A stretch of DNA of 64,000 nucleotides from Tubiluchus corallicola (lineage: Eukaryota > Priapulida > Priapulimorpha > Priapulimorphida > Tubiluchidae): the NCBI GenBank assembly GCA_030141605.1, contig JAQGDQ010000307.1, positions 210,845 to 274,844 of the forward strand, read 5' to 3'. This document shows, one piece after another, positions 1 through 64,000 of this stretch. The translations under genes and the position numbers were made by a program. Below the pieces are notes generated by a model. The model had not been told where the DNA came from. It was given only the letters and a program-made list of their open reading frames with translations, and did no database searches. Position 1 is the first letter of the stretch. Each line of letters starts with the position of its first letter.

Positions 1-1660
1 GCACTATAATGATGTGGCATAAAGGTAACGACGACTGTACATCGACAGCAGGTCTACGTCACGTGTAATAAATTTAAATTAAGCTACGAAATAGTGCCTT
101 TCATTGTCATTCATTATTAATGTCTTCATTTTCAAGTCTCAAAATATTAATTTTACCATACTACAGAGTCAGTAGAAGAAATTTTGTATTTAGCTTCTTT
201 CAGTACAGTTCAGCACTGTGAATTACCATGTTCAGTGTGCTTCATAAATGTTACATCATTTGCAAATTAACTGTCTTACACGGTGATCTTGTTTCCAATT
301 CCTATAACGGTCATAACCCAATAAAAACTGTTATAGTGGCTAAATTTTACAGGTGCGTAATTCACACTCTATGAAGCGTATTGATTTGAATTTCTAACAC
401 GGCATGTAGTTGATCTGAAAAGCCGCGACTGCTTATATCCGGTGCGTGTTATTACAATTAGACAAACTGTTTTCTTCACCTTATAGTTTTTAAGTCTTGT
501 CACACTTTGTTTGGAATTTTTCAAATGAGATTATTAATTATCAGTCTCAAACTTTCCAAGTTAGTACTCATTTTTTTCACAACGCTGCTTATTTAGGTAC
601 GCCCCTCGGAGTTCTAGCTGAGTACTTCCGTTAACTGTGGCTAAATAACTGTGCAGTTTGAAAGGTTGTTCAACCTATGGTGCGACATAAATTATAATGT
701 TTGAAGAACAGAAATAGACAGTGATTATTCATGAAAAAATAAGATCCGTAAGTTAATACTCAATTGTCAAAATTAAATAATTTTGACTTTCCAGGTTTCG
801 TAAAGCATTACGCATAGCTCTAGTACGACTGAGAAAATAAAGCTTTGTAGCCTAGCTAGGTAACATAATACAAAAATGGCCAGTTATCATACTAATGCTA
901 TGTATGTTATATTTTATCTATGTCATAAACAATACAGGTTGCAGTCAAAAAGTAGAAAATATTGAAATTACATGCTAGAATGGCCTCATTAGCTCAGAAT
1001 CGGTTGGATAGGTGACCTGTAAAGTAATATTATGTACACTTCCAGAGCCCAAGTTTGTCTATTTTAGGCTTTTCGTTTCCTTGGATTTTTTGTTTGCAAT
1101 TTTAAATTTCAAATAAAGCCGCCAAATTTGTCAATACAGCTAATACCTAAATAGCCTATACAGGCGATATGTTTTCCATAACCTGCTTAACTGACCCTTC
1201 AATATTACAGGATGTTGTTCCTTTCCAGTCGAGTTTCTTTTTACTACTGTCATTTTAGTGTAAAAAGCAGACATTTTGGCACAGCATTTATTCATTGCTA
1301 AAGCATTTTAACTATCATACACAGCTCGCTTAACAGGATTTAGAAACAACAAATAATCTCAGTAAAGTACTCGTCATTATTTTGCGTTATGGGTGTTTGC
1401 AATGTATAAAATTGTGTTTGGTCATCAAAATCTCAATACCAAACAAATCAGTTGTCCACATGTCGAATAGGTAAATTGTGAAGAGTTGATGAATGCCATA
1501 GTGTCGTTAATCTGGGAATCTGCATTTGTGTATCTGTCTGGTTATGTCTACATGGGTCTTTGTGCGTCTAGACAGTATGGACGTGTAGTCTTAAAACCAG
1601 TACAACTGAGTATAATCTTGAAATAAACAGATTATGTAATAATAAAACAAGTGTACTTAC
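1..1660. other. Non-coding stretch at left edge; no gene recognised
   Basis: AT-rich sequence with no long open frame on either strand. The remaining exons of the class C receptor on the minus strand should lie in this direction, but I could not recognise a cysteine-rich or seven-helix exon here. They are either small and missed or beyond the left edge. A short tRNA-like stretch near 982-1025 (motif TTAGCTCAG) may be a worn SINE head; no convincing B box follows it. Confidence 0.5.
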
Positions 1661-3082
1661 ATGTTGGATTCCAGTTACTCCTAAACCAAAGTTCTGATAA
1701 TTGAAGATGCTGTACCAACCAAACACTTTGTGATTGTCATCAAATTCAAAAGCACTACCGTCATAGTTAAACGCAGCTTGCTTGATACCCTTAAAAATCA
1801 ATGTGTTTCTGTTTGGATGATTTCTTAGGCCATAGCACATGTCAGGTGTCTGGCATGTACGGTTATGGGCTGCAGTTACACCGTGAATAATGGCATCAAA
1901 AGCCTGAATTGTCAGTGTTGAAATCGGATGGGGTTGGAACACGCTGGCTAGGGTTTTATTTGAAGAACACGTAACACCATAAAGACGCGGATGGTCTGGT
2001 AGGTCACATCGAAATTGATCCATCCAGTATCTGGCAAACCATGGATTGCGTTTGTTTGTCTCTGGTTTCAAGGATTGAAAGTATGTGTTGAATGCCGGAA
2101 TGCCTATGGTTTCTGTCCTCACAATAATAGCACCTAGAGCAAGCTGCAGTTCTGGCCTAAGTCCTGAAACCCAGACTTCTGGGCCAATCCATGTAAAAAG
2201 CCCAACTGCATCATTGCGTTCAGCAGCTTGAAGAAACGGACGAGCAAAGTTGACATTAGTGATGATGACAACAGCTCTTGCATTTGTGTAGTTTTTCAGT
2301 TCACGAATAATGTGGTAAATTTGTGTGCGACTAGCGATGAGTGGAAACTCCTGCGTTGTTGCAATGCAGATGTCGTTCTCGATTGCTTTTTTCTGGAATA
2401 AGCGATATCCTGTCCTACCAAATGTATTGTTTGTGTACACAACGGACACGTACTTGAATCCGATGTGGTCTATCAATGATATGAAAACATTTATGAGATC
2501 ATGGTCAGTTGGAGCTGCACTTAGAAGATATGGCAGCTCATCCCTCCTGTCACCCAGATCTTCGCCATAAGTTGGACTAACCTGAGGCTTCTGAACATTC
2601 CTTCCAATGGCCTCAGAAGCATCACCATGAAGAGCACCCACATATGCAACAGCATTGTTTGGCAAAATTTGCGCATATTTTCCGAAACGAAGTGTGCAAG
2701 TTTCGAAATTTACCACCTCATAAACAGCTTTCTGTGTGCTGAAACAGTTATCGAATATTATTGTTCCGATGTCAACGTCAGCCAGTTCTCGTCCAATGTA
2801 AGGATACCGCTGCTTCACCGTGTCCAATGCATAGAGGAAGGATTCTACTGCCTGGAGACCCACCTCGCTTTGTAAGTCACCGCAAGTAAATGGAGTCAAA
2901 CCAGATCCTTGGATGGAGAACACCGCGGGAATGACGAGATCATTGGAGTACACCTCCACGTGAGGATCTTTGTAGTCCAGTTTGGCTTCACATAAAGGAT
3001 AGATTGGAAATTGCGCTGATTGACAGTTTGCACCACAGATAAGAGCTAGAAGCAGGAAAACTAATTTCACTTCTCTAGTCAT
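1661..3082 (-). CDS. Class C GPCR (metabotropic-glutamate-like) ligand-binding domain exon, partial
   Basis: A single open exon of 474 codons encodes a signal peptide (basic MTREVK followed by a hydrophobic run ending ICGANC) and a full periplasmic-binding-protein-like ANF_receptor/Venus-flytrap domain. Recognisable mGluR-type stretches are LVIPAVFSIQG near the N-terminus, CGDLQSEVGLQAVESFLYAL, DIGTIIFDNC and GFKYVSVVYTNNTFGRTG. Sequons NNT, NYT, NKT and NRT suggest N-glycosylation of an extracellular domain. The exon ends after a His codon at a donor GTAAGT (minus strand, 1660-1655), so the cysteine-rich and 7TM exons are missing from this model. An in-frame Met lies 15 bases upstream (3097), and a possible acceptor TTTTACAG ends at 3113, so the 5' UTR may be spliced. 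I chose the Met at 3082 because it gives a standard signal peptide. The ligand cannot be named. Class C membership is well supported; mGluR versus another class C subfamily is not settled. Confidence 0.85.
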
Positions 3083-3488
3083 GTTGTATGGGGACATCCA
3101 TTGGGAAACAACCTGTAAAATTAATTTTTGGATCACGTCAAATACAATAACAGACACCGAAGCAAATTTTACCCTTGTTCAAAAGATTGAATGTGATATA
3201 TGTAAGTAAGTTTATTAAAACAAACACATTACAGTTGAAATACTAAATGACTGTATTTGTATAAAATTACAAATAGTAAAAAAAACAGAATTAAAATTAA
3301 AATACCACAAAGATTTGCTAAACAATATTAATTTTCCACGTATTTTATATAGAAATATATGTTTAAAATAAAAGAATCACATACCCAGAGAAAAACATGA
3401 GCTATGCACGTCAACCGTTAAAAAATGTAACTAAATTTTCCAAAACGTTTAATTTGATTTTCTGTGGTCTTGACATTTAATAATCTAA

Positions 3489-3780
3489 TTAAATATTGTA
3501 AAGGCGACGAATAATGTCAGTTCTACATTTTTCTTCAATATATTTTTCTTTATTTCTAGTCGATCTTAAAGCTGTTTGTTCTCTTGTTGGTGAAATGAAT
3601 TTGCTATGTTTAGGATATTTTAATTTGGTTCCCAATTTTAAACACGAATTAGTTCGCCCTTCTTGCAGTAATTCTAATTTTAAATCAGCAAGCGCATTTT
3701 GATGCGTTCTAAAATTATTATTTTGCATACCTATACCTTTTATACGCTCTTACAGTGGTATTATCAAAACTTGCACGTTG
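3489..3780 (-). pseudogene. Decayed or partial protein-coding stretch, family unknown
   Basis: The minus-strand frame ending at TAA (3489-3491) reads like real protein, basic and low in the AT-driven residues seen in shadow frames: KGIGMQNNNFRTHQNALADL, LELLQEGRTNSCLKLGTKL, then LRSTRNKEKYIEEKCRTDII. Going upstream, the same frame continues past one in-frame TAA (about 3744) into NLQFNVQVLIIPL and then meets another stop. A possible acceptor (TAATTTTAG) at about 3709 would instead make it a short last exon. A minus-strand AATAAA occurs at 3211-3216, with CTTA repeats just after it. I do not recognise the family. It may be a terminal exon, a processed pseudogene or the end of a transposon ORF. 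Confidence 0.3.
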
Positions 3781-4010
3781 AATTGTAAATTCAACAATTA
3801 TTTGCTTGAGACTTGATTAATTAGGAAAATTGTTTTTTTCTTAATTCTCTCATTCATTTCTTTTTAATTTTTTAATAATTTTTTGTAATAGACAAACAAT
3901 TTTAACTTTTGGATAAACCTACATATTATCCAATATCCCTTTTAAAGTTTGGAACTAAATTCATCTGAAAAGAAGGAAATGCGAATTACTGAGATTGACT
4001 TTACCATAAC

Positions 4011-4090
4011 GGGCTGGGTGGTGCATGCTTGTAATTCAAAGGTTCTTTGTTCAAAGTCAGGATCGGTCCTCTGACTTCCTCTTAAGAGCT
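4011..4090 (+). repeat. tRNA-derived SINE fragment
   Basis: Starts GGGCTGGGTGGTGCATGC and carries a B-box-like TTGTTCAAAGTC about 40 bases later, the internal pol III promoter layout of a tRNA-derived SINE. No cloverleaf can be folded, so this is not a functional tRNA gene. Confidence 0.4.
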
Positions 4091-4243
4091 TCACTTTATA
4101 ATTAATTCTGTATTTAAATCAAACACGTCACTTTGTAGTTTCACACAGTCTGAAACCATTGGATTAGTTACTAGAAGAACGCGTTTTATCCATTTTATTT
4201 TTTCTGTCGTATGCTTTCTTCAATATTGCCAAGCAGCACAACC

Positions 4244-4271
4244 CACACACGCACCCATACACACACACACA

Positions 4272-4337
<66 letters not shown>
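4244..4337. repeat. (CA)n microsatellite
   Basis: Nearly uninterrupted CA dinucleotides over about 90 bases, followed by a short AT run at 4352-4372. The Val/Cys ORF read across it on the minus strand is an artefact of the repeat. Confidence 0.97.
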
Positions 4338-4339
<2 letters not shown>

Positions 4340-5212
4340 CACGCATGAATGGTATATTATATATATATATATCCACATTCAATACTCAATTACTTATTAA
4401 CTTGTCAGCATTTATGTGCGTGAAATTTGCATATAAATTTAAAAGTTCATACTTTTCAAAATTGTTATAGTCGCAGCCAAGCACTGTGATTTCAAGCTAC
4501 GCATTTCCCATTTATTGCAGTGTTACAATGAAGGGCATAACCTTACCTATTCACCTTAGGAAATCAGAGCTAATCTATAATTCAAGATATAATTATTTTG
4601 TTAATAAAACGTATAACGTATGTATTGTTATGCATATGGACGTAAGATTCAATGGATGTCAAACGAAACGTGAAGATTTTTCGTGAACTCTCGAATTTGC
4701 TCTCACTTTTAATCTGCTAAATAGTAATCCTAGCATAATGGTTTATTGCACATTTTATTGACTCGTCTGTGAATCTGCTCTGTTACTCGTAGAGAAAACT
4801 TGTTTCAAATAAATCTAGTGTGTGTACGTTCACTTTTTACCCTCATTTGATCACACTTTAAACATAAATTAAACGAAGTTTGACAAGAGTTTGTTTGATT
4901 CAGTATCTGTATTTACAGCTACCTCATGTATGGGTTAAGCCTCCTGGGAGTTGTTTTATCTATTGACAAACCTATTATGTAATTTCAACTATTATTAGTG
5001 TTAGTTATTGTAGCCAAATTCTGTTGCACGTTACCTTTCTTTGCACAATAAGTACGAAAACATTTCTTGTCAAATTCATAACAAGAACGCATACAAAAGT
5101 TCTGACATACATATTGTAAAAAATAAAAACAAACGAAGTGAGATGAAATATTAGGGTAAATTTACAGGAAAAAATCAACTATATACATTCATAAAGTAAA
5201 GTGAAATTAAGA

Positions 5213-5645
5213 AAAAGCATAATAAAATAATATTGCATTTTGCAATAATTATGTTGCAGTTTAGCTGTTCGTTTCACAAAAATGCAAACTTTGGTTTTAT
5301 ATGAATTTACAGGTTCACTTCGTATCATTTTTTGTTCGCATCACTGCTGCTAAATGTAATACTGATCGAAGCTTTCCACTTCGGATTCTTCAATGCTGTA
5401 ATTTTATGTTATTTTTTAGAATGTTGAAGTTACCTAAGATGGTGTGAATGTAGTCGCTATTCCAGCATAAAGGCAACATGTAAAAATTAGTAAAACGCAC
5501 TGTACTAAATACAAGGCTTTTTGGTTTTCTATAAACACCAAATTTAAACTTACACCCTTTTTGTATTAAATTATTTCTGACGTATCCTGTTTCTATGCTA
5601 AAAAGCATAATAGAATAATATTGCATTTGCCATATGTTACAGTTA
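5213..5645 (+). repeat. Dispersed direct repeat pair, about 45 bp
   Basis: The block AAAAAGCATAATAAAATAAT plus ATTGCATTTTGC near 5213-5262 recurs at about 5597-5640 as AAAAAGCATAATAGAATAAT plus ATTGCATTTGCC, in the same orientation about 385 bp away. Probably two worn copies of one small repeat. Confidence 0.5.
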
Positions 5646-6592
5646 CATTCTTTTCATTTAAATTGAAAGGCTGGCTTTATAAAAATTAACAATTAAATTC
5701 CGCTTTTACAAAACGATTTAACAGATTCAATTGTGTTTGTAAGTCTTCTTGGAGTTAACTCGATAAAACCAGCAAGCAAACGTAGTTTTTCAGTAAGAAT
5801 TGCCCAAGTCATTTCCGTCTAAATATTCACCCATTTCACTCTAGTATACAGAGAGAATAACACAAACAAAAAATGATCCTTCCAAACATCTCTAGAGCAT
5901 TTTTACTGCGCGTTTTTCACGAAAAATGTTCAGTGCTTTCGTATACTTGCAACTGTGTGTAAGTCAGTCCTATTATTATTCCACTTTACCAAATCAAACT
6001 TTTTACAGGAATTTTTTGCACTAACAGCAAATGACTATAGCGTGTATTGAACAATCTCATTAGCGCACATAATATGTGATCCACTCGTTATTATTCACAT
6101 GCAGTCAATGCAGTGCCAAAAATCACTCGAACGATGTCAGTGCATCATTAACTACCGCTATATTACTTTCTTACTTGCTCTTCAAACAATACGGTGTGTG
6201 TTCAAATCAAATTAGAGGTTATTAACACGCGTGCCCAGAGTCCAGGCTTTCCTCCTGGACACAAGAGGCACATTCTAATTTTGGTGAACAAACAGAATAG
6301 ATTATTTTTGGGTTAGAGACCTCAGCAGCGTTAGTTTACCTCTGCATTGTCGCACAGGTAACAGGATTACCCCAGTGAAGTCTCGGTTAGCGCATGGAAT
6401 AATGACGTATAAAGATGAGAAGCGGTCATCGTGTATTAACAAACATTACAACGATAATGTCATTATGAAATCAAAATGCGAATTTGTTAAACCATTGCAG
6501 TGATCAACTTCAAAATCCAAAGCGCAAGGATAACACTCGATAGTCATGAAAATGGGTGGCTGGCTGCCTGTTGGACAGGTGAAAGTACGGAC

Positions 6593-6770
6593 GACAGAAG
6601 GGAGAGAGAGGGGGCGGAGTGAGAGAGAGGGGGAGGGGAAAGGGGAGGGCCGCAGAGGTGATTGAGGAGAGATAGAAAGAACAAAAGAAAAAGAAAAAGG
6701 AGAGGGGAAGGAGAGAGACAGAGAAGTAGGAGTAATGGAGAGAGGAGAGAGAGAACGAAAAAAAGATCGA
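6593..6770 (+). repeat. Polypurine (GA-rich) tract
   Basis: About 180 bases of almost pure A/G on the plus strand, mixing GAGAGAGG, GGGGAGGGG and AAAGAAAAAGAAAAAGG units. Such tracts can form triplex DNA. The Ser/Pro/Leu minus-strand ORF over it has no family resemblance and is compositional. Confidence 0.85.
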
Positions 6771-7338
6771 GTGATTAAGTTACTCACTTATACGATCGAG
6801 TTACAACTTCATTATTCATACACGAGCGCAACGACTATTAGGAACGATTTTTGCTCAGTGACTGGGACTATTTTATCATTAGAGACGTCTTTATCTTCCT
6901 GGTTTTGGGGGTCAAAAGTAAGTTCGTCATAACAGAAATTTCACTTCCTACTCTAGTGTAAAACAAAGCATGGCTTGTAAGCAAGAAAGCGAAAGTAGTT
7001 TTACGATTGACAACTTAATGAAGTTATTGATAGCGTAACAGCAGGTATTGCTATTACAGGCTTGATGGGCATTATGTTTCCAAACAAGGCAAGTCTGTCT
7101 GCTCAAGAGGAACTTCTGGAAAGGAGTTCAAAAGACAATACATTAACTACTAGTTATTGTAAAACGGGAAAATTTATCGCTAATTAATATTATTGCACGA
7201 ATTTTCGCGTGTACTAATTTTAGTAATTATTATATTATTATTGAATTAATTGAAGTGATTATTTCACTGCAATTTCTTCCACATGAGAACTCTTTGCTAC
7301 AGACGTGAGATAATAGGATCGTCCTATAGTAAGCACAA

Positions 7339-7466
7339 GGGGCTGCGTGGTCCATCGGTCATGGCGTTGAGCTTGTGATCGATTTATCTCCGGTTCAAAT
7401 CCACGGCCTGTTTTTCACATTTTTTTCTTTCAGTCAAGTTCGTTTTCATAACTTAATAATCGTGGA
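7339..7466 (+). repeat. tRNA-derived SINE, copy 1 of a family
   Basis: The tRNA-like head begins GGGGCTGCGTGGTCC and carries a clear B box GGTTCAAATCC, then CACGGCCTG. The body contains TTTTTCACAT, TTCAGTCAAGTTCG and ACTTAATAATCG. The same body follows a related head at 8855-8990, which supports a real SINE family. Confidence 0.65.
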
Positions 7467-8854
7467 ATCATCCCAAATTTTTAAGATCGGCTACTAATCC
7501 TATTAATTATAAATCTAATAAACGTGTATGCATACTTTCTCAAATACAGTTACAGACTTAGGTATAAGAATGGAATGATTACATGATACGTATATTAAAC
7601 GTATCAATTATTTAGCTTTGGTTAAAATAGACAATTAAAAAAATCGAGTGACCGAAGGATTTTGCTAGTAGCTCTGCTAGGTCCTTGAAAAAAATTGCGT
7701 TAATGTAGACACTGTTTAATCGAAATTTCCATTCTATTGATAAACCTTGAACGCTCTAGCAAACGATTAATAATTAATAAAATTAATGTACAGTTAAATT
7801 AGCGACTTCTCTTAAGTTACATGTACATGTATTTTTGCTGAAAAAAATTGAAAAAATAATTGAAATTGATTTACCTTTCGATAATAATTTTCTTGCGCAT
7901 GACTTTGCCAAAAGCAGCAGCCCTAGTCTACATCAAAGTAAAACGAAAAAGTTTTTCTCAAAGTTTAACAAATCCACACGATTTTGTTTTCGTTAAGCAT
8001 GCGGAAATATTAACTTAATTGCGGAACTACTGCAGCCGCAACACTGAATGCTTTATTCACTGCTATTATTTTCATCGGTGATTAAAAGACGCTCATGTAT
8101 AATCTTACAGACTTTTTCACGGGGAGAAGTTAACACAGACTGCGTTCTGTCCCTGCCACAGTAAAGCGACGCTCTCTGCTCCATTTGCTTCAAGCTTGAG
8201 TTCAGTTGGTTTACTCACGTGGTTCTTTGTTGGTTGTTCAACTATTCCATGAACAAGACTCACAGTTTTGCACGAAAATGTTGCACATAACGAAGGAATT
8301 CATTTATCTGTGTAGTTTTTATATAATAACGATGTATTTTATTTCTTAAGAAACATTAAGCATACAAATTTAGTAACCAGCTCAAGCATCCCTTCAACCC
8401 CTTTCTGCTGTTACAACAATAATGGACACGACGCGATAGCGGTTTTCAGCAAAGCTAACATATCCTGCGTACATAAAAGGGGAACCTGATTGAGATAATT
8501 AGACAATAATACTAATAACTGTACCGGTTTTTGTTGGCAATGTGTAACTGTATCAAAAGCGACAATTTTCATCTTAAAACTTGTTGAAAATTTACACACG
8601 TGGGGTTATAAAGGGCATGAAACCATGAACTTGACAAACATACACTTACATCCAAAAATATAGCTACGCTAATCATATTAATGCTCTTGCAGACAGCTTA
8701 AAATGGCATTTACCTTTTTTACAGCCCAATTAGGCACAGTAATTTCAGGTTGAAAATTTATCAAAATTAAAATTAATATAATTAGTTAGAAAGATATTGG
8801 AAATGTTGAACTTGTCAGCTATAAATGATGAACCCTTTGGCTGTCATAATCACC

Positions 8855-8990
8855 GGGGAGCACAGTAGTCTAGTGGCTTATTGTGTATGCCTTGTAAGCA
8901 GAAGGTCTCTGGTTTGAATCCAGGCTGTTCAAACTTTTTCACATTTCCCGTCTTTCAAGTTCGATGTCAAAATTTAATTAATCGTAGATT
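8855..8990 (+). repeat. tRNA-derived SINE, copy 2 of the same family
   Basis: The head GGGGAGCACAGTAGTCTAGT gives an A-box-like region; the B box is GGTTTGAATCC. The body (TTTTTCACATTTCCCG, CTTTCAAGTTCG, TTTAATTAATCG) aligns with copy 1 at 7411-7466. The head differs more than the body between copies, as expected for old copies. Confidence 0.65.
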
Positions 8991-10109
8991 TGCACCATCA
9001 TCAACACATGAATTATCTAAATGTTTTTTTACAAAATGTATTACTGATTTAAAACACGAACGTGTTAAATTTCATCATTTTTGACGATTTTTTATTCATT
9101 TGCTACAAATTAAATAGATAAAAAAATTATTTTTCTAACACTATCATAATTTAAACTTGAGTTTTCATTGACAAGCTGTTACAATACAAATCTGTTACTT
9201 TATATGGGCCAACATATAAAGCGAAATTATTACATAATTTAAAAAGAACAGTAACTCAGCTACAGTGTTAAATAATCAAACTACCTATAACTTAACCAAA
9301 AAAATCATAAGAAATTATAGCGTGACTATTTGTCTTTCTCATAGTTTCCTATCTATTATCGTAAAGAATATAGTGTGCTTTATACAGTGTAATTAATAGA
9401 TTACAGTGATAACATAATTTTTTGGAATAATCAATGATACAATAGGTCCATACAAGCATTAAAAACTGTCATACTTTTAAAGTTCAAAGACAAAAGTTCA
9501 CTAGAACCAATATACTATGTTTTACAAAGAGCTGTGAAACGAGGCCATTATAACATTATTAAAAAGCATCGAACCTTGCAAATGACTTCCTATTTGCAGA
9601 GTTTTCAAAAGTCTCTAAATATATAATTTTGCAATTTACATGTTACGTTCGTTACTGACACTGCCCAACAGGAACCATTCACCTTCACAGTTATTCCTTA
9701 CTATCTGACTAGTAAAAGACTGAAAATTTAATGTATACACTAGAAGTTTTTCTTATTGTAATTATTTGGCCCATTCTAGTCACCTGGCATCAAAGACTGG
9801 AATGTTTTGTTTGAATGGCAAGATTAGTTCCAAGCTCCATAACATAGCTGAAACATTCTAGAAGATTCATATAACAGTTTATAACTTATCAAATTTTAAA
9901 GAATTAATAGTTTTACAAGGTTAAATTTAGTAACAAACAAATTTTGATGTTTTGCTGAATCTGCTTGTGCACCAACTACAATTTCTTACACTGGCCTGAA
10001 TTCTTAAAAAATATGCAATAGTGAAATAGTTGATCAGTTGAGTATCAATGACCTGAGTCAAATGAAGACGTGATAAACTGTGCTAAAAAGTGGGAAGGAA
10101 ACATGCATA

Positions 10110-11010
10110 GACTGTTTAAGCTTGAAAATGTGTGAAAGTCATTAGTCAGGACACACTTGAAGCCATGTGTGAAAATGCCAGTTGTGTGGAAAGATGAGCA
10201 AAAGTGTTTGTGGGAGCTGTGTGAACTGAAGTCATCTGAACACCTTATGAAAACATCTTAAGTGGCTTAAAGGAAAACTGGATGATTGTTTAGACTCAAT
10301 CTCATCTTAATTTACTGTCCAATATATATGTTTTCTTGCCTATAAAAGTTAACAATTGTTCCTTATATTTGAATAATTAGCTTAGAAAGTTAATTAACGG
10401 CAACAGAACACAGCTATTGCTTACGTCAGAAACTAACCACAGTTTGTGCAATGGCAGGCGTCTTCCCTTGAGCGTCAAGCAAATTTGCATAGGTGTTACA
10501 GTATTGTTTAAACGCATGATGTCACGAAAAATGGGTTTTACATCATATGACGTCTGAAACTAACACAGCGGTTCATGATCATGGTAATCACGGTACCGTC
10601 TTCTATATGTCGGCCACGCGCACGTGACAAAAAGGCGCCGCTGCCAATCTTAGTGGATTCACTGAGCCGTGCGTAGCTTTGAAAGTTTAACGAAATTTAA
10701 GTATCCGAGGTAATTATTATTTAATCTAAGCTTTGATTTAAAAGAAACTATTGTAATTTTCAATATTTTAGAGCATTCTTTATTCTGAACTCGTGTTTAC
10801 ACAATCATCCGGTTTTCTTTTAAAAACTAGTAAAGATTCTCGAACCCATTTGAAGAGTGACGATATATTTGGATATGTTTGAAACAAATTGAAGAAATGG
10901 GAAAATATTGGGAGATGTGTGAAATGAGGATGTGAGTGAAGCCATGTGAAGACATTAAAGTGTCAGAAAGTGGGTGAAGCTGTCTGAAGATGTATGAAAA
11001 TATCCCCAAA
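10110..11010 (+). repeat. Degenerate GTGTGAA-rich blocks
   Basis: Two blocks (10110-10260 and 10830-11010) are full of variants of TGTGTGAA and GAAGATGTG, and both contain GAAGCCATGTG. They look like a heavily diverged short-period tandem repeat split by unrelated sequence. Confidence 0.35.
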
Positions 11011-11394
11011 GTGAATATTCTGAAAGGTTTTAATATAAGTTTTTCCTGTAAGCCAATCAGTATTTGAGTCACTACATTTGTATTTATTGCTAATGCACAT
11101 GTGATCGTAATGTTTTCTTCAAATAAATTATTGTTTAAAACTAAGTGACGTTTATGTTAAACTATATACATACAGAATTTCTACATTGAACTGTGAAGCC
11201 CACAAGAATAACCTGGCAATGCCATCAGACGCATACGTAAAATCTTTCGAAGATGTATGAATTGCGTTTGAATGATATATAATTTGATTAAAAATTGAAA
11301 AAGCAATTTAAAATTTTTCTGGTTCAGGTATTACTCTATTTTCAATCACAATTAGGTTGTTTGTGAGTATAGGCCCTGAACTCATTTAGATAAT

Positions 11395-11400
11395 TTTATT
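11395..11400 (-). promoter_or_regulatory. SLC8B1: Candidate poly(A) signal of NCLX
   Basis: AATAAA on the minus strand about 155 bases past the stop codon of the exchanger gene. The position fits a short 3' UTR; cleavage was not observed. Confidence 0.45.
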
Positions 11401-11554
11401 CTTGGTTTTAAGTCACTTATAGATTATACTTCAAATAATTACTAAGTTCTGTAATAATAATACAGACAAACTCAACATATGCTGAAAATAAGTAGCTGCA
11501 GCAGCTCAATACCGTGAACTAATTCATGAAAACTTTAAATCTTAAACTGCTGTA

Positions 11555-14500
11555 TTAAAAGACATCTAATTCGATCATAATGGCCACAGCAAGAAACAAA
11601 ACATAAATAATGAGCAGGTAAATTCCATATGGTCGATTCATTCGAAACTTGATGAGAGGAATAATGATGAATGAAGACAGAACTGAAAAACTTACGGCTC
11701 CTACCAGCACCATATTCATCTTATCATAGTTGATCTGGAAAGAAATATTTTTTCTATATAGTTGGTATGTCAAATGTTTAAAATGTAATTAAGCTAGCGT
11801 GTACATGAAGGCAGACTAATATGCAGTCCTCTGATTATGACTGTATCTTTTCTTTGTTTCTTTTTTTACTAATATTTTATTATTCCGTAATATATTTCTT
11901 GCTTTACACAGCCTAGTCTATGGTAACGCTTTCACGAAAATTCACTTTGGCAATAAAACTCAATTTTCATGGAACAAAAGTATCAAACAAAATATGCTAT
12001 TGTACAGCACATGTGCTGCCATCTCATAGCAAAAACAGAACTGTTTTACAAATGAACAAAACCAATACATTTAAAAGAATGGTTGACACTTTTATGCAAA
12101 TCCGTAATGAAAATAAAACAAGTGCAAAGGCAGCAGTGAGATTTAACAAAAAATAGTGTTAAGATTTCAAAGTCTTCAAGTTATTAAGGTTACTTTCTAT
12201 ATAACAGATCTAAAAAAAGTTGCTCAACTTTATAGCACAAATGAAAAATATCCTTTTTGATATACTCCTACATCAGATTATGCATTGTGCAAGTGTTTTT
12301 GTTTTCATTAATTTTAGTTCTAAAGTTTTAATCTTGATTATGACCTCTGCTAGGGATGTTGATATAAAGCCAATTAATAGTATTTAAATTTTTGTTTTGT
12401 TTTACACCTTTTTGTCTTGGCTGTTACATGTATAACTTACCCTCACTTATGCAAACACCACTGATTTGCTGCCACCTTGCAGCAACAACAGAAACTTCTT
12501 AAAACTATGAAGCAGAATATGAAGTTATATAACTTACGTTAATAATGTTGTTTTCCATTGGTATACAACCTATCAAAAATGGTATGCCAATGCCAAGCAG
12601 AAGATCTAAGGCATGGTTAAAAAAATGAAACCAGTTCTAGATGTATTGCTGTTTTATTCTTTGCAGCTATAATTTAACAGTTATAAACTACCGTTTAAAT
12701 GATGCCCTCTTTTCACTTCAGAGGCATTTCAAAAATATATCTGTAGCCAGTGGGTTTGTTCATGTTATGTAAGAAGTAAGCATGTGTAGTGCAAAAACCT
12801 AAAAATTTGCAGCTGTTGAATTTCCTTCGTCAGACAGGATGCATTGCCAAGCCACGTTAGTTGTCCCATGCGATATTTGAAAAACACTGTACCAGCTTTA
12901 TTCTGTGCTGTATTTTTTACGCATAATTTTCAGGACTTGCACAGACAAACAAAATTAGTTCATCAGGCAAACATTAAAACTCTGCAGTGTGGAAAAAACA
13001 TGTGGCACAATCACATGCATAACATGGAGTAACGTATGGACTACTGTAGCAAATTTAGTAATTTTCAAATGAACAAGTTAGTGATTATCAGTAAAAGATT
13101 TGCTGGAGGAAATGAATGTTTTAAATACAAACATGTTGTGCAGGTTTCCCCGTGATAAGACCAAATAAGAGGCAGCAAGTTTCCTTTACAGATGTATATA
13201 GAACCAAAAGGATACTAAATAATGGTCCTCCGAAACAAGCAGAAATAGCCATGCGAGGAAAGCCCTGCTTGGCCATCAAGCTGTTTGCAACAAAATCCCC
13301 TATGCTGTTTCCCCAGGCTAGAAAGGTTAGTCCTAATATGGAGTTGCTGATATTGATGACTACACCGAATGCTTGAAGAAGACCGACGACTTCATTGGCC
13401 AAAGCAAAAATCCATACGATAGCAACAACAAAGCCAAAGTAAGCAAATGCCTGAAAAATTGTTATTGTTCATTTAGAAGAAATGATTATTACTATAAAAA
13501 GATTTTTTCCATCATTCACTGCCATTCAACTTCTGAGATATCAAAATTATCTTGTTCTTACTGCATTTTTTGTATCAAATTCAGTTTAAATATTTGTATC
13601 AAGGCAATAAATGATTTGTCCAGTGTTCAAACAATTGGAGCATTGGTAATTTCATTCCCAATGTAGTTGGCCAAGCTCATCTATGTGAACAAACTAACAC
13701 TTATTAGTTCCATAATCTTATATTGACAAGTTTTTCCTGACATGTGGATGAACTGTAATTCCAGTTAATGCAAAAAAAAACAGAGCTCTTTGGGTACCTA
13801 CGAGTTTGCAACACGACTACTTCAGCAAATGAAAATAAAACACCACTGTCAAAATCTGTAATACATGTATGATGTATTTTTTCTCTGGTTGCATATTTTG
13901 TGTTTTTTTGGGTTCACCTATCTGAAGCAAACAAAAACCGAAAACAGACAGCAGTTTTTGTTTATTTTCTCGAACAAAAATGCATCAACTTACATTAAAA
14001 TTCGGCAAAACTGATTTCTCACTTTTTTCTGCAAAAGCTGGATCAATTTGTTCTGAGTTTTTTATTGAAAAATAATGTAATTTTGTTGGAATAAAATACA
14101 TTTAATAATTTTGAACAGTCAGGTTTCCCCAAAATATTGTAGGCATTTGATAATTTTCGTTTTTTTATGGTATATACATGCATTAGTGAAATGAAACGGG
14201 CTAGTATGAAAAATTATAAAGCAGCCTATGTCATATCCCTTCTTGACGATACACTTACAGAAGTGCAGGACATTTGGTAACATCTGGCAACTCCACAAAA
14301 ATGTTAAATGTTGGTCTTCGATAGATTAGCAAACTACAATATGACTGCATTGATGGTTGATCATCTTTTCTACAAAGCATTAAATAAAACTCTGAAGAAA
14401 AACCAAAATAACTTCTTTGAAGAGATTAATGAGACACACTCACAGCATGATACTTAGGAATTCTATTCCAACTGCTCGTAAAAGCTACAAGTATTGCAAG

Positions 14501-15870
14501 AATTGCTCCAACAATTAAACCATAGGCCCACAGACGAAGTCCAAATTCTTCTTCAGCCACTGCAAATAATTACACAAGCTAATTTTAAATAAATTAACTG
14601 AAACTAACTAAAATATTTGAAGAAGAAGTAAGAACAAGATAAAAAGTAGCCCATAAAGTACCTGCATAACCCTTTGTAATGCTAGCACATGGACAAAAAA
14701 GTCGCACAAACATCTGCTTTAATGAATGTATTCACTAACATGATTTACAAGAGATTATAATGGCAGCACTAGACATTTCCATTGTGATATATTTCATCAA
14801 ACATTTTAAATTGCTTCAAAGAACACAATGTGCATGTGGCAGGTTACAAGTTATAAAACCAATGAATTTTTTTACACTGTGTGTCAAGCACATTATTTCT
14901 TGCATAGCACACTTTATGTTTTACTAAAAATTATGTTAATGCATACTAATTTTAAACATCATTATCTAACTACTACTAATTTTTCTAGTATACTTTTTAC
15001 TTACATTCTGTCACTATTAGTATAAAAAATGGTGCTATGAAGCAGTGCCACACATTGAGCAATTTACACCATCCGTGTTTTTCCTCGTCTTCGTATTGAA
15101 CAACAGGAGTTGTGATTGTCAAACATAAGAGCAACGGTGCCTATAGTTTAACACCACAACTTTACTGTAGTTTAGTCAAATTTTTAAGGCAGTGAAATTT
15201 GCCCAAATGTATTTGATAAACTGCAGTGATTTCAATAAGGCATATATATATGCCTTATCAAAATCACAGCAGTTTATCAAATACATTTACACACACATGT
15301 ATGTATATATAAATTAATATGACATGAAAGTGATTGAAATCAAATGGAAGCATTTGTTAATTTATATGATCTTGCTCTTGATTTCACAAAGAACTAGAAT
15401 GCCACTAATAAATTCAATACCAGTTATATTATACACTAATATGCACATCCAGATGCATGTATATGACATGTGCACAAGGTAGTCGCAAAGGTTTAGTGGT
15501 ATGCCTGCACCATATATCAGCGCCTTATCTGTCTTGACAATATAATAGACACATACGTCATTGTAAATCACTAAATGGCAATTTATGGATTCTTTTAGTA
15601 AATTTTGAGTATTTTGTGAAATATGTTAATTCAAGTGCAAAGTCAGTACCGCAAAGCTCAAATGCAACATATTTAAGTTGCAAAAACTGTTAAAAAATGT
15701 TACCTTGATGATGTCATAGATTTTCAAATACCATGGATTTTCACGAAAATCTTCCCAGTTAATTGGTGATACAGTGTACAAAAGATCCACGATTGACCCA
15801 AAAATGTTCTCCTTCAATGTTAGTGCCTCATAATCCCACTCTTCATCATAGTAGAAATCATTATAGCCAT
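11555..15870 (-). other. SLC8B1: NCLX C-terminal half: alpha-2 repeat exons
   Basis: Exon 15870-15704 resumes the conserved part with an acidic, aromatic segment (YYDEEWDYEALTL, INWEDF). The next exon has the family's TPVV-QY-DEE and a hydrophobic helix (APFFILIVTE). Then come GLIVGAILAILVAF, and alpha-2 with WGNSIGD and SACFGGPLFN, the final Asn codon being split across the intron at 13216/12605. The last two exons encode LLLGIGIPFLIG and a helix pair ending FLAVAIMIELDVF. All phases agree across these six exons. The ion-binding Asn, Ser and Asp of the GNS-x-GD motif are intact. Confidence 0.92.
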
Positions 15871-17370
15871 CTGAAGGACAAAATCATTAAGGACAATCCT
15901 TTTCAAGGTGATTCTCATAACAATGTAACAATACAGTATCAAATTTGTCATAGTAACTGATTTTAAAAAAATCTCATAATCACAAACCCTATATACAGCT
16001 TATAATCCAAAGGACCACTGTGTCTTCTGGCAGTAAACACACAAGCAGTATAATATTAAATTATATAATCACAAGCCAATAGGCATATGATTAGTTTATG
16101 TGAAAGGACAACAGGCTTGCTCGTGTTAGCCACGACAACAAATAGTACTAGTTAATATAATGATAAACAAGCTATTATTATTATTATTAGACAATGCATT
16201 CCAGTATATTGCATATTGCAGCAGCATATGTACAAGCAATGTACTGGCTTCTAAAGAATTACGTCACACCTTGAGATTTGAAAAAAATGTAGAGAGATAG
16301 AAATTGGTCGTTATAAATTTTATACATTAATATTTAAGCAAGTACATCACTTTTCCAATTCAGTTCATTTTTTCATAAGCAGTTGCGTGACTTTAGACAT
16401 TATAAAAGTAAGTGTAATGCAGACACTTTTCAGCTAAAGCTATCACTCGGTTATCAGATTTTAAAATAAAGAACGGAGAAGCCGTCATTTTTGAATTGTT
16501 TTTGTGAACTGGGCATTTGTGAATTATTTTTGCATTTGTGCACGAAAAAATGTTTCAGCTTTTTAGTTCCCATTTCTTTTGTTTTCACGGCTTTGGTTTA
16601 CAGTAATTTACACTATGCAACTAAAGTAGCAATTTTGCCTACGTGAAATAATGTAAACCCGTTGAGTAACTAGCATTTTACAGATGGCAGAAATGGCAGT
16701 TTTAAATGGCAAGGTCAAGCAAACATCTTTTGACAAAAAATTTTGTAAGCAGTGATAAAGATTATGTTGCCGTCTAAGCCACTAAGGAATATTCTAAAGA
16801 TGGTAGCAGACAATCACTAAAGTGAATAAGAAGAAACTGTGAAATAAAAAGGTATGAATATCAACCTAGTTAACTTTAAAAGACATAATCTAGCATTATT
16901 GCAACAAGTGGCGCGCAATTTGTAAAGTAAAATAACCAGAATTCATTTTAGCTTGCAATTTATTATATGTTCTTACCTGACGACTTGCTCGAAACTTCAG
17001 ATACTGTACGAGAACGCTGTTCTGTTTCTTCAGCAAATCGCAAGCCTGAAAAAACAACAAAAAGTCCAGATTTTCAAAACATGTTCACAACTGTTTTGAC
17101 CGAAAACAATCGAACTTGCACAACACAGTACTCCACAGAACACATACAGTCGACTCACGGTTGATAGACTCAGTCTCTTAAGTGAGTCAAAAACGCCTGG
17201 TACGGGCCGCTTCTCATCCAGCAATCTGACAGGGCCAGTGATTCCGATAGCAAAAGAAGAACCCTTAAAGGATGCTAAGACAGGTACATCAAAAATGGCT
17301 TAAACTTCTTATATTGAGCTTGTAAGAATAAAAGCACTTAAAGATGAGATAGTGATCAGACATGTACTTG

Positions 17371-17422
<52 letters not shown>

Positions 17423-20400
17423 ATATACATAAAATCTGTCGGTAACTGACTCAAATAACTCTGCATGATTGACTCAATATTTTACCATTACCACTGGAGG
17501 ATGGAGGTTAAGCTGATAAATAGCTTATAAACCTCTACAATTTCCTTTGAGTTCTATAACTGTGTTTTAAAAGAAACAGTGGTACTCCAGGATCATGGAC
17601 TGTGTCGCAAAACATTTTGCTGCCATTGAGGCAGTCTAGGCTCGACCAACTTTTCTGAGTTGTGCTGCCAATATCGATCTGATTGGGACTTAAACAGAGA
17701 AGGGTTAGTGCAATTGACTATATTTGCTGGCAATTTATTCCATTCGTGACATATTTTCCTTCACGTACTTAAAATAAGACATTTGTATGTACCCAAAGAG
17801 CCATGTATGTGCAAGATTTCAAATCATTAAAGAACAATTACTCGTACCTGGTTTTTTGCTAACTTGCTTCCTTTGAGACTCGCTTGTACCCGCACGAGAG
17901 CGACTCGATGACGACAATCCAGTTCTCCTGAAATAGTTTATAATAGCCAGTTACTGTAGAAATCGTAAAATCTAATAGGAATGTGAATATCTATAGTTTG
18001 CTACCTGTTTGAGTAAAAAATTGTTTCGAGGCAACGAGAAGGATATTGACAGTATGTCATGAACTGAGCCAGTACTTTAGAGTGAAGTCTTAAGCTTGAT
18101 ATAGGTGATTAACAATAGCAATAAAAGCCTGTTATCTATTTGCTTTAAGGTTATGTTAGACTGTAAATCATCACATAACAACAGAATTTACATCTACACC
18201 ATTTTTAATATCCCAGAAAAATGAGATTCACACCTGCTTCCAGAGGAAGCCTTTGAACTTGCACGTGACCTTGATACCTCTTCACTGAGTACATTTAACA
18301 AACCAGGCAGAAGTTTTTGGCTGTCTCCTTCATCTTCTTCTTCTGCCACATCTGGAACTTCAGGTGTCATGGCTGGGATAATAGCCAAAGCTTCTCCAAT
18401 TAGTGCTAGTTCTGGAAAAGGAGTTATTATGTTATATCTTGCAATTATTTAAAGTGTTATTGCCCTAGGTCTCATACGACATCACTGCCATTTTGTTATC
18501 TTATGATTTGCAATAAGGAAAATTAGGCACCTATATCCTAAATACATTTTTAGGAACTAGGGAAAAATTACAAAAATTAGAGAACACGAATGCTTAATCT
18601 TTGCTACACGAAATTCCAATAAACAGTGGCAGTGATCTCACTGATTTGACTTCGTAAATCACATAGTTACGGCAACATGGAACAAAAAGAAATGCAGTTG
18701 ACTAGTTTGTCAGATAGAGCTGGTAAACTGTCACTCATCAGAAGTTCACAGCACTTCTTTTAAAATGTACTATAGGGAAAATAAACACTCTACTACAAGT
18801 GATAAAATCCCTGTGGTTCGCACACAAGAAAACTCCAATTTTATGCATCTGAGGTACTGATCAGTTCAACTATGAAAATATTAATATTACCTCGAATTGC
18901 ACTCAGTGTTGGGAATTCACTGAAACTACTCTGTTTTGTACCCTTGTGGAATCCAGCTGTGAGGCTGTCGAAGAGTGAGCTCCGTTGGTGAGATGTGTCT
19001 GTATCAGTTCTGCTTCTACCATGTTCTACTTAGAAAACAAGTTCTCATAGAATAATGCAGTGGAAAAATTATAAAGAAAATGCCATCTTATTATCCTTAA
19101 CACCAACACACTTAATACAACAACTGCCTACTGGAAAACAAATTCATGCTGGTAAAATGAGCTTTTATCAACTAAAAATGTGTTAATGCTCACTACACAT
19201 TCAACTTCACTTTGCACAACGCTTTATTAAAAAAAGAACACTCGAACTGGACCACAGTACCAACAAAGCAAATTAGACCTATAGATCTGATAAGAGAATT
19301 TTTTTATTTCAATAAAGAAATAACAAAATGGTCCTAGCTCATATAATCGGGCAAAAGTAGAAATTCTATATTGTTTTTATGCCATTTTTGTATGTCAAAT
19401 TGATAAGTGAATGGTTGTTTTCGATGTTTTCAGAATTTCACGTATGCTCATGTGCAAAAAAAAGCAACTAGGTTTTTAATCTTTTAACAATCTTTTAAGC
19501 TTCAGCACGACTATTGCTACAACAATGGGTAAAAAGTCTTACCAACTTCATCTTCTGCTTGAGGTTCAGCAAAAGTCACACGACCTTTTGGCTTTTTAGA
19601 CTCAATTGGCACTTAAACCATAAAAAAACAAGTAAAACTGCTCTTATTAAATCCAGAAGTTTAAAATTTCTATCATTTGTCATCTTGTTATATTTTAATT
19701 TACAATAAGAGAAACTAGGTACCTATATCCTAAATATATATTAATACCATGCCAAGCTGTGATGTATCTGTTAGTGAGTAAAAACAAAAAGCAGAATTCT
19801 GGCTAGTACATCCATGTGTCCATCTATAATCTTTGTTTATTTGATATTAAAATTTTTATTTATCACAAAATCATCATTATTACTAAAAACAGAAAAACAA
19901 ATTTTTGTGGTCTCACCTTCGTCTAAATCTGGTCTTAATAAAGGAACCAGTATTTCAAGTTTTTCAATGGTGTCCAGTTCCTTTTCAACTACTACAGATG
20001 GACCAGTTTTTCCTAGAATAAGCAGAAAAATGGTAGACTGACAGGCCTACCATCAATTGCCTCTAATTGCTCCATTATAACTAACTCTCAGAACTGCACG
20101 TGACACAATTCAATTGGAATCCACATACTGTTTCGATTTTTCCAGAGTACTATTTAAATTGAAACTAATTGTCAATAATTTTCTTTTGGTGCTGTGCAAA
20201 TGAATTATGATATTAAAAATAGTACCAGTAATATTAAACATTATTAAGTATTTTTATTATTCATAAGTATTACTAACTCAGAATAAAAGCAAAAGAATGA
20301 GATGTTACTAGGCAAGTAGAAAATCAGATTTAAAGACCGAAATGAACACTGCCTGCCATAAGAAAACCTTAATATGATTTACTGACAAATTAGTTAAAGC

Positions 20401-23400
20401 TATTTCGGCTAAAAATGTCACACACCAAATTTAAATTACAGTGGCCGCCGCTTATTGTGGACACCTAGGGCCAGCAGTGTATGTCCATATTAAGCGGCTG
20501 TCCATATTAAGCGAAGTGACCCATGAAGACCCTTCCCCTTCATTAAAAAAGGCAAAAAACTGTCTGTATCAACTCGTCTCCTGTTGTATTGAAAAAAAGA
20601 AGTCAGACGAGTTTGTTTGGCAGGAAACTTTTCTCTCAACCTTGAACGGAAGGAAGTTATCACAGTTTCGAAGCTCTCAAGGCCACGGCAAACGGCGAAC
20701 TGACTGATGCAATGACTCACACAGGCAGCAGAGCGGGAAGCTCTTTTCAATGACGCGCGCAGGCCGTGGTTGGCACGGCTCGTTCACGTGCCAAGAATGT
20801 TCGCTGTCCATATTAAGCGGCGGTTGTCCATATTAACCGGCGGATTTTATTAGGGGAAAATTCCGTCCCTCGCGAGTTGTCCACAATAACCGGCTGTCCA
20901 CAATAACCGTGTCCATAGTAAGCGGCGGCCACTGTATTACTAAACACATTTTTGTGTAACACTTTGTGTAATACAAATTTAAAAATTGTAAAAATGTAAC
21001 TACACTAAGCATACCTTCTTCTGCAGTTGACGGAACATCTTCTTTAAAAGCCGGGTTGTCATGAGCCAGAGGACTTTCCTTGCCAATGTGTGCATGGGCC
21101 TTGTGTGGAATGCAGCTTAATCTGCGTGCTGCTCCAGGCATCAAACTTAAGCTTTAATTAAGCAATGTTAAAAAGTTTCAATACAGCAGCCAAAGGTAAC
21201 TGGTGTGCGATTCAAAGCATAGAAATAAAATAATGAAAAGGTTATCATGCTGTTACTATAAAAATAAAGAACAAAAATAATTCGTATTGAGTCAATTAAA
21301 TTCTGTCTGTTATTTCTAGTTTTTCTTTTTTTTTCAATTGTTTGGGTCAAAATAAGCCATCTGGTGATGTGAGTAAATCTAGTTAAAAGGCTAGATATCA
21401 AATTGCACTGCAAAGACAAAAACCTTTGAAGAATTTGAGCTAGGGGGAACGCTGTGTCGAAGTAAAAGTCACGCAGAGGCAAAGCTAATAATGCCTGCAG
21501 TCCTTAAAATAATAAGCAAGTGAAAATTGTTGGCAAGCCACTGCCAAAAAATGGCTTGCAGATTATTTATCTCATTAATTGTTTGTTCATAATTAATTAA
21601 TGTTTGTACATACAGCAAGTCAAAAATAAATCAAAATCAAATAAAAACAAATTCTGTTAATGGAAATATGTGAATGATTAACATTTATCTGAAAAGTGCA
21701 AAAAAAGTTACAGTGAAGTTATTCAAGCCAAAAATGTAACTTTTACTGTTAGGTAATAAAATATTCAATATTGTGCCATACCGCTGTGCATAGATACTCC
21801 CACGTGGTGCTATGCTCTGCCTCATCGCAGCACTAGGATGACCTGCATATATGCTTACTCTTGGCCCGTAAACACTTGGACGTGGTGCAAACATGCTCTG
21901 TCGTCTCGCACTGGGGAGTTTTTCTTGTTCCTCTTTTAATCTTTGCTGATACACTATAAAGAAACAAAATATACAAGCAATGCTAAGCATTAAGCACATA
22001 TATATTTGACATGAATTAGACAATAAGTATAAAGTGGTATTTACTACAACACATGTGCGAGAAAAATATAATGATAAAAAATAATACTTCAATGCTTTAA
22101 CTGGATTTATTACATACGACAAAAGTTTTGTATCAAGTTATAGCAAATTCATTGTGACCAGCTAATCTTTTTTTCAATATTTTGGTAGGACAGGAACCCT
22201 TTGTTCATGTTAAGGATAATCCTCTGAGCTAGCAGAGGTGTATTAACCTACTGAAATGTGCAAACCTTTCTCGAGAGGAATATAGCTGGAGGCCATATGG
22301 CAAATGAGCCACCTATAAACAGTTTTCTCTGTGATAACTCACACACTTACTAACCAAGCTTGGCAATGCCTAATTATCTTTACCACTTTTTATTAACATG
22401 TCTGACTGTTAGCTAGAAACTGAGAGGCATTTTCCAATCTAATATAACACTTCACTTCGCCTGATGTTCAGGAATCAGAATGATAGTTCATGGGAGCAGG
22501 AACAGACCATAAAAGTCTTTTGCATTTCAAAATGTGAGGTAGTTGACTATAGAAGAATGAGGCACCTTGGCTGGGTTGTTTTTCATATCACAACATGGCA
22601 ACGTAACAGGGGCGGATTAAGTATTTCGTGGGTCTAAAGCTATCAAGAAATGAAGGGCTTAAACTTACTGGCTGTGCACAACTGCACATCCAATTGTGCT
22701 GTATGGCTGACACTGAAATTTATTCGCATGGAATATTTCAGCACAAAATCGCATGTATTTGATTAAATATTCACTTAAGAATAAACTCATGTGCAGCTCA
22801 CATTGCTATCAAAATTCTGAGACGCTATTAAAAAGTAGAACTGTTCTTGCATTTTATATAGACTTATCAACAACTTTTACTGTTACTCGCAACGAATGGA
22901 AATGATTTCGTTTTTCATGTCTTTACGCCTGGAATAAGGTTAACCAAAAGGCGAGCTGCTGTTCGTCATTCAGAAATGCTGATTCTAAACAACTGGACAA
23001 TAAGAAAGATGCTGCACATGTGCTACTCTTAAAAGTGTCAAATGCTTGTGTCTAAATGAAATGACCTCTGCAGCCAAATAACCTATGTCCAGAACAGACA
23101 GTCCCAAATTGCCTCTGTGGCAAAGCATCCTATGTCTAAATGTGTGGGTCTATAGTGAAAAATGTAATATTTTGTGTACAATATTGACCAATAGCTCCAG
23201 TGTTGACTGGCAATGTACAAAAAAGAAAAACAAATATATTTGTCTCCTGTTTACTAAATAGCATCAAAATTTAGCGCCTCAGGCTATTATAGCCTGCATC
23301 AATTTTCACTTTTTGTCACTGTGTTTTCACCTACTTATATGGCAAGTTGGCAACACATTAACCACAACATCTATAACTAAAGGTCCTAGAACAGGAATGG

Positions 23401-26400
23401 CTCACTTATGCAGTGGGGACATTTTAAGTTCCTGTTCAACACCATTCTAGGCCAAAGGTCACATATGATACAGACTTACAACTTTACAAGTTTTTAAGAG
23501 ATTTTATTCAAGATTTCACAGCAGTGACAGCATATCACAATTACATCCTTAATCCATCACTGCACAGTGCATCAAATCAGCTAATATGATAACACAGTTA
23601 CTACCTATTACGTCTAGTACTAATTGCTATTTATAGGAAAACAAGCTGCCAGTGTTTATGAAATGTACACAAACTTATGGAGATATTTTAGATTATAAAG
23701 TGATATGATTATGGGTAATTTATTTAATTAAATTTTGATGACAATAGAGAATTTAAGTGATATAAATCCTATATAGAGTAATGGAGTTTGTTTTATATAT
23801 AATGTCACATAACTTTATCACATAATGAGTATGTTTTGAGCCTGGGAACTTGCACGAGGCAAAGGAGACTTAGGGCACCAACACACCTTAATCAGGCCTT
23901 GAGTGGGAATCAGGTGTTTTAACAGCTAAATTTTGTTTGTTATTAGTAAACCCCCTACAATAAAGCTTACATAATTTTTGCATAATATGCTAACACAACA
24001 TTATACAATCACACTTACTAAATGGCGTGTATATACATATTCATATTGTATGATAACAACACACATTTAAGTACAACATAAAAGAAACGTGAAACTGAAA
24101 AACTTTGACAAAAAATATTAAAACATGAAAATGCAGACTCTAAGCAAGACACACGTATAAAATCTACTGCATGATCTGCAGTCTTACTGTAATATGGATC
24201 CAAGTTTTTATCTCCTTCGTCTGGCATGTCTCCTGCCATGACGTCAAGAGTCATAACGAGAGCCTTACCGATTCCACCTGCCGTGAAAAAAAACAGAATT
24301 CACTTAATTATTATAAGGTCTTTTCAACAAAAATGGAGAAATCTTCATTCTTGTTAAATAGAGTTTCATGCATTTTCCATTATTGACTGATTTGTGTCTG
24401 TATTGCAATTTAGTTTTTCAGCAAATGCTGCTCCTCACAACGACAGGTCAGCATAATCGAAGCACATGCCTTTTGCACAATCAAATCCAGTGCACCAATA
24501 AATATTAGAGTATATATTCACTAACAAAATCACCAATGTGAATAGAAGCAAAGCCTGCAACCTACTACATGTATGAAGACAATATCATGTAGTTTTCCCT
24601 GTAAAGTGCAATTTCTTTTCGTAATGACTAACAATTGCCAGACTTGTTACGGTCTTGAATACTTACGTAAATCTTTATCTGCTTTCTCCCGAACAACCAA
24701 ACGTTTAAGATGCTTTGCCATGACAACAGCAAACACGTAAAATAAATACATTGCAATGAAACCTGAAACATATGCGCATTAATGATTACATTAACTACAC
24801 TTGTAAAAATAATTTTAAAACAAGAGCAACTTCACATCAACTAAGTGCCAAGAATTGCCAACAAAATCATATTTGACTCTGCTGTTAACAATTCTTCTAA
24901 CAGTTCTCCACATTTTAAACAATAAACTTGTTTCGTGTTTCGATAAAACAGTTATGCCCAAGTTTTTACAAAAGCTGTTGGAAAACTGCCCAATTATATA
25001 ATCATAATATAAGAATAATGCTTATCACTCTCAAATCAGTCTTTTTAAAAATGTAGAATGCTTCTTAAATGCTTTGGTGTCAGTATCTATGTTAGTGGTA
25101 AACTAAGAGCCACTCAAGATGTTATTTAAGGCTACCAACCAAATATAGTGTTGAATGCTCGGTGATTTCATATGCCTTATAATGTATTACACATCTTTCA
25201 ACAGCTGAAACTTTTTATAATAAATATTATTATTTTATAATACAATTTATTATTAAAACAGAAACACCACCACAATGCACTTTATACTGATACAAGATTC
25301 TATTTATTGGAGCTATGTTTAAAACCACCTAAAAAATAACAACACTGTAGTCATTATTGTTTTATTTTTATTTTCAAATCAAATGCCTTATCGCAATAAT
25401 TTCAAGAGAATTTAAGAACCTTATTAATTCTTATGGTCTTACATGAGCAACCATAACATTTTTATTGATTCTACTGTGTATTTCTACTGTGGATGTATGG
25501 CAAGAATGATCTTAATTAAAAACATCTAACACAATCTGAACAAATATTACAATTCATTTCACTGTACAATGTATATACAATACAAAGACATTTAATTACT
25601 ACCACTATTTCTGTTACCTGCTGACTGCCAAACATCAATTCGACCTACGAACAATACGGTCCATGTCCAGTATATTGCAATCAAATAAAATGTCAAGTCT
25701 CGCATGAGAGGTCTTTGAGCCAGGTAAAATGGCTTCAACACAGCTATTGTTCCAGCAACAACAGCAGTGACGAACATTGCAGCACCTAAAAATGAAGAAA
25801 GTAGAGCCTCAGCGAGAAAATTAATTAACTTTCCGGCTGAAGCTAAGTGTCACTAGTGTTTAAATTTTTTCTAACCAACCACCTATAATTTTAGATTTTT
25901 TTCAAAAAAATTATTTCAGTAAATTGACAAAATTATACTGATTAAAAAATTGATGTAAATTTTTGCCAAGCACCTTTTACGTTAGCCTTCTAGTTAGCAT
26001 ACCACATTCTCTTTAAAAAAATTAACAGAAGTTTTAATAGCTACATTTGCATAGATTCTCTATATTAGTTGATTTCGTCAGACAGCCAAAATTTTTGCTG
26101 ATTCTACTGCATTCACTCACATTTCTTAATGTCTAAGTCTGTAACTGAAAAAAACTTTTGTAACCAAAATCAACTCAACAATTCGCTTAAAAAATCTGTG
26201 TTTGCGTGTGCTCAAAATAAAATGTTCAATTCATCATGTAAAATCATTTGTGAGGATACTACTAGATAACATCATTTGTTTGATTTATTTTTAGTATGCC
26301 AAGAGAAAGTGACGTCAGCCATCATTAGCTGTAAATTTGATCTTTCAATTAGAAACAAACCACAGAGGGTGAAATTCAAATAGCCGGAACAAAAATTATT

Positions 26401-29400
26401 AAATGCATAAACAATTATTACACATTATTATGTAAATCACAGCTGGTGATTAGTGACCAGTACTGTAAAGACCAATAGTCTCATCTACATTAGCTGCATT
26501 AGACTGCAACAAGCACCAACATGGCAATTCACCACTTGATAAGGATAAATCTTACCAAATAAGGATCCAATTGCCATGCCTGGATCTTCTTCTGAAGCAC
26601 TAATGGCCGCTATGGCTGAAAATATGTCAGGCGCACCATTTCCAAAAGCCAAGAACGTCACACCGTAAGAATTTATTAAGGTCCACATTAAAATAGTAGC
26701 TGGGATAATAAAACCAATTTCTCACGAATTCAAAAAGAAAATTAATGGATTCAAAACATGAAAATATCTGTCGCAACAATGAGAAAATTCAAGAATGTTA
26801 TTGTTTACTAAAACAGAAGAGCAACACAAGGATTGTTAGCTCAGCATCACAATTTAATTTTATTCAGAACTTAGTCCAAGGTGAACTTAACAAATATTCA
26901 AGTATAACAAAATTGAAGGCATGTTCACCATGCACCTGGCCAGCAATGCAACCATCAAAGTCACTACCAAAGACAGAAAATAAATAAAACTGGTTCTTTG
27001 TGATGGTAACGCATATTAAGCAATGCTCTATTAAAATGAGTATTCCTCTTTAGTTCTTTAAATTCTGTAGTTGGGTTATGTTTTAAAGAAAATTAGCAAT
27101 ATTTTCAAACTCCAATTCGCAGTATTAAATTTTATAGCTACTTAGTTATCACTAATTGACTTAAAACTTGCGGCAAAAGGATATAGCAACATTCTGACTC
27201 AGATTCATTGTGTCAGAAATAACAGCTAAACATGGACAAAAACTGAAAAAACAAATAAACAATACTGATTAGTCTAATTCATTAATTTTGAACATAGAAG
27301 CTGAAAGGCATTTATGGCTAGAATGTCTAAAGAGTTGCTCGGCATCACAAGTACATGGCTCCGTAGTACAGCATGCACATTTTGAATATACGGCTAACAG
27401 TTCAAATACACATTTGATTCAAAATTTTTATCATTTCGTTTCATTTTCCTCAAGGTACTACATGAAAAGCTCATTAACTTTTTCACTAACTATAATAGGT
27501 TCTGGTCATCATTTAACTTTAACAGTTAAATGATTTTTATTTAATAAACAATTTCACTAATAAATAACAATAATTTTATTGTACTGAAATGTGCTACAAT
27601 TAACTGTAAGTCATAGTCTGCATGTGTGAACACACTATTTAGTCAGAGTTCCCATGATCCCCTGATTCCCCTGTTTGACCGAAAACCAAAAATTTTTGTC
27701 ATCCAAATTTTGAGCAGAAAGATTTCCACATAGACTTCCAAATGATCACATGTGCCAAATGCTGAGGTTTACAGCCACATTCAACAATTTTGCAATTCCA
27801 ACCTGTGACCTTCGAGCCCAGGATTTTTGCAGACCGTTGCTTAAAAATTGTCATCCACCACCTAACACCGATACCTGACACAATCTAGAACAAAACCTGC
27901 CTCTACACAGGACAAGCCTGCCCTTATGACACTAAAGTTGCAATTCTTTGAAGTACTCAATACTGGAGGAAAACACTGTTCCAGGAAGGGGAATTTGTTG
28001 ACTTGTCAGTAAGTAATGGATCACTCTAATTCTTCACATTGAGTTGACTTGGGTCTTCCCCCAACCCCATAGCTGCTGGGCAGCTGTTGATGTTTTTACC
28101 TATTTGCCACTGTTCTGGATATACTCTTATGATGATCTTTGACCATGACTGTTTAACTAATGCTTTCTCGCACCAAAAAACTCAATGCTTTCTAACTAGC
28201 TTAACTCAGACTGTAGACAGAGACTAAAGACGTGACAGTTTAAGGCATTCAGGTTGCCTGAGCCAGGGGACTTAAATGAAGTACAATATGCAACACTACC
28301 TAAAGTTATGTCTTACAAGTATAGATAACATAAAACACATAATAGTAGTAGAATAATAAAAAAATGATTAATCTTAAAATTAAAGCATGATTTTAGACAC
28401 ACTATATATTATTATTCATAAACACTTACTATTCATCAGCAGTGATTCCCAAAGCCATAAATAATATAATCAGCAAAATGACCTGAAAATATATAAAAAA
28501 CATCTGGGTGAACTAACTGCTAATAGCTGCTGCATCTATATAACATCTACTTCTGTGACATCCATGAGACAGGGGATAATAAGCAAGCAACAGCATGTTC
28601 ATATTTGTTTAGATATAGATCGCACTCTCAATAACAGCATTATTTTTTTATGTTGGAGTATCATTCTCCTTTATGCGTAATCTCAAATACTGAGCACTGC
28701 TTACCAACTAGAAAAAAGTTGTGCAAAAAACATGGACAATCAAGATAAACACAGACAAGACCAATGTAACATCACAATCACTGTATCTAAGACAAAAATT
28801 GCAAATTTAAACAAATTTATTTTCAGCAAATGCAGAAAACAGATTTCAAGTAAAATATGAAAAATATATGAAAATGTGCATGAAAATGTACTTTGGATAT
28901 TAATGCCAAGAAGCAGGTCTAGATGCAGATAATAAGATTAAACTAAGTCGTCGTAGCGGACAGACGTGGATGGACAGAAGGAAATTATTTTAATTACTCT
29001 AAATTTAAATTTACATTGTATTTTCATCATACTTGTTTCAACTTTTGTATAGTGTTGCCATCTTCAGGCATAATTGTTAAAATTGTTAAACCTTTCTCTC
29101 ACTGTTTTAAATTTCATTGGCTTCTACAGCCGTCATGCATGCGTAATTTCTAAACCTGTTTTCACACCTGAATTGATTTGGTCACTTGTTTATAGCCTTT
29201 CGACATGACACTACTTCACTGATATGTCAACACTACTTCCGAATAAAATCTTGAAACTAATTTTTTTTTTTTTTGGTTTCTTCGAGCCAATGTCTAAATG
29301 CATGAATTTATAACCAACTGCATTGCTGCAGTAGACAAAGAACAGCAAAGCAGTACTTACCAATAATGTCATAATAAGACCTAGTTGATCCTGATAGTCA

Positions 29401-30204
29401 CAGTAGATCATTGGAAGATAATCCAGGAAACCATCATCAATTACGCAATCACTTGTGTTCCGAATAAACCAGCAAACTCCTGCTGGATCCAATATATCAT
29501 TATCATGGAAACTGCGACACTAAATGATAAACAAAAAATAGGTTTACAATAAAAAATATGAAACAAACACTGAAAATATGCATGCAATTGCACATAAAAC
29601 TTGATGAAATTAGTAGTAAATCTAATGACTTGAGATTTTTTGGTATATAAGAATAGCAGCCTGATGATGCACCAAAGGTAAAAAACGGCAAATTTTGGAG
29701 TATGTTTCTAAAAAGTAGGCAAAATAATACTGGCTAGCAAAACTTACTATTTTGAAAGCCTTGGATTAGAAGACAATGTACATTGCTCGGCAAGTAAGCA
29801 GTAAGAATGGCTTAATAAATACCCAAATAAAAAACATGCAAGTATCTAAATCAAAACAAACAAACCAAAAAAACAAATAAATGAATAAACAAACAAAAAC
29901 ATAAATACAAATATAATGGCAACGATTCTAGCAAGTGAGAATTTAAAACACGTTTTCATACCTCAACCTCTTCCTCATCATTTGCGTAGACATCTTTCTT
30001 CATGCTAGACACAATCCGATCACTTCCCAATAATGATCGAGACAAATATCCGGAAAAGCCTTGCAACTTCACCTCATTGTTAACAGATTTACCATTCGAC
30101 CATGTTAAGAATATGGTAGAAAAACCAACAAATGCAACAGTCATAACACACATTTGCAAAAATCGCTTTTGTCGGCGATACGTTCTAGGAATATATGTCG
30201 CCAT
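11555..30204 (-). CDS. SLC8B1: Mitochondrial Na+/Ca2+ (Na+/Li+/Ca2+) exchanger NCLX, near-complete gene
   Basis: Exchanges cytosolic Na+ or Li+ for matrix Ca2+ across the inner mitochondrial membrane. Both alpha repeats are present: GVTFLAFGNGAPDIFSAIAA, and GLTFLAWGNSIGDF followed by GFPRMAISACFGGPLF. Exons in coding order: 30204-29962, 29519-29361, 28482-28430, (one very small exon not found), 26699-26556, 25785-25618, 24762-24667, 24277-24188, 21953-21782, 21151-21015, 20012-19917, 19611-19543, 19025-18891, 18411-18234, 17927-17848, 17274-17159, 17045-16977, 15870-15704, 15140-15005, 14559-14444, 13450-13216, 12605-12538, 11734-11555 (stop TAA). Phases agree at all junctions except around the missing exon and between the exons starting at 17274 and 17045. 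The placed exons give about 969 codons, against 584 residues in human NCLX; the excess is in the central loop. The start Met (30204) precedes a basic segment (RTYRRQKR) and a hydrophobic helix. Confidence 0.93.
15205..15288. repeat. Long near-perfect hairpin in an NCLX intron
   Basis: AAATGTATTTGATAAACTGC on the left is matched by its reverse complement GCAGTTTATCAAATACATTT on the right. The arms are about 42 bases with three mismatches and meet at the self-complementary centre CATATATATATG. It lies between the exons 15870-15704 and 15140-15005. It could be a palindromic MITE, a fold-back element or a small-RNA hairpin; the sequence alone does not decide. Confidence 0.85.
17372..17419. repeat. 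(TA)n microsatellite
   Basis: An uninterrupted TA run of about 48 bases in an NCLX intron, between the exons 17927-17848 and 17274-17159. Confidence 0.97.
20439..20934. mobile_element. Tigger/pogo-like MITE (Tc1/mariner superfamily), 496 bp
   Basis: Terminal inverted repeats CAGTGGCCGCCGCTTATTGT and, reverse-complemented at the right end, CAGTGGCCGCCGCTTACTAT, flanked by TA on both sides (20437-20438 and 20935-20936). CAGTGG termini with a TA target duplication are typical of pogo/Tigger elements. No transposase is encoded; the short frames inside show no DDE domain. At least eight copies, in both orientations, of a motif close to GTCCATATTAAGCGG lie in the ends and subterminal parts. It sits in an NCLX intron, between the exons 21151-21015 and 20012-19917. 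Confidence 0.88.
22607..22700 (+). mobile_element. Possible hAT-type element, left end only
   Basis: CAGGGGCGGATTAAGTATTT resembles the left terminus of many hAT elements. I found no matching right end or second copy of the flanking 8-mer CAACGTAA, so this may be a broken copy. The right boundary given is arbitrary. It lies in an NCLX intron. Confidence 0.3.
24667..30204 (-). other. SLC8B1: NCLX N-terminal half: luminal segment and alpha-1 repeat exons
   Basis: Exon 1 encodes an N-terminal hydrophobic helix and an acidic tail ending DEEEVE. Exon 2 encodes the family's CR-x-x-H start and a cysteine-bearing segment (CWFIRNTSDC, MIYCDYQDQLG), like human NCLX before its first helix. Exon 3 is LLIILFMALGITADE. 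The exon 26699-26556 carries alpha-1 (GNGAPD). The last two exons encode MFVTAVVAGTIAVLKPF, RDLTFYLIAIYW, LFVGRID and GFIAMYLFYVFAVVMAKHL. The piece that normally reads FCPNL after TADE is not found, and the residues before GVTFLAF (TILMWTLINSY) are poorly conserved. Confidence 0.85.
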
Positions 30205-33200
30205 TTTGTGCAATTATTACAAAATAGGTGAAATAAGAAACGGTATAAATTACTATCAGCTGCAGTTTACACTAATGTAATTTGTCTCAGCTGGAAGCAT
30301 TGGTTAGTACTTGGTGGAAACAGAAACTTTAACAATTGTCTTTACTTTCTATATACAACATTAAAATTTCATTTGCAAGACAAAAACTGAGGTTGATAAA
30401 CCAAAGCACTTTTGATGCATTACACAGATTTATAATTTTAATGCACTGCTCAGAGTGAACAAACACTTTGAAAGCTTTATAGAGTGTTTGAACGTGAAGC
30501 AATGAAAAATGTTTCGGCAACAAAGTAGCAAACTTCTTTGATAATCTAATAGCAGGAGATAAAAGAGGGGATGGCATACAGAGTCCTACTAACAGTTCTG
30601 AAATTGAAATCGCTTGACAGAATATTTGACAAATTATATCATAATTATTATAATTTGTCTGTGATCTAATTTGAAAATTAAACAAAAAACAAATTAAAAA
30701 CTTGTAAACTTCTTTTAGTATCAATAAACATCCCTTCCAAACTCCCCTCTACGAATCTGCATGCGGCAACAGTACATCTTTATATGGAATTATTCAAAAT
30801 AATCTCAAAGTAACACATAATCCATTTACAAACAAGTGTATGTATAAACTTGGATTAACTCATATATAGGGTACAGCAAGTGCAATTATACTATAAAAAC
30901 TGTGAGATTACGATGTGTTGTTACAGTGGTGGAAAACAAATACATCCTTATGAACACTTAATATCATTTCCCTTATGTTCACCAGTAGCCATTACAAATG
31001 TTCTTTGAAGCTATTACGTATTGTAGAAGAGTTAATGGTTTAATAAAATAATTATGTATTTACTATTATACTGAACTGTGCAAAACTTATGTAAGAATTT
31101 GCCTGGCAGAAGTTGTTTAGGCCTAATCACAAGATTGCAAATGTTATCCCATTCATGAAAATATACCAATAAATTTATTATTTTGATAAATAGTACTGCA
31201 TTTACTCATTCACCAAATTACTTTTCATTTCAGCTAATACTTTTTGTTCTATTTGCTGAATTCTTTGTATAAAATATTGCAGCAAATGTTGCTACGATGA
31301 GTTTTTGAGTAAGTGTACTGTTTGTGTTGACAATTAGCTTTCACCTTGAAATTGCATGTACATGTACTTGACATTTTGTACCAAATGCACTTTAAAAAAA
31401 TTTTGAATTTGCTTTAAATGGACTAGAGATCTTTTCCGCATTTCCATATTTCTGCTAGTAGCACTAGTGTTAAAATTCTTATCGTATCAATTAATTTTAT
31501 ACAAGAACCCCTTGTTATTGCACTTAAAGAATTAAACAACAACAATATTTAAAATACAACTTGGTGAATTTTAATGTGCAAAAACAATTTTTCTAAAATT
31601 GCTTAAGAAACAACTTTTCAATAAATCTCGGAAATCACTAAATACAAGACTACAGCCATTATTGAAATTTTATATTATGGTATAAAAATGTATTATTGAC
31701 AAATGTGTGTTTTGCTTATTTCCCAGTGATTTAAGAATTTCTGAAGAGCACTCAAAACTGCAAGGGTCAAGGAGTAAGAAAGCATAACCACAATTTTCTT
31801 GGTTGATTTTAAGAATTTCGCTAAAGATAAACATCTCAAAAATATAACAAATATAATACCAAACTTAAACATAAAAAAATTTACAGATTCTTGTCAAAAA
31901 AAACGATTTACTGATTAGGAACAAGAAAGAATGAATAAGGACTAGTTTTAAACACTAAAAATCTAACTGCTAAATTCAATAACTACTACCTACTACCATT
32001 CAAAATAACAACTCGTGATTGTCTCTTTACTGGAAATTGAACTCAAATCTAGTTAAAGTTTCATTTTTTAAATTTAAACTCAAATCAAATTCATAGTACT
32101 TATCCCAAACCAAGTCAAATGTAATCAAATACCCAATATGACATAGAACAAAGGCATTTTAGAAAGAGGATAGTCGTAACACCAAGAATCCAGGTAGAGC
32201 AAATATGGCAAAGTTTTGCTGCAATATCTTTACATACAGATATTTCACTGTGAAGGTAATTGAAAAGTGACTTTATATACGTTTTTATTCAAGCTTAGTT
32301 GTGTTGAATATTAAGCTAACTATTTTGTATTAGCCAAGACAAAATGAGCTAAAGCTATACAATAGTTGACATAAGTTGAAATATTACAGCTGAAAAGGAT
32401 TTGAGATAGCAAAAAGTCTGTCTACAAAGACCTAAAAGAAAACATTCCTTATTGGCAGCTAACTAAGTGTTTACAACACTTTATCTGCCACTTTAATTTC
32501 AGCTACCTTACACAACTCATAATCCACCTTTAGGTTGTGGCTGTTTTTTGTCATTATTTGAACACTAGGCTAAGTGCTTTGAACTTCACAGTTGGGCTCT
32601 GTTATTTCTAAAAAGTATCAATGAAGTTTTTAGTTTCTAGAAGAGCTCAGAAAGCTCCAACCTACAGATAACAAATTTTTAGATAACTAAGCAGTTGACA
32701 TTAATGATGCAAGTTACTACTCATTATACATTCAAGTCTTATACTTTATAGATTGCTTTAACTTCAATCTTTCCCATTTCCAAACTACTTCAAACCTTCA
32801 TGTGCCTAAACTTCTTTGCGTTCAAACGTTAATATCTAAACCATAATGTGTCTATACTTCGATAACCTCTTTATATTTGGACCTAAACCTCAATGCATCC
32901 AAAAACTGTGAACTTTCTGTGTGTCAAAAAAGTTTCTTGTCAAATTTGCATGCATTCTGAACAATTTTGGATACTAAAAATACTACTAAAAAAATCTCTT
33001 TAATTAAACAACCCAAAAACCACACTTGCACTTAAGTTGCTACAAGCAATTTGGTTTATATGAGGCTGTTATTATCTAATGTGACTGTCAAATGTAACAC
33101 AAATACAGATTAATCGAGTAGGTGGTAGGTTAATATAAGGAGGTGTATGTGACATTAAAAATGTAAAATCGCCTCATCTTGTTTCCTTTCTTTAGGCCAC

Positions 33201-33556
33201 AGCAGCACCATGTTTTTTAAGTCCCTGTCAGTTTTTAGGGTACTTTTTGACAGTAAGTTTAGCTCTCCTGCAGTGATTAACACCATTTTACCTTCTAAGA
33301 CTAGCAACTTCATGTAAACTTGGTAAGTCAGATGGCACTGCATTAACATTTTTCAAAAAATTCACTGCAAAATGAAACTAAGTTTGTTGAAAAAATATGT
33401 TCATACTTAAACCAAACAGATGTCTCAATATACTACTCAAGATAGTCAAGATAGGGGCATGAAAATTACTAACTCTTGTTAACTGAATACAACATTCAAC
33501 AAAATTGAACATGCAGACCACTTGACCATAGTGAAATGCTTTGCTCTCATCAACAT
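30205..33556. other. Intergenic region between FN3K 3' end and NCLX 5' end
   Basis: AT-rich sequence holding the unmapped 5' UTR and promoter of NCLX and the 3' UTR of FN3K, both transcribed leftward. No TATA box, CpG-rich island or repeat stands out. The 131-codon minus frame at 30329-30724 is not recognisable as a gene (see rejected items). Confidence 0.5.
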
Positions 33557-35708
33557 CTACTGGACTAACAATGACCGCATGATACCCATTGATGATCCTC
33601 GATACCCAGAGCCAAAATGATTCCTAAAACCAGAAATGGGATACTAAATATTTAAAAAATATTTGCATGGATTTTTTTAAATTTTTTACTCATCCACTGA
33701 AGAACAAGAGATCAATTTTGACAATATCTCATACACTAATTTAGTTTGAAACAAATTAATCTGTAGACAGATAGAGATAGACAAGAAAGCACTAAAAAAT
33801 AAAAAAATGAAAGCCATACACAAACACATAAATATAATATGAATGAATAATAAAAAAACAAAAAACACACATGTTAAATTAAAGCCAGACAAAATTATAA
33901 TTCTGTATATTTCAGTGGTTGCATACTGAAAGCACAACAATCCTATGAAAAAAATGAAGAAGCTCCACTACACTGTGATATTAGAAGACAATAACCTACC
34001 AGTGATTAAGATAATGAAACAGCTGGTATAACTGCAGTCGTGAATCAAAACCAGATGCTTTTGGAATCAACATGTGGTAGCTCCTAAAACTTGCACTAGG
34101 AAACCCACCAAACATTGTAGCAATACCAAAGTCATATTCGTCATGACCGTAAAATGATGCCGGATCGAAGATTACTGCCAAAGAAAAAAATCATTTTGAA
34201 TAAATTTTAAATAAAGATTATTGCAAAATAAATGATTTGCTTCATCTATAGATCATCACACTATACAACAAAGCTAAATAAAAAGCTCTTCAAATCAATT
34301 TAGCATTTCAGTCTTTCAAAAGAAGACTAAGTTAACCAAACTTCTTCACATGCTTATAAAAAAGTCACTTGCAGCAGAAATAACCAACATTAATAAATTA
34401 ATGATTGAAGGTATTTTCAGCAACTGCTTCTATTTTACACAACCTGGTTTTATTATTTGTCATCCTTCTAGTCTTAAAAATATCCCTTCAAGGCCTACGT
34501 ATTTATAGTACGTAATGATATATATATATATAGACACATACTGCTAAGTTCACATTACTTAAATTTGGAAGCAAGGGCACAATCAATATCGGTGGATCAA
34601 AAGCAAATAATAATTCAAGTTAAGCTCAAATATTTATGGTAAAACGAATTTGTTGGTATACCCATTCACGTCAATTACAGGCTTTGCTATTGAGTGCTGG
34701 ATTCCAGCTTGCGCAATGCCGAACAGGAAAAAATACAGCATTTCCTTTCAACTAAATACATACATACACACTCACTGTAAATAAATGCAAGCAAAAAGAT
34801 AAAGAAAAAAATGAAGAAAAATGACAACTACAACAGCAGTGATGACAACAAAAACAACTATATCATGTTTATAATGACTCTTTTGAACAATTGAAAAGCA
34901 AGCTGAAGCATTTACCAAGCAATCTCCAAACATGTCAGTTCTACAGCCTGACCACTAGCTAAATTTCACTCAAATATGAAACTTTATATGTTCTACTCAA
35001 CAATCAAAACTACTTATCACTCTATTTAGTATAAGTAAAAATGCAAGTGATATTATTCAATAATACCTGGTCCACTTTTTGTGGTAGATACATTTCCTCC
35101 CCACAAATCTCCGTGCACTAATGATGGTTTGATATCTAACCCTTCAAAAAACTTAGGAATTTTCCGTTGCAATTGCCCCCAAAGCTCTATTGCTTCTTTC
35201 TCATGCCTCTACATTTAAATGACAAATAATATTGTAAAATAATTTATTGTAGCTGCTTTGTGCATTTATATTGTATCTTTATTTATTTCTATTTTATTTT
35301 TGTCCAAATTCCTACTCTTACAACTAATTGCATACAGGTTAATTATGAGAAAAAGAAAAACACGAAGCTGTGCTCACTATAGGCCTGCAATTATTTAGCA
35401 AGCCTCAAATGTCTTAAACAGTACCGAAAATCAAACAGATATGTATGCAGTTTCCAGTACTGATATTTTTCTAGTATTTCCATTATTTTTTGCTGCTTTC
35501 CATCTGGAAGTTGTGAGTTCAATATCGTGGCCTGGCCGCACTAAAATTGGTACTTGTTGTTACCTTATCTGATGCACGGTATTTCTGTGTGCATGGTAAA
35601 AGCTGGGAAACAGTAATCTCTGTTGTGTTGGTGTAGTGTGTTATTTACAGTCAGCAATAAAGCCTCATGAATTTAAAGACAAATTTAAATAAAGGTTTTT
35701 ATTGTTAA

Positions 35709-35775
<67 letters not shown>

Positions 35776-38700
35776 AAAATTCATTTTCTTGTTGCTTGAC
35801 GCAAATGTTAATTATTATCCTTACATCATGACTCATACCACAAAAGCCTGTAAACTTTTTACATTTAGTTTCATTTGAAAGCTGTAAAAGAGTAACATGA
35901 CTTATTATGCTTTTATTGTAGTTTTTCCCATCAAAAATTTTTGGTGACTGTACAATACTGTACTAAACATACCTCTTCCTGTAACATTGTTATCTGCTGG
36001 TTGAGTTTTCTTGCATAAAAGGTCTGAAATAAAAGATTGTACTTAGCATGAAAGAATTACTTGTTGAAAGTGCAGAATACTGTGCAAGTGAAATATACAG
36101 TGAAAAAAAAGTTTAAAGCATTTTCCAAGGACCTATTTTGCTATCATACATTTGATGAAACAGCAAGAATGTCACTTCTGCAAAGACAACATTAATGTAA
36201 GAGGATTTACAAACAAACTAGTAAGATAATTAAATTGATAGAACTCTTACATACTGGCCAATCGTCACACCATTCATTGTTTTGTGGCAAGTAACCACAA
36301 CAGGTGGTCATATGGAAGCCAAATTTATCAACATATTGAGGCTCAGCAGAATGCTTATGAACAGAACTGGCTTCTTTCTTTTGCTTTTCACCTAACAATC
36401 GGTTATGTAGATGCATCCTATAAAGTAAAAAACATTCAAAGTTACTGCAATCAGGTAAATATGAGATATAATCAATTCATCTTTCCAAAGTTAATATATA
36501 CTGAATTTGCTTAAACATTCGTATCTTTTCAATGATAAATATTTTATACAAATACTTTTCATACAAATATCATGTATTAAAAACGAAAAGTCCAGTGCAC
36601 AGATTTCCTGGACAAGAAGACATAGGATGAATGCAGGGAGCATTAATGCGGGAATTGCATTTTAACCATCAACAAATGTGTTAATGAAAATTAGGAAATA
36701 TCTGTAATGCATGAAGCATGTGTGTATCTCAGAGGCCCGTATCCACTCAGCATCCTGTAGTGCTTCATTACAGCACTGATTATTCTAGTTTGCACTTTAG
36801 TGTATTATATGCTATGGTAATAACATGAAAACTAGATGCCCTGATTTTCACATTTTCGTTCCTGTCTCGAGTCCTTGACTGCCCATAAGCAAGATTCATG
36901 ACTTTACTTACTATAGTTTTAGATTTATTCTATGCTATTCGTTTTGGCTTTTGTCTCGGATCTGTATCTGTAATTTTAAAATCCCAGGTGCATATGTACC
37001 CCACAATATCCAAATACTGATGAAACAAATTATGAATTTAATTCAAAACCATGGGAGGAGTTAAATGACAATCGAACATTTTTCAGATATCCAGATATCC
37101 AAATCCAGTCGCCAATTTAACTGAGACCACTACGCAGGTTTCGTGGCTTTTGCCTCTGCATTTAAGAGTTAGCGTGAATTAAAATTGAATGCCCTAATGT
37201 TCACATTCTGGCTCCTGTCTCAGGGCTTTAAACAATTCCAGCTTTTTAAACAACACCGTTGTCAGAACCCTACTCCAGTGTCTACCACCCTGCAATTTTT
37301 TTTCTAGTTACTATAGTTTTAAAGTTATTCAATGTTATGCACTTCGGCTCCAATCTCAGCCTTAAAGATTCCCAGCTTTTTGAAAGTCTTGGCACATATC
37401 TATCCCATGATAACTGAACACTTTTGAAAAAAAAAATAGAATTTAACTCGAAGCCTAGGAGTTGCACGGCAATCAAAAGACTGACCAATGTCCAGCGCCC
37501 TTGGCATTTTTTTGGCTGAGGTACTGACTATACCACTTTCAAGGCCCCAATCCTGAGTGCCTATTCTGCAAGTTTCGTGACTCTAGCCTTGTTAATATGT
37601 GAGTTAACATAGCGCCTAAGGAAACTGGATATAATGACGATATAATATAATGACGATGAAGGTCTCTTAGAGAGTGGCAAACTCGCAAATAAAGCTATTC
37701 AAAATAGGATATCATGCAAGACTAGAAAGCAACATCATACTCATTCTACAGTAAGTTTATATTACAAATATATCCTTACTGTGCTAGCTGTTCTCCTAAC
37801 TCTTTATCAAATCTTCCACCTCCACCCATGTCAAGGTATTCCATCACAAACACTGCACCACCAGTCTTGGGATTATCTAACACCTATAAATAATGATATT
37901 ATAGTTAATTTGCAGCACGACTGCTATTGGACAACTAATTGTCTTGTCACAAGTATGCCCTTGTTAATTTTAAATTTAAAATAATTATAATGGGTGTTTA
38001 AAATAACAGAATACAGCTCATCTTTCAGCCATCTATTTATCCATCTACTAGATAAATGCTACACAAACTGATAAATCAACTCAACTGTCCAATTCAATGA
38101 GAATGGACTCTGAATAAAGAATTTTAGACATGGAAAATCATTTTTCACCATTCACCTATATAAAATTTAAACAAAGCTGTGTAGTGGCATTGAGAGTATC
38201 TTGATTCACTGACTATAATTAACATACATACCACAAGAGGTTTAGGCACGGTAATAGTGTTTGTGTCATGTATAGCTTTTAAGCTAGCAAATTCTCCATC
38301 AAACATTCTTCTTGCCTAATTTAAAACATAGTTTTTGAAATCTTGTAAATTGCAAGTTACTTAGCACCATATCACTTAAATAAATAAAACAGTATTTAAT
38401 GCAATGAGTAATTTAAAAGTAATTTAGAAAAATCCCATTACAGCAGATTCAAACAAGAACATAGTGTTTGAGTTTCAGTTAGATAGCACCTTTTGCTGTT
38501 TTGTTTTACAGAGTTTCTACATATTACTTGCATACTACAAACATTTAGACTTTAAACAAGTAGTCACTAGTAGTACGTGAGCTATCAAATGTCCACGAAA
38601 CACTAGCAGGAAATCAGATCTGAGTAGGAATGAGATTTTTAAAAAGCTCTTTTGTCTATAACATGCAATGAAAAATATAATCAATGCAAAGTTGGCTAAT

Positions 38701-38906
38701 ACACTGGACTTAAATTTTATTCTTCAACAATAGGCATTGAAGCATTTAAGTTTACTTTTCACCTGTGATTTTTCATTAACTTTCACAAACACCTTTCCAT
38801 GATCAGTCATGTATCCTTGTCCAGAACTGATGCAGCCACCTCCACCTCTCCCAAACCTTTCAAATTTAACAGTTTCAAGTGCTGCCTTAATTTCACTTTC
38901 CATTTT
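33557..38906 (-). CDS. FN3K: Fructosamine-3-kinase / ketosamine-3-kinase, complete gene
   Basis: Phosphorylates the C3 hydroxyl of fructosamine or ketosamine adducts on protein lysines, destabilising them and so deglycating proteins in the cytosol. Eight coding exons: 38903-38763, 38315-38232, 37883-37780, 36417-36255, 36023-35973, 35208-35067, 34174-34000, 33623-33557 (stop TAG). All phases close, giving 308 aa, against about 309 in human FN3K. Kinase-like landmarks: Gly-rich loop with [12 protein letters not shown] (Cys24), ATP-binding Lys41 in VFVKVN, the hallmark [12 protein letters not shown], the catalytic loop [10 protein letters not shown] (Asp215), and the metal-binding FDPASFYGH. 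The C-terminal signature [19 protein letters not shown] spans the last intron. An acceptor lies 3 bases before the ATG (TTTGCAG ending at 38907), so a non-coding 5' exon is expected upstream. FN3K versus FN3KRP cannot be separated, since that split is within vertebrates. Confidence 0.96.
35711..35774. repeat. (TTA)n microsatellite
   Basis: Uninterrupted TTA trinucleotides over about 64 bases in the FN3K intron between the exons 36023-35973 and 35208-35067. Confidence 0.97.
36838..37614. repeat. Diverged tandem duplication of about 350-400 bp in an FN3K intron
   Basis: Two similar units follow each other. CCCTGATTTTCACATTTTCG at 36838 matches CCCTAATGTTCACATTCTGG at 37191. TTACTATAGTTTTAGATTTA near 36909 matches TTACTATAGTTTTAAAGTTA near 37309. 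Further matching blocks are ACCATGGGAGGAGTT / GCCTAGGAGTTGCA and the unit ends TTTCGTGGCTTTTGCCT / TTTCGTGACTCTAGCCT. The spacing grows from about 353 to 400, so the units differ by indels. Confidence 0.6.
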
Positions 38907-40599
38907 CTGCAAATGCAAAAAAATGCGTAAATCATTAGTTGTAGTTGTTAACAAAGAAAAGATTGATATTTGTCTCCTTCCAAGAAATTATCAACTCTAA
39001 AACAATAGCACAACGTATATACAAAACATTATCTGAAAACTGAGTCTTAAAGGTCCACTGACACCCTGGTAGACACTTGCTGTCAATATTCACTATTGAC
39101 TAGCCTGACACAAAAAAGCGGCTTTATTTCTTTATAAACTTGCACGTATCGGTTTGGTTAGCATTGAAACATTTCAAATTTAGGGCCGCACAGACATCTT
39201 GCGAAAAATGAAAAATCCGGGAAGAAAGCAGAAGTTACATTACGTTAGGAACGACACTGCGCATGTGCGACTCTCGCTGTATTTACATGTTGGCAAAATC
39301 AAGCGATACGCCGGTAATAAAGAGACTGGGGTACCTTTTTTGCAATTTTGGCATTAAGCTCAAATAAAAGGTTTGTCCACACTTACTTGAATGCACTATA
39401 TTTTATAGATGAAAAAATATTAATAACAAAGTACAACGTGTAAACGTTTTAGAATGACATCACTGGTATTTCGCTTTCTTGATCTGATCATTTTCTGATC
39501 ACTTCCGTTTTATAAATGTCTTACTACCAAAGTATCTTTTGCTCGACGTCCCGTTCAGACAAAGCTTCTGACAAACTGTGATCGCTTTTACGTTTTTCAG
39601 CATATAAAATTGTAAAAATAACAGCGGATTCATAGGTACGATCAAAGAGAAAACAACTAGACAATAAGGCACTAATGACAGGTGATTTTGTTTCCTGGGC
39701 TTTACCGACATTTTGAGCCTGTGCAGACCGGGTATACTGTCTGACTTAACACGAGGTTCAAAATTAATGGAAAATGGAAAACTAGGAAGAAATGCCTTTC
39801 AGACAACAATTTTTTAACTCACTAAAATAGCGCTCCCTACATTTTTAGATACTTGGGAAAACCTTTGTGGCATTTTTTCGAATGAGCAAATGAGGTTTCA
39901 GAGAAAAAAGCTTTAAATATTTAAGTAAAAATATTCTCATAGTCTGATTGCTGATCGATGTGTATATAAGTTTGATGCAGTCGAGCACCTTCATTCTACG
40001 TGTAACTGCCCAAGCTTCATTTTTCACCATCATCAGGATAGATGGGCATTTCTTTTTGTGGCAAAAGGGAATGATGTTCCATCCTCACTGCTGTTGCGTT
40101 TTGTGGTATTTTTATGTTGAAGTGCCGGCGGCGCGAGCCATCGTCTAATTTATTTTTAGCGTCAAAATATAATTATAACATCATAATGGCATTTGACTCA
40201 CATGTAATTCCAATTTTAGTAATTGCTGTAACTTTAATAACTGCAGCTGCACTCAACTCGCCTATAGGTTGTGATGCAAATAGATTTACAGTGAAGATTA
40301 ATGTTAGAGAGACATAACCCTCACTTTTTGATCTCTGAGTGTTTATATCTACAATGTCACATGTTTTCTGTTTAATATAATTTGTTAACCTTATCAGAAC
40401 TTCAGGTGCAGATAGTATATCGTGCATTACGTCACATATTGAATACAGTTGTAGTGTATGGCCTGTCTAAACTAAAATTATCGCAAAAAATTGACATATC
40501 TGTTTTTAGCATTGTGCTAATTTTTTTATTCTATTTCTGCGGATATGTTTAATCAATTCATATACTTAATTATATACATAATTCCCACACTCACAGATT

Positions 40600-40750
40600 T
40601 TAGCCGATTTGATAAATTCTAGCAGTGCCTTTATTAAAATTTAATACCTGCAAAAATCACCTGCTGGGGGAGCTTACAGCACCCGCCCCCAGACCCCCAG
40701 GAGCTTTTTCGTTGGGCCCACCCTTTTTCTGAAGCTTGTATCTGCCCCTG
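40600..40750 (-). mobile_element. Possible hAT-type element, one end only
   Basis: Ends TGTATCTGCCCCTG, which reverse-complemented reads CAGGGGCAGATACAAGCTTC, a common hAT terminus. Upstream GGGCCCACCC and GCCCCCAGACCCCC resemble typical hAT subterminal G/C-rich blocks. No partner end or duplicated flanking 8-mer (GTGAGGAT) was found to the left, so the left limit is arbitrary. Confidence 0.35.
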
Positions 40751-41723
40751 GTGAGGATGACTGTCATTGCATTAGAATAACTTTGTGCAATGGTAGCTTA
40801 GTAACATTGTCCTTACATTTCTCTTAAAAAACTTAACAATCTACAATTATGAATGACGAATCTCAGAATTACACAGTTTCAATTTTCAAAATCATGATTT
40901 TTGGTGATTTCGTGTGATGGCATGTTTTTAATTTCAAGAAAGTCGAAGTAGAGAAGTAATTTTAAAATGGCACTGGCAATAGGTATACCAGACTATACCC
41001 TATAGCTGAATGAAATATCATTCGCTGAATATTAAACCACAAAACAGCAGTTTAAAATGTTTAATAAAGTCCACATTGAGATATACAAGAAAGTGCAAAA
41101 GGAAAAATTGGTTATTTACATAGAAAAAGTAACAAGAATTGCTTAAATTTAACACAGTTATCAATATAAAGTTGATGCTGCTTTTTGCTCCAATCTCCAT
41201 CACACAAGTAATTATTAGAAATTATATATGTGAAGCATTAGCTACAATTCATGCTGTGTTGATGATAACTTGTCTTTTAATCTTTCTGGAAGCTTTAGGA
41301 ATCTACATATTTAACATTCTTCCTTTACTTTGCATTGGTGATATTTTGTCACTTGTAAAATGGAATTATTTTGAGTTCTACAACAACTGCTGAGTTGTCA
41401 GCTAGCAGAAAGGTGTCTACACTTAATGCTTTGTGGATTAGGTCCAGGGTTGTTGTTGTTCGTTCTTCCATTCGATGAATCTATGCAGTACTGCGATTAG
41501 TTTGAGACAACATATGTCAATGTAAGGCAATGCTCCAATTATAGTAAGAATTCGTAAAGGAACCTTTTATTAAACTTACACTTTGAATGTGAATTAGTTA
41601 GGCTAATTTGGGTATTAGTGTAGATGCTTTTGTTAAAACCTCTACAATATTTACAATTCTTCAAACCTTTAGGGGTTTTACATTTATACTTTATGACCAG
41701 GTTGATTCCAGTATAGGTGCAAG

Positions 41724-42638
41724 CAGGGGCGTCCTGCACCAAAAAAAATTAGCGGGGCCCGACTGTATATAATGGCGGAACTTAACTGTTTAAAAAACAA
41801 ATAATTTTGAATTCCCACACAGTATTTTGCGTGCAAGAAAAACGATTTATTTATTCCCAACTGGCATTTAACTTAAAGCTATAGCAACGGAAACTTAATT
41901 AAAATTAAAAATTAAATTAAAATTTAATTAAGTATTTATTAGCTGTCAGGAATCCAAAGATTCGGCGAAAAGACGACTACCAAAACTTTGTTGTGTTCAT
42001 TCGATTCGAGCTGTAGGATGCAGCCCTTTTATGCAGCAAACTCGTGGGAAAGAGTCGTTAAGGAGTAGCAAAGAGTCGGTAATGTCCAATCAGGAGGTGG
42101 CTCATCAATTTGTATCTCCCAAACCAACTCTCTGGTACTAGGCTAGCTTGACAAACTGACTCTCTGGTACTAGGCTAGCTCAACATGACTTCAATGTTTG
42201 CATTGTTTTTGCTCTATTATTTCACTTGTTCACTATTATAACACACTGCTGAACGAAGCTCGAGTGCTAACTGAGCCGTTTTGTTAACTAACAGTCTTTT
42301 GTGCAAAGACGCTAATGCTACTCAACGAGCTGCTTTGTTCCTGCCTGCCTCCTGAATAGATTACATGCAAACAAATTAACTACACCCTGACTTTCAGGTA
42401 AATACATCTGGTCAGGCACGTATTAACAGTCAGAATAATTTAACTCGGCGACAAACTTTAATGATAAAAAATATTATTGGGCTACTGTACCGAAACGCTC
42501 ATACTGTTCGCATTTATGGAGCGCTGGCCCGCTATTGCGTGTCAAAAAGTCGGAAATAAATTTGCTTACCGTTTGCCATTTTGACATTTTCTAAAAAATT
42601 GGGGGGGGGCCCCGGGCCCCTATAGCACGACGCCACTG
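41724..42638. mobile_element. Non-autonomous hAT element, 915 bp, with 8-bp target duplication
   Basis: Left end CAGGGGCGTCCTGCACC; right end, reverse-complemented, CAGTGGCGTCGTGCTAT. Both are followed inward by GGGGCCC-type blocks. Perfect 8-bp target duplications GGTGCAAG flank it at 41716-41723 and 42639-42646, as expected for hAT transposition. No transposase frame is present. It contains an AT-rich TTAATTAAAATTAAAA patch and a 32-bp tandem repeat (ACTCTCTGGTACTAGGCTAG at 42126 and 42158). Confidence 0.88.
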
Positions 42639-43687
42639 GGTGCAAGAGACAGGATATGACACAGACTTTTAGAATTCTACATGGTATTGACAAAATACAC
42701 ATGGATGACCATGTTACAAGATGTCAACAACAAGAATAACAGACAAGAGGTCATTCATACAAATTACTCAAACATCATATCCAGGGCAGTTGGTCAAAAT
42801 GCCAGCATGTGTTTTCCTTCAGTGTTGTCGATCCATAGAACAAGCTACGAGCAAATGAGGCAACAAACATTGAGCAATTTAGTGGACATCTTGACAAGCA
42901 CTAGCAGCAGCATTCATCAATGCAATTCAATTTATTGCTCAAATACATATAATGTACATTGGCAAAACACAATACAGTACATACATGTCGAATAGTGCAT
43001 ACATATCAAGTTAATTCATAAAAGCTTTGTGCAAAAGGTTATTTTCAGTGTTAGTAATAATAATAATAAACATTTTAGTATAATTTGCATTAACATAGAT
43101 AAGTTAGTTACAGCACGCTGACACAAAACATCATCAAAATTCATAGATCTCATGTTACCCCAATGGGAACAAAATGTTCTGATGACATGACCTTCTTCAA
43201 TCTGCGGTGGTGCCGCTATATCCAGAATTTCAGTTTAAGCTAGTTCAGTATAGTGGAGAGGTAAATACCCTCAGACCCTTGATTATGGACTAACCTCTGG
43301 TTCCGGAAAAACAGCTAATGCGAATACTCCATTTTTAATACTTACGCATTTAGTATGGTCTACAAACGTCTATTTTTCTTGCCTCAATAATCTGAAATCT
43401 AATGCTATTTATTCTACTTCTAGTAAGCACACGACCCATCCAGGAATCCCAGGCAGAAATGAAGCCTCTGGCGCCAACAAACGAAATCTTTTCCATTCAG
43501 AAACCACAACTCAACGTAGGTGAAGATTGTGCATATTGCCAATTGTAAAAAAAACAAAATGTAGTTGCTAGCTGTTAGTAGCTAAGATAAATAAAGATGT
43601 TCAGTAACTTCAGCCAAATCTATCTTTAGGAGTAGAAGAACTTACGCTGTTAGCTGCAGATAGAAGTAGGTGGAATAGAAGTAGGTT

Positions 43688-44722
43688 GACCAATATATTC
43701 TGAAACTTCTGTATAATTCGTTAATTTTCCCTTATTTACAATATTCCATCTTAACATGGGGTACGGCTTTTGCATCAATTCAAAAATTAATACAGACACA
43801 ACAAAACAAAATAGTAAAATTAATAACTTTTGCTCGCAAATATGATCATGCTACACCATCCTTCGTAAAATTACAAATTTTAAAAGTAAGAAATATTTAC
43901 AATCTTTATGTATAAATTCAATGCTGGTTTATTACCCGAACTTTTTAGTGACTATTTCACTAATGTTTCTGATATACATTCCTACTCCACAAGAGCTGCT
44001 TCTAATGAACAGTATTTTGTGGAGAGATTTTTTACCCGACATGGTTTCAATAGCTTAAAATCACGAGGAGTTAAATTATGGAACTCGTTGCCAAAAGATA
44101 CCTTTGAAGGTAGCTTATTTTCTGCTTCCAAAAAATACACAAAATTCTTACTAAATGAATATACCTGTAGTACATAACTTGTAAGACTAATAAGCAAGCT
44201 AGCAAGTTTTTTTTTTCTCTTTTTTCTCCTAATCTCCTAAGTAATTGTTGTTCTTTCTTATACTTACTTTTTCTCTTAAATTTTTCTATATTACACTTTT
44301 TTGATTCTTATTTTATCTCTCCATACTCTCAGTTTTTTAACTTTACTCACTAACCTTGGTCAAATTCCCCTGTCAATAAGACCCCTATTTGAAAATACTA
44401 TATATAATAATCATAATTACTGATTAATTGTATTTTTTTTAGATTTAGGTATCATCTAACTTTATTATTTTTTGTTTTCACTTATACTGTTTTCATTTAT
44501 ACTGTTTTTTATTATTATTTTTTCTTATTTGTTTTTGTTTTTGTTATCTGCAGCCTCACCATTTATTTTTTATATACTAATTTAATTATAAGACAGGGCA
44601 GGAGACTAGATGACCCTATGGTCCTTCCCTGCCCTGCTCCACGATTATAATTACGTAATATTTAAAAAACTTTTTATGTCAAACAAATTGGAGAAAATAA
44701 ATGTTCTATGTCTATGTCTATG
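43688..44722 (+). mobile_element. 5'-truncated non-LTR retrotransposon (LINE), C-terminal ORF and 3' UTR
   Basis: The first frame reads LLYNSLIFPYLQYSILTWG and then IVKLITFARKYDHATPSF, the conserved segment after the reverse transcriptase palm in jockey/CR1-like LINEs. It hits a stop near 43911, and the protein resumes in another frame (43908-44177) as YKFNAGLLPELFSDYF, HSYSTRAA and RGVKLWNSLP, the usual C-terminus of these elements. The frameshift shows the copy is dead. The 3' UTR has a GC-rich stem (CAGGGCAGG at 44594-44602 with CCTGCCCTG at 44628-44636) and ends in TCTATG repeats at 44705-44722. The exact clade is uncertain. Confidence 0.85.
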
Positions 44723-46541
44723 AATACTCTGATAAATGTTGATACCTCAATGCCTACAATAGGTGGAATGAAACTTTAAAGAAACTAGCTGCAGGATTGT
44801 CCGGAAAAAGTATACATTTTAACACATAATAATACTAAAAACTTTCTGATAATTAACCTTGATGACATCACAACTGAACAAAATTTTCAACAGCACAGAC
44901 ATTCCACGGCTGTGGTGCATTTTTTTTGCAAAAGTGAAATGAAATACATTCGTAATGTACTACAACATTCAGATATACAAAAAAAACTCGACAGATTCTA
45001 AGTTCTGTGTGTGGTAATAATTCTTTCGCCTAAGTCATTCTTAAAAAAATAGTGCCAATAGTTTCAATATCTTACAGTGTAAATTGTAAGATATAGTTTT
45101 GGATTGAGTTCGGTTTTCCTCTAAACACAGTGTGATGAAACCCAGTGAAATACTTGGGCAGCCCATATACTGCACTTATTTTCCAGAGAGTTGGCGTTTG
45201 CACACTACGCAATAGTGCAAATGCAGTATGGGAGCTAGTGCACCAAACAGTACAAAAAATTAGTTACAGAAATAGCAAAAACTGTGACACATAAACAGTG
45301 TGAACCCAAAGTTTTTTGAGAGCACCAAAACAATGCATTACCGTCAATGTATTCAGCCATCAAAGAAATGGACTGAGATACATTACTAAAATTGATTTTA
45401 TGCAAAGACCCCAATAAAAAGTCACGAATTTAGTATTAATTCCGAAGAGTAGGAGAGTAGCTAAAGTAGGATTGGATACAGCTTGATGCCTATCTTGGGC
45501 AATTGAGCAATATTACTATAACAGCATGAACTAGGTATTGTTATAATACATCAATTTTTGTAAATGGGTTAGAGTAAAATTTCCTAACTAGTGACTTAAA
45601 TTCATAACTAAGTTAAAATCTATCATAATCACTGAGGCTATCCTGAGGCTCATCACATCATGAATTCATGTTCTTAGACATCAAATTATAGAAATTATAG
45701 TTATCATTTATGCTGCACATGCGCGAAAAGATTTTGTACAATTTGGTGATATTGTAAAGCTTTTAGAAAAAAATTGACATTAATTTTTACTAAAGTGTTT
45801 ATCGACAAAGCTTAAAATAAATTGAAATTTAGTCCCATTTATTTACAAACGCAGTCCATAATCACCAAGTGTTTTCAGTTACAGAACCTTGAAACTAAAA
45901 AAGCAGTCTGACAATATGGTAGATCTTATAGCAAGCAAGTAAGGTCAAAGTAATATTCTCCTGCCCTAATTAAATACAAAGCATGAAGTAAAATATTTAT
46001 TTTTCTTCCAAGTCTGTGCATAAGAAATCACAGTGTCTTTTTACCGCTCTATCTAGATCATGAGCATTGCCTACTTTGGGCAAACTATAGACTGAATTCA
46101 CCTATAACTAGCGCTCTGATATACAATATTTTAAAATCAGCTATATTCAATAAAAAAAAATCAGGTTAAATATTTGCTGAATTTGCATGGACAGAGAGAC
46201 TACCATGGTTGGCAAATGCAATTAAGCCAAAGTTGTAGAAGTTAACTTTGCGTGAGTGCATGTAATGCTGTGCTGCTAGCTATCATCATCAGATGGCAGA
46301 GTTGCTTAATTTTGCTACTGATTAGGGAATATCGTTAAATGTAATAAAGGATGATACCTTTTTACTGAAGACTACTACCTTCGTTTTATTAAAAATTACT
46401 TTAGTTTGAAAGAACATGATGCCCGCATTTTATCTTGTAGCACCTATTAATTGTGATATGTTTTTGTTGTGATATTGCAGATCTTGGCATTTGTAGAGGC
46501 ACTATGACCAAGTCTTGTTCCTCAATATAAACTTGGTGAAG

Positions 46542-49500
46542 ATGAAATTTTCCCCATTGTTGTCTATACTGCAAAAAACGTTTACAAGCAGTTGCAACTT
46601 CATTTCTACATGCAAATATATTAAATACAAAAGTCAAGCTGACATAGTAAAATGGATCTGTGAGCACACTGAAGTATCAAAAATTCATATGACACCGGAA
46701 ATAAAATTACGTCTAATTACTCCTTCCTGTCCGTTATGGAAAGCTAGTATAGATGAGTGTACCTTGGATGATCCGTATTTCGCTTTCTACTGGCCTGGTG
46801 GGCAGGTTTTGTCAAGGTATAAGTTTTTTAAGTTAAAGAAACTATTATAATTTCTAGTATCTAACAATAAGAGAACTGTTGCAGCACGTGTAGCAAGATT
46901 TATATTTTGCAAGTTAATTGCAGACAAATAATTTACATCATTACGAATTTTAAAATATGTGATTTGGATAAATAAAGCCTTTGAATATGAAGTAAGAAGG
47001 GTAGTACGATTATGTGATATATGCGTGTAGTAATATTTTGAAGTTATGCGTTATGTTAGATGTAGTAAACAAGACAAGATTACACGTTGATGCAATGTAT
47101 TATGTTACAGATTAAAGATTGAGTTATATTTCTTATATTAAAGTTCAATAACTACAGTGTACTAAATTTCGCAGTTATATGCAGTTATTATAATTGAAAG
47201 TTAAATCTTATGTAGGTATGTTCTAGACAATCCTGATTTATTTTGTGATAAATTGGTTTTGGATGTGGGCAGTGGATGTGGAGCTAGTGCAATTGCGGCC
47301 AGATTTTGTGGAGCACATGTAATTGCAAATGACATTGATCCAGGTAAGCTTTTATTTTTTTACACATGGTTTATGTCAAAAATTTATCAGTAACATCTTG
47401 AATGCTGTTTCATTTTGTTTTCTAGTCTAGTGTAAATTCAATGTGAGGTGCTATGTGATCATTAATTGTTTTATTGTTTCTCATAGAGTACTTAACTTGG
47501 TTGGTTAACTTTGACAGATACTTACTTATTTAGTTATAAACTCGTGGGTCGATCCTATGTCCAAGAGTGCGAACCTCTCTGGAGATCAGTGTAGCAACAA
47601 GATCCTCTGTCCAGTTCTTTGCAGTACGTACTCGTTAGTGATATGGTCTGTCTCTTTGATTCCCACCGTAATGTAATAAGAGCTAGTTCCAAATGCATTC
47701 AGCTGATCTTTCAAACAGACCTGCAGAATTCTGAATCCTTTAAAATCCAGGATTCAGAGCGGCACAGTTGGCTAGGTGCAATCAGAGAATCGTTTGAGAG
47801 AGAATCATTTTGAGAAAGATGTTTGTGGACCTCCAGACCATTGACAGTTTCAAAGACTCGTAGTTTCACTAGGAAAGAGGTGTTTGTGGACCTCCAGACT
47901 ATTTAGAGTTTCAAAGAGCCACAGTTTCAGTTGGGGAGAGATGTTTGTGGACCTCCAAACCATTGAGAGTTTCCAGAAACTATTCCAGGCTATATCATGA
48001 TGCTGTCATATGTCTTTAAATTAAGAAGTTATGAACCCGTCTGGGTATTTGAAATCAGTAACTGATTCCATACTCTGAAAAACAGTCTTAAACAGCTGGC
48101 TGGTTTTCACTTGAGAAGTGATTAACATGAATAACTTTTGTCTTGTCCTGATTTATCATTAGTCCTACAGTGGAAGCAGTGTCTTCTAGATTACTGAGAT
48201 GTCCTGCTGCAGTAGCTGTAATAGAACACTGTCATCGATAATATTATGATCAGCTACAGTAGTAACACCTGGATTGTCTTCATGTGTTCCCAGGCCATGG
48301 TCTAGTTTCATGTAGGATCTCAAATACAATTTGAAAAGGAAAGGTGTTAAAGTATCTCAATGCAGTGTTGATGTCAAATGGGTCACTCATCTGCCATCCA
48401 ACTTAGCTTGACTTTTGCTGTTGGTATAAAGTGGTAAAATAGGGTGTGTATGATGTTCTGTGGTATACCATAATGTCTTAGTATATCCCACACTGTTTCT
48501 TTGCTGATGGAGTCGAAGGCATTGCTGAAGTCCATAAATGTAGCTATCAATGGTATTTGACTTTGATGATAAACCTTGAGTATTCTCTGCAGCGAATGGA
48601 TTTGCTGAAGGCAGCTCTAACTTTTCTTAAATCCATCTGTTAGGTTCGCAAGAGGCAGTTTAACAGCATAACATAATGTACACCTTGCCTGTACTGATAT
48701 TAGTGATATGCCCCAGAAGTCCTTCACTTTTTGAAGTTTTCTTTGGAATAGAATTTTGATATCCTCAGTTATTTTGGAGCCCTTGTTTGGTTCTGCACTG
48801 AACTGCACACTTCAAGCAGAATGGACTGAAGGCAGTCTCCTCTGAGATGGAGTGTTCCCGAGGTAACAGACTGATCTGTGCCAAACTGGTGAATTTTACA
48901 GCTGCTAAGAGTTCTTTTGTGAAATTGACATGATAAAACAAAAAATGTAAAGGAGGCTTTGTAGATTTTATAAACACTGAAGGTTCAGGTGGAATGTCCT
49001 GTGTATGCTATAGGTGGACAATCTGTGTATCATATGTTAAGTTATTTATTGTAATTTCCAATATAAATACTAAAGCTTAATTATGTAGCACATACACGTG
49101 TATTTTTGTTTGACAATATGAACAGTCTGAGCATTTAGACGTATATGGGTAATATGTATACATGTATTTACAATACGTTGCATATATTACAGCATTTGCA
49201 CTCGGGATATAATAATAATAAGTTTATTGACCAATACAATGCAATACAATACGTGCAATATAATATAATACAGTATAATATAATATAATACAATACAATT
49301 TAATGCAGTACAACATAATATAACACAATATATAAAGACAATAAACCTAAATGTTTAATTATGTGCTGGATATGTTAGGTGAACTGTATGACAGCATATG
49401 TATTATTTTTCTCTATAGTTGCTTGTACAGCCATCAGAATGAATGCAGAACTGAATGGAATTTCTAACATTGCTCAAGTCTCTGATCCTATGCAAATCCA

Positions 49501-49846
49501 TATGGATGCTCTTGTTCCATATCATTTCTGCATCACCACAGCGTCCCTGCTTGGTCATTTGAATCCCCTCTGGGACACGGTTCTGTTAGGTGACATGTTT
49601 TATGATGAGAGCTTTGCTGAGCTGCTTCTGGAATGGGCTTATAATTTATCATCGCCCAGTCGACGGGTGTTGATTGGTGATCCCGGCAGAACCCACTACT
49701 ATGATCTACTATTATCCAGAAAAATGAAGAAGGTTGCTACGTACCCCCTTCCACCACATTGCAAACAAGAAAATAATGGTATGACTGAAGCATCAGTATG
49801 GACTTTTGATGAAACAACTACTATAAAGCCGCAGAAAGTAGAATAA
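46542..49846 (+). CDS. ETFBKMT: Electron transfer flavoprotein beta-subunit lysine methyltransferase, complete gene
   Basis: Seven-beta-strand SAM-dependent methyltransferase (METTL20) that in known orthologues trimethylates lysines of ETFB in the mitochondrial matrix. Three exons: 46542-46816, 47216-47343, 49419-49846 (stop TAA); phases close to 276 aa, human being 262. The N-terminus (MKFSPLLSILQKTFTSSC) is basic and hydroxylated, as for a matrix-targeting peptide. Landmarks: HMTPEIKLRLITP, PYFAFYWPGGQVLSRYVLDN, SAM motif I LDVGSGCGASAIAA, the acidic NDIDP, then VLLGDMFYDE and RRVLIGDPGR. Exon 2 alone codes the start of the SAM site. Intron 2 is about 2 kb and contains a dead reverse transcriptase and two kinds of tandem repeat. 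A nine-codon upstream frame at 46504-46530 (ATG to TAA) precedes the start and could slow initiation if it is in the transcript. A TTG frame extension to 46515 is not used here. Confidence 0.95.
47818..47984. repeat. 61-bp minisatellite, three copies
   Basis: TGTTTGTGGACCTCCAGACC begins at 47820, with close copies at 47881 (ending CCAGACT) and 47942 (ending CCAAACC), an exact 61-bp period. Each copy also has a GAGTTTC or CAGTTTC-AAAGA block. Lies in ETFBKMT intron 2, next to the reverse transcriptase remnant. Confidence 0.88.
48050..48800 (-). mobile_element. Decayed LINE reverse transcriptase fragment
   Basis: Read leftward, the minus strand gives a broken reverse transcriptase: KDFWGISLISVQ, then SCLQQIHSLQRILKVYHQSQ, the palm motif ATFMDFSNAFDSISKETVWD, and LRHYGIPQNIIHTLF. 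Further down, after several stops, comes DTASTVGLMINQDKTKVI, the conserved GL-x-hN-x-x-KTK. It resembles the endonuclease/reverse transcriptase type LINEs (RTE-like or related). Many stops and frame changes show it is inactive. It lies antisense in ETFBKMT intron 2. Confidence 0.85.
49205..49340. repeat. AATAC/AATAT-type low-complexity repeat
   Basis: Starts AATAATAATAAGTTTATTGA and continues as CAATACAATGCAATACAATA and TATAATATAATACAG units, a degenerate pentanucleotide repeat just before ETFBKMT exon 3. The AAGTTTATTGACC lead-in may be the tail of a retroelement. Confidence 0.7.
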
Positions 49847-50479
49847 TTGGTTTTCATCCATAACCCTTGAGTTGTGACTATGATATTTGTGTGCTTCACA
49901 GTGCTTGAATAGCAAATCGTCCACTAGTCAGCAATTAAGCTTTTCTAGATATTCACGTATCCCTAAATCTCCATTTCTTGTGGATTATTTTGATACCAAG
50001 CACATCGCTCTATGTTCTTTATAAGCTGAGATAATCCACATTGAAGTTGAGGTGCACACTATGCACTGAAAAACATAATCTTGAGAAAATTGCTCATAAA
50101 GTTAGCCATGTTTTTTTTGTCACATTTCTGCACACCACTTAGCGACTGCACAAATGTTGATGGTCTTTGCAAGAACACATTGAAGTTATGTGTAAATTCC
50201 TGACGAAGAATTGGGCTTGGTTGCAGAAAAAAAAACCCCAAGCAAAATCACTGTTTCCACGAGCTACAATCAGAGTTTGAAAATACGAGTTTTTTTTACA
50301 ATTGCAGTTTCTAGCCAGAAAAGTGGGTACAGGGTTAAAAAATTAGATTTTTAGTATTTTCTGAACATTTTCTAGATAATTTGATGCTAGTATATAAAAG
50401 TCCAATATATTTCTTCTTCTTCTTCTTGTGTTGCTCAAAACATCTATTGTAGACAGAGACTCTATCCTTTATTAGAGCA

Positions 50480-51025
50480 CTTCACTGTTTCCTGTCTGCA
50501 GCTAAAATTTTCAATTCCTGTGATGCTATTGTTACGTAGGTTCCAGCTGTTGTAAATCTTTATTATTTCTTGATATCCAAGTTGTTTTTGATTTGCCTGG
50601 AGGCCATCTAGTAGGTTTCAGTGCCTTGTTTAATGCTAATCTTACTGGTGTTGTTTCTGGCAATCTCATAAAATGTCCTACCATCTTAGTCTTCTGATTC
50701 TGATTCTAGTGCTCCAGTGTTCTTCTTTAGTTCTGTTGTACAGCTGCTCCATTTGAAACGACATGTGGCCATTTTATTTTTAAGGTTTTTCTGAGTAAGC
50801 CTGTGTGAAATACATTTATGTCTACTTCCTGCATTGCAGTTAAGCCACACATTTCATTGCTGTACATGAAGATACTAGTTACATATGCATTAGAGAGTTG
50901 CAGCCTTGTTTTGACGGATAGTTTCTTGCTGGTTAGAATTGATTTATTTTGGATAAAACCATACATTGCCCTTTGTTTCCTGTTTTTGATATCATCTTCT
51001 GTGTTAATTAGTGGTCCCACGTATT
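50480..51025 (-). mobile_element. Second LINE fragment: C-terminal part of ORF2
   Basis: The minus frame ending at 50727 reads GPLINTEDDIKNRKQRAMYG, then KLSVKTRLQLSNAYVTSIF, MYSNEMCGL and LLRKTLKIKWPHV, the conserved segment after the reverse transcriptase in endonuclease-type LINEs. After a frameshift it continues as KMVGHFMRLPETTPVRLAL and TRWPPGKSKTTW, the usual C-terminal GH-x-x-R / R-x-P-x-G-K pattern. It is in the same orientation as the fragment at 48050-48800, and the two may be pieces of one family. Confidence 0.8.
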
Positions 51026-54000
51026 TATTTGTTTATATAATATATTTAGCATTTTTATAATAAACAAAAAATTTACATTTGACCAAATTTTTGGTGCATT
51101 CTACTTTGGGGCATCATAACGCAGTTTTTACTATGCCAACTTGTGGACAGTTTCGGTTTGCAAGCACACATTTGTAAATTAGATGGCCATATTTACAAAT
51201 AAACTGACAATTCTTTTTGGTACTAATAGGATACAAACGGACTCTTACTGCCTAACTACTTGTGATATGCTTCATCTTAAGTAGACATATTCTTGAGCGT
51301 TGGGGTTTCTTAGTAAAAGTTTTTGATATAATAACAAGTAAACTCATATCAATTTTTCCAAAATAAATTGAAATGCTTCATACACCTACATCATTTGTAG
51401 AAAAGTATTTAGAAACCAATGGCTTGAATTTCTACACTTTGGTCATAAATGTTGGTATTTATAACTAGGTCTTATACGCAATTTCATACAGTATTTATTT
51501 TAGTAGTTTTTAATTTAATAATAGCCAGCTGATTTTGCCTTTACTAAACAGCAAAATAAATGAAACAAATTGTTAGACTGCATAGTTTCAATGTAGCCTG
51601 TTAAGTGGCAACATACTTCAAAAATCCCTCATCCTCTTCCTGTATAACTGATGATGTTGTTGGCTAGTTCTCCTTACCAGGTAGTGTTCTGCAGTGCGGC
51701 GATCAGAATGGCCACGTAGTAACTAAAAGTTGTGAAGTAGCTTTGTTGTTCATAACCCTATACACTCATGCTTACTTTAAATCAGTATTTTTGTTAATTC
51801 AATAGATTTGTTCTCTTGTTGAATAGCCATGTAATCTCCTGTTACACACGTCTTTGTAAGAAGTTTATGGACTTGGTGAATAATCTATTTTTGCTGATTG
51901 GTAAAATAGTCAATGAAAATAGTTAGTTTTTTATAACTGAATGTAATTACTCAGTTTTTAAAATTTTGTTAGTATTGTGTTGCTAAGTACATGTTATATA
52001 ATGCAAAAATTTTTTGTGCAATAGTTTGAAACATATTTATGTGTATTGATGTATTGTATAATTGTGGCTATATATTCATTTTGTGCCTAATCAGTTACTC
52101 TATAGGTTGTGCTTATCATTTTTGATTAAAGTTTATTTTTGGAAGTATTCCTGCTATAATGATGCAATTTTTTATCCATTTTGTCCTGTACATGTGTTAT
52201 TGTTAAGCTCACTTATTGTCTTGAGCATGTACCATTGGTGCTACTTTTGAATTATTTAGATTTATATAGACTATGTTTTAAAAGAGCTGTGTTTCAAACT
52301 TTTTACATTTATATGAATTTTATTGGATAGAATTTTGTGTGAAAATTGTTGTTGTTACAACTTGGGAACAATGGTGTGCCAAAGTTACTAAAGTGCATGT
52401 TATATCCATATACAAATATAAACAATATAAGAATAGATTATGTGTCAAATAATCTTATAATATCAAATTTATTATAATTACGTGAGTTTTATTAGATAGA
52501 ATTTCGTGCCAAATTTGTTATAATTATGCAAACTTTGTTAGGAACAAGATATGCTGAATTTGCTAAAAATGCATTGTTTAGACAGTAATAGAGGAAATTT
52601 GAGAGCTTTATTACTCTGTTGTGTTATTATGATGCAGCGATAGCACTTTTGAATTAAATTAAATAATTTCTTAATTTGTGCTTATTTGCAGTAATTACTT
52701 GTGAACAAGCTCTTTGCTGTCTTAGTGAATCAGAGTAAGATTCTATTAGGTAGTTATATTTTAGCATTAAATTTCTAAACTTTAGCATAGTGTTCTGGAG
52801 CCTACTTTGTAATAGTACTGTATTCAAAGAATCATTAATCTTGATATGTTAAACTGTAAATTTTTCACATGCTATTTGTAAAGCATATATACTGTAGCTT
52901 GTTCTTAGAATAGTGATAATAAATTTTTGTGTATCCAATAATTATTGTCGCCTTCAGTTGTATAGTAATGTATGTCAAACCGCTTAGCTGACGTTTACAG
53001 TACTTTCGTTGTTTATCGCTTGCTCTGCTTATACTGTCTGTGTATGTGTTTACACGTAGTCCTGCATGTAGGTGCGCATAAAGTGGAGGCGTGATCAGAG
53101 TGGGCTTACGGGTTACAAAATGGTGATCAAGCAATGTAAATATTGACGGAGAGACTGACGCAGCTATTGCATGCTAAGTAACTTTATAGCCCTAAGTTAC
53201 TTAGCAGTTAGTAAACATTATACCTGAACTATAATGTAGCAATCGTCACACCTTAAAGCCCAAGGCTGTGTTTACGTTTTGTTTGTCATCCCAAACATCT
53301 CTAGAATTAGGCCTAACTTTTTGTCGTTCAAATATACATTGCGCGCTGTGAGATGTTTCCGGAACTAGTTTATATCGTCTTTCTGCTTTCAGCAAACCTC
53401 TAGATCTGTTTTATTTTCGCTTTTTCGTTGAGTAAAAAATATGTAGCCCAGTGTACTGCATGTTCATTGTGCTTTTCATCGGCACGTTATTTTAGACCGA
53501 ATCTGGACTCAGACATTTTTATGTTTTTGACTTTCTGAATTTCTGTCAAACTGACTTGGATCGTAATATGATACGTGTAGACACTACATAAGAGCGATGT
53601 GTTTTTGGTGCCTCTGCATGTAGAAGCACAACTGGGAATTTCTGTGGTGTACTTTGTTTAACGAATTTTACAAATTCTTACTTTAATGTAGAAGAGCATT
53701 TTAAATGAAAATGTAAATTAAAATCGTAGTGGTAATTTAAATATCGCTCCAATTTCAATGATGATAAACTATAAATTGATAGCATTGGCTTAATTAATAA
53801 ACGCTAAGATTAAATTCAAGTTACTGCTCACTCGTAGTTCGGTCATATTCCGAGCTATTAAGACTCCATTAATTTTTTCTGAGCAGTTATTTCCATTTGC
53901 GTTTAATAAAATTGTTTTGCTGGTTCTCCCGCTCTCCTCGCCGTTACAAGTATAGCATACGTACAAGCGTCAGCAACGAAGATGAGGAGTTCTCGTTCTG

Positions 54001-55354
54001 CATTCACCACCGATTTTAAATACCTGCGCGACGTCGTACATACGTCGTCGGATAAGGGTTCTCACTAAATTAATGCTATGCGTTTCTATTTCGGCCATGA
54101 GTCTATCTTCTCTCTCAACCTCCCCATTTAACAACCTTTGTACCATCGACGAACCTTAAACGGAATGACTATACTTAATTGTACTTCAGTTTGACACTGA
54201 CTTAACACTTTGTTATCGTTAGATTCACACCACTTTCTCTCGAATCATCAGATATCGCTTCACAAGCCTCACAAATCTTAGTAAATCACATGATTTATGG
54301 GTTTGTCGACTGTCGTACAGTTATCAGTAAATGTTGGCTAAACAGAATTCAAACAGTCGTGTAGGTCTTTTACTCGGGTTCCAACGTCATCCGCTGTCAA
54401 CTGCTGATTGCTGTAATAAACACCGAGGCTCTTGGAAATGTGCCGATTGCGCTTGCGTGTACAGAGAAGCTGGGACGCACTGCCGGTGTCGGATTTAGGA
54501 TAAATTTGTCTTAACCTTGAGTTTATTATAGTAGCTCTTGCTGAGTTGCCGTTTTTATGAGTACACGTGTGATTTCGGCGATGTGTTCATTGCATTGACG
54601 TTTCACTATTATATTACTTTCGGTCTGCAAATATGTTCTGTACTCTCAAACTGGCTCTACTCACTGTCTAAATCTCAAACAAGTGTGGTATTATAATAAA
54701 TAGAGCAACATCAGAAAGAAAGTTACAAAGTTTAAATTTTGGAAAAATAACCAAGAACAAAAAAACTTGCTGATTGTCAGTAATAATCTGATTACGACGT
54801 TATTGTACGAGGAAGTGATAATAAGAGTACTTTACAGTACCATATCCTATATTCCATATTTTACTCATTCTCATTTCTTGCTGTACCAAAGTAAAAAAGT
54901 AAAACAGAATTATAACTTCGCAAAACGTTTCAAGATTGTTAAATGGTTAAAGCCTGCAATTTCTGTAGTACCGTATCCGAGCAAAAATGTGGACGGAACG
55001 TTGCCTAAACCCAAGAAAGAGGTTACGTAGGATTAGGAAGGAAAGGATGATTTGATGTACGACTTGGCTTTTTTCCATTGTTTCCAAGTTCGTAATAAGC
55101 TGATTTGAAAACTCCAAGAACTATAATATGCTGTGAAATAGCAGTAGAACATCGTTACTGAGCTGGTTAACTGTACCTCTAAAGTTTCATTTATTTGACA
55201 TCAAATTGCAAGTTCGGCTTCAGCATTAGGAAATGTTCGTTTTTTATTGCAATTACACGTTATTATTGATCTTGAATTGGTAATTTCAAAAAGGAGACAT
55301 ATTTGAAATGTTTTGGAGATCCCTGGCCCGTTCTTAGGGCCAGGGTACAAAAGA

Positions 55355-55480
55355 GGGGCGCGGGATAGCTGAGAGGTAGATCGATCATTGTATGTGTTAG
55401 GTTACAAATTTAAGTAGAGCTGGATCTGGTTAATAGATGATTGTTAGGTGACTGCTTGGAAAGCTCCTTTGGATTATCAT
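55355..55480 (+). repeat. Possible tRNA-derived SINE
   Basis: GGGCGCGGGATAGCTGAGAG followed by GTAGATCGATC resembles an A-box head, with GGTTACAAATT as a weak B box about 35 bases on. The 3' limit is not clear. Confidence 0.3.
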
Positions 55481-56572
55481 TGATACTTTAACAATTAGTT
55501 GTGTAGTGACTGTAATCCTAAATTTACTGGCTGTTGCCAGTAAATGCTGTACATCAGCTTATAGCAAGTGTGCGGCGTCGAACTTTGTCTGAAAAACAAT
55601 GCTGTGGTAAAAACAAAAAGCAGTGGTAACAATGACGCAATATTTTTTTAACTTGACTCGAATTGTTGGTACAATAAATTAACTGACTGCAATAAATAAA
55701 CAAAAATAACATCAATTAAAGTTTAAAGTCAAACAGAGGCTAGGAGCAATAGCCCAGAAATGTTGAAAGTGGAACCAAACTTTGGAAGTCATTTTATAAT
55801 TAACACTAGCTCCAAAAAATCTTTCAACATGTTTTCGTCTGTGTATTTTAATCAGTACACATATAAATAAGATCATGTGAGAACCGCTATTCAAAATTCA
55901 AGTTTACATAGCCACAGGCTGTTGTTACGTACGTCACGAAGAATCAGGAATTAATGCCCGATCTATGATGAATCGGGTTTATCAGGTAAGGTACCCAATT
56001 ATAACAAGCCACAGCTCATTTTCAACATTATTGATCAGCAATGTGCATTACAGTTCTGTAGCTACCACCTCATTAGTTTTAATGCTCAAATCTTCTGCCG
56101 CGCATTTACCGGCATTTTTTATCTTGGTTGTTGCGCGGGTACGCCTCAAACGATCCTCACAAGCCTCACAATCGTATTCGCTGTTACACACGATCATGGC
56201 ACGTGAACTGCTTGTGAACGGTGGGCTGCTCTTTATCATCCAATGAAATTTGTGCTGAGTAATAAGGTAAAAATACCAGCAAATCAAATCAGCGTATTGC
56301 GACACACCTTTAAGGGCGTCATTAACCGACACGGCCACGTTTCGCGGTAAATTTTCTAGTTCTGACCGAAAATCAATGCGCCATAAAATAGTTCTATCTT
56401 ATAAAATTTAGATTATTATAGGAAGTACATAAGTTTCGATAACGCGTTTGATACCTTGATACATTTTTGATGTTGCTTTATGTACTCCAAATACTGTGAT
56501 AGGCTTAAAACGCAACATTTTAATTAAATGACGCGGCAGTTTAATCACTATGAGTGAATTGTCGTATCGCGG

Positions 56573-56580
56573 TATATAAG
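56573..56580 (+). promoter_or_regulatory. Candidate TATA box of SLC34
   Basis: TATATAAG lies 38-45 bases upstream of the SLC34 start codon. If used at the standard distance, transcription would begin around 56603, giving a very short 5' UTR. No experimental start is known to me. Confidence 0.4.
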
Positions 56581-56617
56581 AAAGTGGGCCTTTTCTGAGG
56601 CTCTGAACAATTACAAA

Positions 56618-59600
56618 ATGGCAGATTATGTTACGAAGATTCTTAGAGAGTCTCCAGATGCTCCGTTACACGAGTTTTCGGACGCTGATACAGGGATAAA
56701 TATGAAACAGGTAAGTGCAGTTACTTATTTTATGTAAGGTACATTGCAAACTTCGTGTAAATTTTGTGCCGTTCGGGGTTTTGGGGGGGATTGTAAAGTT
56801 GTCTGACGTGTTTCAATGAATTCACGGCAGGAAGCAAAAGTTGATCATGAGGCGCTGACAAAGAAGGGTGTCCACATTCTGGAAGCAGCAGCGACAGTCT
56901 GCCTTATGCTACCCGAGAAAGAGGATGATAGATCGATTGAAACTTCTTATCCCAGCTCCAGTGATGAAGAACTTGACCCGTGGGCACTTCCCGAACTTCA
57001 AGACAACGGAGTCCAATGGTCAGGTAGTGGGCAGTTTACCTTACCGCGCCTGTATCTGTCCATTCACAAAAACCGGCGAAGACGCCAATAGTACTTTGGC
57101 GCGCCGGCTGACAGTTGTTAAAACGCGCACTGACTAGCGAGTAATGCATGCAGTCAATACATGTATAATGTACTAATGAGGTTTTTACTTTTTCCAGATT
57201 TGTTTTTCCTTGAAGTAATTGTAAATGTTTGTAGTGTTTTTTAAAAAAATCTTGAACTTCAAATGTATCAGTATCTTGTCATTTTAAGTTACATTGCAAT
57301 TAAGTTCAGATTTAGCTCACAGTGGTTTCTATTGTTTTTTGGAGTGCTTGTTTTTTGGTAAATGATCCTGTTGACTCTAGTAATGTTTTAAGTCTTTAAA
57401 ATTTTCAAGTTTCATGACTTGAGTTATGTAACTTGTAAGCAACAATGAATTTAATGATTTTTCATAAATTTTCTGTAGAATTATCTACTAAAGCAAAGTT
57501 CAAAAAAGTCATCGTTGACTACATTGGGAGAGGAATTACTCTCTTGGCACTTCTTTACCTCTTCATATGTTCCTTGGATTTCTTGAGGTTTGTATTTGAC
57601 TTTACTCTTAAATCTGCAACTTTGATCATATCCTTATAATTATTATATTGTAGTAATGTGACTGATTTTTTTAATTTGACATATTTTAACGTGTGATTGT
57701 TTTTATTTATTATTTTTATTTTACACATTAAAATAGAGAAACATGTCCATTGTGTGCACACGAAGACTATATATTGATGCAGTTTTTCATGTCATTTGAC
57801 AAATTTTAAAAACAAATTTCTGTTATCTTGTTTTATTTTCTGCATCTACTAAACAACTTGCAATTAAATTTTGGAACAAGAGTTGTCTTGCGAACATGTT
57901 TTCCTGTCCGTAACACTGCACATGTGTGAGGTCCGAGTGCAACAGAGTGTAAACTAAACATATTTTATTTCTGATTACAGCTCTGGATTTCGGCTTGTAG
58001 GCGGAAAAACGTCCGGTGAAATTTTCAGTGACAATGAGCTTCTATCTAATCCAGTCTCTGGTTTAATGATGGGTGTTTTGGCCACTGTTCTTGTCCAGAG
58101 TTCCAGCACTTCCACGTCTATTGTCGTTACAATGGTTGCTTCAGAAAGTAAGCATTAATAAAACCACTTACTAGTTAATTTGTGATATATTAAAATTGCC
58201 AACGAGTGCAAATGAACGACTAGCATGTCGTAAATAAATAAATAGTCGCCAGACTAAGCTCAGTCCATTCCATATTTTGAATTAAAATGATTTGTGAACT
58301 ATGCGTATGTGTAGTGGAGTGTTCTTCAGTAATAAGTCTCGAGTCACATGATATCTTGGTTAAGGAGTTCACGATCTGTACTCTGTAAATCGACAAATGG
58401 GAAGCTGGTTTGTAACACAAGTGGCATTTCCCACTCTGGCAACACAATGCTGTGTTTGTGGTCGTGAAGTCACGTCTTGGTACTTGGGTCGTATTTCCGA
58501 AAAATATCACAATTTAGGTAGTTTCAGACTTTTAGGTTGCTTATAAGTGTGCTGCAAATTTTATTTGCATTAAGTTTTTAAGGACTTTTTGTTAGTAATT
58601 TCAGATCCTAGATTTGAATGAGTGTTATTATACAGAGGCATAAGAATTTAAGTTATAGCTAAAATTTAGATGTAAAAACAAGAAAGCCTCAGATAAGTTT
58701 GCTTAGCTCAAGTTTAGTTGCCTTGTCATTACAGAGTAAAATTACATTATCACATGTCATGCAACTAAAATTTGAGTAGGAAGCAATGTGTCTGCGTTAT
58801 AAAAGAAGGAAGATTAAGTGCGCATATATTAAACGTTGCTACTAATCGTAAATAAAAATAACTAAGGTAAAAATTGTACTAGTTTTTGAAATTCCTTTTT
58901 TTTACTTAAGTGGGCGTATAACGTAGTGCTACACTGTGAGGCAAAAGCACTTCTCGCCTAAGATAAATAATGACTTGTTTATAAGTTAAAGTACCAAGTC
59001 AATAATTGAACGTTTATATTGCATTTCACATTCCAAGGAATGCAGTTAAGGTACTGAGTCAATAATTAAACGTTTGTATTGCATTTCATATTCCAAGGAC
59101 TGCAGTTAAAACTAAAGACTACACCTGCCATAATTTGGATCTACTGCTGTACCAACTAGTTGCTTCATAGGCCGAAGGATTTGTTTAAGCTGTGACTTTA
59201 CATTAAATATGCAAAAAGCAATTTAACAATGTGACTTTGTGGACCAATAAATGTTACTTTAATAATGTCTTAAGTGTATCTGCTACTTGGTTTTATTTGA
59301 TTTTAAGGATACTGAAAAGTTCTTTAAGCATTAACAAAGACTTTCAAGGGTAATAGCACCTATAAAGTCAAAAAAGTATTAGAGAGAGAGTTTCTACGAT
59401 GCTTGTTCAGACTATTGAGAATTTATCCAGGGTTAATTATCCTATTAGGGATTTATCCTATTTCAGGTTATCCAGAGTTTCTATAATGTTTATTCAGGTT
59501 ATAAAGTTCTTGATTGGTTTCTTCTGAGCAGATTTGATAAACAGCAGCTGAATTCCCGTGTTTTACAACGTTTATGATTTTTCAGTTATCACTGTGAGAA

Positions 59601-62293
59601 ATGCCATTCCCATTATCATGGGCGCTAATATTGGCACCTCTTTGACGAATACCATTGTTTCACTGGCTCAGTCATCAGAAAGAAATGAGTTTCGTCGAGC
59701 ATTTGGAGGAGCAACCGTACACGATATGTTCAACTGGTTATCTGTGGTGATATTATTGCCCCTAGAAGCAACAACAGGTTACATAAATTATTTTTTAATT
59801 TAGTACATAATTTCGTGCTTTCTTTATTGAACATTATTTAGTTGGTGTGTTTTCTATATGATGCAATTTTCAAACTATATTTTCTTCTAGGATACTTGTA
59901 CTGTCTGACCGAATGGCTGACACGTAACGTCAACTTTAGTGCACAACAAGGATTGAATAGAGAATTCTTGACAGTCATTACAAAGCCATTTACAAAACTT
60001 GTTATTCAGGTGAGTGACAATTTCTTGTATCATAATAGTATTTTTTAGAGTCATGAACTCGTTTTCATGCATTGGCTTCTTTGAATTCTTAACTGGACAA
60101 CAGTTTTGCAGCAGCTTCATTAAATACTGTAAACTGAAAAAATGTGCGAGCTAAATTGTTGCGAATTGATCTTCGAATATTTGATTGCGAAGTAAAGTTT
60201 TGGGCACGCACTACTCCAAGCAAGGTTAAAGGTGGAAAAATTTATGGCTTCATTTTTTCATAATCATTGATATGAGTTGCTCATTAGTAGGACTACACGT
60301 TATAGTAAAACACATTGTCAAACAATGCACCATGTTGATAATATTGTCTATATTTAGCAGCATATTCAAGAATTTAACACATTTATCAGCACCAGGAAAT
60401 TGTGCTTGGAAATATATACATTCAGACGTCCTTGCAAAATTTGCAAGCATCTCCAGCGACTTATTGTTAAGGATTTACATGAAAGAATGATTCCAGCATA
60501 AGCCTAATTTTGATATTTATTTGCTGAGTTTTTTGTTTGAATCGTAATCAGTGTTATTAATATAGTAATTTGCCATCTTTCGATTTTTGCTCTTACAAGC
60601 ATAAGCAAAACGTTTGTGGAAGCTGTAAAAAAATTTGTCCGCTTGTTATAGCTAGCTGTTAATTAAGTTTCTAAGGTAATACTATATGTAATTACCAGAA
60701 ACTTTATAGAAATTATGTAGTGACTTTTACTATTGATGTTTGATAAACCTTTCTTTCTTTTACAGTTGGATAAGAAGGTTATAACTGAAATAGCCCTAGG
60801 TGTCCCTGGTGCTGCTGACAAATCTCTCATTAAAACTTATTGTGAGTATGACAAGACAATGGAATTTGTCAACAAAAGCTTGGAATCAAACCTTACAGAG
60901 TATACCTCAGAGTTAGTGGAGGTTAAAAAAGGCATCAATGATTCTTGTAAGTTAACGTATTACATTCATGAATTGTTATTACTATTAATACTGTTTTTCT
61001 AAATTAGAAAGGGGGATTTTAAAACATGTTGCAACATACTTTTTATTAAATTTAAAATGTTCACGCCAGCTGGTAAAGGTGTTCTAGTGAGCACCAAACA
61101 ACATCACTGACTCCACAAAATCAATTATACAATTAATTTTATTGACAAGATAAAGCAATTTATACTTTGCTTGGTTAGTGAAGTGCATGCTACGAATACT
61201 GTTTTTTTCGAACTTTACGTATTGTTATCTTAATTTGTTTAAAAAAAAATGATATATTTTATTTGTTGCAGGTTCTTTTTTGTTTTATAACACTGGACTG
61301 AATGATACAGTTGTTGGAATTGTGCTTCTTGCAATGTCCCTGGTGATGCTTTGTTCGTGTTTAATACTCATGGTTAAAGTGCTTCACTCACTGTTGCGGG
61401 GACAGATTGCTGTCGTCATCAAGAAAACGATAAACTCCGACTTTCCTGGAGCACTGTCTTTTCTAACTGGTTACTTTGCTATTCTCGTTGGTGCTGGCAT
61501 GACCATACTAGTGCAAAGCAGTTCGGTCTTCACGTCAGCTATGACACCCTTGGTCGGAATTGGAGTAATTAGTCTAGACAGGATGTTTCCGCTGACCCTT
61601 GGGGCCAACATTGGCACGACAGTAACCGGCATCTTGGCAGCACTGGCCAGTAGTGGCAGGAGTTTTCAAAGTGCTATACAAATTGCCCTTTGCCATTTAT
61701 TCTTTAACATTTCTGGCATATTGATCTTCTACCCAATTCCTCCAATGCGGAAAGTTCCCATAGGCTTAGCCAAATTATTAGGGAACACAACAGCCAAATA
61801 TCGATGGTTTGCTGTCCTCTATGTATTGGTGATGTTTGTTGTTCTTCCAGGTGGCATCTTTGGTCTCAGTTTGGCAGGACCTATAGTTCTGCTTGCAGTA
61901 TCTGTTCCCCTCGCCACGCTTCTGTTATTTATTGTCATTGTAAATGCCATGCAGAGAAAAGCCCCTGGCCTGCTTCCAGTTCCACTAAGAACATGGGATA
62001 CGTTACCATTATGGATGCATTCACTGCAGCCGTTGGATTCCTTGATTACTAAGCTTGCTTGCTGTGCTTGCTGCAGAAGGCTGACTACCCAATCTCATCC
62101 CAAAATCGTGCTACCACGCAAAGACACGCCCACTAGAGCATTGCTCAGTCCAAGTTCTAGTGCAAATTCAAGTGCTACATCAAGTCGTGCTTCCAGTCAG
62201 TATCCCAGTCGAACCAGTAGTCATGTGAATTTACCTTACAATTTTTCAGCTACAAGGTTAGGTTCCAAACTTGAAACAATCAGTAGTTTATAG
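56618..62293 (+). CDS. SLC34A: Type II Na+-coupled phosphate cotransporter (SLC34 family), complete gene
   Basis: Imports inorganic phosphate with Na+ at the plasma membrane. Eight exons: 56618-56710, 56831-57023, 57479-57587, 57981-58147, 59586-59777, 59891-60009, 60766-60946, 61272-62293 (stop TAG). All phases close, giving 691 aa, the usual length of vertebrate SLC34. Two inverted repeat halves each carry a QSSS motif: [14 protein letters not shown] (171-174) and [15 protein letters not shown] (433-436). The halves also carry [12 protein letters not shown] and [23 protein letters not shown] (Gly228, Ala230, Asp234) covers the site that separates electrogenic from electroneutral members; the Asp is kept. 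The extracellular loop before residue 352 has sequons NKS, NLT and NDS and cysteines TYC and DSC that could form the family disulfide. The C-terminus has a Cys cluster (ACCACCRR), a Ser-rich tail and a terminal SSL that fits a class I PDZ ligand. SLC34A1/2/3 cannot be assigned, since those split in vertebrates. Confidence 0.96.
58984..59103. repeat. 60-bp tandem duplication in SLC34 intron 4
   Basis: Two 60-bp units, 58984-59043 and 59044-59103, begin AGTTAAAGTACCAAGTCAAT and AGTTAAGGTACTGAGTCAAT and stay aligned without gaps, with only a few substitutions. A third start (AGTTAAA) follows at 59104. Confidence 0.92.
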
Positions 62294-63170
62294 CATCTTG
62301 TAATGTTTAGGTAATTTGTATTTATTTGTATATTTTCCCGTGTGGCTTACTTTGTGTCATTCGTATTGTGTAAATGATCCTAGTTGTCGAATTAGGAATC
62401 TTTTGTATATATGAATCCTTTTCTTTCATCATGACGATTTCGCACAATAAACGTATCATTTAAGTGATTAATTTAAACGCTATTTGTACTGTTGAATTCA
62501 ACTCTTGTTTTATTTTAATATGGGAGAAACTACTTATTTAATGATCTGATCAATTTCTCGAGCACAGTTTTCACTTTTGTGAAGTTCATCGTTCTTATTT
62601 CGTGTGTATATATTTATTTTGATAAATAAACATTGCATATTATTTAGAAAAAACAATTTAATCTTATCTGTGGATTCATTGTGCATGTGCCCAACAGCAT
62701 CAACCAGACAGTAATTACTGAAAAAAAGTAAAATGGCTAGCATACATAGCTACTACAAAATTAGTAATTTGTTTAGTAGCAGTATCTTGAAGTTTTGGGT
62801 GTCCAAAGCTCAAATTGTTTTTTTATTAGGTCCCCTGATTATTCTGAGGACATTCAAGAATGGGTAGAACGGCTAGAAACCTTGACAGTTACACTGCATA
62901 CATGGGTTGATCTAAGTCAACTCAGTATGGGGGATTAGAGTGGCCTCTCACCTACTGACAACCAAACATAGGCAGAACAGAACTTTTAATACTTCCCCTT
63001 GGGGTTCAGTATGTACTAAGAAAATCCATTAGCTCTGTGTAAGTAATTAGAAGTTGAGTGATTTGTCAGTTTTGACAACCAGTATCAAGCAAAAGCCACT
63101 CAAATGACTGCACTCTGGTTTTTCACATTAATTCAGTACGTATAAATTTTACCGTATAAAGTATTTTAAA
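62294..63170. other. SLC34 3' flank, no gene recognised
   Basis: Contains the SLC34 3' UTR and poly(A) signal. A phrase near 62934, GATTAGAGTGGCCTCTCACC, recurs in changed form near 63961 (AATTAGAGTGGCTCGTCAAT), probably two worn copies of one repeat. Confidence 0.5.
62446..62451 (+). promoter_or_regulatory. Candidate poly(A) signal of SLC34
   Basis: AATAAA about 150 bases past the SLC34 stop codon, in TTTCGCACAATAAACGTATC. It is the first canonical hexamer downstream. Confidence 0.6.
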
Positions 63171-63368
63171 ATGACCAAAGCAGAAGACACTGAAAGTTCA
63201 CACCAGCATTTTATATCAAAAATATCTAGTGCATCACAAAAAAGTAAAACAGATACTAGAATACGATATTCAGGAGGGTTGTTTAGTTGCCAACAAGAAA
63301 ACGACCAGCTAGATCGTTTAGTAGGCCAATTGAATGACACAATATCAAGATCACCAATAATTCAAAGT
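63171..63368 (+). CDS. Possible first coding exon of an unrecognised gene
   Basis: An ATG frame of 66 codons ends exactly at a good donor (AAAGT|GTAAGC) in phase 0. The peptide is hydrophilic (MTKAEDTESSHQHFISKISS, SASQKSKTDTRIRYSGGLF, ENDQLDRLVGQLNDTISRSP), unlike the Phe/Leu/Ile/Tyr-rich shadow frames nearby. The QLDRLVGQLND part could begin a coiled coil. No family is recognised, and no second exon was found before the right edge. Confidence 0.4.
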
Positions 63369-64000
63369 GTAAGCATTATGTTATATCTGTTGTAAAATGT
63401 TTGCTAAAATTATGCGTTTTATAAGGCCAAGTGAGTTATACACAGTTAGTATTCACGAAAATAATTCATATACTCGTGTGTGACATAGATATTTTACAAT
63501 GATAAGTTATAAGTTTTGGTTATAAGTTACATGCAAATCACTAATCGGGCAATTGATGAGGATTCCCACACAAGTTTATATTACTATAGGCAGCATGATT
63601 TTTAGCGCAACACAGAACTTTATATAGTTCCGTGATCGAGTCACTGGGTGACGCCCCCACAAAATTATTTTAACCCTCCAAGAAGGCAGATCCAGGATTC
63701 GAGCAATTGTAACTTTAATGTTCCAAAGGCAAGTTTTGTCTCTCAAAATGTCAGTGTACATTGACAAAAATATTTTACCACCAGGGAAGGGCAAATCTAG
63801 GATTTTAATTACAACTGTACAATGTATGAGTTGTAAAGGCAAGAAGGTTTGTCCCTCAAAATGTTAAATTAAATGCAGATAAGATGTTAGATGAAGAGTG
63901 ACAATTTTTGGACAACGGCCAGTAGTGAGAATGCAGGATGGTGTGTACAGTTGGAGGAATTAGAGTGGCTCGTCAATTATTGAATAGCCAATACTGCCAA
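63369..64000. other. Right edge with a diverged duplication of about 100 bp
   Basis: Two similar blocks, about 63663-63752 and 63768-63868. Each runs from AATTATTTTAACC / AATATTTTACCA, through GGCAGATCCAGGATT / GGGCAAATCTAGGATTT, to AAAGGCAAG and then TCTCAAAATGT / CCTCAAAATGT. They appear to be tandem copies of a transposon-like unit. If the exon at 63171-63368 is real, this lies in its first intron. Confidence 0.5.

Follow-up and report, generated by a model that had tools for sequence, protein, structure and literature searches.

NCLX plays a key part in exporting Ca2+ from mitochondria; which ion it couples to (Na+ or H+) is debated, as is the role of the loop between TM5 and TM6. In mammals this loop has been described as large and unstructured, with protease mapping assigning it to the intermembrane space (PMC12571890); a 2026 preprint likewise describes a flexible loop between TM5 and the helical elements that follow (PMC12874050). 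S258 of human NCLX is a reported PKA site, which can override the inhibition caused by depolarisation (PMC8699148). For the exchangers NCX1 and NCX3 (SLC8A), cassette exons are used in the cytoplasmic loop (PMC9820601). The locus described here is comparable with NCX1 and NCX3 only in the way it may work, in that a large loop, encoded partly by small skippable exons, lies between the exchanger halves; the NCX loops hold the folded Ca2+-binding domains CBD1 and CBD2, whereas neither a Pfam domain nor a credible PDB relative was found for the present loop.

The DNA analysed here (the window) is a stretch of 64,000 nucleotides from Tubiluchus corallicola, and it carries a complete predicted NCLX-type gene of 22 exons in one frame, with 937 codons plus stop (Table 1). 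In a PDB search, the predicted protein matched rat NCLX (PDB 9ps1, 585 residues) with an E value of 2.1e-108 and about 40% identity, and the alignment fell into two blocks, query 91-279 with rat 59-247 and query 630-936 with rat 273-579. NCLX ranked first (E 2e-108), followed by NCX_Mj (2.7e-8) and NCX1 (2e-4). Pfam recognised Na_Ca_ex alone, with one match at each alpha-repeat region (GNGAPD and GNSIGD motifs), and no Calx-beta (CBD1/CBD2) domain. All ten rat residues that were checked (F111, L114, N149, P152, D153, V441, N467, S468, D471 and N498) were identical in the window protein, and several of them are Ca2+-site or gate residues according to the structure paper (PMC12571890). Judged by its sequence, the gene is NCLX (SLC8B1 family), and the match to rat NCLX on either side of the loop agrees with the original prediction that both membrane halves are NCLX-like. 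Besides these halves, the alpha-repeat motifs and the Ca2+-site residues, mammalian NCLX (PDB 9ps1, 9z4i) shares with the window protein an N-terminal segment that contains Cys and the conserved stretch that closes the linker ahead of TM6. The difference lies in the linker itself, which is short in the mammalian protein of about 585 residues and is longer by 342 residues in the window gene.

Table 1. Predicted features of the window NCLX gene; positions are those of the window, in the direction of transcription.
Feature	Position	Strand	Description
NCLX (SLC8B1-type) gene	30204-11555	-	Start codon at 30204, stop ends at 11555; Pfam Na_Ca_ex twice
Exons 1-7	30204-24667	-	N-terminal part, TM1-TM5, first alpha-repeat (NVAGVTFLAFGNGAPD); gene model and rat match
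Exon 1	30204-29962	-	
Exon 2	29519-29361	-	
Exon 3	28482-28430	-	
Exon 4	27242-27185	-	
Intron 4	27184-26665	-	AT-AC ends, U12-type donor ATATCCTTTT; sole borders restoring NVAGVTFLAFGNG
Exon 5	26664-26556	-	
Exon 6	25785-25618	-	
Exon 7	24762-24667	-	
Loop exon 8	24277-24188	-	Phase 1-1; RGIGKALVMTLDVMAGDMPDEGDKNLDPYY; counterpart inside C1621 exon 7
Loop exon 9	21953-21782	-	Phase 1-2; YQQRLKEEQEKL, then R-x-S cluster RQSM, RPSV, RVSI, RQSI, RGSI
Loop exon 10	21151-21015	-	Phase 2-1; R-x-S sites RLSL, RLSC; DNPAF island common with C246
Loop exon 11	20012-19917	-	Phase 1-1; DTIEKLEILVPLLRP island with relatives in both paralogs
Loop exon 12	19611-19543	-	Phase 1-1; RVTFAEP, RVxF-like
Loop exon 13	19025-18891	-	Phase 1-1; Ser-rich segment
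Loop exon 14	18411-18234	-	Phase 1-2; ELALIGEALAIIPAMTPEVPD island, best conserved loop part
Loop exon 15	17927-17848	-	Phase 2-1; Ser/Arg-rich segment
Loop exon 16	17045-16977	-	Phase 1-1; LRFAEETEQRSRTVSEVSSKSS
Exons 17-22	15870-11555	-	Conserved linker end, membrane helices, second alpha-repeat (LTFLAWGNSIGD); gene model and rat match
Exon 17	15870-15704	-	
Exon 18	15140-15005	-	
Exon 19	14559-14444	-	
Exon 20	13450-13216	-	
Exon 21	12605-12538	-	
Exon 22	11734-11555	-	

In the splice-rule gene model, exon phases agreed at 21 of 21 junctions; one intron has AT-AC ends, and every other intron is bordered by GT and AG. The gene is apparently intact. An open stretch at 17225-17159 was dropped as an exon because of misfitting phases, and an exon 5 acceptor at 26699 gave way to the AT-AC borders, with which NVAGVTFLAFGNG is restored. 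At the position of this intron 4, C1621, a paralog described below, has a U12-type intron with GT-AG ends (GTATCCTTT donor and TTCTTTAAC branch-like motif), and a second paralog, C246, has no intron, which suggests a subtype switch and a loss among the NCLX paralogs. A literature search found no paper on a U12-type intron in an NCLX gene. The predicted N terminus is basic and then hydrophobic (MATYIPRTYRRQKRFLQMCVMTVAFVGF), a pattern compatible with mitochondrial targeting, and we infer a mitochondrial localisation for the protein. Intron 10 contains a 500-base element (about 20437-20937) with terminal inverted repeats CAGTGGCCGCCGCTTA...TAAGCGGCGGCCACTG, of which at least 39 further copies with 97-99% identity were found in the genome; by these sequence features it is a young, high-copy non-autonomous DNA transposon. 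Elsewhere in the window, a receptor ligand-binding region (1571-3178, minus strand; ANF_receptor, E 1.4e-28) is probably part of a receptor gene, and a Na+/Pi cotransporter exon with a Ser-rich C-terminal tail (PF02690, E 1.7e-11) is located at 61253-62290 on the plus strand.

The extra sequence separates TM5 from the conserved part that comes next. Here the original prediction had placed ten exons encoding about 380 hydrophilic residues, for a protein of about 970. That extra exons of the NCLX gene exist between the membrane halves was borne out, since they are open in the gene frame, are bounded by AG and GT and agree in phase at all ten loop junctions; the figures, however, need revision, as we found nine exons in 24277-16977 (exons 8-16) encoding 342 residues (296-637), in a protein of 937 residues. 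The loop is rich in Ser (13.2%) and Glu (9.6%), as had been noted, and contains 7.9% Arg. G+C content was 46% in the loop exons and 34% in the loop introns; nevertheless, composition alone is weak support for the exons, because single exons reached only the 45th-94th G+C percentile among 670 decoy open AG..GT intervals taken from the loop introns. The strong evidence for them comes from two paralogous loci, where related exons occupy this same position.

These two further NCLX genes, C246 and C1621, were found by searching the same genome with the window protein, and were modelled with the same splice rules as the window gene, guided by similarity. The C246 model has no exon 1 and no counterparts of exons 3 and 8, and it includes several weak splice borders. 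A further locus, C875, holds a second copy of the C1621 3′ end alone and stops at 41643. One intron of C246 (L029, about 8700-10400) contains, as seen by eye, open frames resembling a LINE-type endonuclease/reverse transcriptase. Six other contigs (C402, C1716, C1761, C20, C797 and C951) carry single-frame Na_Ca_ex genes of about 320-360 codons with one or both repeats; they resemble bacterial or archaeal genes, and these contigs may derive from symbionts. Genome searches for COX1, innexin and connexin found no match, those for innexin and connexin lacking a working control, and 66 matches to zinc-finger exons of nuclear receptors speak against a sponge.

Between the TM5 exon and the exon 17 counterpart, the loop measures about 230 residues in C246 and about 350 (at least 354) in C1621, the latter being a minimum since the long intron before the exon 17 counterpart could contain more exons. 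In their membrane parts the three genes are 40-42% identical to rat NCLX and 52-61% to one another. Compared with the window loop, the two paralog loops show 26-27% identity (26-28% among the loops overall), versus 50-64% for the membrane halves. Local alignment of the loops scored 78 for window-C1621, 58 for window-C246 and 121 for C1621-C246, compared with shuffle means of 40-43, and the observed score was reached by 0, 7 and 0 of 500 shuffles, respectively. The similarity is concentrated in islands, namely YQQRL..E (exon 9), DNPAF (exon 10, C246), DTIEKLEILVPLLRP (exon 11) and ELALIGEALAIIPAMTPEVPD (exon 14), the last with 61.9% identity to C1621 over 21 residues (tblastn, E 0.008). Thus, the paralogs share with the window gene an enlarged loop at the same place, these islands and symmetric phase-1 loop exons. 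They differ in a His-rich stretch (HHHHHHQHHYHH and HHHHHHYHH) that the exon 9 counterparts of both carry and the window gene lacks; it lies near the position that the R-x-S cluster occupies in the window loop and could bind metal ions. Substitutions were also observed at the transport site, GNGAAD and an Asp at rat N498 in C246, and GNCAPD and WANSIGD in C1621, and the ion selectivity of these two exchangers may differ.

The original prediction also held that the loop looks regulatory. Both the loop composition and the presence of kinase-type motifs are consistent with such a putative role. R-x-S occurs nine times in the window loop against 3.6 expected (p 0.0025), and R-x-S followed by a hydrophobic residue occurs eight times against 1.2 expected, a count that none of 2000 shuffles reached. 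Seven of the R-x-S sites, those listed for exons 9 and 10 in Table 1, begin within 51 residues (343-393). An RVxF-like PP1-docking motif in exon 12 (GRVTFAEPQAEDE) is within chance (p 0.18). In C1621, [RK][RK]x[ST] is enriched in the loop (5 versus 0.5 expected), and no enrichment of kinase-type motifs was found in the C246 loop. The segment is most likely disordered and regulatory, and we regard it as reasonably probable that the 342 residues by which nine small exons enlarge the TM5-TM6 linker of this intact NCLX form a probably disordered regulatory segment under phosphorylation control. The loop would lie on the intermembrane-space side, as in mammals, and kinases would target its R-x-S cluster (exons 9-10); the hydrophobic islands conserved in exons 11 and 14 would contact the gate domain or a partner and so tune the transport cycle, and exon skipping could change the loop length with the frame intact. 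Because the paralogs do not share the R-x-S cluster, C246 being unenriched and both having a His-rich stretch in its stead, kinase control is perhaps specific to the window gene or absent, and cytosolic kinases may not readily reach the intermembrane space, which also counts against it.

Other readings of the loop were weighed against this one. That its exons are intronic frames open by chance, or another gene nested within NCLX, is highly improbable: short open AG..GT intervals are indeed common, as the 670 decoys from the loop introns illustrate, and exons 13, 15 and 16 have no clear match in the paralogs, but the agreement of phases at every loop junction and the related exons at the same position in both paralogs argue against it. 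So does the failure of the loop to match elsewhere in the genome, where no source gene for it was found; its DNA matched only itself and repeats, and the assembly contained no second haplotype of it. A largely neutral, spacer-like disordered insertion with little regulatory function, tolerated because the linker was already flexible, seems unlikely to us. The low identity of the paralog loops, their different composition (R-x-S cluster versus His-rich) and the lack of a Pfam or PDB match all fit such a spacer, whereas neutral filler would not be expected to hold conserved islands (exons 11 and 14) or a significant R-x-S cluster.

We consider it similarly improbable, on balance, that the loop exons are optional cassettes and that the main product is an NCLX of about 595 residues, with long forms minor or tissue-specific. 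When exon 7 is joined straight to exon 17, the frame is indeed kept and the product has 595 residues, about the length of human NCLX (584), and in-frame skipping is possible for exons 8, 11, 12, 13 and 16 singly and for the pairs 9+10 and 14+15. The modelled loop exons of C246 and C1621 are all phase 1-1, and NCX1 and NCX3 offer a precedent (PMC9820601). However, phase symmetry allows skipping without proving it, splice-site quality appears equal for loop exons and membrane exons, and conservation of the islands implies at least occasional translation of the loop. A combined scheme, in which symmetric cassettes and phosphorylation switch the window NCLX between a short form resembling the vertebrate exporter and a long, regulated form, and the sister paralogs rely instead on a loop that is His-rich and possibly senses metal, is more doubtful still. 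The phosphorylation-controlled regulatory segment is the reading that we prefer.

The enlargement is not private to the window gene, because the loops of C246 and C1621 are enlarged at the same place; with sister genes so similar in this respect, it is therefore an established part of the protein and not a sequence error. The three genes look like duplicates within the lineage of this animal, and because every NCLX gene found carries the loop, it is probably older than their split, an order judged from identities and not from a rooted tree. In our proposal, the loop would have arisen before the genes separated and have grown by small exons added at phase-1 introns. It is absent from rat NCLX; the NCLX comparison outside this genome covered mammalian PDB sequences only, and a literature search found no paper on invertebrate NCLX loops. 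The description of the loop as a lineage-specific regulatory domain hence is not supported as worded: all three NCLX genes of the genome share the enlargement and the outside comparison is confined to mammals. Nor is a folded unit evident, given the low and patchy conservation and the lack of Pfam and PDB matches. What appears to be new here is a real enlargement of a known protein, common to sister genes, with a function that we infer. With its enlarged and diverged loops, such a natural NCLX family would permit a direct test of loop function, by deletion or by swaps between paralogs.
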